A stretch of DNA of 42,773 nucleotides from a virus, in IMG/VR virus record IMGVR_UViG_3300011253_001100, positions 1-42,773 of that record; one strand, given 5' to 3'. Below, piece by piece: positions 1-42,773 of the stretch. The notes beneath the pieces were generated by a model. The model saw only the letters and a program-made list of their open reading frames with translations. It ran no database searches and had not been told where the DNA came from. Both the position numbers and the translations under genes were made by a program. Each line of letters opens with the position of its first letter. Within the stretch, counting starts at the first letter, position 1.

Positions 1-16
1 CCGGGTCGCCGCCGGG
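1..16. repeat. Terminal 16-base direct repeat, left copy
   Basis: The first 16 bases (CCGGGTCGCCGCCGGG) are identical to bases 42758-42773. This is the overlap expected when a circular or terminally redundant molecule is assembled and opened at an arbitrary point. It is far shorter than the roughly 160-base terminal repeat of T7, so it may be an assembly overlap and not the physical end. Confidence 0.8.
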
Positions 17-90
17 TGGCCGCCGAGCTCGCGCCGGGTGGCCGCCGGGAGCTCGCCGCCGGGTGGCCGCCGGGTGGCCGCCCCTAGCGT
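1..90. repeat. GGGTGGCCGCC / GAGCTC word repeat, left end
   Basis: The stretch is built almost wholly from the words GGGTGGCCGCC, GCCGCC and GAGCTCGC. It joins seamlessly in style to the repeat at 42515-42773 if the ends are joined, so the two are one array in a circular molecule. No reading frame here looks coding. Confidence 0.75.
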
Positions 91-422
91 CCTCGCGGCC
101 CCCCGTCAAGCCCCTGGCGGCCGGAATTCGGCCCCCTTTCGGGTGGGGGAAGATGTCCCCCTCGAGGTGCCCAGGTGGGCACCAGGTCGCGGGAAGATAG
201 CCGCTCCTGGCCGTTGGAGGCCCTCCCCCGGGGTCTGGGCCCTCCTGGCGGCGCGTGCGCTCCTGGCGTCTCCTGGGCCCATTTCCGACCTTGTGAGCTC
301 GCGCCCCTGGCCTACGCTCCTCCCGATGACGCACGACGAGGCCGTGACGGCCCTTCTGGCGTGCTGGGCGGCCCTCTCGGCCGTCATTCTCGGCCGGGTG
401 AGATTTTCCCGGATTAGGGGGG

Positions 423-451
423 TTGACAGCTTCGGCCCTCCCCCCCATTCT
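423..451 (+). promoter_or_regulatory. Candidate sigma70-type promoter
   Basis: A perfect TTGACA at 423-428 is followed after 17 bases by CATTCT at 446-451, a weak -10 with three of six consensus matches. It stands out in very G+C-rich surroundings and lies about 90 bases before the first plus-strand gene. Confidence 0.4.
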
Positions 452-487
452 GACGACCTCTCGTTTCTCGCTCGACCTGGCCGCGCT

Positions 488-510
488 GGCCGGGTGAGCT
501 CAACCCGGCC
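488..510 (+). other. Perfect 8-bp hairpin before the first gene
   Basis: GGCCGGGT (488-495) and ACCCGGCC (503-510) flank a 7-base loop, GAGCTCA. It lies between the promoter candidate and the ATG at 541. There is no T run, so a leader structure or attenuator is more likely than a simple terminator. Confidence 0.5.
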
Positions 511-540
511 GGGTTCCCCCGGCCCTACCAGACCCGACAG

Positions 541-2175
541 ATGACACTCACGACTACCAACATCCCCCCCGCGCAACGGCGCGCCCCGATCACCGACAAC
601 GACACGCTTGTCTCTCACGCCATGCCATCGGTCGAGCTCTTCCCCGAGCTCGCCGAGCCCTCCCCGCTGTTCATCCCGACTCCCCCGGCCGAGCTCCCGG
701 CGTTCGACGAGGACGCCGAGAGGAGCATCGCCGACCTCTCCCCGGCCGCCCTCGCCACCCTCTCCGGGTTCTCGGAGGCCACGGTCTCCCGGGTCCTCGT
801 TCTGTTCCCGGAGCGGCGCGTCCTCCTCGCCGTCGACCCGTGGAACGGGGCCGTCCGCGAGACCGTTCTAGCGGCCACGTCCGACCCGTACCTCGACCTC
901 CGGTGCGCCGTCGCCATCGGCACCGAGCTCGCGCTGGCGACGCTCTCCGCCGACGAATTCGCGCGCTGGACGCGCGGCCGCGTCGGAGCCTCCGAGCGTG
1001 CCTTCCGCGAGTCGTCCATCCCGGCCGTCTTCGACCCGACTCGCCTCGGCCGGGCCGTCTCGGAGCGCCAGTTCCCGCGTGCCCTCCTCCGCGTCGCCGA
1101 GGCCGGGGCCCCGTGCATCACCGCCCCTAGGTCGCTCTCGCACGGCACCGACTCCATCGACCACGACCCCGCCATCGCAGCATTGCGGCACGTCTTCGCG
1201 CACGGCCGGAGCGGCTCGTCCGTGGACCCGGCCGGAGACCTCATCCGCCCCGGCGTCGCCTTCGCCGACGTGGACTCGCGCGTCTGGTCGGTCCGCACCT
1301 TCCCCCTCTGGCCGTTCACGGACGGGCCCCGCACGCTCGCCGACGTGGACGCCCCTTCCCTCCCCGTGAGTCCCCTCGTCGGTGCGACCGTGACTCACGC
1401 CGACGTTGAGGAGCTCCACGAGCACGGCGCGTGCTGGTCGGGCATCGTCGACGCCCTCGAAGCCTTCGGTGCCACGTTCGAGCAACAGACCCCGACGTGC
1501 TGCGAGTGCGGCCAGGAGATCGAGCACGGCGACCCTGGCGACGAGCCTGTCGTCGAGTGCGTCCCGTTCACGCTCGACGCCGAAGACGTGCGGTATCTGT
1601 ACCGGGAAGGCTGGTCGAACGCGGCCCGCGAGATTCTCGACCTCGACGAGAGCGAGACCCCCGAGCGCTGGAGCTACTCCCTCGCCGAGCTCCACGAGCT
1701 CCCGACCTTCCGCGTCTCCTCGTGGATGCTCGACGTGCCGAGGACGCTTCGCCTCCTCGTGGAAGAGGAGGAGCTCGACGAGGACGCGGACGCGGACACT
1801 GTGAACGCCGTGCGCGAGCTCCTCGCTCAGTGCTCCACGAACGGCGTCATCCCGCCGTGCTCCGCCGTGTTCTCCGAGCGCTACGCGCGCTCAGCGATCC
1901 GCTGGTCTCTCCTGGGCGGAAGGTCAAGCTCGTGGGCGCACCGACAGCTTCGTCTCCACGTCGGCGACTCCACGCTGAGCGCGATCGAGCTCGCTAGCTT
2001 CGCGGGCGGCGTGATCCTCCGCGCTCTCGGCGGGAGTCGAGTGACTCTCCGCGGGATGGCGAACGAACGTCTGCCCGTCATCGCTTCCGAGGTGACGACC
2101 GATCACCCGACCTCCATCTGGGCCCGCACCATCGCGGCCACTCCCCTCGGCGCGTATCGCATCCCGAACGCGTAG
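541..2175 (+). CDS. Hypothetical protein, 544 aa, beside the terminal repeat
   Basis: I do not recognise this protein. It is acidic, rich in Glu-Leu and Ala, with no signal peptide or membrane segment. A cysteine cluster (TCCECGQEIEHG near residue 320, a further Cys about 12 residues on) could bind a metal. The ATG at 541 has no Shine-Dalgarno site; an alternative in-frame start is the Met at 625, which begins MPSVELFPE. Coding is supported by the long uninterrupted frame and G/C-ending codons. Many Glu-Leu pairs are written GAG CTC, the same hexamer that dominates the neighbouring non-coding repeats, so gene and repeat share a compositional bias. It sits first in the rightward left arm; in T7-like phages this position often carries host-takeover or anti-defence genes, but that is only positional inference. 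Confidence 0.7.
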   Translation: MTLTTTNIPPAQRRAPITDNDTLVSHAMPSVELFPELAEPSPLFIPTPPAELPAFDEDAERSIADLSPAALATLSGFSEATVSRVLVLFPERRVLLAVDPWNGAVRETVLAATSDPYLDLRCAVAIGTELALATLSADEFARWTRGRVGASERAFRESSIPAVFDPTRLGRAVSERQFPRALLRVAEAGAPCITAPRSLSHGTDSIDHDPAIAALRHVFAHGRSGSSVDPAGDLIRPGVAFADVDSRVWSVRTFPLWPFTDGPRTLADVDAPSLPVSPLVGATVTHADVEELHEHGACWSGIVDALEAFGATFEQQTPTCCECGQEIEHGDPGDEPVVECVPFTLDAEDVRYLYREGWSNAAREILDLDESETPERWSYSLAELHELPTFRVSSWMLDVPRTLRLLVEEEELDEDADADTVNAVRELLAQCSTNGVIPPCSAVFSERYARSAIRWSLLGGRSSSWAHRQLRLHVGDSTLSAIELASFAGGVILRALGGSRVTLRGMANERLPVIASEVTTDHPTSIWARTIAATPLGAYRIPNA

Positions 2176-2267
2176 GCCAGTCCACGCCGAGGGGGGCGCG
2201 TTGCCCTCCTCGGCATTCCACCTCCCGGCCGCGATGACGCGGCCACCCGAACCACGAGAACCTAGCC

Positions 2268-2822
2268 ATGCAGAACTACATCGACCTTGCCCCCAACACC
2301 TCCGCCATCACGACCCCGGCCGCACGTCTCACGGCGGCCCTCCACGAGCTCCGCGCTGGCGGCCCCGGCCGCGAGCTCCGCGAGCTCACTCCCCGCGCCG
2401 CCGTCATTCTCGACGAGGCCGCCGAGGCCCTCTCGGCCGCGACGCTCCTCGCCGACTCGACGGCGCGCGCTCTCCTGGCCAAGCTCGTCACGAGCGCGGC
2501 CGCTGACGGCCAGGACGCGGAGCGCTCCGAGCTCCTCCTTTGGGCCGCCGAGCTCCTCGTCGAGTTCACGGGCGAGGAGACCCCTTCCGGCCTCGCGCCG
2601 TTCGCCGAGCTCGCCGCGCTCCTCGCTCTCCATGCCCAGGTCGGGCGCGAAGACGCCGAGGAGTTCGGGACCCCGCTCGACGGGGACGCCCAGGTTCCGG
2701 AAGGGACGAGCCTCCTCCTCGCCGGGTGCATCACCAGGATCGACCCGTTCCTGACGCAGCTGTCCCGGCCCCTCGCGGACGCCCTCGCGTTCGCCGTGCA
2801 ATCTCAGGTCGCCGGGCGCTAG
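2268..2822 (+). CDS. Hypothetical alpha-helical protein, 184 aa
   Basis: Not recognised. The sequence is almost entirely helix-forming (long runs of Ala, Leu, Glu), with no Cys cluster, signal peptide or clear membrane span. It starts at ATG 2268 after a 92-base gap from the preceding gene; no ribosome site is evident. GAG CTC codon pairs are again frequent, as in the upstream gene and the repeat that begins just after its stop. It may form a two-gene unit with the 544-residue protein. Coding is likely but less certain than for genes with family matches, because open frames are common at this base composition. Confidence 0.6.
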   Translation: MQNYIDLAPNTSAITTPAARLTAALHELRAGGPGRELRELTPRAAVILDEAAEALSAATLLADSTARALLAKLVTSAAADGQDAERSELLLWAAELLVEFTGEETPSGLAPFAELAALLALHAQVGREDAEEFGTPLDGDAQVPEGTSLLLAGCITRIDPFLTQLSRPLADALAFAVQSQVAGR

Positions 2823-2910
2823 GCCGCCGACCTTCGCCGGGGGGCCGTTCTCCCCGGTGCTCTCTCGGAGCCCCTCGACGCCGCGCGCGCCGGGGGGCTC
2901 CTCTCGTTCA

Positions 2911-3740
2911 CGAGCTCCGCGAGCTCGACCTGGCCGCCGAAGAGCTCGTCCGCGAGCACGGCCGCGACGCCGACGAGCTCCTCGACCCGGCTCGACGAGC
3001 TCGACGAGCTCCCGGCCGCGAGCTCCGCGAGCCCCTCGCCGCGACGAGCTCCGCGAGCTCGACCCCCGGCCGAGCCCCTCGCCGCGACGAGCTCGACCCG
3101 GCCACGAGCTCCGCCACGAGCGCGGCCGCGACGAGGACGACGCTCTCCGGCCGCCCGGTACTCAAGTACCCGGAGAGCGGCTCCTGGGCCCTCCTGGCGG
3201 CCCCCCTCGCGGCCTGGTCGCGGCCTGGTCGCGCCCCTGGGCCCTCGCCGCGAGCTCGACCTGGCCGCCGACGAGCTCCGCGAGCTCGACCTGGCCGCGA
3301 GCCCCTCGCCGCGCCGGGTCCGCTCGCCGCTCCACGGCTCGAGGAGGACGAGCGGCTCCTCTCGACGCTCTGTAGGCCCGCTGGAGGCCGTTGGAGCCCT
3401 CGGCCCGACCCAAACCACCTGGGCGGTCCCCGTGGCCTCCTGGCCCCTCTCACGGCCCTTAGAACGGAAGCCCCCCCTGGCGGCCCCTAGAACGGCCCCC
3501 CTGGCGGCCCCTCGGCCCCTCCTGGGCTCCTGGCGGCCTCCTGGCGGCCCCTGGCGGCCCCTCGCCGCGAGCTCCGCGAGCTCGACCTGGCCCCGGCCGC
3601 GAGCTCGACCTGGCCCCGTCCGCGAGCCCCTCGCCGCGAGCTCGCCGGGTGGCCGCCGGGCCCCTCGACCTGGCCGCCGAGCTCGACCTGGCCGGGCCCC
3701 TCGCCGCGAGCTCCGCGAGCCCCTCGCCGCGAGCTCCGCG
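2911..3740. repeat. GAGCTC-dense word repeat
   Basis: I count 21 GAGCTC hexamers in about 830 bases, mostly inside longer words such as GCGAGCTCCGCGAGCTCGAC, GACCTGGCCGCC and GAGCCCCTCGCCGCGA. Between 3474 and 3566 the array changes to tandem CCTGGCGGCCCCT. Units vary in order and spacing, so it is a word mosaic and not a simple tandem repeat. The GAGCTC and GGGTGGCCGCC words also occur at both ends of the window. Confidence 0.8.
3142..3178. other. Two-tier hairpin inside the repeat region
   Basis: The outer arms GCTCTCCG (3142-3149) and CGGAGAGC (3171-3178) enclose inner arms GGTACT (3157-3162) and AGTACC (3165-3170) with a 2-base loop. This is the only local break in the GAGCTC array with A/T-containing symmetric sequence. 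It could be a terminator for the two-gene unit at 541-2822 or a protein-binding site. Confidence 0.5.
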
Positions 3741-3980
3741 ACCTGGGCAAAAACCCGTCCGATCACACTCGCGCGGCGCACAATTTCGACCCCCCCTCCC
3801 CGACCTGGGCGAGCCCTTGGCCGAGGATCATGGCATCCTCCGCCGACCCCCCGTTGTGCCCCCGTTGCGCACCTCGAGGGGCCCAGTTAGGACCCCCCCA
3901 GGGACCCCCAGGGGCAGGGGGGGAGCCGCGGCGGAGACGACCACGATATGCCCCCTCAGGTGCATCACGAAACATTCCCC

Positions 3981-4009
3981 TTGCAGCCAACCTGGCCCCA
4001 ACCTACAAT
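3981..4009 (+). promoter_or_regulatory. Candidate promoter giving a leaderless transcript
   Basis: TACAAT (4004-4009) matches the -10 consensus at five of six positions. A weak -35, TTGCAG (3981-3986), lies 17 bases upstream. Only five bases separate the -10 from the ATG at 4015, so transcription would start at or next to the start codon. Confidence 0.5.
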
Positions 4010-4014
4010 CCACC

Positions 4015-4416
4015 ATGAAGCTCACCATCACCCGCCTGCTCCGCCGCCTCCGGCGCCGACTCGGCATCTACACCGACGCCGAAGTCGAGGACCTCCTCAA
4101 CGACCTCGCAGCCGCCCAGCGCCGACTCAGCGACATCGAGGACGACCTCTCTGTCACCTCGGCCCTCGGAGCCGCCGTCCACGGCCTCTCGATGGACCTC
4201 CGCCAGGACACCAATAGAGTCGTCTCCGACGTCCTCCTGCCGCCCGAGATCGCGCTGAGCGTCTTGAAGGTGGCCGCGAGGGGGCTACGAGGTCCTGTCG
4301 CCTACCACGGCGACTGTGACCTCGTGCTGTTCGGCGCCAACGTGGGCGCCTACGAGCCGCCGCAGTTCTGCGCCGACGATGTCACCCCGATCCTGATCGT
4401 CACCAGACCGCGGTAA
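4015..4416 (+). CDS. Hypothetical protein, 133 aa, basic N-terminus
   Basis: First gene of the tightly packed plus-strand operon. Not recognised. Residues 1-17 are strongly basic (MKLTITRLLRRLRRRLG), followed by an acidic helical stretch, residues 20-45, likely to form a short coiled coil, and a more hydrophobic C-terminal half. The start at 4015 was chosen because the frame upstream runs through repeat sequence and because a good -10 element lies five bases before it. A DNA- or RNA-binding role is possible from the basic N-terminus, but no known fold is visible. Confidence 0.65.
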   Translation: MKLTITRLLRRLRRRLGIYTDAEVEDLLNDLAAAQRRLSDIEDDLSVTSALGAAVHGLSMDLRQDTNRVVSDVLLPPEIALSVLKVAARGLRGPVAYHGDCDLVLFGANVGAYEPPQFCADDVTPILIVTRPR

Positions 4417-4457
4417 GTCCCCGGCAACACCTCACTTCTGTCACCACGAAACCGAGA

Positions 4458-4670
4458 ATGACCGTCTCAACCATCACCGACGCGGACGCCATCAGGGCGT
4501 GCCGCATCCTCGTCGAGTTCGTCGCCATGGGCGCCCTGGAGGTCGACGACGTCCCCGGGTACCCCGAGGTCTACATGATCGCCACCGGGGAGAAGCCCCC
4601 GACCGACCACGCCGCCTTCGTCAAGAGGCTCATCACCTCGCTCTCCTTCCTGACCAGCACCACCGACTGA
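4458..4670 (+). CDS. Hypothetical small acidic protein, 70 aa
   Basis: Not recognised. Begins MTVSTITDADAIRAC and ends three bases before the next start, consistent with translational coupling. It has mixed helix and turn character and no membrane segment or metal motif. Codons end mostly in G or C, as in its neighbours, which supports coding. Confidence 0.6.
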   Translation: MTVSTITDADAIRACRILVEFVAMGALEVDDVPGYPEVYMIATGEKPPTDHAAFVKRLITSLSFLTSTTD

Positions 4671-4673
4671 CCC

Positions 4674-5018
4674 ATGGCCGAGTACCAGAACCCCACCGCT
4701 CGCGTCGCCCGCGAGGTGATGAACGAGCGGAACAACCAGGATGCCCGCTGGGGCGAGCAGAACCACCCCGACCACCACCCCGCCGTGTGCCCCGAAGTCC
4801 CGGCGTGGGCCGTCTACGACCTCCCCTCCGAGCTCGAAGTCAAGGAGACCTGCGAGGAGGACCGCGAGGCCGGTAGCCTGTCGTGGTCGGTCATCCTCCT
4901 CGAAGAGGTCGTGGAGGCCCTCAGCGCGGGGACGGTCGAGGACCGCCGGGCCGAGCTCATCCAGGTGGCCGCGGTCGCGCAGGCTTGGATCGAGTGCATC
5001 GACCGGAGGCAGGCATGA
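4674..5018 (+). CDS. MazG-like (all-alpha NTP pyrophosphohydrolase) candidate
   Basis: The 114-residue protein has the layout of small phage all-alpha NTP pyrophosphohydrolases, which hydrolyse (d)NTPs to (d)NMP and pyrophosphate. Near residues 15-28 is ERNNQDARWGEQNHPD, a lead-in I associate with this family. A metal-binding helix follows, with ILLEEVVEAL near residues 75-84, then RAELIQVAAVAQAW near 93-106, the expected second acidic helix. Neighbours fit a host-takeover or nucleotide-pool operon, and two further nucleotide hydrolases lie on the minus strand at 31394-32520. Family assignment is by motif reading only; a MazG-unrelated four-helix protein cannot be excluded. Confidence 0.6.
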   Translation: MAEYQNPTARVAREVMNERNNQDARWGEQNHPDHHPAVCPEVPAWAVYDLPSELEVKETCEEDREAGSLSWSVILLEEVVEALSAGTVEDRRAELIQVAAVAQAWIECIDRRQA

Positions 5019-5230
5019 ACACCCCCGCGCAGGAGCAGGAAAGGTACGTCAATCAACTGATCCGCCGCGCCAAGGTGGCCGAGGCGAAGCTCGCCAACGA
5101 GCAGTCCGAGCACCAGCTGACGATCGACCAGGTCGACGCTGCGGCCTCCGGGAGGATCAGCTTCGGCAGCAGGCCGGTCGTGGACAAGGTCTGTGCCCTC
5201 TACAAGGCGGCGGAGGCCACCCGTGGCTAG
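5015..5230 (+). CDS. Hypothetical helical protein, 71 aa
   Basis: The ATG at 5015 overlaps the previous stop (ATGA) and is preceded by GGAGG five bases away, so the start is well supported. Residues 5-40 are charged and helical and could form a coiled coil. No known family is recognised. Confidence 0.65.
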   Translation: MNTPAQEQERYVNQLIRRAKVAEAKLANEQSEHQLTIDQVDAAASGRISFGSRPVVDKVCALYKAAEATRG

Positions 5231-5477
5231 GAAACCCAAGTACGTCATCACCGCGGACCGCCACCAGTGGATCGTGAACAGGGTCCGCTTCCGCGGCGAG
5301 AAGTCGGCGGAGCCCGGGTCCGAGTACCTCGACCCGATCGGCTACTGCGCGTCCCTCAGGGACGCCCAGCGGTTCGCCGCGGACACCCTGGCCCGCGAGC
5401 TCTGGCCCGCCGAGGGCGTCCCCCTGGAGGAGGTCTACGACCACCTCGTCGCCGAGCACACGGAGGATCGGTCGTGA
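5223..5477 (+). CDS. Hypothetical protein, 84 aa, GTG start
   Basis: The GTG at 5223 lies inside the end of the preceding gene and has GGAGG six bases upstream. The product begins ARKPKYVITADRHQWIVNRV after the initiator and looks like a small alpha/beta protein. Its function is unknown. The overlaps on both sides (8 and 4 bases) tie it into one translationally coupled operon. Confidence 0.65.
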   Translation: MARKPKYVITADRHQWIVNRVRFRGEKSAEPGSEYLDPIGYCASLRDAQRFAADTLARELWPAEGVPLEEVYDHLVAEHTEDRS

Positions 5478-5749
5478 TCGTCTCCAAGGAAGTCCTGGGC
5501 CTCCGCATCCTCAGGGCACGCCGAGCGATCCAGGCCACCCTGCCGGAGATGGAGGTCTCCGGGGTGTCGAAGTCCTCGGTCTGCCGGGCTGAGAACGGCC
5601 AGGCGTACCCGTCCCTCCCCAACCTCATCCTCATCGCCCGCGCCCTGGAGCTCGACCTGAACGAGCTCCTCGCTGACCCCCGGTGTCGGAACTGCGGCCA
5701 GCTAACAGTCTCCGATCAGAGCTCCTGCGCGGACTGCACCGGCCACTGA
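5474..5749 (+). CDS. XRE-family helix-turn-helix regulator with C-terminal Cys pairs
   Basis: A 91-residue protein starting at GTG 5474 (GTGA overlap, GGAGG upstream). Residues about 7-62 fit the XRE/Cro-type DNA-binding fold: LGLRILRARRAIQATLPEME, then the recognition-helix region GVSKSSVCRAENGQAYPSLP, then LILIARALELDLNELLA. The last 25 residues contain two Cys-x-x-Cys pairs (CRNC and CADC), likely a small zinc ribbon. In a phage with an integrase it is the only visible candidate for a lysogeny repressor or Cro-like switch protein. However, it sits inside an operon and not beside the integrase, so control of the adjacent methyltransferase is an equally good idea. Confidence 0.75.
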   Translation: MIVSKEVLGLRILRARRAIQATLPEMEVSGVSKSSVCRAENGQAYPSLPNLILIARALELDLNELLADPRCRNCGQLTVSDQSSCADCTGH

Positions 5750-6681
5750 TGCATGACCATCTTCATCTCCTCTCCGTGTGCTCTGGGATCGGAGGACTGG
5801 ACCTCGCAGTCTGCCGCGTCCTCGGCGCCCGGCCTGTGGGTTACGTCGAACGGGAAGTGTTTGCCGCGACCGCCCTCATGGAGAGGATGGCGGAACCGCC
5901 CCTGGCGCCCGCACCTGTCTGGGACGATCTGCAATCCTTCCCTGGAGAGCTCTTTCGCGGCCGAGTGGACGTCATCGCTGGGGGCATCCCGTGTCAGCCC
6001 TACTCCTCCGCGGGAACGCGAGGTGGCCGTAGGGACGACCGGGACCTCCTGGACGTCTTCCTCGACACCGTTCGCACGGTGGGACCCCGCATCGTCATCC
6101 TGGAGAACGTGCGCGCCTTCGCCGCGCAGGGCGGCCTCGCGCGCCTGCTCCACGGCCTTGCCTGCCTCGGGTTCGATGCGGAGTGGGCTGCTGTTCGAGC
6201 GTCCGATGCCGGTGCCCCTCACCGACGAGACCGACTCTTCGTTCTGGCCTACGCCGATGGCGAGGGACTGGAAGGTGGACTCCCCGGAGAACTCGCCCGG
6301 CGTGCCGCCGCCGCTGTCGAGGCTGGTGCTCCGATGCCCCGAGCTCTGGCCCACGGTGACCGCGGGGGACTCGAAGGCGTCGGGGAGCCGGACGGCGGCG
6401 GGCTCGAAGGCTCACCCGGGGACGTCCCTGACCGACGCGGTGACCACTGGAGACTCCCGTGGCCGCCGGGACCGGACGGAGACTGGGACGGGGTCCCGGA
6501 CCACCACCGCCCTGCGACTGAACCCGGTGTTCGTGGAATGGCTGATGGGACTCCCTCCCTGGTGGACTATGCTCAGGTCATGCGAGTAGATCGCATCCGA
6601 GCCCTCGGCAACGCCGTCGTCCCCCAGCAGGCGGAGGCAGCGCTGCTGCACCTGATCCGACAGAGCCATGTTGACGCCTGA
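5749..6681 (+). CDS. DNA (cytosine-5) methyltransferase, with possible internal frame switch
   Basis: It should transfer a methyl group from S-adenosylmethionine to C5 of cytosine in DNA, protecting phage DNA or altering host methylation. The start ATG overlaps the XRE stop (TGATG). In the 310-residue frame I see SVCSGIGG (residues 9-16, SAM site), PCQ (81-83, catalytic Cys), ENV (119-121), GAPHRRDRLF (155-164) and, near the end, RALGNAVVPQ (motif X). The segment 6242-6571 is open in two frames. The +1 frame gives FWPTPMARDWK, ELWPTVTAGDSKASGSR and LNPVFVEWLMGLP, typical of phage methylase target-recognition regions, with 98 of 110 third positions G or C. The annotated frame gives 73 of 110 but also carries family-like words (PWPPGP, EPGVRGMADG). 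The real product may therefore combine frames. Confidence 0.85.
   Translation: MHDHLHLLSVCSGIGGLDLAVCRVLGARPVGYVEREVFAATALMERMAEPPLAPAPVWDDLQSFPGELFRGRVDVIAGGIPCQPYSSAGTRGGRRDDRDLLDVFLDTVRTVGPRIVILENVRAFAAQGGLARLLHGLACLGFDAEWAAVRASDAGAPHRRDRLFVLAYADGEGLEGGLPGELARRAAAAVEAGAPMPRALAHGDRGGLEGVGEPDGGGLEGSPGDVPDRRGDHWRLPWPPGPDGDWDGVPDHHRPATEPGVRGMADGTPSLVDYAQVMRVDRIRALGNAVVPQQAEAALLHLIRQSHVDA
6242..6571 (+). other. Alternative-frame target-recognition segment inside the methyltransferase
   Basis: Read in frame +1 relative to the methyltransferase start, these 110 codons contain three methylase words (FWPTPMARDWK, ELWPTVTAGDSKASG, LNPVFVEWLMGLPPWWT) and a high third-position G+C of 89%. The frame is open from 5753 to 6589. 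It lacks the catalytic motifs upstream and motif X downstream, both of which are in the annotated frame. A complete conventional enzyme would therefore need one switch near 6241 and another near 6575. Confidence 0.7.
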
Positions 6682-6880
6682 TCCCTACGACTACAACGTC
6701 GCCTCCTCCCTCGCCGACAAGTCGGAGTGCCGGTGGCCTCAGCCCAACGAAGAGCGCTGGGCGACCGCCCTCCTCGACGGCGGCAGCCGCGCCGCGGTCT
6801 GCATCGGCGGCACCCTTACCTACTCCCAGGCCCGCGACGCTGCGGACGCCTGGAACGAAACCCAAGAGACCGAAGCATGA
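6668..6880 (+). CDS. Hypothetical protein, 70 aa
   Basis: Overlaps the methyltransferase end by 14 bases and the next gene by 4. The sequence MLTPDPYDYNVASSLADKSE is followed by a short tail rich in Trp and Ala. No family is recognised. G/C-ending codons and the precise overlaps support coding. Confidence 0.6.
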   Translation: MLTPDPYDYNVASSLADKSECRWPQPNEERWATALLDGGSRAAVCIGGTLTYSQARDAADAWNETQETEA

Positions 6881-8199
6881 GAATCCCTGGACTGCACATC
6901 TCCCGCCCTGACGAGAAGGGCATCATCCGCTACTCAGCGGCCACCCCGGAAGTCGTCGTGATCGGCGCGATGAACGCCGCGCCCGACGCGGGATTCGTCC
7001 ACACCAGCGGCGTGTCCACCGCTCCGAGCGCAGCGACTGCCGAGATTCACCAGAACGGCCCGTTGCCTGAGACGGACGAGGCCACCAGGGTCTCCCGCCG
7101 GGTGATGCCCGGGATGCCCCGGATGCCCGAGAAGATGGCCACCAGGGGGAACAGGGACTTCCTCTACAGCGGAGGAGTGAAGGCGAACGAGGGCGGCGGG
7201 GCCGGGATCTACCCCAACGTCGGCGCCCTCCTGGGGACCGCGATCGGCCAGGAGGAAGCCCTGCGCTCGGTGGTCGGGTGGGTCAACAGGCTCTCGATCT
7301 TCCGAGACCCGAACAGTGGGCCGTACACGGTCGACCGCTCCAGGAACAACCCCACTCCTGGGTTCGAGGGGTCCTGGCAGAACCTGTTCTCCAAGGACCG
7401 AGGCGTGTACCTGGATCAGCTGGACCACCAGCACCTCAGCCGCGCATCGCTCCCGGCGTACTACCTGGACCACCCGATCGGCTCCTTCCTGCTGAGCTAC
7501 CTCTGCCGCGACGTGGCGGACTCCTGGATTCACGGCGGGGCCGAGCACCAGAGCGGCGACAACGTCGTCTGGTGGACTGTCGACACCTTCCTGGAGAGGG
7601 ACAAGGGCGGTAAGGGCCACCCCGCGACGGGCCGCGAGCTCGCCCACGCGATCTTCACGCTTGCCCGCGGGGTTGACCGCAAGGTGGCCTCGTCGGCCGA
7701 CCTGGGGATGCTCGTCGTCCTGGCCGAGCACCTCTGGGACCACGAGATCGGGACGTGCTTCGTGGTGCGCCCCGAGATGCAGGGGGAGGCGTATCCGGCG
7801 AACGCCTGGACCAACAAGACGGGCCAGTACCCGCACAGCGGGCCCCTCTCGAAGTGGGTCACGACCCGGACGGCGCCGGGGGTCACCCTGGGGTTCGAGA
7901 ACTGGCTGCTCGTGAAGTCCCTCTTCCACGCGGCCTACACCCTGCGGAAGGCCGGGATGCCCGCCTCTGCGGACTCCGCGCTGGAGATGGCCCAGAACGG
8001 CGCGCACCGCCTCTGCGCTGACCCGCGCCACTTCTACTTCGTGGGCCACCCGGACCTGTCCCCCCAGGAGGGACCGAACTGGCACTCGTGGTGCGCCGGT
8101 CAGGAGGGCTTCGAGGAGACGCTGATGGAGCTCGTGACCGGCAACCGCGGCTGGTGGCAGGACACGCCGACGGCGGCGCTGCCGATGTTCTGGGAGTGA
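6877..8199 (+). CDS. Hypothetical protein, 440 aa, last gene of the plus-strand operon
   Basis: Starts at ATG 6877, overlapping the preceding stop (ATGA). Not recognised. The N-terminal third is polar and Gly/Pro-rich with PGMPRMPEKM near residue 75. The rest alternates long helical stretches with loops rich in Trp, His and Gly (for example SFLLSYLCRDVADSWIHGG and GPNWHSWCAGQEGFEETL), a pattern that can occur in helical-toroid proteins, though I cannot show this. There is no signal peptide or membrane segment. It faces the minus-strand late genes tail to tail with only seven bases between stops. Because the late cluster ends there, it could be a host-interaction or virion-associated enzyme; that is positional inference only. 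Confidence 0.75.
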   Translation: MRIPGLHISRPDEKGIIRYSAATPEVVVIGAMNAAPDAGFVHTSGVSTAPSAATAEIHQNGPLPETDEATRVSRRVMPGMPRMPEKMATRGNRDFLYSGGVKANEGGGAGIYPNVGALLGTAIGQEEALRSVVGWVNRLSIFRDPNSGPYTVDRSRNNPTPGFEGSWQNLFSKDRGVYLDQLDHQHLSRASLPAYYLDHPIGSFLLSYLCRDVADSWIHGGAEHQSGDNVVWWTVDTFLERDKGGKGHPATGRELAHAIFTLARGVDRKVASSADLGMLVVLAEHLWDHEIGTCFVVRPEMQGEAYPANAWTNKTGQYPHSGPLSKWVTTRTAPGVTLGFENWLLVKSLFHAAYTLRKAGMPASADSALEMAQNGAHRLCADPRHFYFVGHPDLSPQEGPNWHSWCAGQEGFEETLMELVTGNRGWWQDTPTAALPMFWE

Positions 8200-8206
8200 T
8201 CCCGGG

Positions 8207-8425
8207 CTAGAAGTCGCCGCCTTCGCGGCGCAGCGATCCGCTCAGGGCCTCGGTGAGAAACCCACCGGGGCCCTGGCTGTTTCCAAGCGGCCCCGTGAGG
8301 GGGCTCTGCGGCATCACGCCGGGCTGCGGGAGTGGGTTCAGGGTGTCCGCGAGGGGGGCCTGGCGTTCCTCGTCGTTCTGCCGGAGCAGCTGGAGGAGCA
8401 GCAGGGTGATGATCGGGTCTAGCAC
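8207..8425 (-). CDS. Small hypothetical protein, 72 aa, GTG start
   Basis: The last minus-strand gene. A strong GGAGGA four bases before the GTG, which overlaps the upstream stop, defines the start. The product begins LDPIITLLLLQLLRQNDEER after the initiator, a short hydrophobic helix too brief for a secure membrane span, followed by a Pro/Gly-rich tail. Its function is unknown. Its place after terminase and virion-type genes suggests a minor structural or lysis-related role. Confidence 0.6.
   Translation of the reverse strand: MLDPIITLLLLQLLRQNDEERQAPLADTLNPLPQPGVMPQSPLTGPLGNSQGPGGFLTEALSGSLRREGGDF
8215..8230. terminator. Hairpin between convergent operons
   Basis: CGCCGC (8215-8220) and GCGGCG (8225-8230) with the loop CTTC sit 16 bases past the plus-strand stop and inside the 3' end of the minus-strand gene. 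The position fits a two-way terminator, but no U tract follows on either side. Confidence 0.35.
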
Positions 8426-8649
8426 AGGGTCCTCCGGGAGGTGATGGCGCGCTTGAGGATGGTGAAGGTGGAGGTCTCCAGGCCGTGGTCGCGCTGCTCG
8501 GGGCAGGTGTAGCGCCACGTCTCGACGCGGATGGTCTCCTCGTCCTCCTCGATCACCCAGCCGCAGACGGCACACCGGATGGCTCCGGAGAACTCCAGGT
8601 TCTCGCCGTGGTCGTCGAAGTGGACGAGCTCGATGCTAGGCGATGTCAT
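8419..8649 (-). CDS. Small putative zinc-binding protein, 76 aa
   Basis: ATG at 8649 with GGAGG upstream (eight-base spacing). Residues 25-28 are CAVC and another Cys precedes PEQRDH near residue 50, so a three- or four-ligand metal site is plausible. It overlaps the genes on both sides. No specific family is recognised; small Cys-pair proteins are common as phage regulators or virion accessories. Confidence 0.6.
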   Translation of the reverse strand: MTSPSIELVHFDDHGENLEFSGAIRCAVCGWVIEEDEETIRVETWRYTCPEQRDHGLETSTFTILKRAITSRRTLC

Positions 8650-9085
8650 AGACGACCTCCAGGTCGAGGGTGTCAGAGGCCGTGTTGGGCAACCATTGAA
8701 TGTAGGGGGCGGTCCCGAGCGAGATCCCGTTGGGACCGTAGAGCATCTCCAGCGGGACGTGGCGCCGCGGGACGGCTCCGATGAGGATTGAGTTCGTGAC
8801 CCGGTCGCGGATCAGCAGGGTCCCCGCCTTGCCGGTCAGCGAGGAGTCCCTCGGGAGTGTGCGGATAGAACGCAGGATCACCTCGTGGTCCTTCCAGTCG
8901 TACCCGGCGTTGGGGTCCGTGGCGACCCCGCAGGCCCCCGTGGGCTCGCCGAGGAGGTTCAGGTTGCAGCCGTCCTCGACGAGCCCGTAGCCCTTCGTGT
9001 CCCGGTTGCCCGGGGACAGGTAGTACCTGCCCGGGGGCGTGGAGGTCCCGTTGAAGACGGAGCCGAACTGGTGGTGGAGATGCAC
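8636..9085 (-). CDS. Virion-type protein, third of three tandem paralogues, 149 aa
   Basis: Starts at GTG 9085, overlapping the previous stop (TAGTG). The C-terminal half shares a pattern with the two genes upstream: an Ile-rich strand (HEVILRSIRTLP), then LYGPNGISL, then a terminal VVYDIA. An insertion containing CNLNLLGEPTGACG (two Cys) distinguishes it. The beta-rich character and position next to terminase suggest a capsid decoration, spike or receptor-binding component, by inference from context alone. Confidence 0.65.
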   Translation of the reverse strand: MHLHHQFGSVFNGTSTPPGRYYLSPGNRDTKGYGLVEDGCNLNLLGEPTGACGVATDPNAGYDWKDHEVILRSIRTLPRDSSLTGKAGTLLIRDRVTNSILIGAVPRRHVPLEMLYGPNGISLGTAPYIQWLPNTASDTLDLEVVYDIA

Positions 9086-9477
9086 TAGGCGACGTCGTAG
9101 ACGATCGTCATGTAGGCCCCGTCGGCCCCACTGATCTCGCAGTAGAAGCCGCCGGGGAGCTCGATGCCGTGCGGGCCGTGAAGGATCGCGCTGGATGCGT
9201 CCCGGTGGACGGGGAACTGGAGGACCGTGTTCCCCGCGCCGTCGTACACCGTGACCACCGGCCAGGGGGACGAGTTGATCGAGGTGTTCATCACATGGAT
9301 CGCACGGATGACGGCCTTCTTCGCGGAGTCGTTGCCGCCCGCACCGTCACCGAAGACCCAGTCGTTGATGGCGGTGGTCGCGCCGTAGTAGCGCGCGGCC
9401 GAGTTCTCGGGCATCGGGTAGTAGGTCCCGGTCTGGCCCTCGAAGAACGACAGGTGCTGGTGACGGTGGGCGGCCAT
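9085..9477 (-). CDS. Virion-type protein, second of three tandem paralogues, 130 aa
   Basis: Begins MAAHRHQHLSFFEGQTG, with a histidine-rich start. It shares with its neighbours the strand KKAVIRAIHVMN, the turn HGPHGIELPGGF and the ending IVYDVA. The protein is predicted mainly beta. Tandem duplication followed by divergence would give three related surface proteins; whether they form one hetero-oligomer or alternative adaptors cannot be told from sequence. Confidence 0.65.
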   Translation of the reverse strand: MAAHRHQHLSFFEGQTGTYYPMPENSAARYYGATTAINDWVFGDGAGGNDSAKKAVIRAIHVMNTSINSSPWPVVTVYDGAGNTVLQFPVHRDASSAILHGPHGIELPGGFYCEISGADGAYMTIVYDVA

Positions 9478-9480
9478 GGA

Positions 9481-9870
9481 TCAGACGATCTCGTAGACGA
9501 CGAGGAACTCGCCGCCGGTCGCGGTGACGTCCATTCGGAAGCCCTCGGGGACTCGGATGCCCTGGGGGCCGAACTGAATCCCGGGCGCCGGGCCGTTCGA
9601 CATCGAGGGGTCGATGGTGAGGATGTGCTGCCCGGTGTGCGTCTGGAGGTCCATGCTCCCGCCGGTCGCGGTGCCGAAGTAGATGGCGTGGATGATCGCT
9701 TCCCGGGTACCGTTGGACGGGTCGAAGGGGGAGCTCGTCGCGGTACCGGTGGTGCCTCCGCCCGCGGCGGTGTAGGCGGCGTCGGGGTCCGGGTAGAGGA
9801 TGGTGACGGCGCCGCCAGCGTTGGACATCCAGTAGTGGCCCAGGCGGTTCTTCGTGTAGCGTTCAGTCAT
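9481..9870 (-). CDS. Virion-type protein, first of three tandem paralogues, 129 aa
   Basis: The ATG at 9870 overlaps the terminase stop by four bases. It shares REAIIHAIYFG, FGPQGIRVPEGF and the ending VVYEIV with the two following genes. It carries Gly/Thr-rich loops near residues 35-50. Being directly coupled to the large terminase gene, it should be made late in infection. Function is inferred only as structural. Confidence 0.65.
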   Translation of the reverse strand: MTERYTKNRLGHYWMSNAGGAVTILYPDPDAAYTAAGGGTTGTATSSPFDPSNGTREAIIHAIYFGTATGGSMDLQTHTGQHILTIDPSMSNGPAPGIQFGPQGIRVPEGFRMDVTATGGEFLVVYEIV

Positions 9871-11576
9871 CGGAGTCGGTTGGTGTCGAGGGAGTTGTGC
9901 ATCCAGTTAGAAGGGCTGGGCGCGGGGTCATTCCAGTTGCGGACGATCTCGTCCATCTCGTCGTCGTAGAGCTTCTTGATGTGCTCGTCGGCGGTGCGCG
10001 CCATGGCCTGGGCCCAGTGGCCCGCAGCCATCGACACGGCTTCGAGGACGTCGTCGTGCTTCAGGCAGCCCCGCTCGCGCGTGGCCCTGCTCATCTGGTA
10101 GGCCAGGCGGTGCTGCATGGCCTTCTCCTCCGGCACCCCGGCCATGGGGGCCGCGTCGCGCCGGAGGGCGTTCGTGTCGATGACCAGGCGGTGCTGGTTC
10201 ATCAGGGGTTCGAGCGTGTCGCAGATGCGCCGCTCCTTCTGGCCGGAGCTCCGCTCGCTCTCGATCACGCAGCGGTGGCCGACGGCCGTCAGGTGGGGCT
10301 TCAGGAGCTCCTCGAACATCCCGTCGCCGAAGTTCGACTCGACCTGGATGACGTTCACCTTCCACTGTTTCGCGGACTCAGCGAGGCCCCGCAGGGTGGC
10401 GTCGTCGAAGCCCTCCTTGTAGCCCCCGAAGTCGACGATGAAGACCGTCCCGTGGAGGACCTTGGAGATCGCCCAGCCGGTCAGGTCGGCGCCGCGGCCC
10501 GAGGGGTCGATCGCCATGACGGAGCCGGTGTAGGGCTCCAGCTGGCTGAGCTCGGCGCTCGGCAGCGGGCGGTTGAAGCGGTCGCCCTGGAGGCCCCAGA
10601 CGGGGATGTCCTCGACGGGGTGGGCGCTGTTCCAGACCAGCTTCTTCGGGGCGAGGTCGACGTCCAGGTCGTGGACGATCAGGTCGGACAGGCGGAGCGG
10701 GCGGGCCTCGCGGTCGCTGAGGGTGGTGTCCAGCTGGTACTGCATGGCGAACGCCGTGCGGCCCTTCTCGACCTCCTTGCGGTCCAGCGAGTCCTGGTCG
10801 TAGCGGTCCGGGTCGGTCGGCTTCCCGACGAGCTCGGGCGTCCAGGCTTCCCTGATGACGGGCGCCAGGCGGTCCCCGAGGAGCTCCAGGCGGTCCTCGT
10901 CAGGATAGCGGGCAGGGTAGATCCTGATGGCGTACCCCTGCTCCGCGAGCTTGAGGTACATCGACTCCTCGAAGTGGGGCGTCCCGAGGATCGTGATGTC
11001 GCCACCCTCCGGGGGGAGGAGATCGACCATGCCGTTCACGCGGAACAGGAGCTTCTCGCGCATCCCCACGGTGCCCGCGGTGTTCGGCACCTCGACGTCA
11101 TCGAGCACGATGTCGTGCGCTCGGGAGCCCACGGTCTGCCCGAAGATGCCCGCGGACTTCACCGAGGGGTCCTTCGTGGCCGCCTTGGGGCCGACGTCGA
11201 ACTTCGCGAGGGAGCTCAGGTCGCCGTTGCCGGGGAGCAGGCAGCGGTAGAAGGGGACCTCGCGCATGAGGCGCTGCATGAACAGCGTCAGCGTGTCGGC
11301 GAAGTCCTTGCCAGCGGAGAGGACGAGGGACGAGAGCGCGTCGACGCCCTTGTCCTCGACCTCCAGGCGGTGGCGGTGTACGGTCCGGAGGCAGGTGATG
11401 TAGGACTTCGCCAGCCCCCGGTAGCCCAGGACGATCTTGCGATCGCCCGGGCCTTGGAGGAAGTCACAGACGTCGTACTGCAACGCCGTCGGCGAGGGGA
11501 GCCCCAGGACCTTCCAGGTGGCGAACGCCGCGTTGCGGAGGTCGCGCAGCTGCGGGTCGAGGGGCGGGATCTGCAC
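9867..11576 (-). CDS. Terminase large subunit (T7 gp19-like)
   Basis: The ATPase-nuclease motor that packages DNA into proheads. With the preferred GTG start at 11576 (TAGTG overlap with the upstream stop) it is 569 residues; a GTG at 11627 would give 586, equal to T7 gp19. Near residue 51 is GYRGLAKSY, matching the T7-type Walker A FRGIGKS with Ala in place of the second Gly. Near 155-163 is DIVLDDVEV, the Walker B region. The C-terminal nuclease shows VMAIDPSGRGADLTGW, IQVESNFGDGMFEELL and KHDDVLEAVSMA, supplying the acidic metal ligands. It follows the small terminase with one gene between them, as in many T7-like genomes. Confidence 0.93.
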   Translation of the reverse strand: MQIPPLDPQLRDLRNAAFATWKVLGLPSPTALQYDVCDFLQGPGDRKIVLGYRGLAKSYITCLRTVHRHRLEVEDKGVDALSSLVLSAGKDFADTLTLFMQRLMREVPFYRCLLPGNGDLSSLAKFDVGPKAATKDPSVKSAGIFGQTVGSRAHDIVLDDVEVPNTAGTVGMREKLLFRVNGMVDLLPPEGGDITILGTPHFEESMYLKLAEQGYAIRIYPARYPDEDRLELLGDRLAPVIREAWTPELVGKPTDPDRYDQDSLDRKEVEKGRTAFAMQYQLDTTLSDREARPLRLSDLIVHDLDVDLAPKKLVWNSAHPVEDIPVWGLQGDRFNRPLPSAELSQLEPYTGSVMAIDPSGRGADLTGWAISKVLHGTVFIVDFGGYKEGFDDATLRGLAESAKQWKVNVIQVESNFGDGMFEELLKPHLTAVGHRCVIESERSSGQKERRICDTLEPLMNQHRLVIDTNALRRDAAPMAGVPEEKAMQHRLAYQMSRATRERGCLKHDDVLEAVSMAAGHWAQAMARTADEHIKKLYDDEMDEIVRNWNDPAPSPSNWMHNSLDTNRLR

Positions 11577-12127
11577 TACGCCACTCGCTCGAAGCGGACG
11601 CGCGAGATGCCGGGCACGTTGGCGCACGTCTGGCTGGCGGACCCGAGAGCCATCACCGGGTAGACGCGCTTCGTCGCGGTGAGGCTCACCTCCAGCGAGG
11701 TGACCGGGCAGATGCAGGCGTTCTGCACGGCGGCCGCGCGGGCCGTCGAGTTGCCGCTCGTGTAGAAGACGTTGTCGTCCTCGTCCACGATGCCGTACTT
11801 CACGTTCGCCGACAGCGAGGCGTGGGTGTTCTGGAGGCAGAGCTCCATGGTCACCTTGTAGTCACCCGGCTCCAGGACGACCGAGTCGATCGAGCCGTCG
11901 TCGCTCACCGAGATCCAGTCAGCCCCGGCGGCCGACTTGGTGAGGGTCGAGACCTCCATGCGGGAGGCGGCCTTCACCTCCCACAGCGGGGTGGCGTCGG
12001 TGTCGTTGGGGATCGTGGTGGTGCTGACGTTGACCCACGCCTTCTCGGCGAGGGCGTCGGCGGTCTCACGGGAGCGCGTGGCGGCGATCGTGTTGCGCGT
12101 GGCGGCGCGGGTTCTTCGGGTGCTCAT
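11576..12127 (-). CDS. Hypothetical virion-type protein, 183 aa
   Basis: Lies between small and large terminase. The first 25 residues are basic and Ser/Thr/Arg-rich (MSTRRTRAATRNTIAATRSR). The remainder is Thr/Val/Ser-rich and beta-like, with VVLEPGDYKVTMELCLQNT near the middle and a Cys pair (CIC) further on. This resembles phage surface or tail-associated beta proteins in composition, but I recognise no family. It is expressed with the late genes. Confidence 0.6.
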   Translation of the reverse strand: MSTRRTRAATRNTIAATRSRETADALAEKAWVNVSTTTIPNDTDATPLWEVKAASRMEVSTLTKSAAGADWISVSDDGSIDSVVLEPGDYKVTMELCLQNTHASLSANVKYGIVDEDDNVFYTSGNSTARAAAVQNACICPVTSLEVSLTATKRVYPVMALGSASQTCANVPGISRVRFERVA

Positions 12128-12130
12128 GGT

Positions 12131-12436
12131 TCAGTCTTGGGCTTCCCGGACGCCGTAGACGCTGCCGGGTTCGGTGCTGGGGGTGGTGAAGGGGTAGTTC
12201 TCGGAGAGGTGGTTGATCGGGGTGTCCCCCGGGGTCAGGTCCACGATCCCTTGATCGCGGAGCAGCTGACGGATGACGTTGAGCTCGGCCGCGGTGGGCC
12301 GACGCTCGGTGTCCTCCAGGATCTCCATGCACCTCTGGGAGGTGAGGTCGAGGAGCCGCTGGGGGCGCTCTTGGAGGGCTGCGAGGATGCCGCGGAGGCG
12401 CTCGTTCTCGGCCCGGAGTTCTTCGAGTTCGCTCAT
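12131..12436 (-). CDS. Terminase small subunit candidate (T7 gp18-like)
   Basis: A 101-residue protein that should recognise phage DNA and start packaging. Residues 1-25 form a coiled-coil helix (SELEELRAENERLRGILAAL). Residues about 47-65 read PTAAELNVIRQLLRDQGIV, a helix I recognise from small terminases of T7-like podoviruses, and the tail is acidic and flexible. Position after the tail fibre and holin genes and before the large terminase matches T7 gene 18. Assignment rests on that motif, length and synteny. Confidence 0.7.
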   Translation of the reverse strand: MSELEELRAENERLRGILAALQERPQRLLDLTSQRCMEILEDTERRPTAAELNVIRQLLRDQGIVDLTPGDTPINHLSENYPFTTPSTEPGSVYGVREAQD

Positions 12437-12771
12437 TGTTGGAGGACGGCGAGGACTGCGTTCGCCGAGAGGGTGCCGCTGACCGAGGTCAACTCGGCGC
12501 GCATCTCCGCGACGAGCGGGGTGCTGATGACGGCGGACCCGTTGGTGTCCAGGTCCGTCTGGTCGAGGGTGGCGAGCACGGCCCAGTTCATGTCCGGGCG
12601 GACGCGGCCCTGGATCTCCAGCTTGAAGCCGTCACCGGCCGTGCCGTAGTCGGCGAAGTCCAGCTGCACGAGGCCGCGCTGGTTGTGCCCGGTGTTCACG
12701 AGGGAGACATCCCCGGCGGACGCCGAGTTGCCCTGGAAGAGGATGGTCGTCCGGCCTGCGGGGTTCGCCAT
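12433..12771 (-). CDS. Hypothetical virion-type protein, 112 aa
   Basis: The ATG at 12771 (MANPAGRTTILFQGNSASAG) is preferred over an upstream in-frame start that would run into the preceding gene; the stop of that gene lies one base before this start. The product is Gly/Ser/Thr/Val-rich and beta-like. No known family is recognised. It sits in the late block between the holin candidate and small terminase, so a minor capsid or fibre component is likely. Confidence 0.6.
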   Translation of the reverse strand: MANPAGRTTILFQGNSASAGDVSLVNTGHNQRGLVQLDFADYGTAGDGFKLEIQGRVRPDMNWAVLATLDQTDLDTNGSAVISTPLVAEMRAELTSVSGTLSANAVLAVLQQ

Positions 12772-12772
12772 G

Positions 12773-13057
12773 CTAGGAAGCCTCCCTGGTCCGGAGGAGC
12801 TCCTGGACCGCACCGAGGACGCGCGAGTTCTCCGTGACGACCTCGGTGGTCTTCGACGACATGATCTTGACCTCGCCGAGGTTCCGGTGGATCGCGTCGG
12901 AGTTCTGGTCCACGATCGAGCGGAGCGCCTCAGCGTGGTCCTCGCTGATCTGCTTGATGTGTTGCAGGAACCGGTTGACGACCCAGAGCGTCGCTCCGAG
13001 TCCGAGGGCCAGGGCGGGGAGTTGCTCCACCGCAGTCTTCATCAGATTGGTATCCAT
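12773..13057 (-). CDS. Holin candidate (T7 gene 17.5 position)
   Basis: A 94-residue protein with one hydrophobic segment near residues 12-30 (QLPALALGLGATLWVVNRF), a charged helical cytoplasmic part and a C-terminal coiled coil. This one-span plus coiled-coil layout, and the place between the tail fibre and small terminase genes, match the T7 gene 17.5 holin. Holins permeabilise the inner membrane at lysis. No sequence match to a named holin is claimed; a membrane-anchored scaffold or spanin part is possible. Confidence 0.55.
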   Translation of the reverse strand: MDTNLMKTAVEQLPALALGLGATLWVVNRFLQHIKQISEDHAEALRSIVDQNSDAIHRNLGEVKIMSSKTTEVVTENSRVLGAVQELLRTREAS

Positions 13058-13060
13058 AGA

Positions 13061-13915
13061 TCAGGGAGCGACGTAGTCGCCGAGGCGGGTGAACATGGCC
13101 TGGACGTTGAGAGTCGCGGACTCGTTGTTGTTCAGGCCAGAGACGCAGGCGACCCGCAGGGCGACGGCTTCCGTGGCGGAGAGGTTGAGCAGCTTGTGGA
13201 GGTGGAACGAGACGTCGGGGGTTCCGTCCGCCGTGCCTCCTCCCTCGCCCAGCTGCATCGAGAACGATTCGTTGTCGTAGCGGGTGTCCGTGGTGTTGTT
13301 CACGAGGGCCCAGGACACGAACGGATCGAGCGTCCCGGTGACGAGGCGGCTGAAGTGCCCGTGGATCTCGACCTCCCAGAACCCCGAGACGAGGTTCATG
13401 TAGTCGGAGAAGATGTTGGGGATGTCCGAGGACTCACCGTAGACGCGGTCGCGCTCAGAGATCGGGTGGTTGTGCGAGGAGTCGGCCCAGAAGCTGGAGG
13501 CGTCCAGCGCCAGCGCGCGGGTCCCGTAGCTGATCTCGTGCTTCGAGGTGAAGGCCGGGCTGCCGTCCGCTCCGGCCGGGCCCGCGGGGCCGACGTTCAG
13601 GATGTCGTAGCGGTCCTCCAGTTCCTCCGCGATGTAGGTGAACTGCTTGCGCTGGGTCTCCATGTTCTCCAGCGTCACCGGAGCCCCCGCGGTGAAGGTC
13701 ACCAGGGCGGTGTGCGGGGTCTGCCTCTGGAGGACCACGGTGGACCCCAGGGTGGCGCCGGAGTCGAGGGTGATCTGCTGGGCGCCGGTCCAGGTGTAGG
13801 TGACCGGGACGGCGTCGACCGTGACCACGGAGTGGCTCTGGTCGAGGTAGGGCCAGGTGACGGTGAAGACCGTCTGCCCGGCCGTGGCGGTGTACTCGTC
13901 GCGTGCGTAGCTCAT
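13061..13915 (-). CDS. Tail fibre protein (T7 gp17-like N-terminus)
   Basis: The first 100 residues match the T7 tail-fibre attachment domain: YTATAGQTVFTVTWPYLDQS, then VTVDAVPVTYTW, then VVLQRQTPHTALVTFTAGAP. A short collagen-like GPAGPAGADG follows near residue 110, then a beta-rich distal part of about 170 residues. At 284 residues it is about half the length of T7 gp17 (553), so the receptor-binding part is short. Other small proteins downstream (8636-9870, 11576-12771) might provide extra binding functions. The ATG overlaps the stop of the gene upstream by four bases. Confidence 0.88.
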   Translation of the reverse strand: MSYARDEYTATAGQTVFTVTWPYLDQSHSVVTVDAVPVTYTWTGAQQITLDSGATLGSTVVLQRQTPHTALVTFTAGAPVTLENMETQRKQFTYIAEELEDRYDILNVGPAGPAGADGSPAFTSKHEISYGTRALALDASSFWADSSHNHPISERDRVYGESSDIPNIFSDYMNLVSGFWEVEIHGHFSRLVTGTLDPFVSWALVNNTTDTRYDNESFSMQLGEGGGTADGTPDVSFHLHKLLNLSATEAVALRVACVSGLNNNESATLNVQAMFTRLGDYVAP

Positions 13916-16900
13916 TGGATGGGACCGGACAGGCGGCCGATGGTGTCGGTGTCAGTGTCGGACAGGGCGCGCAGACCAGCGCGCCGCTCGGCCTTCCGCT
14001 GCCGGGCTTCGGCGAGCAGCGAGGCGGCCTCGGGGAACTCTTCGAGCATCTCCCGCAGCGCCTTCTGGCGGTAGCGGGTGACGATCATGGTGATCGCTTC
14101 GACGCGCTCGGACTGGCCGACCTCAGCGACGGAGCTCATCCGCTTGTAGCGGTTGGACTGCATGAGCCCGGTGAGCTCCTGGCGGAGACTCTTGCCCTTG
14201 ACCTTGACCTTCCCGTGGAGCTCGCCCCAGCGGTCGTAGGCGGTCTGCCCGGCGTCGTTGCGGATCTCGCGGAGGTCGACCCCGTTCTGGACCTCCCGCG
14301 GCGGGCGGAAGCCGTGGCGCAGGGAGGCGAGCTCCTGGCGGATCAGGTCGGAGGAGACCTCGCGGTAGGCGATCGGCTGGATGAAGCCGACCCAGGAGCC
14401 GATGGCGTCATCGCCAGCCTGCCCGGTGCGCTTCAGGGGCTCGCCGAGGAGGTTGCGCCGGACGCCCGCCTGGACGTCGATGGCGTCGCCGAGGCCCGGG
14501 GTGCGGCTCACGATGCGTTCGAGGACCCCGTGGGACTCGACCATCGCGTCGTCGCCGAACGCCTGCATCGCCTGGCCGAAGGTGTTGGGCACGACCGCCG
14601 AGGCGTACTGCTCGACGAGGGCGCCCATGTTCTTCTGGGGGTCGGAGAGGGCGTCGATCACCTGGCCGATGCCCTGCATGAAGGACCGCTCGACGAAGTT
14701 GTTGGCGAGCGAGACCATGATCGAGGTCCCGACCTCCTGGAGATCGGTGTCCTCCGACGAGTCCGCCAGGCGGGCGACGTCGTAGGTGTCCGCCACGAGA
14801 CCGAAGAAGGTCGCGAAGGGGTCCATCCGGAGGTACTGCACGAAGCCGCTGGGCGTCCTGAAGGAGTAGGGCATCCAGCCCGCGTCCATCAGAGCCTTCC
14901 GCTCGTCGGGGTCCTGGGGGCCGCGCCCGGTGATGAGGCCGTTCGCGGCGAGCATCGAGGCGGTGCCCATCATGCCGATCCCCGCGGCCACCCGGCCGTA
15001 GGCGTTGGCCTGGACCGTGGGGTCGTCGGAGAGCATCTCCTTCAGGAAGCGGCTGCGGATCTCCTCGGGCGCCTTGGCGCGGAGCTTCTTCGAGGCGAGG
15101 CCGTACTCCAGGACGTCAGCGATCGGGATGCGCTGGCCGACGAACTTCGCGACGTTCAGCGGCATCCGGTAGAACGGCACGATGAAGCGGCCGAGCGGCA
15201 GGTCGTAGACCGTCATCGAGTCGAGCCACGCCTGGCCCTTCTGGCCGAAGCCGCCGTCGGGCAGCGGCGTCTGGAGGGTGGCCTCCTGGGCGCGCGCCAG
15301 GGCGTCCTCCATGTTGGCCGACCGCGAGGGGTCGAAGTGCTTGGTGTAGTTCGCGTCGACGTAGTTCGCCAGGGCGGCCGGGTCGGTGAGCCCCTGGGCC
15401 TTGCCCTCGGCGATCGCGATCTTCCTGGCAGCGGTCTCGGTCTTCAGCTGGCCGTCCACCAGGACGGTCTTGAGCGTGTCGTCGGCGTAGGCCGCGGCGC
15501 CCGCGTGGTCCATCCCCTTCTCCAGGCCCTCGGCGAGGAACTGGCCGCGGAGGCGAGCACGCGCGGTCATCTGCTTCACGAACTCGTCGGCCGTACCGAT
15601 GAGGCGGGACGGGAACCCGACCACCTTCCCGGCGACGTGGAACATCGAGCCGAGGAGCTTCTCGCTCTGGTCGCCCGCGAGCTCACGGCGGAGCGTGGTG
15701 CCCCCGGCGAGCGGGTCGTCGCGCATGGAGCGGCCCGGGTCGATCTGGCTGACGCCCGTCTGCCACGTCTTCTTCGCGGCCCTCGCGGCCTCCTGGAAGC
15801 CCGAGGTCAGCGAGATGAGCTCGCCGTAGGCCGAGTTGATCGCGGTGCGGTCGCCGCGGAGGGCGCCACCGAGCATCTGCTCCAGGGGGAGGTAGACCGC
15901 CAGGGCGGCGCCGGACAGGCCCTGGATCGAGATGGTGCGCGGGCCAGAGAGGATCGAGTTGATGAAGACCTCGTAGAGGACCTTCGAAGACTTGCGGCCG
16001 AAGGACAGCTTCCGCAGCGCCTCGGCGGCGGCGGCCGACTCCAGGCCACCCTCGCTGAACGCCACGGCCATCTGCTCCATGAGGACCTCGGTGTCGGCCG
16101 AGTCGCCGAGCATCTTCGCGGTGAGCTCGGCCATGGGGCCGTCGTTCTCGAAGGCGATCTGCTGGGCGCGGAGGAGGCGGCCCCCCTCGCTGCCGACCGC
16201 GTTCATGTTGCGGAGGGCGTCGTTGAAGCCGTGCTGCTGGAGCTTCAGGAACTTCGCCTTGGCTTCGACGTCGCCCTTGATGGCGAGGTCGAGCAGCTGG
16301 GCAGCGCCCTCCAGCATGGCGCCCATGTACTGGTTGATCGAGACGGAGACCACGGTCTGCGCGCGGATGTCGTCAGCGGCGCCCCGGGCCTTCGCAGAGA
16401 CGAGTTGCAGGGCCTCCTCGGGGGAGAGCCCCAGGAGCTCCGAGGTCATCCTCACGGCCTCCGCGTGGATCTCCTCGCTGATCGGCCCGATCTCCTTCAG
16501 CGTGCCCCCGTTGAGGTCTTCGACCGCGCGGTAGACGTGGGCCCCGCCCTTCGTCTCGACGCGGTCCGCGAGGTTCTTGCCGTCGGGGTGGAGCTCGAAC
16601 TCGACCAGCTGCTCGGGGTCGAGCTTGCGCGGGTTCGCCTCGGGCAGCGGGCGCGCGGCCTTCGAGTAGCCGTAGGCGTCCATGAACTCGTCGGTGGCCG
16701 CCTCGGCCTCGTCGTCGGTGAGCCGGGCCCCACCGATCTCTTCGAGGATCTCGTCCTTCCCCTGGGGGGTCTCCGAGTGGAACTCCTCGCCAGCCGCGGG
16801 GCCGGGGTTGTCCCTCGACACCGGGCCGGGCTCGACCTCGTCGAGGTCCTTCGCGCGGGCGCGGGTGTTCATCAGGTCGGCCATGCCGTCCCGAGCGCGG

Positions 16901-17634
16901 CCGGGGTCGACCGCGTCCTTCATCGCGTCGCGGATGCCGCCCGGCTCCATGCCGTCGGCCTTCGCCTTGCGGACCGCCTTGAGGCCCCGCATGGACTCGA
17001 TGAGCGAGCCGACCGCGGCGCCGAGGCCCATGCCTTCGAGGACGTTCTTGATCCTCGCGACCACCTGGGAGTCATCCCCGTCGGTCGCCAGGAACTCGGT
17101 GAGCGGGTTGGCGAGCGCGGGTTGGCTCTGGATCAGCGCGGAGAAGTTCTCCTCGTGGCCGTCGAACGAGAGGAAGTCGGACACGGCCCCAGCCGTCGCG
17201 CCCTTGTTCACGCCCATCAGGAACTTCCCGGACTTCGTCGCGGACATCGCAGCGGAGGCCGCCTTGACCGCGCCGAGTTTGCTCAGGGCGTTCGCAGCGA
17301 AGCCGCCAGGGACGAAGCCGATGGCGAACTGCGCGATGTTCTCCAGGAGCGCGCCGCCGAAGGTGTCGCTCTTGCCGAAGACGCGGTCGTCCCCGGACTC
17401 GATGCCGACCAGCGAGCCGATCGAACGGACGAACCCCTCGGCACCCCGGGGGATCGCCAGGGCGACGTCGTCGAAGTCGAGCCAGCCGCCGTCCTCCTCC
17501 TCGCCCTCCGCGTTCACGCCGGAGCTCGCGAGGCGGGCCTGCTCGGCCCGGCGGAGGAAGTCCGTCTGCTCAGCGCGCTCGGCTTCGCGACGGTCCTCCT
17601 CGCGGAAGTAGCTGTCCACGCTGTAGTCAGTCAT
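13912..17634 (-). CDS. Internal virion / DNA ejection protein (T7 gp16-like)
   Basis: A 1240-residue protein in the place of T7 gp16 (1318 residues), which leaves the capsid at infection and helps form the trans-envelope channel. It is predominantly helical, with a hydrophobic Gly/Ala stretch at about residues 85-135 (FAIGFVPGGFAANALSKLGA) and long amphipathic regions. I find no lytic transglycosylase motif at the N-terminus, where T7 gp16 has one; the N-terminus is instead acidic. Identification is by size, composition and synteny. Confidence 0.8.
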   Translation of the reverse strand: MTDYSVDSYFREEDRREAERAEQTDFLRRAEQARLASSGVNAEGEEEDGGWLDFDDVALAIPRGAEGFVRSIGSLVGIESGDDRVFGKSDTFGGALLENIAQFAIGFVPGGFAANALSKLGAVKAASAAMSATKSGKFLMGVNKGATAGAVSDFLSFDGHEENFSALIQSQPALANPLTEFLATDGDDSQVVARIKNVLEGMGLGAAVGSLIESMRGLKAVRKAKADGMEPGGIRDAMKDAVDPGRARDGMADLMNTRARAKDLDEVEPGPVSRDNPGPAAGEEFHSETPQGKDEILEEIGGARLTDDEAEAATDEFMDAYGYSKAARPLPEANPRKLDPEQLVEFELHPDGKNLADRVETKGGAHVYRAVEDLNGGTLKEIGPISEEIHAEAVRMTSELLGLSPEEALQLVSAKARGAADDIRAQTVVSVSINQYMGAMLEGAAQLLDLAIKGDVEAKAKFLKLQQHGFNDALRNMNAVGSEGGRLLRAQQIAFENDGPMAELTAKMLGDSADTEVLMEQMAVAFSEGGLESAAAAEALRKLSFGRKSSKVLYEVFINSILSGPRTISIQGLSGAALAVYLPLEQMLGGALRGDRTAINSAYGELISLTSGFQEAARAAKKTWQTGVSQIDPGRSMRDDPLAGGTTLRRELAGDQSEKLLGSMFHVAGKVVGFPSRLIGTADEFVKQMTARARLRGQFLAEGLEKGMDHAGAAAYADDTLKTVLVDGQLKTETAARKIAIAEGKAQGLTDPAALANYVDANYTKHFDPSRSANMEDALARAQEATLQTPLPDGGFGQKGQAWLDSMTVYDLPLGRFIVPFYRMPLNVAKFVGQRIPIADVLEYGLASKKLRAKAPEEIRSRFLKEMLSDDPTVQANAYGRVAAGIGMMGTASMLAANGLITGRGPQDPDERKALMDAGWMPYSFRTPSGFVQYLRMDPFATFFGLVADTYDVARLADSSEDTDLQEVGTSIMVSLANNFVERSFMQGIGQVIDALSDPQKNMGALVEQYASAVVPNTFGQAMQAFGDDAMVESHGVLERIVSRTPGLGDAIDVQAGVRRNLLGEPLKRTGQAGDDAIGSWVGFIQPIAYREVSSDLIRQELASLRHGFRPPREVQNGVDLREIRNDAGQTAYDRWGELHGKVKVKGKSLRQELTGLMQSNRYKRMSSVAEVGQSERVEAITMIVTRYRQKALREMLEEFPEAASLLAEARQRKAERRAGLRALSDTDTDTIGRLSGPIQ

Positions 17635-20499
17635 CTAGTTCTCGTTGAAGTCCTTGAGGCGGAGTAGCTGGCGTCGACGGAACTCGACGGTCGCCTGGGC
17701 GGGGTCGGCGGTGTCCAGGCCGAGCTTGGTGAAGAAGGTCATCCGGTCAGCCTCGGGGGTGTTCGCGATCCACTCGTCGACCGCCTTGCCGGTCTGGAAG
17801 AAGAGCGAGAGGTGGGTGTTCGCCTGGTCGTAGTCCGGCGTCAGGGTCAGCTTGACGCCATCCTTCGAGTCGAAGGTGATGACGCTGTCGCTGGCGGACA
17901 GGGCAGCCTGGAGGCGAGCTCGGCGCAGGTCGGCCTTCTCGTTCGTCGCCTGGGTGAGGACCAGGAGGTCGCCACCCCAGGAGCGATCGAGGTTGCCGAT
18001 GTCGCCCTTCGAGATGTCGACCTGGATGGGCTTGCCAGCCATGAAGTCCTCGGGGGACTGCACGCCGGACAGCAGGGCGAGCGAGGTGAGCCGCTGGGCG
18101 AACTCCTCCGGCACGGTGTCCGCCAGGGAGGCGTCGCGGATCTCCTGACCGATGGTGTACCGCGCGGTGCGCCCGAAGACGCGCTCGGGGGTGCTCGACT
18201 CGAAGAAGCCGATCGTGCTCTGCGGGTCGCCGAGCCACTCCGGGACGGGGCCCATGGTGAGCGCGACGGCCGCGGGCACCGAGCCGCTGTTGACGTAGGC
18301 CCGGTAGTCGAGGGCACCCTGGCGGTTCCGCGCGGCCTTCCTGGGGCCAACCTCGGCGGCGAGGCGCAGGGTCTTCTTGTCCTCGTCCTTGAGGTACGGG
18401 TCCATGCTCTCCAGCATCGCGTCGCGGATCGCCCGGTTGGTCGCGACGATCTGCTCCTCGGGCGCGAGGCTCTGGGTCTCCTTGGCGCCAGCCAGCGCAC
18501 GCTCGCGGAAGCTGTCGACGACCTCGGCCTTGAGCGCGGAGGTGACCTCGGCGGAGAGGCCCTCCGTCTCGGCCAGGTCCTGGATCACGCTGTCGATCGC
18601 GCGCAGGGAGTTCTGGTAGCGGAGGTTCCCGAGGAGACGGTTCTCCTGCGTCGAGGCCGTGCGGTCACGCTTCGAGCGGAGGTCGGTGATGACGCTCTGC
18701 TCGACCCGGCCGCGCAGCTTCGAGAGGGCCTCGTCCATGGCCTCGGAGTCGCCGCGGGAGAGCGCGATGTTGAACTCGGACACGCCCTCCTGGATCTGCT
18801 CCTCGAACCCGCGGAGCTTCGTCTCGCGGGCGCGCAGCTTCTCCTGGACGTCGGGCAGGGCCCAGACGTCGGTGGGCTCCTCGCCCTTCCTCTTGAGGTC
18901 GAGGGCGCGCTGCTGGACGTAGCTCAGGAGCTCGGAGCCCTCCTTCTGGAGGCTGGTGTAGTCGGCGGGGTTGACGTTCCGCGGGATCGCCTTGTCGCTC
19001 ACGACGGCGTCCAGCTGGCGCATCCCGGGCGACTGGCGCAGGGCGTTCCAGACCTTGCCCGGCTCGTCCTTGGTCCACTGGCGGAGGCCCGCGGCGCTCA
19101 GCTGGTCCCCGGCGAAGGCGGCCACGATGAGGTCCGGGGTCCCGGCGCGCTGCATCGCGGTCAGGCGGGACATGATCCGCTCGTCCTCGGCGGCGTCCAG
19201 GGTGCCCCGCTGGTTGAAGTCGGCCGACAGGGTTCGCCTCAGCGTCCCCAGGAGCCACTCAGGGGGCGCGTCGAGCCCGGCCTGGCCGAGAGCCGCGCGG
19301 GCCGTCGGGTCCTCCAGGAGGCGCTCCACAGTGTCTCTGAACGCACGCTCGCTGGTGACGTCGCCGGAGTCCGCGAGGATCTCCTCCTGGAGGCCCCTGG
19401 CGACCCGGCTGATGTTCGACGTGAGGACGCCCATGGCGTCGTTCTCCTCGCGGGCGGCTTCGAGCGCGGCCCGCTCCGCGCGGCGCCGGAGGCCGTGGAT
19501 GGCCTGGGCCTCGGGGCGGCTGTCGTTCTCGATGGGGAGCCCGGGGGTGATCTCGATCTCGCCGACGATGTCGAGCATCCTCTGGACGCCCTCGGGGTCG
19601 TCCTCGAGGTCCGACTCGGATATCTGCGTCGCGGTCGCCATGACGAGCTCCAGGGGGTCCCCGACGTTCTCGACCTCGCGGAGGTACTGGACGCCGTCCT
19701 GGAAGGACTTGGCCGCGGTCAGCGGGCCGACCGAGGGGTCCATCAGGGAGCGCATCCCGGTCGCCTCGAAGCCCGGGCGGTTGAACCCGGTGGCGAGCTC
19801 GTTGACCCGGAGGGACCGAGCGCGGGCGCTCTGGGCTCCGGCGCGCTGCTCGCCGATCGTGTCGAGGAAGCTGCCCTCGATCTCGGGCCAGAACTCGTCG
19901 ACGAGCTCTCGCGCGGTGAGCGACTGGGAGACCAGGGGGGACGCTAGGAGCTCCGCGCGCTTCGCCGCGGCGAACTCCTCGGCGTCCTCGGGGACGATGA
20001 GGTTGCCGTCCCCATCCTCGATCGCGGTGTACTGACCGACCCCGGCCATGAGCTCGCGGGCCGACTGGCGCATGGCGCGCTCGGTCTCGGCCTGGGCGAC
20101 CCCGATGAGCCAGACCGGGTCGGCCTGGTCCGGGATGACGCCCTGCTCGCGGAGCGTGCGGAGGACACCCTTCTGGCGCTTCGCGAGCTCGGCGTCGTCG
20201 GTGATGCCCTCGCCCACCTTCGCGAGCTCCTCCTGGAGCGTGGCGACGGCGTCGCTGTTCGCGCGGTCCCGGCCGAACTGCTGGCCGGACTCCTGCGCGA
20301 GGCGGCGGCGCTCCTTCTGCTCCTCCTGGACGATCCCGAGGACCTGGTCGCCGAGCGGGCCGATGTCGACCGGGCGCGCAGCGGTGGCCCCGTTGAGGTT
20401 GAGGGTCGTGTCCTGGTAGACGTCGCGAGCGCCGATCTGCGGCCCGGCCTGGGTGCTCCTCGTCGGGGAGAGGTCCTGGATGCGGTAGCGTTTCTGCAT
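17635..20499 (-). CDS. Internal virion protein (T7 gp15-like)
   Basis: 954 residues, helix-rich, charged, no signal peptide. In T7 gp15 (747 residues) assembles with gp14 and gp16 into the internal core and ejection channel. The flanking gp14-like and gp16-like genes place this product in the same role. Its N-terminus, MQKRYRIQDLSPTRSTQ, is followed by a Gly/Ala-rich segment and a long series of predicted helices. It is longer than T7 gp15, with no obvious inserted enzyme domain. Confidence 0.75.
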   Translation of the reverse strand: MQKRYRIQDLSPTRSTQAGPQIGARDVYQDTTLNLNGATAARPVDIGPLGDQVLGIVQEEQKERRRLAQESGQQFGRDRANSDAVATLQEELAKVGEGITDDAELAKRQKGVLRTLREQGVIPDQADPVWLIGVAQAETERAMRQSARELMAGVGQYTAIEDGDGNLIVPEDAEEFAAAKRAELLASPLVSQSLTARELVDEFWPEIEGSFLDTIGEQRAGAQSARARSLRVNELATGFNRPGFEATGMRSLMDPSVGPLTAAKSFQDGVQYLREVENVGDPLELVMATATQISESDLEDDPEGVQRMLDIVGEIEITPGLPIENDSRPEAQAIHGLRRRAERAALEAAREENDAMGVLTSNISRVARGLQEEILADSGDVTSERAFRDTVERLLEDPTARAALGQAGLDAPPEWLLGTLRRTLSADFNQRGTLDAAEDERIMSRLTAMQRAGTPDLIVAAFAGDQLSAAGLRQWTKDEPGKVWNALRQSPGMRQLDAVVSDKAIPRNVNPADYTSLQKEGSELLSYVQQRALDLKRKGEEPTDVWALPDVQEKLRARETKLRGFEEQIQEGVSEFNIALSRGDSEAMDEALSKLRGRVEQSVITDLRSKRDRTASTQENRLLGNLRYQNSLRAIDSVIQDLAETEGLSAEVTSALKAEVVDSFRERALAGAKETQSLAPEEQIVATNRAIRDAMLESMDPYLKDEDKKTLRLAAEVGPRKAARNRQGALDYRAYVNSGSVPAAVALTMGPVPEWLGDPQSTIGFFESSTPERVFGRTARYTIGQEIRDASLADTVPEEFAQRLTSLALLSGVQSPEDFMAGKPIQVDISKGDIGNLDRSWGGDLLVLTQATNEKADLRRARLQAALSASDSVITFDSKDGVKLTLTPDYDQANTHLSLFFQTGKAVDEWIANTPEADRMTFFTKLGLDTADPAQATVEFRRRQLLRLKDFNEN

Positions 20500-20502
20500 G
20501 GT

Positions 20503-21039
20503 CTACGGGCCGGTGGTTGCGTCGGGGAGGGGGCCGCCCATGGTCGAGGCGTAGCCGGAGAGGGCAGCGCCACCGAGGCCGAACACGACGTCCCAGATGC
20601 CGACGCCGGGCTGGATGGGCTTCTGGGCTGCGAGGGCGCGGTTGTACGCCTGGCGGTTGATCGCCTCGAACTCGTAGGTGTCCGCCGAGTCGCCGAGGAA
20701 GGACCGCCGGGTGACGGCGGCGCGGTTCGTGACCTCCTGGGAGGCGAGGTTGGCGAGCGTCTTGGAGACAGACCCACCGGCCGAGCCGCCAGCGCGGGCG
20801 ATCCCGCTGGCCTTCAGGGCCTCGCGGGTGACGTTCACAGCCTCGGCAGCCAGGGACTCACGCGCCTCGACGCGGCGCCGGATGACGCCCTCCGCCTGGA
20901 AGGCGGCGTCCTTGTTGGCACGCTGGCGGGCGGTCTCCGCCTGCGTCTTGTTGAACTTGTTGTTCGCGTCCGCGACCATCTGCTGCTGGACCAGCTGGGT
21001 CCCGGCGATCGCCATGGAGATCGAGACGGGCTCACACAT
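20503..21039 (-). CDS. Internal virion protein (T7 gp14-like)
   Basis: 178 residues beginning MCEPVSISMAIAGTQLVQQQ. T7 gp14 likewise begins MCWAAAIPIAISGAQ and has similar length (196). A Gln/Ala/Lys-rich helical centre and a Gly/Ala hydrophobic C-terminal segment near residues 145-165 (VGIWDVVFGLGGAALSGYAS) fit a protein that enters the outer membrane on ejection. It overlaps the gp13-like gene upstream by eight bases. Confidence 0.82.
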   Translation of the reverse strand: MCEPVSISMAIAGTQLVQQQMVADANNKFNKTQAETARQRANKDAAFQAEGVIRRRVEARESLAAEAVNVTREALKASGIARAGGSAGGSVSKTLANLASQEVTNRAAVTRRSFLGDSADTYEFEAINRQAYNRALAAQKPIQPGVGIWDVVFGLGGAALSGYASTMGGPLPDATTGP

Positions 21040-21520
21040 TGAGCATCTCCTTCGTGGCGTAGAACTCCAGGAAGACCTCGCCGTCGTTCCCGTAGCCCGG
21101 GTGGGCGTCAGTGAACTTGAACCCCATGGACTTCAGCCAGCGGACGTGGACAGCGTTGCGGGCGTCCACGAAGTTCGCGAGGAACTCGAAGGTGTTGAAG
21201 AGGCGGGTGACCCACTCGCGGCTGAGGCGCATGAACTCCTTGGGGGAGGAGACCACCTCGTCGGCACCCAGCAGCCAGACGTAGCCGAACTTCACGCCGG
21301 ACTTCTCGTAGACTTCGAGGTCGGGCGTGACGCCGAACATGGCGATCGGGCCGAGCTTGCCTTCCTCGACGGTGTAGCACAGCGTCGATCCGCGAAAGCC
21401 CTTCTCCAGGGCGGTCTTCGGGGTGTCGCCGGATGCCGCTGCGATCTCCATGAGGTCAGCCTCGCGGAGATGCGGCGCAAGGTCCTTCGGGTCGGACGCG
21501 GTCGCAGGGCGGATGTTCAT
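21032..21520 (-). CDS. gp13-like protein with acetyltransferase-type fold
   Basis: 162 residues starting at ATG 21520 (MNIRPATASDPKDLAPHLRE), overlapping the upstream stop by four bases. In T7-like phages the gene between tail tube B and gp14 encodes gp13, needed for internal core assembly. The pattern IRPATASD at the start and NAVHVRWLKSMGFKFTD near the C-terminus is GNAT-like, as in gp13-family proteins of environmental podoviruses. Whether it binds acetyl-CoA is unknown. Confidence 0.75.
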   Translation of the reverse strand: MNIRPATASDPKDLAPHLREADLMEIAAASGDTPKTALEKGFRGSTLCYTVEEGKLGPIAMFGVTPDLEVYEKSGVKFGYVWLLGADEVVSSPKEFMRLSREWVTRLFNTFEFLANFVDARNAVHVRWLKSMGFKFTDAHPGYGNDGEVFLEFYATKEMLNV

Positions 21521-24500
21521 AGGGCAGGTCGGTAGCGGCTGAGGTCCCCCTCCCAGGTGAGACCAAGGACGCGGGTGGGGAGGACCGTGGGGGACTCCAG
21601 CTTGACCACGAGGCCGTCCGCGGGGGAGGCGATCGAGGTGATCCAGGAGCCAGTGAACAGGTCGACAGTGGACGAGGCGACCGCGCAGAGGTCGGACGCC
21701 TGGGAGGTGAAGTCGTGCTGGAAGGTCTCTCCGAAGCACGCGGGGGTCAGCAGCACCGAGAGGAACCCGGTGCCCGCGACGCGGATCTCCAGGCGGTCCA
21801 CCAGGAGGCGACCAGCGCGGGGGACGGGGCCCTCGCCGTAGTCGACCTGGATCACCGGCTCGGTGAGCGTCAGCTGGAGGTTGTACTCCTCGCCGACCCA
21901 GTAGTCGTCGCTGGTGCAGTCCCCGGTCACGGTGACCGTGGTGGTCGTGAACTCCTCGACGTTGTACTCCACCCCTGCGGTCGTGGCGACGCGGGGGGTG
22001 GCGCCGGAGTCGAGGGTGTACGGGAGGGTGATGACCGTCTTGTCGTTCGGGGCGTCGTAGACCTCCGAGGTGACGGAGGTGTCGCGGACGCGGCGGTCGA
22101 TGTGGACCACGAGCTCCTGCCCGTCGTCGAAGATCCCGTCGCCGACCTCCATCTTCTCCAGGTAGAGGTCGTTGTCCCGGACGATCAGGAAGATCAGGTC
22201 CCGGTCGCGAGCCTCGACCCAGACGATCTCGGCGTCGTCGCCGAAGACCCAGCGGGACCAGGCGGCCTGCACCCGGCGGTTGCCGGACCAGACGTTGCGG
22301 TAGACGTAGAGCGTGTTCGCGGAGTCCGCGAGGATGAAGTGCGCCTGCTCGCGAGGGAGCGCCTCGTTGGACACGGGGGTCCCGGCGATGTAGCTCGGGA
22401 TGCCCTGCGAGACCTCCTCGAAGTCCAGCAGGCCCTCCTGGTTCCTGAAGAACTCCACGGCGCCAACGTAGTCGGCCCCGCGGGTCAGGTAGAGGAGTGA
22501 GCGGCCCGAGGGGCTGGGGCGCACGGGCGAGACCGAGTAGCTCGACACCCGACGGAGCGAGCTCACGTTGGGGGAGATGATGTCGCCGTCGAGCTCGTAC
22601 TGCCCGTTGTCCGTGGAGACGATGAGGCGCCCGCCGAGCTCACCCGCGGAGCGGATGGTCGTGAGCTCCTGCTCGTTCACCGCGAGGTCGATCGGGTCGC
22701 TCTCGGGGACCGTCAGGGTGGTCGTGTTGAACAGGTTGAAGTAGACCCCAGCCTCGCTGAGGAGGAGGTTCTGCCCGCCTGCGAGGCCGAGGCGGTTCGC
22801 GTGGAACAGGATCTCCCCGAGCTTCTTCCCGGCGATCCCCGGGGCGAGGTCCGTGCTGCCCACCGTGCGCTCCACCCAGTCGACCGGGCCGAACGTGAAG
22901 AAGGGCAGGTAGGCCGTGCCCGTCACCGTGCCCGAGGCGTCGTCGATGACGCGCTGAAGCTGGTGGGGCATGGAGTGCTCGTCCATGGTGAGGACGGTCT
23001 CCCAGTCGGTGGCCTCGTTCCAGCGACCCTGGCCGAACTCGTCGGTCCCGCCCTCCGCGACGAACTCGACCCAGAAGTCGTCGTCCGTGCTGGTCGGGTC
23101 GGGGCTGACCTTCGTGCGGTAGCCGTCGCGGCCGACGAGGGGGAGGTCTGCGAACCGCTCGACCTCGTCGCGCCACCCAGCGATCAGCGTGTCGCCCTGG
23201 GAGTCCGTGACGGAGAACGAGGTGATCTCGCTGGTGGACTTGATCTCGATGACGGAGCCCTCAGCGGTCGCGGAGAGGCTCGCGTCGAGCGCGGTGATGT
23301 CCGTGGCGAGGTCCCCGGCGATCCACTGGGTGTTCACCTGGGACACCGTGGTCCCGGGGTTCGTGGTCGTCGAGAACGTCCCGGCGGTGTTCGTGATCTC
23401 GACGACGTAGTCCGCGTTGGAGACGCCCTGCTGGACGCTGACGTACATGACGTCGGTCGGCGTGTCGGGGTGACGCGCGAGCCACGCGGTGCGCGACTCC
23501 GAGGCAGCCCCGGCGTACCTTGCGGTCCACTCGGTGTTCAGCACGAAGGTCGCATCGGCGACCGTCAGGAACCGGAAGCTCCCGTAGGCCGCCGTGCGGA
23601 GCGGGATCGACTCGGTGAGCGTGCTCGAGGTGTCGTCGTGTTGTAGCGCGATGCCCCAGAAGTAGTCGGCGTTCGTCGTTGCGCTGATGAGCGTGAGACG
23701 GACGAAGCCGAGCTGGTCGCCGGGGTTCGGGTTGTTCGAGCCGTTGGTCTGGTCGATGACGTAGACCGCGCGGTACCAGTCTCCGCCGACGGACTCGACG
23801 AACGAGGTGCCGGGCATCGTGCCCGCCAGGGCGGACGCCACGAGGGTCGTTCCGCTCCAGGTGAACTCGGCCTGGTAGTTGAGGCTCTGCGTCGTGTTCC
23901 GCGCGAGGAGGCGGATGGTGCCGACGTCGTCCTTCTTCTTGACGTAGACCGAGAGGACCGTGACGCCCTGGCCGATGCGGCCTCCAGCCTGGTGCGTCCA
24001 GTTGCCGTCGCCCGTGCCCTGGCGCGCGAGCTCGACGGCGGTGTCGCCGGAGCCGTTGGGGACGTCCGGCGCAGGCTCGGCGCTCGTCGCAGCGGTGGCC
24101 TCGTCGACTCCGGTGTCCGTGGACCAGGCGCCCTCGGTGCCGATGTGGCGCCAGTCGCCGATGAAGTTGTCCGGGCAGTCGGAGAGGTAGTGCGTCGAGT
24201 ACCCCAGGGGGCCGACGAGACCTTGATCGACGACGGTGGCCTCGGTCCCCGTGGGGATGCCGAAGACGCGCAGGCCGGGCGTGGTCGGCGTCGGGCCGCG
24301 GTCCGAGAAGATCACGGCGTAGTCCTCGCCGTCCCGGTCGATGGTCGTGAAGCTGGCGTTCGAGGGGAGGTCGTCGATCAGCTTGCCGAGGTGCTCGGTC
24401 GGGGGGCGCTTCGTGGCGCCGCCGACGAGCGACAGCCAGGCGTTGACGGCGTCCTCGACCTGGGTCGCCCGGCGGACGCTCGGGGGCTGCTGGGAGACGC

Positions 24501-24540
24501 CCCCGGCGAGCGTCGACACGACCTTGGTGACTCGACTCAT
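21517..24540 (-). CDS. Tail tubular protein B / nozzle (T7 gp12-like) with inserted domain
   Basis: 1007 residues against 794 for T7 gp12, which forms the tail nozzle. The N-terminus, LAGGVSQQPPSVRRATQVED, is diagnostic. The conserved text resumes around residue 320 with SFRFLTVADATFVLNTE. Between about residues 122 and 316 an extra module of roughly 190 residues is inserted: it contains LSVYVKKKDDVGTIRL, DWYRAVYVIDQ and NADYFWGIALQHDD, a beta-sandwich style I associate with carbohydrate-binding or fibre modules of phage tails. The rest (LTIRSAGELG-type and VRPSPSGRSLLYLTRG segments) follows the usual gp12 plan. ATGA overlap with the next gene. Confidence 0.9.
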   Translation of the reverse strand: MSRVTKVVSTLAGGVSQQPPSVRRATQVEDAVNAWLSLVGGATKRPPTEHLGKLIDDLPSNASFTTIDRDGEDYAVIFSDRGPTPTTPGLRVFGIPTGTEATVVDQGLVGPLGYSTHYLSDCPDNFIGDWRHIGTEGAWSTDTGVDEATAATSAEPAPDVPNGSGDTAVELARQGTGDGNWTHQAGGRIGQGVTVLSVYVKKKDDVGTIRLLARNTTQSLNYQAEFTWSGTTLVASALAGTMPGTSFVESVGGDWYRAVYVIDQTNGSNNPNPGDQLGFVRLTLISATTNADYFWGIALQHDDTSSTLTESIPLRTAAYGSFRFLTVADATFVLNTEWTARYAGAASESRTAWLARHPDTPTDVMYVSVQQGVSNADYVVEITNTAGTFSTTTNPGTTVSQVNTQWIAGDLATDITALDASLSATAEGSVIEIKSTSEITSFSVTDSQGDTLIAGWRDEVERFADLPLVGRDGYRTKVSPDPTSTDDDFWVEFVAEGGTDEFGQGRWNEATDWETVLTMDEHSMPHQLQRVIDDASGTVTGTAYLPFFTFGPVDWVERTVGSTDLAPGIAGKKLGEILFHANRLGLAGGQNLLLSEAGVYFNLFNTTTLTVPESDPIDLAVNEQELTTIRSAGELGGRLIVSTDNGQYELDGDIISPNVSSLRRVSSYSVSPVRPSPSGRSLLYLTRGADYVGAVEFFRNQEGLLDFEEVSQGIPSYIAGTPVSNEALPREQAHFILADSANTLYVYRNVWSGNRRVQAAWSRWVFGDDAEIVWVEARDRDLIFLIVRDNDLYLEKMEVGDGIFDDGQELVVHIDRRVRDTSVTSEVYDAPNDKTVITLPYTLDSGATPRVATTAGVEYNVEEFTTTTVTVTGDCTSDDYWVGEEYNLQLTLTEPVIQVDYGEGPVPRAGRLLVDRLEIRVAGTGFLSVLLTPACFGETFQHDFTSQASDLCAVASSTVDLFTGSWITSIASPADGLVVKLESPTVLPTRVLGLTWEGDLSRYRPAL

Positions 24541-25133
24541 CTGCGGTACTGCTTGGCCCAGATGGTGTCCGGGTTGTTGAAGAAGTTGTGGCCAGCGTTG
24601 ATGGACTCGCGGCTCATCAGTTCCGCGCGGGCGCGGGCCTCGTTCTCCTCAGCGCTGGGCGACCGGGCACCTCGGGTGGCCTCGAAGAACTGGCGCGCGG
24701 CGCGAGCGGTGACGTAGGTCCTCGCGTACTGCGGGAGGTCCTCGAAGTCCACCCGGCGGATCACGTTGAGCTTCACGTCGGCCGTGAAGGTGTAGGTGTC
24801 GTCGTCGGCGTTGTAGAGGAGTGTGCCGCGCTTCGCGAGGTCGGGCTGCGCCGACAGGCGGTAGCGGGGCGTGTCCTTCCCCGAGCTCTCGGTGACGTCG
24901 TAGATGTCCTCCGTGAGGACGATCTCGTTGCCCGCGTTCGGGGAGAAGGTCTGGTTGTACTGGCGGTTGAAGTGCCAGCCGTGCGCCTGGACCTCGCGGT
25001 CGACCTCGTCGAGGATCTGCTCGGCGGTGAGGACGTCGGCACGGGTGCCGGACAGGGAGGAGGCGCGAAGGGAGCCGACCATCGTCAGCATCCGATTCAC
25101 GGCGTTGAGCTTCGTGGCGTCTGCGGTGGGCAT
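24537..25133 (-). CDS. Tail tubular protein A / adaptor (T7 gp11-like)
   Basis: 198 residues, the same size as T7 gp11 (196), the ring joining portal and nozzle. The text LNAVNRMLTMVGSLRASSL, ILDEVDREVQAHGWHFN and DFEDLPQYARTYVTARAARQF matches the family. It is the first gene after the hairpin that follows the capsid gene, and overlaps gp12 by four bases. Confidence 0.93.
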   Translation of the reverse strand: MPTADATKLNAVNRMLTMVGSLRASSLSGTRADVLTAEQILDEVDREVQAHGWHFNRQYNQTFSPNAGNEIVLTEDIYDVTESSGKDTPRYRLSAQPDLAKRGTLLYNADDDTYTFTADVKLNVIRRVDFEDLPQYARTYVTARAARQFFEATRGARSPSAEENEARARAELMSRESINAGHNFFNNPDTIWAKQYRR

Positions 25134-25161
25134 GGTCGGGTGGGGGTCAGGGTGTGCGGGG

Positions 25162-25201
25162 GGTGGGGCAGGGCCCCGGTGGTTTACACCGGAGCCCCAC
25201 C
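25162..25201 (-). terminator. Strong hairpin after the major capsid gene (T-phi position)
   Basis: Outer arms GGTGGGGC (25162-25169) and GCCCCACC (25194-25201) and inner arms CCGGTG (25176-25181) and CACCGG (25187-25192) enclose the loop GTTTA. It lies just past the capsid stop in the only sizeable gap between capsid and tail genes, where T7 has its phage-polymerase terminator. No U tract follows, so partial termination or RNA processing is also possible. Confidence 0.6.
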
Positions 25202-25208
25202 GTCAGGA

Positions 25209-26186
25209 CTAGGCCGTCTGGAGGAAGCCGCAGTCGGACTCGCGGAGCACGCCCGCGCCGATCGCCTTCTTCGCCTTGAAGATCGTGCCGTCCAGCATCT
25301 GGTGCGGGATGGCAGCGATCTCGACGCCTTGCAGCTGGACCACGCCGAGGGCGCGGCTCGTGCCGAAGACGCCGATGCCGTTCGTGGCGTCGGCTCGGTA
25401 GTCGTTCACCATGCCGTTCGTCGCGTAGGCGGGAATGGTGGTGAAGTTGGTGCTCGGGACGAGGTTCGACTTCAGGATCTCCACACCGGAGACCATGCCG
25501 ATCGTGCCCATCTTCCGGGAGCCGTTGCCGCCGTTCCCGATCTCCACGTTGTGGAACTCGGTCTGCTCGGTGAGCAGGCGGTACTGCGCCGGACGGAAGG
25601 CCGCGTAGCGGCCCTCCTGCGGGACGTCGTTCTCGTCCCAGTACTGCACCATGTCCTCGATCGCCTCGACGAGGTCGGCACCCGAGGTGGCCGCAGCCGC
25701 GCTCGTGATGACGTTACCCGTCGGGTGGTCGGTCATCGGGCCGGTCTTGGTCGCACCCTGGACGAGCAGACGGAAGAGGTTGGTCTCCGTGTGCTTCGCC
25801 AGCGCGTGGCCTTGGCCGGTCGCGATCGGACCGCGGACGTCGAAGTGGTTGACCATCTCCTCCCACTCGTCGACGAAGGTCGCGTTGAAGACCGGTCGAT
25901 CGAGGTGGATGAGGCGCTCGCCGACGACCATCTCGGACAGTTGTCCGTCGTCGTCGTAGCGCTCACCGCGGAGGTGGTAGTCAGCCGTGAGGTTGCCGGT
26001 CGCGGGGAACTGCGCCGACTTCGCGCCCTTCAGCGTGCGGACACGCGAGCGCGGGAGGAGGATGAGCTCCTCCTTGTAGGCTTCGGACACTTCGCCAGCG
26101 TACTTCTCCAGGAAGAGCTCGATGAAGTCGCCGCCGCCGTTGTTCTCACCGGGGTTGGTGAGGGTTCCGAGGGGGGAAAGGGCCAT
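25209..26186 (-). CDS. Major capsid protein (T7 gp10A-like)
   Basis: 325 residues against 345 for T7 gp10A; forms the icosahedral shell with an HK97-type fold. The text includes SRVRTLKGAKSAQFPATGN, DRPVFNATFVDEWEEMVNHF, RYAAFRPAQYRLL and ALGVVQLQGVEIAAIP. A GGAG site nine bases before the ATG supports the start at 26186. It has its own 236-base upstream gap, as expected for the most highly expressed late gene. No frameshifted second form (gp10B-like) is obvious, since the stop is followed directly by the hairpin. Confidence 0.95.
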   Translation of the reverse strand: MALSPLGTLTNPGENNGGGDFIELFLEKYAGEVSEAYKEELILLPRSRVRTLKGAKSAQFPATGNLTADYHLRGERYDDDGQLSEMVVGERLIHLDRPVFNATFVDEWEEMVNHFDVRGPIATGQGHALAKHTETNLFRLLVQGATKTGPMTDHPTGNVITSAAAATSGADLVEAIEDMVQYWDENDVPQEGRYAAFRPAQYRLLTEQTEFHNVEIGNGGNGSRKMGTIGMVSGVEILKSNLVPSTNFTTIPAYATNGMVNDYRADATNGIGVFGTSRALGVVQLQGVEIAAIPHQMLDGTIFKAKKAIGAGVLRESDCGFLQTA

Positions 26187-26422
26187 GAGGGGGTCTCCAG
26201 GTGTTGGAGGACAGAGTTCAACCTACGTCGCCTGTTCACGCTTCGGTGCCGCCGGGTGTCCGCCGTAGCGGGCCGTGACCTACTGAGTGTGGCTCAGACG
26301 TTGGTGTACGAAGAGAGCCCCCGGCAGCCGGTGAAGGCGCCAGGGGCTCAGGGGCAGAATGCGGCGAGCGCGCTGGGGGAGCGGTCGGGTGTTGCTCGCG
26401 CTGCCGCGGCATCTGCGGTGCT
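26187..26422 (-). promoter_or_regulatory. Leader region of the capsid gene
   Basis: A 236-base gap, the largest inside the minus-strand block. It contains the symmetric word CTGAG-TGTGG-CTCAG (26283-26297), the hairpin at 26315-26349 and a Shine-Dalgarno-type GGAG before the capsid ATG. By T7 logic a strong phage-polymerase promoter should lie here, but its sequence cannot be fixed without a consensus. Confidence 0.45.
26315..26349 (-). terminator. Hairpin between lipoprotein and capsid genes
   Basis: GAGCCCC (26315-26321) pairs with GGGGCTC (26343-26349), with CCGG-rich sequence inside. Read leftwards it follows the lipoprotein gene by about 75 bases and is followed by TCTTCG. It could end or process transcripts from upstream before a separate capsid promoter. 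Confidence 0.35.
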
Positions 26423-26806
26423 CTAGGGCTGGGGGACTTCCGCGAAGACGAGGTCGACGCCGAAGAGTTCCTCCAGGTAGACCTCGGCGTTCGCCGGGAT
26501 CAGGTCTCGTGCCCAGGCGGGCAGGGTCTCGCCGATCGGCCAGGTGCCGTCGACACCCGCCGCCGGGTTGTAGAGGTAGACCTCGCCCTCGCTCACCTCG
26601 AAGGGAACGACGACGGGGAAGCCGGAGCCCTTCAGGAAGATCCCGGCGGAACCGGCGATGTCCCCGAAGGCGATGAGGGCGGTGCCGTCCGTGCGGATGT
26701 CACCCATGCCAGCCGCGGTGACGGAGGCGACGATGGGCGAGCCGGTGCCGCCGGTCTGGCAGGCCGCGAGCAGCAGGGCTGCGGCCGAGAGGAGGAGCTT
26801 GTTCAT
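26423..26806 (-). CDS. Phage-encoded lipoprotein, 127 aa
   Basis: MNKLLLSAAALLLAAC followed by QTGG is a textbook type II signal: basic start, 11 hydrophobic residues and the lipobox LAAC with Cys16 as the lipidated residue. The residue after Cys is Gln, not Asp, so outer-membrane sorting is expected in a Gram-negative host. The mature part is about 110 residues, beta-like, with no known domain. It is wedged between scaffold and capsid genes, giving strong late expression. Known phage lipoproteins include T5 Llp, which blocks receptors against superinfection, and lambda Bor; a similar role is plausible, and a lysis role (outer spanin) is an alternative. Confidence 0.8.
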   Translation of the reverse strand: MNKLLLSAAALLLAACQTGGTGSPIVASVTAAGMGDIRTDGTALIAFGDIAGSAGIFLKGSGFPVVVPFEVSEGEVYLYNPAAGVDGTWPIGETLPAWARDLIPANAEVYLEELFGVDLVFAEVPQP

Positions 26807-27709
26807 CTAGAAGATTCCCATCTGCTTGCTCTTGGCGAGTCGCAGGTCGAAGGTCTTGTGGAAGGACTCGTCACCGTTGCGGTACTCGTCCATGCGCTGC
26901 CAGGAGGCCATCTCCGCGCGACTCTCGAAGGGCTTGATCGCGTCGCCGCCGGGGGTGACCCCGGTGATCTCGGGGGCCCAGCGCTTGCCCTTGGCCTGGT
27001 CCATGCGGGCCTTGGCGCCACCCAGCATCTGCTGGAGGGCCGCGTCGTCACCGGCCTGCATCGCCTTCGACAGCGTGCCGATGAACGCCTCGGCCTTGTC
27101 GCGGCCGTCGGTCTGCGCGATCCACCCGATGAGGGAGTCGTAAGCCTCGGGGCCTCCGACGATCGACTTCACCTCGTTCCCGCGTTGGACGCTGAGGGCC
27201 ATCTGGCCTTCGAGGTACGCCTGGACGAACTGCTCGGGGACGCCGAGCTCCTTCGTGATCTCGGCCATGGTCTCGGGCTTCAGCTTGCCCTCGCTCTGGG
27301 CGAACTCGGTCTCCCAGGCGGTCATCTTCTCGTCGACCTTGGTCCACCCAGCGGTACCCTCGGCGCCACCCTCGGCGGCCGGGGGCGTCTCGGTCTCGGC
27401 GGGGGGCGCCGCGGCCTTCTCGTGGAAGGCGCGTTCGAGCTCGGCGTGCGCCTTGACCATGGCGTCCACGTTCGGCGTGCCGTCCGGGTTGCGGAACTTC
27501 TCCGGGATCTCGGTCGGCTGGGCGCCCTCGGCCTCGGCGACGATCTGCTCGGGGGTCTTGGTGACCTCCGTCGACTGGACCGCTGCGCCGTCCGGGGGGA
27601 GCTCGGGGGCCTGCGCGGCCGGGTTGCCGAGCGTGTCGCCGGGGTGGACCTCGGGGGTGCCGACGGTGTCGTCAGCCTGCGTCGAGACGGTGCGGGGGAT
27701 GCTGCTCAT
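26807..27709 (-). CDS. Capsid assembly scaffold (T7 gp9-like)
   Basis: 300 residues, close to T7 gp9 (307). Acidic and Pro/Ala/Glu-rich N-terminal half, then helical segments such as LKPETMAEITKELGVPEQFV, and a family-like core YDSLIGWIAQTDGRDKAEAF near residues 190-210. The C-terminus is basic (FDLRLAKSKQMGIF), as expected for capsid contact. It lies between portal and capsid genes, the normal order, apart from the intervening lipoprotein gene. Confidence 0.9.
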   Translation of the reverse strand: MSSIPRTVSTQADDTVGTPEVHPGDTLGNPAAQAPELPPDGAAVQSTEVTKTPEQIVAEAEGAQPTEIPEKFRNPDGTPNVDAMVKAHAELERAFHEKAAAPPAETETPPAAEGGAEGTAGWTKVDEKMTAWETEFAQSEGKLKPETMAEITKELGVPEQFVQAYLEGQMALSVQRGNEVKSIVGGPEAYDSLIGWIAQTDGRDKAEAFIGTLSKAMQAGDDAALQQMLGGAKARMDQAKGKRWAPEITGVTPGGDAIKPFESRAEMASWQRMDEYRNGDESFHKTFDLRLAKSKQMGIF

Positions 27710-27712
27710 GGC

Positions 27713-29272
27713 TTACTGCTGGGTCTGCTGGTTGAGGAGTTGGTCAGCCATGGGTCCCGAGATCGCTCCCGCAATCGGACCCGCCGCGTTCTGCGCGATG
27801 GCTGCCTGCTGGGCTGCCTGCTGGGCTGCCTGCTGGGCCTGAGCGACTTCTTCGTCGCTCTTGATGATGCCGCCAGCCTCGGTGCCGGTGCCCGCGGCGA
27901 TCTTCGTGATGAGGGGGCTGATCCGGAGGTACTGGTTCGCGACCTCGGGGCCGACGAGCTCGTACATGATGCCGAGGAAGGTCCGGAGGCGCTCCAGCTG
28001 CTGGTTGCGCCCGAGCCCTTCGAGGCCGGTGACGACCTTCGGCCGGACGACGCCGTCCTGGATCTCCGGGAGCGCGCCCTCGTCGGTCATCTCGTCCATG
28101 ACCCAGCGAACGATCGGCAGCTGAAGCTGCTCGTTCATCAGCGAGTAGGAGCCGCCGAGGGCGTCCTCCAGCTGCTGGGCGATGAAGCGGATCTCGGCCG
28201 CGGTGACCCGCTCGGCCTGCCGCTGGGCGGCGGTGTTCAGGAGGAAGACGCGGTGGAGCTTCGTCTCCAGGCGCTCCGCGGTGTTCGCGGCGATCCCCAT
28301 GTCGGCCTGCTTGTCGAGGCGCAGCGCGCTGACGTCGCCCTCGACGCCCGGGGTGAAGTCCCCGGTGCGAGCCTTCTGGAGAGCGCTGATGTCCGTGAAG
28401 CCGTTGGGGTTCACGAGCCAGACGAGGTGGGCCGCGGCGGCGCTGCTCATCACGATCGAGCGCGCGAGCGACTCCAGGCTGATGAGGTCGCCGAGGTAGT
28501 GCTCGCAGAGGGAGCGGCCGTAGGACTCGCCGGGGATGCTGAACATCCGCGGGACCATGTACGGCAGGAGGTCCTCTTCGACCTGGGCGGGGTTCTTGAT
28601 GACCCCGTCGATCTCCTGCCAGACCCGGTAGGTCCCGTCAGGGTTCCGCTTGGCCGCGGTGTAGAGGCGCTTCTGCTTGGCCGAGCTCTCGTCGTCGACC
28701 CCGTCGAGGGTGACGATGTAGTCGATCTTCCCGGTACCCGTGCGCTTCACGACGAAGCGGTCGAGGGCGTAGGCTCGGAGGGTCTTGTCCTCCCAGCGGA
28801 GCGCCACGTTGCCGCTGACGAGCAGCTGGCGGAACGCTTCGTAGAGGACCGGGCGGAGGTTGCGCGCCTCGATCTCGGCGGCGAGCTCCTGCTCCAGGAC
28901 GGAGACCTCGGCGTCCACTTCGCTCAGGGTCTGGTCGGCCTGCTCCGGGTCTTCCTCCCCGGTGAGCTCGCGGACAGCCGCGGGGTCCACCAGGAGGCGG
29001 AAGAACGGGGCGCCAGGGGGGAAGAGGGTGAGGACCAGCTTCGAGGCGAGGTTGTTCACCCCCTCGGCGCCGGTCCCTTGGTACGGGGTGGGCAGCATGG
29101 TGGCCCCCGAGGTGCCCGCAGGGGGCAGCAGGAAGGGGACCGTGACGGAGGCGCACTCGCGTCCGCGGCTGAGGTAGTTCTCCCGCTCGCCGATGCCCTT
29201 GTTCCAGAGCTTCGCGGCGGGACCCTCGGCGTTGGCGTCGTGGCCGTCTACGTTCTGGAGTCGGGCGTCCAT
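27713..29272 (-). CDS. Portal / head-tail connector (T7 gp8-like)
   Basis: 519 residues (T7 gp8 is 536). The dodecameric ring for DNA entry and tail attachment. Diagnostic words include LPTPYQGTGAEGVNNLASKL, LVLTLFPPGAPFFRLL and LVSGNVALRWEDKTLRAY. The C-terminus has a run of AQQAA units encoded by three near-identical 12-base repeats around 27800-27835, a slippage-prone stretch at the flexible tail. Codon use is like its neighbours. Confidence 0.95.
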   Translation of the reverse strand: MDARLQNVDGHDANAEGPAAKLWNKGIGERENYLSRGRECASVTVPFLLPPAGTSGATMLPTPYQGTGAEGVNNLASKLVLTLFPPGAPFFRLLVDPAAVRELTGEEDPEQADQTLSEVDAEVSVLEQELAAEIEARNLRPVLYEAFRQLLVSGNVALRWEDKTLRAYALDRFVVKRTGTGKIDYIVTLDGVDDESSAKQKRLYTAAKRNPDGTYRVWQEIDGVIKNPAQVEEDLLPYMVPRMFSIPGESYGRSLCEHYLGDLISLESLARSIVMSSAAAAHLVWLVNPNGFTDISALQKARTGDFTPGVEGDVSALRLDKQADMGIAANTAERLETKLHRVFLLNTAAQRQAERVTAAEIRFIAQQLEDALGGSYSLMNEQLQLPIVRWVMDEMTDEGALPEIQDGVVRPKVVTGLEGLGRNQQLERLRTFLGIMYELVGPEVANQYLRISPLITKIAAGTGTEAGGIIKSDEEVAQAQQAAQQAAQQAAIAQNAAGPIAGAISGPMADQLLNQQTQQ

Positions 29273-29274
29273 GT

Positions 29275-29451
29275 TCAGCTACCGGTGACGAGGGGGGAGC
29301 GAAGCTGCTGCACGCCGAGGCGAGCGCCAAGCCGCTGACGCTTCCGTTGCTCCTCGTCTTGCTGAGGAGCCTCGGCGGTCTTCTCGCGGGCCGTCGGCGC
29401 GGGGGGCGGCGGCGGCGGGGCGTCGGGCATCTTGGGCTTGGAAATGCACAT
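29275..29451 (-). CDS. Small Pro-rich virion-type protein, 58 aa (short ORF)
   Basis: Too short for usual ORF cut-offs. ATG at 29451 gives MCISKPKMPDAPPPPPP, then a charged Gln/Glu/Arg/Lys stretch (EAPQQDEEQRKRQRLGARLG) and the end RSPLVTGS. Small proteins with an MC-x-S-x-PK-x-P start and proline run occur just before the portal gene in other T7-like genomes, in the region of T7 genes 6.7 to 7.3, some of which are virion components. It ends two bases before the portal start and begins three bases after the upstream stop, so it sits exactly in a gene slot. Confidence 0.75.
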   Translation of the reverse strand: MCISKPKMPDAPPPPPPAPTAREKTAEAPQQDEEQRKRQRLGARLGVQQLRSPLVTGS

Positions 29452-29454
29452 GGG

Positions 29455-29694
29455 CTACGGCTGTCGGTCGTGGAGGGAGCGGAGGTAGAGGACCACGTCC
29501 CTGATCCCGGCGTACCGCTGGACCGACGCGATGGTCTCGTCGATCAGGGGCTGACGGGGAGGGAACAGGGTCTCCAGGTGGGCCAGGAGCTCTCCGTCTA
29601 CGAACGGGAGCTTCGCCAGCTGGATGTCCTGGGTGCTGCCGAGGGCGTTACGGAGCGCCAGGGGGAGCTCAGAGTGGTCTTGAATGGGGTCCAT
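29455..29694 (-). CDS. Hypothetical protein, 79 aa
   Basis: Starts MDPIQDHSELPLALRNALGS and is helical and slightly acidic. It occupies the stretch between the homing-endonuclease-like gene and the small Pro-rich protein. No family is recognised. Tight spacing (three bases to the next start) supports translation. Confidence 0.6.
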   Translation of the reverse strand: MDPIQDHSELPLALRNALGSTQDIQLAKLPFVDGELLAHLETLFPPRQPLIDETIASVQRYAGIRDVVLYLRSLHDRQP

Positions 29695-29708
29695 CTTCGG
29701 GAGAGGGG

Positions 29709-30077
29709 CTAAAGGGCCGGGTATTCGAGCCGCTTGAGCTCACCCAGGGCGGTCTTGATCCACCCCCGGACGGGGTCCTGGGGGTCCGCGGCGCGGTACT
29801 GGAGCAGCAGGAGCCCCTGGATGCGCTTCTCGCGGAGGTAGGGCAGGGCGGCCTCGACGACCCTCTTGGCCGTCTCACCGTATGCCTGCCACTGGAAGGT
29901 CCGGCGGTGCCGGTCCGTCGGCTCGCCGTGGGGAACCACCTTTCCGCCCCAGGCGGCGGCGAGGTTCTCCAGCGAGACGCGGTGTGTGTTGGTGACGCGG
30001 ACCGAGATCGAAGACCCGTTGACCGCGAGGCATCCCTCGGCGTCGAGGTAGCCAGCAAGATAGCGAGAGTCAGGCAT
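29709..30077 (-). CDS. LAGLIDADG-type homing endonuclease candidate
   Basis: 122 residues with YLAGYLDAEGCLAV at residues 6-19, a clear LAGLIDADG helix including the acidic Asp/Glu pair. The following SISVRVTNTHRVSLENLA and the basic QWQAYGETAKRVV segment fit the beta-saddle DNA-binding fold. A single motif and short length mean it would act as a homodimer, or be a reduced copy. It is free-standing, between genes, with no sign of an intron or intein, and overlaps the membrane peptide gene upstream by eight bases. Such enzymes cut DNA at intergenic sites and spread among related phages. Confidence 0.78.
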   Translation of the reverse strand: MPDSRYLAGYLDAEGCLAVNGSSISVRVTNTHRVSLENLAAAWGGKVVPHGEPTDRHRRTFQWQAYGETAKRVVEAALPYLREKRIQGLLLLQYRAADPQDPVRGWIKTALGELKRLEYPAL

Positions 30078-30186
30078 AGTAGAAGCACCCAGACAGCAGG
30101 AGGTAAGTGAGCAGGACGTAGGCGGCCACGATGAGGACCTCGAACGCCGTCGCCAGGAGTTCTCCAGGTCGTCGGGGGCTTGTCAT
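30070..30186 (-). CDS. Small membrane protein, 38 aa (short ORF)
   Basis: MTSPRRPGELLATAFEVLIV then AAYVLLTYLLLSGCFYYA: positively charged start and one strong membrane helix from about residue 10 to 34. The start at 30186 was chosen because the frame upstream crosses the nested palindrome at 30197-30288. Role unknown; small one-span proteins of this type can be holins, antiholins or superinfection factors. Confidence 0.55.
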   Translation of the reverse strand: MTSPRRPGELLATAFEVLIVAAYVLLTYLLLSGCFYYA

Positions 30187-30196
30187 AGGCAGGTCA

Positions 30197-30288
30197 GGGG
30201 CCGCCCAAGGAAAGGCTGCCGGGTCCGCCGCGGAGTCAGGTACTCCGCAGCTTCGACGGCAGCCCACAGCTTGGCCAAGGGCGGCCCC
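30197..30288. other. Three-tier nested palindrome
   Basis: Outer arms GGGGCCGCCC (30197-30206) and GGGCGGCCCC (30279-30288), middle arms GGCTGCCG (30214-30221) and CGGCAGCC (30257-30264), and inner arms GCGGAGT (30230-30236) and ACTCCGC (30242-30248) are concentric. All three pairs are exact. Read leftwards it begins nine bases after the stop of the exported-protein gene. It could be a terminator, an RNase III-type processing site or a DNA element. It lacks tRNA-like loops. Confidence 0.8.
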
Positions 30289-30296
30289 CAGGAACT

Positions 30297-31364
30297 CTAG
30301 TAGTTGTACCTGATCGCCGCTTCCACGGCCATCGTGTGGTCGAGCGAGTACGCTTGGGACCCGGAGGTAGTGTGGAGGTAGTTCGTGTCGAACGAGACCT
30401 TCACGGTGCCGGTGCCGGTGTGGGCCGAGAGGACGCTAGCGTCCGTGATGGTAGTCGACCAGGTGTAGTCAGTCTCGGCGTCCTCCAGCAGGAGTACGGC
30501 GCTGTTGCCTGCCGGGATCTGGGTCAGTTGGAGCGGATGGTAGAGGGAGTGGGCGAAGCTGTACTCGCCGTCCCGGCTCATCACGACCCGCTGGTAGTTG
30601 CTACCTTGGGTCTTACCCACATCGTAGACATCGAAGCCGTAGGGCCAGCCAGACGTGCCATTCGCGACCCCAGAGCCGAACGTCTTGTTCGTGCCGGTGG
30701 AGTTCGTCATCGTGTACTCGTACTCCTTGGCGATCTTGATGCCGACCTGGATGCTGGTGAGCGTCCCGTTGGCCGGATCGAACTGATCGAAGTCGTACTC
30801 GGCGTCGAGCCCGTTCTCGCTGAGTCCGGTCAGGGTCTCCTCGACAGTGATGCGCGCGACGGGGGCAACCGGGGGCAGCAAGCTGCTGCCGGAGAGGCTG
30901 TCCTCCTGCGGGGAGCCCGGGCACGGGATGAAGTAAGTCACGGTCACCAGGACGGGGTCGCCGTTGACGACGTCAACGAGCATCTGCGCGGGAGTGCCGC
31001 AGTCGAGGGCGACCACCGGGACACCGTCGGCCGAGACGTCGCAGTTGGTGCCCACTTCCGAGCAGCCCCACAAGTCGGAGTGGGGGAAGGAACTGAGGAC
31101 CTCCCAGCAGCCGCCGAACTCGAACATCGAGGGGAGCCCGATGGGGGCCGTGACAGTGTACCGCTCACAGAGCACGCCGTCGATCATCTCGGGATCGCTG
31201 ATGGTCGTGCCGGGGGCCCGCTCGATGGACTCGACGAGGGCCGTGAGCGAGGCGTCGTCGACCGGGGCATACAGGGCCGAGCCGCCGATGGTGGTGGCGG
31301 AGGCTGCGGTGGCAGGGAGGGTGAGGAAGATGGCGGCCAGGGCGGCCAGAGCAGTTCGTAGCAT
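30297..31364 (-). CDS. Exported protein with signal peptide and choice-of-anchor E-like region
   Basis: 355 residues. MLRTALAALAAIFLTLPATA is a Sec signal peptide with likely cleavage after ATA/ASA near residue 20-23. The mature part holds several Cys (CERY, GGCW, GCSE, NCDV, CPG), suggesting disulphides outside the cytoplasm. Around residues 195-215 the text FDQFDPANGTLTSIQVGIKI resembles the choice-of-anchor E domain of exported bacterial proteins, continuing in beta-rich sequence to the end; no PEP-CTERM or other sorting tail is visible. GGAG four bases before the ATG supports the start. This is not a T7-type gene and looks like acquired cargo (a moron) possibly expressed to alter the host surface. 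Confidence 0.78.
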   Translation of the reverse strand: MLRTALAALAAIFLTLPATAASATTIGGSALYAPVDDASLTALVESIERAPGTTISDPEMIDGVLCERYTVTAPIGLPSMFEFGGCWEVLSSFPHSDLWGCSEVGTNCDVSADGVPVVALDCGTPAQMLVDVVNGDPVLVTVTYFIPCPGSPQEDSLSGSSLLPPVAPVARITVEETLTGLSENGLDAEYDFDQFDPANGTLTSIQVGIKIAKEYEYTMTNSTGTNKTFGSGVANGTSGWPYGFDVYDVGKTQGSNYQRVVMSRDGEYSFAHSLYHPLQLTQIPAGNSAVLLLEDAETDYTWSTTITDASVLSAHTGTGTVKVSFDTNYLHTTSGSQAYSLDHTMAVEAAIRYNY

Positions 31365-31393
31365 AGTCTCCGTTGGAGGCTGGGGGTTGCGGT

Positions 31394-31978
31394 TCAGTCG
31401 AGGGGAGTATAGTCCCCTTCGCGGGGATCGGTGATGCCGAGCTTCTCGGCCTCACGCAGGAAGGAGACCTCAGCCGCGCGCGGGTTGAGGCCCCAGATGG
31501 GGACGCCGAGGCGCTCGTCGCCGAGCTCGATGAGGCCCGGGTCGAACAGGACGGCCACCTCGTCGTACCGGATCAGGCGGTCGGCCGTCAGCAGGGCGGG
31601 GAACTTGCCGATGGGGTAGACACCGAAGCGCTTGCGGATCGCGGAGTGGACCTCCTCCTCCATCCGCTCCAGGCCGGGGAGCGCCTCCTTGATGGGCGCC
31701 GGGAAGTCACCGACGAACGCCTCGGCTGCGTCGTGGAACAGCGCGGCACGCTGGGCGTCGAGGCTCATGCTGATCGACCGCGCCCAGTTGGCGAGGTGGA
31801 CGGAGTGCTCGGCCACGGAGTAGAAGGAGTTGGTGTGGCCGCCGTAGCGGCACGTCCGCGAGAGGCCGCGGGCGATGTCCGCCAGGCAGAACATCTCCGG
31901 GGCGGGGGCCATGAGGTCGACCTTCGCGCCGGACGCGGTGTAGATCCACCCCTTCGCCTTCTGCCATGCAGCGCTCAT
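31394..31978 (-). CDS. HD-domain nucleotide phosphohydrolase (YfbR-like)
   Basis: 194 residues. YSVAEHSVHLANW gives the first His (residue 58), AALFHDAAEAFVGDFPAPIK gives the H-D pair at 82-83 plus the EAFVGD signature of the YfbR group, and a late Asp in LLTADRLIRYDEV completes the metal site. YfbR-like enzymes dephosphorylate deoxynucleoside monophosphates; some phage relatives act on dATP. Here it most likely salvages or adjusts nucleotide pools during replication. It overlaps by four bases with the MazZ/DUF5664-like gene. Confidence 0.85.
   Translation of the reverse strand: MSAAWQKAKGWIYTASGAKVDLMAPAPEMFCLADIARGLSRTCRYGGHTNSFYSVAEHSVHLANWARSISMSLDAQRAALFHDAAEAFVGDFPAPIKEALPGLERMEEEVHSAIRKRFGVYPIGKFPALLTADRLIRYDEVAVLFDPGLIELGDERLGVPIWGLNPRAAEVSFLREAEKLGITDPREGDYTPLD
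31401..31427 (-). promoter_or_regulatory. Overlapping alternative hairpins at the HD gene end
   Basis: AGGGGA (31401-31406) can pair with TCCCCT (31413-31418), or TCCCC (31413-31417) with GGGGA (31423-31427). The two structures are mutually exclusive and lie at the 3' end of the HD gene, about 40-60 bases before the exported-protein start. They could tune read-through into that gene. Confidence 0.35.
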
Positions 31979-32520
31979 CGCTCGGTGTGGGCAGGGAGCG
32001 CGTCGGGGTAGCGCTCGATGATCTCGGCGGCCGAGGCGTTCAGGTGGTCGAAGTCCAGGTTCATCACCGGGGGACGGTCGTCGACGTCGTTGCCGCAGAG
32101 CATGGAGTCCCGCAGGACGAGGAGCCCGGCGATCGCCTTGACGACGTGGTGCAGCCCGGAGTCAGGGTCGATGTCCTGTCCCTCCCACCACGCGGCGAGG
32201 TGGCGCATGGCGGCGTCGAAGTAGATCGAGTGCCGGACCCCAGCCGCGCGCCAGTTGTGGCGGCCGTACTTGCGGGCCCCCTCGAAGAGGCCGAGACCCA
32301 CCTCGTAGAGCGGCCCCATCGGGACGACCGAGAGCGGCGCCTTCGCGCAGCCGACCGAGTCCTTGGGGTTGGTGTCCTTGCGGTCGAGCTCAGGCGCGGG
32401 CACGGGCCGCTGAGCGGCCGCCTCGAAGAACTTGCCGTCCGCCGCGTAGCGCGCACGCCCAGACGGGCAGGAGCAGTACGACCCAGCGTCGTAGGGGGCC
32501 CCGCAGTCGGGGCACTTCAC
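31975..32520 (-). CDS. DUF5664 / MazZ-type dATP-dGTP diphosphohydrolase-like protein with zinc ribbon
   Basis: 181 residues starting at GTG 32520 (GTGA overlap). Residues 3-18 form a zinc ribbon (CPDCGAPY, CSC). From about residue 46 the text RKDTNPKDSVGCAKAPLS, LFEGARKYGRHNWR and AAMRHLAAWWEGQDIDPDSG followed by LHHVVKAIAGLLV matches the DUF5664 family, which I recall being annotated as dATP/dGTP diphosphohydrolase (MazZ-like). The family is widespread in phages. MazZ helps make 2-aminoadenine DNA in Z-genome phages, but no PurZ gene is present here, so ordinary pool control is more likely. Confidence 0.78.
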   Translation of the reverse strand: MKCPDCGAPYDAGSYCSCPSGRARYAADGKFFEAAAQRPVPAPELDRKDTNPKDSVGCAKAPLSVVPMGPLYEVGLGLFEGARKYGRHNWRAAGVRHSIYFDAAMRHLAAWWEGQDIDPDSGLHHVVKAIAGLLVLRDSMLCGNDVDDRPPVMNLDFDHLNASAAEIIERYPDALPAHTER

Positions 32521-33254
32521 TTGGGGTTCCACAGCTTCACCTCGTTCGTGTCGAAGGAGTACTCGCCGTGCCGCAGGATGCGAGCGCAGCGTCCGTTCAC
32601 CAGGGCGTCCTCCGCGGTCAGCCCCTTCTTCTCGAAGGCGGCGACGACCTCGTCCCAGGTCCCCTCGACGAGGACCTTCTCGGCGCCCACCGGGCCGACG
32701 CCGGGGCAGCCCTTGTAGTTGTCCGTGGCGTCGCCCGTCAGCGTCTGCACGAGCAGCGTGCGGTCGGCCTCCTCCTCGGTGGGGTGGATGACCTGCCAGT
32801 CCTTCATCGGGTTGGCCACGGGGCCGGGCACGGTGAGGAAGTCCTTGTCGATCGAGACGCCCAGCGTCTTCGAGTCCCGGGTGATGAGGATGCCGACGAC
32901 GTCGTCCGCCTCCAGGTTGGGCCAGCACTCGACCGCGTAGTTCTCCACGAGGTAGTTCCTGATCCACTGGAACAGCAGCGGGCGGCGGGTGCGGTCGCTG
33001 CGGTTGCCCTTGTAGCTGTCCAGGACGTCCTTGCGGAAGTTGTCCTCGTCGGACAGGCAGTAGACGATGGTGGCGTCCTTGCCGTACCGCCGGAGCAGGT
33101 CGGCGTGGTTCGCCTGGATGGCGACGGCCGCGGCTTCCTTGTTGCCGTAGTGGTAGAGCCAGGCGCACTCGGGGTCGTCGAAGACCTCCTGGCAGGCGTG
33201 GCCGATGCGGTAGACCGCGAGGTCCGCGTCGACTGCGATGGTGGTGTACTTCAT
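32517..33254 (-). CDS. 5'-3' exonuclease (T7 gp6-like)
   Basis: 245 residues from ATG 33254. FEN-type exonuclease that degrades host DNA and removes RNA primers. Motifs: AVDADLAVYRIG near the start, YCLSDEDNFRKDVLDSYKG, EADDVVGILI, then SIDKDFLTVPG and GDATDNYKGCPGVGPVGAEK, which is the helix-hairpin-helix with its acidic cluster. Somewhat shorter than T7 gp6 (300). The order polymerase then exonuclease is as in T7. Coupled to the next gene by a four-base overlap. Confidence 0.9.
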   Translation of the reverse strand: MKYTTIAVDADLAVYRIGHACQEVFDDPECAWLYHYGNKEAAAVAIQANHADLLRRYGKDATIVYCLSDEDNFRKDVLDSYKGNRSDRTRRPLLFQWIRNYLVENYAVECWPNLEADDVVGILITRDSKTLGVSIDKDFLTVPGPVANPMKDWQVIHPTEEEADRTLLVQTLTGDATDNYKGCPGVGPVGAEKVLVEGTWDEVVAAFEKKGLTAEDALVNGRCARILRHGEYSFDTNEVKLWNPK

Positions 33255-33256
33255 AG

Positions 33257-35212
33257 TTAGTGGGTCTCCGCCCAGTTGGCGCCGATCTTGGCCTCGGCGG
33301 GAGTGGTGACGCGGAGGCCAAGCTGACGGCCAGCTTCCGCACAGGCTTCTTCGATCGCCGCGGCGCACGCCTCGGCCGTGGCGGAGGGGCACTCGACCTG
33401 CACCTCGTCGTGAACGTGGAGGACCATGAAGGCCCCGAACGTGCGGAGGACTGCGTCGACGTTGTTCGTCCACGCCTTCAGCAGGACCGAGGCGTTCGCC
33501 TGGATCAGCGTGTTCAGGACAGCGTGCAGCGAGCGGACGGGGATGCGTCGGCCGTCGAGGCCGCGCAGGAAGCCGCGCTCGCGGGCCGTCTCCTTCAGCG
33601 CCTCGATGAGGCGGTCCACGCCGAGGCCGCCGAGGAGCTTCTTCTTGATCGTGCGTGCCCTGTTCTGGGAGACGCCGAGGGACTTCCCGAGCTTCTCGTA
33701 GCCCGCCCCGTAGAGGCAGGCGTAGATCGCGGTCTTCGCCTGGTCGCGCGTGGCGAGCCCAGCGATCTGCTGGTTGTGGGTGTGCGGGTCGCCGTCGGGG
33801 TCGTCGAGGATTCGAGCGAACCGACCGCCGTCGTAGGGGGCGAGGTAGTGCGAGAGGATGCGGAGCTCGATGCCCTGAGCATCGCAGCCGATGAGGCGGA
33901 ACCCCGGGCGGGGGCCGAACAGCGCGCGGCACTCGGGCCCGTAGGCCGAGCGGACCGCGGGCACCTGGCCGAGGTTCGGCTTGGAGTGCGAGCACCGGAA
34001 GGTGATCGTCCCACAGTGGTTGATGTAGGGCTTGATCTGCCCGTGCTTGACGAGCTTCATCCACCCGTTGCGGCCGCGCGACAGCTGCCCCAGCCGCTTG
34101 TCCAGCAGGAGGGCCTCGTTCGCGAGCTTCGCCTCTTCCCACTCCAGGCCCTTCAGCGTGGTCTCGTCGACCTTCACCTGGCCGGACTCGGTGAACTCGG
34201 ACGGGGACCAGCCGCGGCGCTCGCGGAGGTGGCGCGCGATGTGCTGCCGGGACGACGGGTTGAACTCGGTGACCACCTCCTCGGTGACAGGCCCGGCGAG
34301 CTTGGACAGCGAGGCGAGATCCGAGGTGCCCGCACGGTTGTCGAGGATGGACTGAGCGACGCGGCCGACCTTACCGTCGGTGGTGGCGAGCTCCGCCAGG
34401 ACCTTCGCGTTGAGCCTGGGGGTTCCGCTGGGGGTGAACTCCTCGGGCTCCCACCCGGCCTGCCGCAGGGCGAGCAGGGGGTACTTGCCCATGGCCGCCG
34501 GGGGCACGAGGTTGTGGTCGACGAAGTCGTCGCAGACGCGAGCGAGCTCGTCCTTCACCTCGGCCTCGCGGATCTCCAGCGTGCGGAGCAGCGCCGTCGC
34601 TCCCTCCTCGTCGAAGGCCACGCCCCTCATGTTGATCCTGTTGATCGCGGTGGCGAACTTGTGTTCGACCTCCACGCTGAGCTCGACGCCCTTCTCGGCG
34701 CGGCGCCGGGCGCACGTCTGCCAGAGCTTCCGCAGTACGGCCACGTCCTGCGCGCAGTAGTCGAGCATCTCCAGGGAGAAGTGATCCCAGCCCCCGGTGT
34801 ACCCGCCCTTGTGCTCGTCGAGCCGGTGGCCCCACGCCTCCAGCGAGTGGCGTCCCCAGTACTGGGTCGGGAACCCTTCGTACTTGCGACGGACGTCGAT
34901 CTCGTAGAGGTCCGACCAGAACAGCTTGGTCAGGACGAGGGTGTCCTCGACCGCGCCCTTCGGCGACCAGCCCAGCAGCTTCCGCATGGCGGGCACGTCG
35001 AAGCCGATCGCGTTGTGAGCGACGACCCGGTCGAACTCGTTGAGGCGAGCCATCCCCTGGGCGAAGGTGCCGTCGCGGGGGCCGATGCCGGGCGAGCCAT
35101 GGTAGCGCTCGACCTCCCCGTCACCGTCAGCATCCGCGATGCAGAGACAGTGGATCGCCGTGGCCTCGTCGAGGAGGCCGTTGGTCTCGATGTCGAAGAC
35201 TGCGGTCCGCAT
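33257..35212 (-). CDS. DNA polymerase (T7 gp5-like, family A)
   Basis: 651 residues from ATG 35212 (TGATG overlap). N-terminal 3'-5' exonuclease: FDIETNGLL (residues 6-14), AHNAIGFDVPAM, YCAQDVAVLRKLW. Polymerase: motif A LIGCDAQGIELRILSHYL, motif B RDQAKTAIYACLYGAGYEKL, motif C LHVHDEVQVEC. The O-helix residue equivalent to T7 Tyr526 is Tyr. It should replicate the genome, presumably with host thioredoxin as in T7, but the thioredoxin-binding loop cannot be judged by eye. Shorter than T7 gp5 (704). Confidence 0.95.
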   Translation of the reverse strand: MRTAVFDIETNGLLDEATAIHCLCIADADGDGEVERYHGSPGIGPRDGTFAQGMARLNEFDRVVAHNAIGFDVPAMRKLLGWSPKGAVEDTLVLTKLFWSDLYEIDVRRKYEGFPTQYWGRHSLEAWGHRLDEHKGGYTGGWDHFSLEMLDYCAQDVAVLRKLWQTCARRRAEKGVELSVEVEHKFATAINRINMRGVAFDEEGATALLRTLEIREAEVKDELARVCDDFVDHNLVPPAAMGKYPLLALRQAGWEPEEFTPSGTPRLNAKVLAELATTDGKVGRVAQSILDNRAGTSDLASLSKLAGPVTEEVVTEFNPSSRQHIARHLRERRGWSPSEFTESGQVKVDETTLKGLEWEEAKLANEALLLDKRLGQLSRGRNGWMKLVKHGQIKPYINHCGTITFRCSHSKPNLGQVPAVRSAYGPECRALFGPRPGFRLIGCDAQGIELRILSHYLAPYDGGRFARILDDPDGDPHTHNQQIAGLATRDQAKTAIYACLYGAGYEKLGKSLGVSQNRARTIKKKLLGGLGVDRLIEALKETARERGFLRGLDGRRIPVRSLHAVLNTLIQANASVLLKAWTNNVDAVLRTFGAFMVLHVHDEVQVECPSATAEACAAAIEEACAEAGRQLGLRVTTPAEAKIGANWAETH

Positions 35213-36816
35213 CAGAAGTCCTCCGTGGCTTCGACAGGGGTGAAGTCGGAGACCGCGCCAGCGGCCCCAGGCTGGAGGCGTCCGGTCTTGTAGTTGTAGA
35301 CCAGGGTCCCGGCGAACCCGGCGGAGCCCGTGATGCGGCACTTGAGGACGTGCGTCTCGGTCGGCGTCGCCGCCTCCTGGTCACGAGCGAGGCCGATCAT
35401 GGTGTGCGAGAACGCCTCGATCATGCCCGACCCGCGGACCTCCTCCATGCGGGGCACGCGGCCCTGCGAGTAGCCCTCGCCCTGGCTGCCGGGTCGGCGC
35501 AGGTGGACCACGAGGAAGATCGTGACGTCGGTCTCCTGGACGAGGCCAACCAGCCGCTGCATGATCTCATCCACCAGCTGGCGGTCGCCGCTGTTGCCGA
35601 GGGAGGAGCTCACGACGACCGAGAGGTTGTCGAGGAAGATGAACTTGCAGCCGTCCCCCTTCGCCATGAAGCGCGCCTTCTCTTCGAGGGCGCCCGCGTC
35701 GAGTCGGCCACAGTGGCGGTAGACGGTGACGTTCCCGGCGAGCTTGGCCTGCGCGGCGATGAGGTCCTCGTCGGCGAAGTCGATGGGCTCCTCGCGGAGC
35801 AGCGGCCGGTCCACCAGGGGGGTCAGCAGGGAGAGCGCGGTCGCTCGCTTGTTCTGCTCCAGGCTGATGTACCCGACCCGGTAGCCCTCGCTGACGAGGT
35901 AGGTCGCGAGCTCAGCGCAGAAGGTGGTCTTGCCCGCAGCGGGACCAGCGGCGATCGTGATGATCTCGCCGTCGCGGATGCCGCCCGTCTTCTCCTGGAT
36001 GCCGGGCACGTTCCACTCGATGGAGGGCGGGGGGTCCTCGGTCGAGACCTCCTGCCAGAGCTCGGTCCACCCCATGAGGCCGTCGGGCCGGTAGGGGATG
36101 GCGTCCCAGAACGCCTGGACGAGCTCGGCCGTGCGACCAGCCTGGAGGAGCTCGCTCGGGTCCTTGCCGTCGAAGTGCATGATCGACGCCTTGCCGGGGG
36201 CGAGGAGCGCGGCGCACGCGACGGCCGCCTTCTGCCCAGGCTCGTCCTGGTCGAAGCAGATGACGACCCGATCGAAGGACTCCACCCAGGACAGCTGCGC
36301 GAGGATGGCGTCGGCCGCCCCGCTCGCCCCGTTCGGGACGGAGACGCAGGCCCATCGGTTGCCCTGGACCTGGTCCATCGTGAGGGCGTCGATCTCCCCC
36401 TCGGTGATGATGAGGTGCTTGCCCCCGCCGCGGGACAGGTGCTGGCCGAACAGGGTGAGCCCACTCTTCTCACCCGTCCACCAGAAGCGCTTGTCTTTCG
36501 ACCGATACTTCTGGGCCACCACCTGCCCCGTAGCGTTCCTGTACTGCGCCACCTGATGGCCGCTCGCCACGCCGTAGCCGTAGCGTCGGCACGTCTTCGT
36601 CGTCAGGCCCCTGGCAGGGATGTCCCGGATCTCGATGGGGACGAGAGCCCCCTCCGGAACGAAGTCCTCGATCTCCTCTGCGTTGACCTCACCGTCACCA
36701 TGAGTGTGCCGCTCGCAGACGAAGCAGTAGGTGTGCCCATCGTCGTAGAGGGCGCAGCCGTCGGAGCTTCCGCAGTCGGCGCAGGGACCGTGAGAGAGGA
36801 GGGAGGAATCAGCCAT
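35212..36816 (-). CDS. Primase-helicase (T7 gp4-like)
   Basis: 534 residues. N-terminal zinc site C12, C15, C31, C34 (CADC ... CFVC) for primase template recognition; TOPRIM with ITEGEIDALT (137-146) and CFDQDEPG (187-194); RecA-type helicase with Walker A GPAAGKTT (291-298), FIFLDNLSVV as Walker B and FLVVHLRRPG as the H-loop. Full-length fusion like T7 gp4A (566). Overlaps the nuclease gene upstream by eight bases and the polymerase gene by one base. Confidence 0.94.
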   Translation of the reverse strand: MADSSLLSHGPCADCGSSDGCALYDDGHTYCFVCERHTHGDGEVNAEEIEDFVPEGALVPIEIRDIPARGLTTKTCRRYGYGVASGHQVAQYRNATGQVVAQKYRSKDKRFWWTGEKSGLTLFGQHLSRGGGKHLIITEGEIDALTMDQVQGNRWACVSVPNGASGAADAILAQLSWVESFDRVVICFDQDEPGQKAAVACAALLAPGKASIMHFDGKDPSELLQAGRTAELVQAFWDAIPYRPDGLMGWTELWQEVSTEDPPPSIEWNVPGIQEKTGGIRDGEIITIAAGPAAGKTTFCAELATYLVSEGYRVGYISLEQNKRATALSLLTPLVDRPLLREEPIDFADEDLIAAQAKLAGNVTVYRHCGRLDAGALEEKARFMAKGDGCKFIFLDNLSVVVSSSLGNSGDRQLVDEIMQRLVGLVQETDVTIFLVVHLRRPGSQGEGYSQGRVPRMEEVRGSGMIEAFSHTMIGLARDQEAATPTETHVLKCRITGSAGFAGTLVYNYKTGRLQPGAAGAVSDFTPVEATEDF

Positions 36817-37198
36817 GCAGGGAGTCTTGGACGAAGCGGTCGGCGGCCTCGGGGCCGCAGGTCAGGAACATCTGGCGGAGGAACCTCGCGACGAAGTCTT
36901 CCGCACGCCTAGCATCGAACATGAGCAGCCAAGAATCAACCCCGGTTTCTCGCATCATCACGAGGGGGAGCTCGTCCTGCTCGGCATCACGCAGCGCCTG
37001 GCCATGGAACCGGAACGCGGCGATCGACTTGAGGTACTTGACCTCGACGTGGGACTTGGGGAGAGCGCGCACGACGTCAGCCGACACGTCCCCCGAGGTC
37101 TGGCCCGCCCGCTCACAGCGCGGAGCGTACCAGTACTTGCGGATGACGTCGCGAGCCATGAGCTCGCCGCGCTTCCCCTTGTCCCGTGAGTTCACCAC
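36809..37198 (-). CDS. PDDEXK-type nuclease, Holliday-junction resolvase-like
   Basis: 129 residues. SRDKGKRGELMARDVIRKYW gives the first Glu, SGDVSADVV the Asp and SHVEVKYL the E-x-K, together the PD-(D/E)xK active site in the layout of archaeal-type resolvases. T7 has endonuclease I (gp3) in this position, but the sequence here looks like a different branch of the superfamily, so it may be a replacement. It should resolve branched replication intermediates and help degrade host DNA. The start is GTG 37198 or the next GTG at 37195, directly after the upstream stop. Confidence 0.78.
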   Translation of the reverse strand: MVNSRDKGKRGELMARDVIRKYWYAPRCERAGQTSGDVSADVVRALPKSHVEVKYLKSIAAFRFHGQALRDAEQDELPLVMMRETGVDSWLLMFDARRAEDFVARFLRQMFLTCGPEAADRFVQDSLHG

Positions 37199-37813
37199 CT
37201 AGAAGTCGCCCGTTCCACCGGGGTCGGCGTCGACAGGGGCTCCATCGGTCGCGACGTAGCCGTCGTCCACCGCCTCGAAGTCGTCGGCGTAGCCACCCGA
37301 GAACTCCTTGAGCTCCAGGATCTGCACCGCGCGCAGGCGGAACTGGACCCCGAGGCCGAGGGCCGGGCTGTACCACGGCCAGAGCGTGATCTTCACGTTG
37401 GCCCGGGTGCCGCCGCCGACGCGGACAGCGTCCTTCACCGGCTTCGCCTGGCTGTCCACCAGGAGCACCTTGTTCGGGAGCGTGCCGCCCTGCCCGTCCG
37501 ACTTCTCAGCCTTGAGCTTGGACTTGATGGTGATGGTGCCGTCCTCGTTCTCGGAGAACGAGAGGCCCGCGGCCTTCTCGGACTTCACGAAGGGCTGCGC
37601 TGCCGCCACCCACTTCGCGAGAGCCTCCTCGGCCTGGGCGATGATCGCCCGACCCTGGTCGCCGTCGACGATGAGGGCCGCCTTGAACTCACCCGGCGTC
37701 CCGAACTTCGTGTCCGGGGTGTGGAGGTGAGGGTAGCCGAGGGTGGCGTTGCGGACCTTCACGTCCGTCGCGATGGACGTCGTGATGTCGAAGGGAATCT
37801 TGACCTGAGCCAT
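37199..37813 (-). CDS. Single-stranded DNA-binding protein (T7 gp2.5-like)
   Basis: 204 residues (T7 gp2.5 is 232). ATG 37813 begins MAQVKIPFDITTSIATDVKV; the central part contains KVRNATLGYPHLHTPD and IKSKLKAEKSDGQGG, and the C-terminal 30 residues are acidic and end in Asp-Phe. An acidic tail ending in Phe is the feature of gp2.5 that contacts polymerase and helicase. Located between RNA polymerase and the nuclease as in T7. Confidence 0.88.
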   Translation of the reverse strand: MAQVKIPFDITTSIATDVKVRNATLGYPHLHTPDTKFGTPGEFKAALIVDGDQGRAIIAQAEEALAKWVAAAQPFVKSEKAAGLSFSENEDGTITIKSKLKAEKSDGQGGTLPNKVLLVDSQAKPVKDAVRVGGGTRANVKITLWPWYSPALGLGVQFRLRAVQILELKEFSGGYADDFEAVDDGYVATDGAPVDADPGGTGDF

Positions 37814-37815
37814 GC

Positions 37816-38220
37816 TTAGTTGGCCTCCTGGTAGCTGAGGTTGTAGCGGACGTTGGCGCGCTTCGAGAGGGAGCTCGCCTTCACGGCGCGGATCTCCCAC
37901 GCCTCCCCGGCGTGACCGAGGGCGATCTTCGCGGACCGCATGGAGCCGTAGAGCGTGATGTTGTTGACCGTGCCGCGGTACGGCTCGCCCGAGTGGACGC
38001 TGGTCAGGATGTAGCCAGCCGTGCCCTCCGGGAGCTCGGTGTTGTTCCGGCTCCGCATCTGGGCCTTCGAGGGGTTCACGAAGCGGGCGTTCTGGATGAC
38101 GCCGCTGGGGTAGCAGGCGTTGCCACCGCGGGCGCGGCTGTTGGCGATCTGAGCTCCGCGGATCGTCGGGTAGACGCGGTTCGTGACGGGCTCGTTGTTG
38201 GCGTTGGTGATGACGTACAT
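37816..38220 (-). CDS. Hypothetical protein, 134 aa
   Basis: MYVITNANNEPVTNRVYPTI, followed by a basic, Asn/Ser/Arg-rich middle and RSAKIALGHAGEAWEIRAVK. Small alpha/beta character, no membrane segment. It lies between RNA polymerase and SSB, where T7 keeps its class I/II accessory genes such as the host RNA polymerase inhibitor gp2, but there is no similarity I can see. Early or middle expression is expected. Confidence 0.65.
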   Translation of the reverse strand: MYVITNANNEPVTNRVYPTIRGAQIANSRARGGNACYPSGVIQNARFVNPSKAQMRSRNNTELPEGTAGYILTSVHSGEPYRGTVNNITLYGSMRSAKIALGHAGEAWEIRAVKASSLSKRANVRYNLSYQEAN

Positions 38221-38222
38221 GG

Positions 38223-40559
38223 TCAGTTGAAGAAGTGCTTGGATTCGAGAACAAGGGAGGGATCGAGATCGCCCTGCTCCGGCGGAGGAGGGAGCTCGGT
38301 GCCAGAGAATAGACTAACCTCCTGGCGGAAGTCTTCAAGGAGGTTCCCAGAGAACATCTCAGAAAAGACCTGGCGCAGGACCTGGCCACCCCGGACAGCG
38401 TCCCCGGCGGCGAAGCCGTAGGAGTCGTGGATCATGGCGAAGTCGTTGATCCCCTCGTCGACCGCGCGGCAGACGGTGAGCATCAGGGCCGCGGAGTCGA
38501 GCGAGTGGATGAAGTTCGGGGGCAGCCCGTCCAGCTGCTGGCGCCGACAGGTCAGCCCCAGGTCCTCCCGGTAGCGGACGTGCTTCACGGAGTCCGCGAC
38601 GACGGCCTTCACCTGCTTCCGGGTGTCCTTGGGGTAGTCCTGGGCGGTCGGGAACCCGGACGGCGAGGTCCAGCGCACGGCCCCGGCGCGGTCGGCGACA
38701 TCCCGGAGCCAGTCCATGCAGCCGTTGGCCACCTGGATCGTGGCCTGCACCTCGGCCCAGACGAGCTCGGCGAGGTAGATGCAGGGGGCGTAGCTGTCCT
38801 TCCCCCACGGGAACTGGGCGACCTCCTCCTGGTAGGCGAGGAGCCAGTGGCGCAGGTACTTGACCGCGGTGTGCTTCCGGATGCCGTAGGGGGCGGCCAT
38901 CACGAGGCGCTTCACCGCGTCCCGCGGGAGACCCTTCGGCAGCAGCGCGCGCCACTTGCGGGGGACGTCGTCCGGGTCGGCCAGGACCTTCGCCCAGGCG
39001 GCATCGGCGATCCGCTGGTAGATGTCCTGCTTCTCGCCGGGGGTGACGTTGGTCATCGCGGCGAGCTCGGAGTCCCGCAGGAGGAGGGCGTACAGCTGGA
39101 GCCCGTTGTTCGACCCGTCGGCGTGGACCACCGTGCGGATCGGGTGACCCTCGTCGTCGAGCCACGCCCCATGGTCGAGCGCCCAGCCGAGGAACTGCCA
39201 CGGCTTCTTCGCCCGGCCCCACGCGAGGCAGGCCAGCGGGTCCTCGAAGGTGGCCTCCACGAGGCCCTCGGGGATCGTGTCGCCGAAGAGGTCCTCGCCG
39301 TACTCGACCCACCGCTCGGCCTCCGGGGACCCGCGCTCGACGCGCGAGCTCCGGTCGAAGGACATCAGGCCCCGCGCGAAGTCAGGACCCTGGTGGTTCA
39401 GCCAGTGGGGGGTCGGGTAGACCCGCCCGCGGAAGTCGAGGAAGTGGGGGTAGTAGATGGTCTTCCCGAGGAAGCGCTGCGCGAGTCCGATCGTGCGGGT
39501 GTGGCGCAGGCGCGACGAGCCCTCGTCGTCGAACTTCTCCAGGGCCGCAGCCTTGCTCTGCTTCCACTGGCGGAGCTCGGGGGTGTCATCGGCGGGCCGC
39601 TCGGGGAACTCGGGGGCGTCGCGGTCGGGGAGCCCAGCGACCTGGGCGTTGCCGTCCCAGAGCTCGCGGGCCACCTCGTAGACCGTCGGGTTCACGCGCC
39701 ACGGCACCGCCTGGAGGGCGTTGACCGCGCGGTAGACGTCCGGCATCTCGGCGTGTTGGAGCATCTCGACGTGGCCCTTCCGCTGCACCCTGCACAGGGG
39801 CTTGCGGCGCGCGAGGTCGGAGCGGTAGCCGCCCGGCTGGTCGGGGCCCCAGTCGGCGGGCTCCTGGATCATCGGGAGGTAGACCGGGGAGAGCATCTCG
39901 TTCGCGTCGTGGCAGCGACCGATCCACTTCATCGTCTCCTCGGTGAGGAGGATGAACATCACCGTCCGCTTCCCGTTCACCCCGCTCTCGACGCGGAACA
40001 TCCCGGCGTGCTCCAGGCAGAGCTCGGTCAGCACGAGCGCAGCCTGCACCTGGTCGGGCCGCGGGGGACGCTTGTAGTCCCACAGTCCTCGCTTCGCCCA
40101 CCGCCCGGCCACCCTGGACCGCTGGTAGTTCGGCACCTTGTTGGTGTTGAGGCGCTCGAACAGCGGGTGGTGATCCTTGCGGAGGGAGGACAGGATGAGC
40201 TCGTCGGCGAGCATGGTGGCGACCTTGTTGATCGTGCTCGCCCGCTGGAGCCCCATCGCGGCGCAGTCGACGATCGTCTGCATCGCCACCGCGCAGGCGG
40301 AGTAGGGGTCGAGCTCCTCAAGGATACGCAGCGCCTGCGCGCGGGGCCCCGGCTTCTCGGCGGCCGCCTTCATCCACGCGATGACCTCGGGGGCCGTCCT
40401 CTCCACCGCGCCAGTCACGAGCTTCCGCCCAGGGGTGGTCACGGTGAACCGCCCCATGGACAGAGCTCGGTCGTTCGTCGAGCGGTAGCGTTCGAGCCCC
40501 AGGTCGGCCATCTCGCGTTCGAGGGCCAGCTGGTCGGCGCTGATGGAAAGTCCGGTCAC
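38223..40559 (-). CDS. Phage single-subunit RNA polymerase (T7 gp1-like)
   Basis: About 778 residues against 883 in T7; it transcribes the middle and late genes. The GTG at 40559 is preferred because it overlaps the upstream stop (GTGA); a GTG at 40595 would add 12 residues. Catalytic landmarks: HADGSNNGLQLY near 480 (T7 Asp537), KRLVMAAPYGI near 552 (T7 Lys631, Tyr639), MIHDSYGF near 700 (T7 Asp812). The T7 text DGSCSG is DGSNNG here. The C-terminus ends HFFN, not FAFA. The N-terminal domain is shortened, so promoter recognition is likely diverged. Codons near 38300-38320 are unusually A/T-rich. Confidence 0.95.
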   Translation of the reverse strand: MTGLSISADQLALEREMADLGLERYRSTNDRALSMGRFTVTTPGRKLVTGAVERTAPEVIAWMKAAAEKPGPRAQALRILEELDPYSACAVAMQTIVDCAAMGLQRASTINKVATMLADELILSSLRKDHHPLFERLNTNKVPNYQRSRVAGRWAKRGLWDYKRPPRPDQVQAALVLTELCLEHAGMFRVESGVNGKRTVMFILLTEETMKWIGRCHDANEMLSPVYLPMIQEPADWGPDQPGGYRSDLARRKPLCRVQRKGHVEMLQHAEMPDVYRAVNALQAVPWRVNPTVYEVARELWDGNAQVAGLPDRDAPEFPERPADDTPELRQWKQSKAAALEKFDDEGSSRLRHTRTIGLAQRFLGKTIYYPHFLDFRGRVYPTPHWLNHQGPDFARGLMSFDRSSRVERGSPEAERWVEYGEDLFGDTIPEGLVEATFEDPLACLAWGRAKKPWQFLGWALDHGAWLDDEGHPIRTVVHADGSNNGLQLYALLLRDSELAAMTNVTPGEKQDIYQRIADAAWAKVLADPDDVPRKWRALLPKGLPRDAVKRLVMAAPYGIRKHTAVKYLRHWLLAYQEEVAQFPWGKDSYAPCIYLAELVWAEVQATIQVANGCMDWLRDVADRAGAVRWTSPSGFPTAQDYPKDTRKQVKAVVADSVKHVRYREDLGLTCRRQQLDGLPPNFIHSLDSAALMLTVCRAVDEGINDFAMIHDSYGFAAGDAVRGGQVLRQVFSEMFSGNLLEDFRQEVSLFSGTELPPPPEQGDLDPSLVLESKHFFN

Positions 40560-40672
40560 AGGTTGGTCGGGGGCCAGGGGAGGAGGTAGACGCACCAGGC
40601 GAACGCCCAGGTGAACGCGACGAACCCGAAGACGATCAGGAGCGCCAGGACAGGAGCCTTGAGCTCCCTCAC
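40556..40672 (-). CDS. Small membrane protein, 38 aa (short ORF)
   Basis: GTG at 40672 overlaps the preceding stop (GTGA), and its own stop overlaps the RNA polymerase start. The product RELKAPVLALLIVFGFVAFT then WAFAWCVYLLPWPPTNL is one long hydrophobic helix of about 28 residues. Precise four-base overlaps on both sides make translation likely. Role unknown. Confidence 0.6.
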   Translation of the reverse strand: MRELKAPVLALLIVFGFVAFTWAFAWCVYLLPWPPTNL

Positions 40673-40896
40673 GCTTCGAGCTCCAGGATCAGCCAGAGGA
40701 GACCGACCATCGGGAGGCCGACCCCGAAGAGGACCGCCAGGATGTACGCGAGGGCGTCCCGCCCATCCTGCGTCCCGACCTTCGGCATCAGGCGAAGGAT
40801 CGCCTCGGCGCCAGCCTCCACGGTAGCCATCCCGAGGGCGAGGAGCGAGTCCAGGATCATGCCGACCTTGCGGCCGTTCTCTTTGATTCTCTTCAT
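40669..40896 (-). CDS. Small membrane protein, 75 aa
   Basis: Begins MKRIKENGRKVGMILDSLLA, with a basic start and amphipathic helices, and ends with a membrane span near residues 50-72 (YILAVLFGVGLPMVGLLWLI). Paired with the 38-residue membrane gene that follows, it recalls holin/antiholin or superinfection-exclusion pairs, but the early position next to RNA polymerase argues for an early host-membrane function. Confidence 0.62.
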   Translation of the reverse strand: MKRIKENGRKVGMILDSLLALGMATVEAGAEAILRLMPKVGTQDGRDALAYILAVLFGVGLPMVGLLWLILELEA

Positions 40897-40899
40897 GGT

Positions 40900-41112
40900 T
40901 CAGAAGGGGGTGGGCATATCGAAGTCCTGGCCCTCGCTGCGGACCTGGACGGAGTAGGTGGTGACGCCCGACGTGCGGTGGTCGACCACCAGGCGGAGAT
41001 AGGAGATGTCCTCGACCTGTTCGAGGGCTCGGTCCAGGAGGCGGTCGACTGCCTCGGCGTGATCCATGGCCGCCCTCGTGGCGGCCTTGGGGACGGAAGA
41101 GTCATCAGGCAT
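40900..41112 (-). CDS. Hypothetical protein, 70 aa
   Basis: MPDDSSVPKAATRAAMDHAE, then a helical acidic segment and a short beta-like end (VTTYSVQVRSEGQDFDMPTP). Overlaps the integrase end by eight bases. No family recognised. In lambdoid phages a gene abutting the integrase can be an excisionase, but this acidic protein lacks a recognisable winged helix. Confidence 0.58.
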   Translation of the reverse strand: MPDDSSVPKAATRAAMDHAEAVDRLLDRALEQVEDISYLRLVVDHRTSGVTTYSVQVRSEGQDFDMPTPF

Positions 41113-41944
41113 CCATGGCCTCCTTCAGGCTGGCGGTGCTGGGGTGGATGTAGCGCAGGGTCGTGGAGGTCGAGGTGTGGCGGGCCAGGGCCGAGAGCGT
41201 CGGAAGGTCGATGCCCTTCGCCGCCCACCTCGTGATCGCGGTGTGCCGTAGGCCATGCAGGGTGATCGGGGCCACCCCTGCTTGGGCGACCACCCGGTTC
41301 CAGTGGCGGGAGACCGACCTGATCGAGGGCAGCTGGAGAGCCTCGGAGATCGTGAGCCCAGCGTGCATCGTGACCCACTCCGAGAACCGCTCAGGGTGAC
41401 CCGCCAGGTCGAACCGCAGGTTCCGGCTGATCGGGATGAGGGCCTGCTCCCCGTTCTTCGAGTCTTCGAGGTAGAGCTCCCCGTCCTCGGTGATGAGAGC
41501 CTCCCAGCATTCCGCCAGGCGCATCCCGGTCTCCACGAGGACAGCCATCAGCAGGTCCAGGGCGTACCCATCCGGCCCCTGCTCAGCGATGGCCTCGTCC
41601 AGCCTCACCTGCTCCTCGCTGGAGAGCACCCGGTCCCTCGGCCTCCCCTCGGGCGCCAGCGGGGGCAGGACCCCCATGGCCCCGCAGGCCCCATCGAGCA
41701 GCGCAGCCCTCAGCAGGGAGGACAGGGAGCTCCGGTACCGGTTGTAGGTCGACCCCTTCCCGAGCTCCTCCAGCGCAGCCTTCGCTGCCAGGGGACTGTA
41801 CTCGGCCAGGGTGGGGTCGTAGACAGCCAGGAGCCTCTGGGCCCTGGCCACGGTCCGCTCCTCGTCCTTCGAGCCAGCCCAGAGATGCTCCTGGGCGAGG
41901 GGGAGGAAGGAGGAGAGCCGGGGGGAGGTGATCGGGGTAGGCAT
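41105..41944 (-). CDS. int: Tyrosine-type integrase
   Basis: 279 residues. All active-site positions are present: R142 (ETGMRLAE), K163 (EDSKNGEQ), H230 and R233 (LHGLRHTAITRW), H256 (LARHTSTS) and nucleophile Y265 (LRYIHP). The N-terminal 100 residues form a SAM-like core-binding domain (YNRYRSSLSSLLRAALLDG). It lacks an obvious large arm-binding domain. It should insert the phage genome at a host attB, giving a T7-like phage with lysogenic capacity. The attachment site is expected next to it in 41945-42160. A promoter lies so close to the ATG that the mRNA may be leaderless. Confidence 0.93.
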   Translation of the reverse strand: MPTPITSPRLSSFLPLAQEHLWAGSKDEERTVARAQRLLAVYDPTLAEYSPLAAKAALEELGKGSTYNRYRSSLSSLLRAALLDGACGAMGVLPPLAPEGRPRDRVLSSEEQVRLDEAIAEQGPDGYALDLLMAVLVETGMRLAECWEALITEDGELYLEDSKNGEQALIPISRNLRFDLAGHPERFSEWVTMHAGLTISEALQLPSIRSVSRHWNRVVAQAGVAPITLHGLRHTAITRWAAKGIDLPTLSALARHTSTSTTLRYIHPSTASLKEAMDA

Positions 41945-41950
41945 ACCGGC

Positions 41951-41979
41951 ATCCTAGACGCTGTCCAAAGGAGACTCAA
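41951..41979 (-). promoter_or_regulatory. Integrase promoter candidate, leaderless
   Basis: On the minus strand, TTGAGT (41979-41974) and TAGGAT (41956-41951) are separated by exactly 17 bases; each matches consensus at four of six positions. Six bases lie between the -10 and the integrase ATG at 41944, so the transcript would begin at the start codon. No ribosome site is present, which agrees. Confidence 0.5.
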
Positions 41980-42010
41980 GGGTGGACCAGAGGTTTTCTC
42001 TCCGATGGCC

Positions 42011-42035
42011 TCTAGGTTCACCTGAGGGACCTAGA
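42011..42035. other. Inverted repeat, candidate integrase core or operator site
   Basis: TCTAGGT (42011-42017) and ACCTAGA (42029-42035) are exact inverted arms around an 11-base centre, TCACCTGAGGG. Arm and spacer sizes are compatible with a tyrosine recombinase core or a repressor operator. It lies about 70 bases from the integrase start. Confidence 0.4.
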
Positions 42036-42263
42036 TAGGCTCAGTAGTACCACCTGGTGAAACCACTGTACGATCCCCCCCACGTCTCTCCTAGCAACAC
42101 TCCTCAGAGAAGACTCAGCAGTAGACCTAGTGTCTCTCTTGAAGCTATCTTCACGGCTTGGGATGGTGCCCATAGAAGGGAGGACCTGGTCGGGCTCGTC
42201 CTTGGCAGCCCCCCCTGGCGGCCCCCTCCGCAGCCCTCCCTCGGGGGCCCAGCAGGGCTTGTC

Positions 42264-42280
42264 GCCCACCACAGGTGGGC
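42264..42280. other. Perfect 7-bp hairpin
   Basis: GCCCACC (42264-42270) and GGTGGGC (42274-42280) with loop ACA. Isolated from any gene, so it may be a protein site or part of a larger folded leader that runs toward the repeat. Confidence 0.45.
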
Positions 42281-42422
42281 CTGAGGGTAGCCTTAGAGCC
42301 ACGGGGGAAACCCCACCGGGTGGTCTTCCCCCGCAGGGGGGTCCCCTCCCACGGAGGAAAGAACCTAGCCGCGCGGCCGCCCGCGCGCGCTCGAGGTGCG
42401 CCCGCGCGCGCGACGCAAGGGC

Positions 42423-42494
42423 CGTGCCAGGCCGCGTTGGCACGCCCCTTGCAGGGGCCCCTTGCAAGCCCCGTGCCGCGCCGACCCGGCACGG
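42423..42494. other. Series of three hairpins
   Basis: Three successive inverted repeats: CGTGCCA/TGGCACG (42423-42444), CTTGCA/TGCAAG around GGGGCCCC (42448-42468), and CCGTGCC/GGCACGG (42471-42494). The first and third share the CGTGCC word. The cluster directly precedes the GAGCTC repeat, a place where a packaging or replication signal could lie. Confidence 0.55.
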
Positions 42495-42514
42495 CCGTTG
42501 CAGGGGCCCCTCGC

Positions 42515-42773
42515 GGAGCTCGCCGCCGAGGGGCTCGCGGAGCTCGTCGCGGAGCTCGCGCCGGGTGGCCGCCAGGAGCTCGCCGAGCTCGTCGCGGAGC
42601 TCGCCGCCGGGAGCTCGCGGAGCTCGCCGCCGAGGGGCTCGCCGAGCTCGCGCCGGGTGGCCGCCAGGAGCTCGCGCCGAGCTCGCCGCCGGGAGCTCGC
42701 CGGGTGGCCGCCGGGAGCTCGCCGCCGAGCTCGCGCCGGGTGGCCGCCGGGTGGCCGCCGGGTCGCCGCCGGG
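42515..42773. repeat. GAGCTC / GGGTGGCCGCC word repeat, right end
   Basis: I count 14 GAGCTC hexamers in about 220 bases, interleaved with CGCCGGGTGGCCGCC. The array runs to the window end and continues in the same style from base 1 if the molecule is circular. It shares GAGCTC and GGGTGGCCGCC words with 2911-3740. Confidence 0.8.
42758..42773. repeat. Terminal 16-base direct repeat, right copy
   Basis: CCGGGTCGCCGCCGGG, identical to bases 1-16. Supports a circular or terminally redundant assembly opened inside the repeat. Confidence 0.8.

Follow-up and report, generated by a model that had tools for sequence, protein, structure and literature searches.

Among the closest described counterparts of the arrays reported here are the terminal short repeats of phage T7, built of CCTAAAG words and known as SRL and SRR. 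For the T7-like Yersinia fPS phages, excerpts of a published description place 11-34 repeats in the interval from the left terminal repeat to the first phage promoter, with repeats on the right side also (PMC5923468). Excerpts of a second source describe concatemers as being cleaved where the repeat ends on the right, the way in which the left repeat is completed as not fully understood, and T7-like genome ends as liable to vanish in assembly, which tends to circularise terminal repeats (PMC3350473). Here, we analyzed a window of 42,773 bp (69% GC), the whole of one IMG/VR record, and found two non-coding arrays of repeated words that are, in our judgment, reasonably likely to be short repeats of the T7 type, unusually large, at the flanks of the concatemer junction, like those that T7-like phages carry beside direct terminal repeats.

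Two non-coding word arrays in a T7-like phage with an integrase

Judged from its predicted genes, the record is a T7-like phage with an integrase: next to a T7-type RNA polymerase and terminase, profile searches found a portal/head-tail connector (PF12236), a Gp10A-like capsid protein (PF21703) and a tail tube protein (PF17212), and a T7-type helicase-primase, a family A DNA polymerase and a Gp2.5-like protein are also encoded. The T7-like core genes lie on the minus strand, and a second gene block at 541-8199, on the plus strand, comprises orphan genes together with genes for an XRE regulator and a C5 methyltransferase. The arrays and the genes that matter for their interpretation are as follows.

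1-82, plus strand: continuation of array 2 at the left end of the contig (word positions).
83-540, no strand assigned: non-coding gap with further CCTGGCGG words at 113 and 244 (word positions).
541-2175, plus strand: 544-aa orphan gene between the arrays, with no PHROGs, Pfam or NCBIfam family.
2268-2822, plus strand: 184-aa orphan gene between the arrays, with no PHROGs or NCBIfam family.
2911-3741, plus strand: array 1, a non-coding mosaic of GAGCTCCGCGAG, CGACCTGGCC, GAGCCCCTCGCCGC and CCTGGCGGCC words with 21 GAGCTC (word counts).
3474-3566, plus strand: near-tandem CCTGGCGGCC stretch in array 1, five copies (word positions).
5683-6681, plus strand: predicted C5-cytosine DNA methyltransferase (PF00145, E 5e-23; phrog_363).
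9867-11627, minus strand: terminase large subunit (TerL), T7 type (NF033889, E 4.6e-152; PF22530).
38223-40595, minus strand: single-subunit T7-type RNA polymerase (PF00940, E 7.4e-59; tblastn to T7-like phages).
41105-41944, minus strand: tyrosine integrase (PF00589, E 2.1e-16; phrog_1, E 2.8e-28).
41945-42510, no strand assigned: non-coding gap upstream of the integrase gene, with one CCTGGCGGCC at 42214 (word positions).
42511-42773, minus strand: array 2 at the right end of the contig, made of GAGCTC and GGGTGGCCGCC words (blastn, word positions).

In Pfam, the 184-aa orphan gave just a Talin_VBS2 match under the cut-off (E 0.03), and it was without a match in the phage collection. A further orphan, of 440 aa at 6877-8199, had no family over the cut-off in PHROGs, Pfam or NCBIfam, and for neither this protein nor the 544-aa one did we find an IMG/VR relative. 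The methyltransferase matched TIGR00675 (NCBIfam) below the cut-off; the integrase, the methyltransferase and the 440-aa protein had no close match when compared with plasmids and phages. A T-loop pattern scan recognised no tRNA-like attP, and host searches with TerL, which had no positive control, returned 0 of 396 Acidobacteriota and 0 of 396 Actinomycetota genomes.

A preliminary description of this DNA had singled out an 830-bp, GAGCTC-dense mosaic inside a 1.2-kb gene-free region, and both elements were borne out. We counted exactly 21 GAGCTC copies at 2911-3740 (25.3/kb) against 92 in the genome body at 4000-42400 (2.4/kb), so that the hexamer is not evenly dense within the genome, and the recurring words that had been named there are present by word count. 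Within 2911-3740 only, GACCTGGCCGCC and GCGAGCCCCTCGCCGCGA occur three times each and CCTGGCGGCCCCT four times. The surrounding gap, between a gene end at 2822 and an ATG at 4015, measures 1,192 bp (76.5% GC), and no frame in it is consistently gene-like, the weakly best frame shifting along its length. The GAGCTC positions of the arrays occupy all three phases at irregular spacings of 9-287 bp, the words are short and imperfect, and the in-frame fraction of repeats in array windows is 0.13-0.38; array 1 lacks the single frame with the genome's coding signature that would mark low-complexity protein-coding DNA.

The roughly tenfold excess over the genome body is real, but array 1 is not its sole site. 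Array 2, of about 345 bp, is denser still, with 14 GAGCTC in 274 bp (42500-42773; 51/kb). It occupies the gap that precedes the integrase and RNA polymerase genes, upstream of the early module, and array 1 lies 2.8 kb from it on the terminase side, with two genes in between. The two arrays have a common vocabulary: blastn aligns them at 70% over about 250 bp, mainly on opposite strands, with GAGCTCCGCGAG inverted between them, and they also have one 23-mer in common on the same strand. Both carry GGGTGGCCGCC on the plus strand (nine of its ten copies at the contig ends, one in array 1).

We found that GAGCTC is not what sets the arrays apart. Across the window it occurs 147 times, far above 100 dinucleotide shuffles (mean 35, maximum 54); a Markov model of order four, with the array itself as training sequence, however, expects 21.0 copies where 21 are seen. 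Since the hexamer is no more frequent than the array's own 5-mers and 4-mers predict, the repeated units must be longer words. All ten genome copies of CCTGGCGGCC and all ten of GGGTGGCCGCC fall in non-coding gaps, and it is these gap-confined words, rather than the hexamer emphasized at first, that characterize the arrays. This bears on the reading that GAGCTC serves as a palindromic binding or modification site, whether bound by the XRE protein as an operator or decoy or modified by the C5 methyltransferase. The hexamer is indeed a palindrome, the phage encodes both proteins, and AGCT in the arrays is GAGCTC in 37 of 37 cases; yet AGCT occurs there solely as GAGCTC inside longer words, the hexamer shows no enrichment past those words and is common in coding DNA, and the methyltransferase matched no assigned specificity. 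A restriction or methylation array would have a hexamer enriched beyond its context and a matching enzyme; with no such enrichment and no specificity assigned to the enzyme, we consider such a site very improbable, and GAGCTC itself is probably not the active site.

A replication origin or a structured non-coding RNA has equally little probability in our estimate. The folding of 2905-3745 as RNA was stronger than in 20 of 20 dinucleotide shuffles (z -6.2), and the GC skew, negative across ~0-7 kb, is positive for the most part from 8 to 42 kb, as such an explanation might have it; self-complementary GAGCTC words inflate the folding, though, and the skew tracks the two gene blocks, which run in opposite directions. 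An Rfam scan gave 0 matches to known structured RNAs, and no second record was found for covariation. Array 1 also holds a perfect 10-bp inverted repeat (CGCTCTCCGG/CCGGAGAGCG, 3141-3179, with GGTACT/AGTACC inside), which we rejected as a special structure because 21 of 200 shuffles fold equally well. Scans of 2800-4500 for sigma-70 promoters and terminators found nothing, and no phage-RNA-polymerase promoter family was recognised among the direct repeats.

Repeat clusters at the ends of T7-like genomes

Whole genomes were searched for windows dense in repeated words, leaving out those in which most spacings are multiples of three. Such clusters sit at the ends in roughly half, or more, of the named relatives examined: of 13 linear T7-like records with names, 6 (k=7), 7 (k=8) and 9 (k=9) had their strongest out-of-frame window no more than 400 bp from a record end, against a chance expectation of 0.26-0.27. 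The misses at k=8 (6 of 13) were ProddE, RHEph01, phiKMV (500 bp from the end), LUZ100, P-SSP7 and BB8; some named records, RHEph01 for example, may start elsewhere than at their physical ends. The top window was the CCTAAAG array at the left end in T7, bases 1-400 in Mycobacterium phage jiawei, and a stretch adjoining the annotated terminal repeat (45424-45682) in Caulobacter phage S2B. In circularised records, it lay 110 bp (RHph_I20) or 1.2 kb (Limnohabitans phage YIMV22061) past the end of the TerL match, and TRX32-1 had no cluster at the junction and a duplication elsewhere. The IMG/VR relative G002 has a cluster in its non-coding late-to-early gap; G001 and G004, examined whole, have none at the junction. 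It is this end placement in T7-like relatives that leads us to read the present arrays as T7-type end repeats.

At 56 TerL loci, qualifying windows amounted to 40 of 3465 downstream of TerL versus 27 of 5438 upstream, a count that, like the repeat-excess scan, rests on shuffles that are approximate first-order resamples and in which some downstream windows look coding by eye (e.g., L012 near 12.6 kb). Repeats that follow TerL in L031 and L057, and others near 15.4 kb of L028, looked coding by eye and were set aside. In L060, about five near-identical units of ~33-36 bp with AAGCTTCCTGGGGTTGTCAAG lie at 5490-5650, ~1.2 kb downstream of TerL. Separately, G001 (L072 at its start, L074 at its end) has a 51-bp direct repeat with a tRNA 3' end at its bounds, beside an integrase, and looks like an integrated prophage with attachment sites.

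The likeness to the T7 short repeats extends to several properties: a T7-like genome, non-coding position, imperfect and irregularly spaced out-of-frame words, and the rank of strongest repeat cluster in the genome. The present arrays are, in contrast, larger and denser, with longer, GC-rich words, and they are partly inverted (the left and right words of T7 are on the same strand), 2.8 kb apart and without a mapped terminal repeat. Jiawei, S2B and YIMV22061 are T7-like and have GC-rich word mosaics at an end or downstream of TerL, and the first two also have an integrase; their arrays are shorter, their words differ, and GAGCTC is not among the words listed for them. The repeat excess is 0.75 and 0.56 in the arrays here compared to 0.08-0.27 in most relatives' end windows (0.40 in YIMV22061), and repeats are here two to several times as dense as in most relatives. 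The Yersinia fPS phages resemble the present phage in having variable-number repeats by terminal repeats; these phages, unlike the present one, are lytic and about 45% GC (PMC5923468).

End words vary from phage to phage: CCTAAAG in T7, CCTTAGT in SP6, CCTTAGG in Lo5R7ANS, CCTTGAG in L016, CCTAAGG in L058, and, correspondingly, CCTGGTGG in YIMV22061 and CCTGGCGG in the present phage. The YIMV22061 words CCTGGTGG and GCCCTAGCG resemble CCTGGCGG, the former closely. A CCT-N-purine core ranks 2nd among 128 patterns on the terminase sense strand and 5th on either strand; it is a lead only, because it was noticed post hoc, shows no enrichment in Pasto and hardly any in G002, and in the present phage falls on the antisense strand. 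Literature searches found no paper on CCTAAAG with phage and terminal repeat, nor on SRL/SRR.

The array words themselves were found in no other IMG/VR record in the scans made. The array 23-mer had 0 IMG/VR matches and 3 in genome contigs, none inside a comparable array, and blastn of the array in six relatives gave just matches of 25-37 query bases, in 3 of the 6. Two pattern searches yielded candidates that we rejected: a GAGCTC-cluster pattern had one match, unrelated and coding, and a triple CCTGGCGGCC pattern had 16 records, 15 of them open in at least one frame over ±150 bp and none with a mosaic. That no other record in these scans carries the array would also fit neutral low-complexity DNA, in which codon-like words of a GC-rich genome were expanded by slippage or recombination and serve no function. 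The array words follow the genome's codon-pair preference, GAGCTC CGC GAG CTC reads Glu-Leu-Arg-Glu-Leu, and the 12-mer GAGCTCCGCGAG has one extra copy in the upstream gene, at 2373, where blastn finds 94% identity between array and gene. We regard this explanation as unlikely: CCTGGCGGCC and GGGTGGCCGCC are restricted to non-coding gaps and are not gene copies, and relatives with unrelated words and GC contents have end clusters as well.

Both contig ends lie inside array 2, and the first and last 16 bases, the only ones that the ends have in common, are identical, as when an assembler stops in a repeat. An assembly artefact, be it a false path through low-complexity k-mers or a wrong array length, is nonetheless very unlikely in our estimate, in that the longest exact repeats (30 bp in array 1, 32 bp in array 2) are short for read-length paths and arrays of the same style occur in the finished genomes of T7, S2B and jiawei.

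We infer from these comparisons that the present arrays are of the same kind as T7-like end repeats, and we infer their role likewise. Array 2, which occupies the same position as arrays in several relatives, would flank the concatemer junction; the arrays would mark this junction for the T7-type terminase and may also mark it for the replication that duplicates the terminal repeat, possibly acting via redundant weak binding sites or hairpin-prone single strands. Among the functions first guessed for the mosaic, packaging is the one that gained support, from the habit of T7-like phages of placing word-mosaic repeats beside their genome ends. Several observations weigh against reading the arrays as end repeats: the contig ends share 16 bases and have no mapped terminal repeat; array 1 is 2.8 kb off, behind two genes and largely inverted relative to array 2; depending on word length, between 4 and 7 of the 13 named records depart from the pattern, as do G001, G004 and TRX32-1; repeats are much denser here than in most relatives; and the words of relatives differ, with the array words found in no other IMG/VR record scanned. 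Read as end repeats, the arrays are a known kind of feature in unusual, oversized form.

Genome-wide loss of GAGCTG/CAGCTC

The excess of GAGCTC throughout the window is largely the flip side of a near-total loss of GAGCTG/CAGCTC, and this loss underlies a bias in Glu-Leu and Gln-Leu codon pairs. Glu-Leu is written GAGCTC in 76 of 81 pairs versus 45 expected from codon usage; following GAG, leucine is CTC in 75 cases and CTG in 0, and following CAG, CTG in 26 cases and CTC in 1. Because coding preferences raise GAGCTC genome-wide, the proper contrast for the arrays is array against body. GAGCTG/CAGCTC has 1 copy in the window (at 23710) against 64 expected from a Markov model. When synonymous codons were shuffled in 24 of the 25 window genes (all but TerL), it had 1 copy against 43.5 expected and was the most depleted among hexamers with at least 8 expected, and GAGCTC was the most enriched (80 versus 48.0). 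The window is also depleted of GCCGGC (0 versus 35.5), CTCGAG (6 versus 46.1), AGGCCT (0 versus 15.6) and GGATCC (0 versus 11.4 expected).

By the same synonymous shuffle, the relative G004 has 0 GAGCTG/CAGCTC against 27.6 expected, and it also has the CTCGAG loss; G001, at 70% GC, has 45 against 38.8, and neither it nor G002 is depleted. We surveyed the observed-to-expected ratio in 48 of 57 records, nine with fewer than 5 expected GAGCTG having been dropped, and found it below 0.15 in 8 (the window, L023, L026, L027, L028, L031, L057 and L062) and at least 0.53 in the other 40. Of the eight, L023 also lacks GAGCTC and CAGCTG, so that its loss is not specific, and L026, L027 and L028 look like one virus lineage and are therefore not independent. 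Besides the window, the high-GC T7-like relatives with near-elimination of the word are G004, L026, L027, L028, L031 and L057. A mirror pattern was seen in jiawei (L105), with 0 GAGCTC, 0 CAGCTG and 101 GAGCTG/CAGCTC, and in S2B (L106), with 0, 24 and 104, respectively.

A tentative explanation, which we rate just short of likely, is that the GAGCTC excess reflects strong selection against asymmetric GAGCTG/CAGCTC, on both strands, in a high-GC T7-like group, most simply by a host defence directed at single asymmetric 6-bp sites; GAGCTC would then be the permitted word from which the end arrays were built. Under the end-repeat reading, the hexamer is a component of the array words and probably not the signal itself, its abundance raised by the avoidance. 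Excerpts of a phage survey report that Type I and IIG sites are not avoided, that Type III sites are avoided very rarely, and that site elimination is weaker in temperate phages (PMC6286503). Measured against the pattern in those excerpts, an asymmetric site lost almost entirely from a phage that has an integrase would therefore be a new case, if the selection reading is true. A literature search on CAGCTC or GAGCTG as a recognition site found nothing relevant.

Consequences for T7-like phages

If dense out-of-frame mosaics mark junctions family-wide, the junctions of T7-like genomes could be located from sequence alone, and the role of end repeats would be open to comparative testing. The avoided hexamer is the most interesting by-product of the analysis and the part of the results most worth pursuing: the loss of GAGCTG/CAGCTC provides a concrete target word for seeking an unrecognised host defence.

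Follow-up and report, generated by a model that had tools for sequence, protein, structure and literature searches.

A phage locus of the cytosine-5 DNA methyltransferase type very probably encodes, judging from its sequence, a two-chain enzyme whose subunits are written in two overlapping frames of the same strand (Table 1). The locus resides in a stretch of 42,773 nucleotides, hereafter the window, corresponding to positions 1-42,773 of IMGVR_UViG_3300011253_001100, a metagenomic virus record of IMG/VR. Protein families found on the minus strand at 13912-24540 and 35212-36816 (internal virion protein, tail protein, primase/helicase) point to a short-tailed phage whose host is rich in G+C. 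In the model proposed, the alpha chain, read in frame 0, would bind the cofactor and contribute motifs I-VIII, catalytic cysteine included, along with motif X; the beta chain, read in the +1 frame, would contribute the recognition region and the helix on the motif IX side, located in single-chain enzymes between motifs VIII and X. The two chains would be translated separately, and assemble into one enzyme, competent for methylation and endowed with a single specificity set by beta. Within alpha, the stretch coding for beta would be no more than a flexible link between motifs VIII and X, and the same bases would thus specify a recognition domain in beta, and a tether in alpha. Dual coding, conservation of both frames, independent start signals of beta and the position that the beta segment takes in single-chain relatives are demonstrated by the data reported below. 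The stop codon of the upstream helix-turn-helix gene overlaps the alpha ATG (TGATG), the two genes being translationally abutting, and the helix-turn-helix protein may control the methyltransferase operon.

Table 1. Features of the methyltransferase locus (window coordinates).
Feature	Position	Strand	Description
Upstream helix-turn-helix gene with CxxC...CxxC tail	5474..5749	+	Pfam HTH_3, 1.2e-6
Tandem start TGATGCATG	5747..5755	+	Stop of the upstream helix-turn-helix gene 5747-5749, alpha ATG 5749, beta-frame ATG 5753
Alpha subunit (putative)	5749..6681	+	Frame 0, 310 aa; ATG 5749, stop TGA 6679-6681
Beta subunit (putative)	5753..6589	+	+1 frame, 278 aa from ATG 5753; stop TAG 6587-6589
Beta alternative starts		+	TTG 5861; GTG 6023 (188 aa); ATG 6176 (137 aa)
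Alpha catalytic motif IV, PCQ	5989..5997	+	Catalytic cysteine 5992-5994; invariant P80 C81 Q82 (alignment A1)
Beta N-terminal hallmark WDPASSSWRT	6080..6109	+	+1 reading of alpha motif VI DNA; consensus of alignments A2/A6
Alpha motif VI, ENV	6103..6111	+	Invariant E118 N119 V120 (alignment A1)
Beta hallmark SGSMRSG	6167..6187	+	+1 reading of alpha GFDAEW
Beta target-recognition region FWPTPMARDWK ... WPTVTAGDSKASGSR ...	6242..6517	+	phrog_1008 match; beta-profile positions 88-176 in frame in single-chain relatives
Alpha dual-coded linker, residues 193-284 (numbered from 5752)	6328..6603	+	Mostly predicted disordered
Beta motif-IX-side segment LNPVFVEWLMGLP	6518..6556	+	-1 reading is alpha EPGVRGMADG
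Alpha motif X (GNAVVP...) and C-terminal helix	6607..6678	+	Frame 0; alignment, AlphaFold2

Alpha carries the motifs of C5-cytosine DNA methyltransferases (PF00145). Motifs I (CSGIGG), IV (PCQ), VI (ENV), VIII (GAPHRR) and X (GNAVVP) follow each other in standard order in frame 0, and alignment confirmed what a sequence-only reading of the locus had proposed, namely that the catalytic motifs and motif X lie in one frame. The frame 0 product matched the Pfam family PF00145 (DNA_methylase) over motifs I-VIII (3.9e-23) and phrog_363 (E = 2.8e-53), and was connected to M.HhaI by hmmsearch (1e-27). The recognition region and motif IX, expected between motifs VIII and X, were not found in the frame of alpha, and were located in the +1 frame; in the profile search, the final positions of phrog_1008, the family matched by beta, were matched by motif X of alpha. 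The AlphaFold2 model of alpha is confident to about residue 175, falls below a pLDDT of 50 at residues 193-243 and 250-284, and ends in an ordered motif X helix; Foldseek related the model to DNMT1, M.HhaI and M.HaeIII. The alpha text over 6240-6575, which AlphaFold2 predicts as disordered, reads as a linker held open. Stops arose in this linker in 75% of the shuffles synonymous for beta in the window, and in a mean of 85% across loci, and on this ground the alpha frame is kept readable throughout the linker.

No stop interrupts the +1 frame between 5750 and its TAG. Dual coding had at first been assigned to 6190-6600; it extends instead from just after the alpha start to 6589. Both readings occur in the DNA as originally quoted, and the early counts of G/C third positions over 6242-6571 proved exact (98/110 in the +1 frame, 73/110 in frame 0; the third frame has 67/110). 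At 69% G+C the stop-free length of the +1 frame is not significant in the window, as 8 of 100 shuffles were equally long, and profile scores and the phase of substitutions were therefore used. Direct tblastn searches of either segment against phages gave no matches, and a scan with the single alpha sequence found no relatives; alignments were thus needed to find them. When the two translations were searched separately, frame 0 led to phrog_363 and PF00145, the +1 frame to phrog_1008, annotated as DNA methyltransferase (E = 4.6e-13 for 6233-6586, 4.6e-24 for 6023-6586, 2.5e-24 for the beta product). The same family was matched by all 42 beta sequences analyzed (42/42). A profile built without the window and without its nearest relative gave the window beta 140.3 bits, and none of 500 synonymous shuffles of alpha rose above 72.5; for the recognition region alone the score was 67.5 bits, and the best of the 500 shuffles scored 27.3.

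The same holds for a wider set of 132 non-redundant loci outside the training set, collected by searching viral contigs and bacterial and archaeal genomes with alpha-only seeds and classified by frame; the sample represents the best matches to this alpha type, rather than all C5-methyltransferases. The +1 beta score exceeded all 100 codon-synonymous shuffles of alpha in 131/132 loci, under a null which preserves protein and codon use, not codon-pair or dinucleotide preferences, and the +2 frame never scored above 25 bits with the beta profile in the 132 loci. The beta profiles were trained on +1 readings, a circumstance offset by the use of non-training loci and of the independent phrog_1008 profile. 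Many shuffled sequences still reach 20-70 bits, because the SGSMRNG stretch at the N-terminus of beta is the forced +1 reading of the conserved GFDAEW of alpha; the observed scores exceed these values. Over the catalytic half, the beta frame scored above all 60 shuffles in 52 of 69 nested loci. Taken together, these data support the notion that dual coding of the methyltransferase recognition region is genuine. No sequence relative of known structure was found for beta, a point that weighs against the two-chain model, as do the poor model of isolated beta and the weak Shine-Dalgarno pairing described below; PDB matches of the beta profile (kelch-type designs) were short and of low complexity, and were discarded.

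Two sequencing or assembly errors of one base each, compensating each other, or a degraded gene, could be invoked for a metagenomic virus record such as the window. Their probability is negligible, and sequencing error is excluded, because the same +1 layout recurs in finished genomes of isolate phages and in more than 130 independent loci (131/132).

Midway along the gene, selection shifts from the alpha frame to the beta frame. Substitutions were counted in 11 independent related pairs of loci, a small number of close pairs obtained by strict selection; no close DNA relative of the window copy was found for a direct constraint test. At alpha codon positions 1/2/3, substitutions were 86/55/229 in the N-terminal region, 175/116/332 in the catalytic overlap, and 216/111/156 in the recognition region (chi-square p = 6e-12). 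The peak in the recognition region falls at the first position of alpha, which is the third position of beta. Protein identity agrees, being higher for beta than for alpha only in the recognition region (0.70 against 0.62), and lower in the catalytic region (0.59 against 0.78). A few pairs, such as L229/L233 (loci are denoted by L numbers), do not exhibit the flip when taken singly. Constraint on the two frames is found in turn along the overlap in the 11 pairs, in alpha phase in the catalytic part, in beta phase in the recognition region. The phase of substitutions, along with the maintenance of an open alpha frame, indicates that 6240-6575 serves beta for recognition and alpha as a linker held open.

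These results also bear on the hypothesis that the two readings are alternative recognition domains, so that a single gene would have two specificities. In its favour, each frame is open and has a match among the methyltransferase families of PHROGs; even so, the hypothesis is very improbable. The frame 0 reading aligns to no single-chain recognition region, is predicted to be disordered, and substitutions in the segment follow the codon phase of beta. Its family-like text, previously taken for a recognition domain, is for the most part the forced -1 reading of beta (..VADG.P derives from ..WLMGFP..). Hence the idea of frame-shifted readings of one DNA stands, that of two recognition domains does not, since only the +1 reading is homologous to single-chain recognition regions; two specificities are unsupported, frame 0 reading as a linker.

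Beta is provided with start signals of its own, of two kinds. In the first, an internal start preceded by a Shine-Dalgarno sequence is located 50-65 codons before motif VI, and was observed 54 times against 16.6 under shuffling. In the second, the starts form an NTG-N-ATG tandem, with ATG lying exactly four bases after the alpha start. When alpha starts were chosen by rule, 20 of 130 loci had an ATG at offset 4, and no other offset had one in more than 4 loci; the beta frame was open up to motif VI in 19 of 22 tandem loci (2.9 expected). The window falls in the tandem class (ATGCATG), as does Salmonella phage ABTNLsp11242 (GTGAATG). Pairing with Shine-Dalgarno sequences is weak at the window starts. 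Based on the sequence, alpha and beta both probably start at the tandem ATG 5749/ATG 5753; a beta start at GTG 6023, or at the other alternatives of Table 1, is possible.

Start signals are relevant to a further hypothesis, programmed ribosomal frameshifting, in which ribosomes would move to the +1 frame near 6241, and perhaps back near 6575, to make a single conventional chain. Read successively in frames 0, +1 and 0, the pieces do follow the order seen in conventional enzymes, and some relatives, such as L035 and L036, are single chains. Yet the beta frame is conserved beyond shuffles in the catalytic half as well, independent beta starts are enriched, and alpha is kept open through a linker which a shifted product would not need. 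Moreover, the sole XXXYYYZ heptamer in 6190-6600 is at 6415, in the middle of the linker, and none is near 6241 or 6575. Frameshifting seems therefore improbable. In general, two compensating shifts restoring a conventional enzyme, as formerly suggested, are disfavoured, since beta is equipped with separate start signals, and its +1 reading extends across the catalytic half too. Two separately initiated chains remain the preferred reading.

Single-chain relatives show where the beta segment belongs. In three of them (L013, L018 and L036) one chain carries the alpha profile (motifs I-VIII), followed by the beta profile from about position 83-105 to 176, and by motif X; the beta-profile stretch covers the greater part of the recognition region, up to and including LNPxWVEWLMG. 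In six others (L014, L021, L024, L026, L035 and L062) the LNPxWVEWLMG end alone is found, at the same place. The centre of beta is hence placed exactly where alpha lacks a recognition region. This is pertinent to the hypothesis that beta is translated and acts alone, for example as a DNA-binding regulator or an inhibitor, rather than as a recognition subunit. AlphaFold2 did not fold isolated beta confidently (mean pLDDT 59.7), which might speak for such a role. It is contrasted by the homology of the central segment to the recognition region of single-chain relatives, a region missing in alpha, and by the precedent of M.EcoHK31I, whose methylation reportedly requires two polypeptides, according to the title of Lee et al. 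1995 as cited in PMC3404938. An independent role of beta is accordingly quite improbable, and beta as the recognition subunit of a two-chain enzyme is retained.

Several single-chain relatives (L013, L014, L018, L021, L024, L035 and L036) exhibit, in the +1 frame of their catalytic DNA, text like the N-terminus of beta beyond synonymous shuffles, with z values of 2.7-5.9; no such text was detected in single-chain enzymes of Streptococcus. This possible relic suggests that the relatives carrying it may have arisen by re-fusion from a two-chain ancestor. Two phages of the same genus, Jarcob (L029, gp69/70) and Rita (L036, gp76), feature two overlapping genes and one chain, respectively, and may represent a natural change-over from one form, fused or split, to the other. 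Locus L176 has one open frame, in which part of the alpha catalytic profile is followed directly by nearly the whole beta profile (45-194), and looks as if the alpha frame had been shifted into the beta frame. A more far-reaching reading is given slightly better than even credence. A large phage and bacterial family annotated as DNA cytosine methyltransferase would be a conserved overlapping gene pair. In beta, the recognition half would go back to the corresponding domain of a single-chain enzyme, and the N-terminal half would have been overprinted on the +1 frame of the ancient catalytic domain; later re-fusions would have left relics in some single-chain enzymes. Most annotations would miss beta, and alpha cloned alone would look inactive.

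The same layout was identified in isolate phages, namely Mycobacterium phages Hades and Rhynn, Microbacterium phage R1, Salmonella phage ABTNLsp11242 and Paenibacillus phage Diva. Alpha alone is annotated in the first four; the label "g49 internal gene" appears in records of Paenibacillus larvae phages. The Salmonella phage pair has a relative in 4 of 5426 complete E. coli genomes (PT62, LP5-1, PCP07014 and 23CRST032), which for the enzyme annotate only "DNA cytosine methyltransferase". If the two-chain model is true, half of the enzyme has been overlooked in most annotations of this methyltransferase family, predictions of specificity from alpha alone would be meaningless, and alpha cloned alone would yield a dead enzyme. 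As an example of extended dual coding on a single strand the locus is unusually clean, and the arrangement persists in phages and bacteria distant from each other; questions on overprinting and gene birth thereby become directly testable by simple methylation assays.

In M.EcoHK31I (YGGCCR), beta is encoded in an alternative frame inside alpha, the two chains measuring 309 and 176 aa. M.EcoHK31I and M.AquI are natural two-chain C5-methyltransferases (PMC3404938; PMC3439449). In M.EcoHK31I the large chain carries motifs I-VIII and X, the small chain motif IX, and the predicted recognition domain has been placed in the large chain; the second chain of M.AquI carries the distal recognition region (PMC3404938). 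In its division of motifs, as read from the sequence, the window resembles M.EcoHK31I, with motifs I-VIII and X in the large chain, and IX in the second polypeptide, and differs from it in that the recognition region is in beta. Moreover, alpha and beta of the window are coextensive genes, opening with the tandem ATG-C-ATG. M.AquI (CYCGRG) is similarly split in nature, with a recognition region in the second chain, but has motif X there too, which in the window belongs to alpha, in frame 0. The layout of M.AquI is matched by the gene pairs Catdawg gp6/gp5, Elephantoon gp85/84 and Upyo gp54/53; Upyo gp53 seems to have been annotated too short, its +1 frame running from 1224. This is a third layout, seen in Mycobacterium and Gordonia phages (L028 1022-1973, L032 1486-2512, L030 1184-2453), in which alpha stops after motif VIII, and a +1 beta carries the recognition region and motif X.

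Paenibacillus phage Diva is similar to the window in that alpha (gp49) hosts an internal beta (gp50, "g49 internal gene") in another frame. The Diva internal protein ends with LNPDWVECLMGFPIGWT; its beta has an internal ATG start, not a tandem one, and the case is known by annotation alone, no functional description having been found in the openly accessible literature. Rita gp76 and JKSyngboy gp4 share with the window the catalytic family and the type of recognition region, but carry the latter in the catalytic frame, in one polypeptide. No description of the family-wide pattern was found in the openly accessible literature, subscription papers being outside the search. In comparison with the systems known, what is new here is the family-wide extent of the overlap, the coextensive form with a tandem start, the location of the recognition region in beta, and the absence of beta from most annotations.
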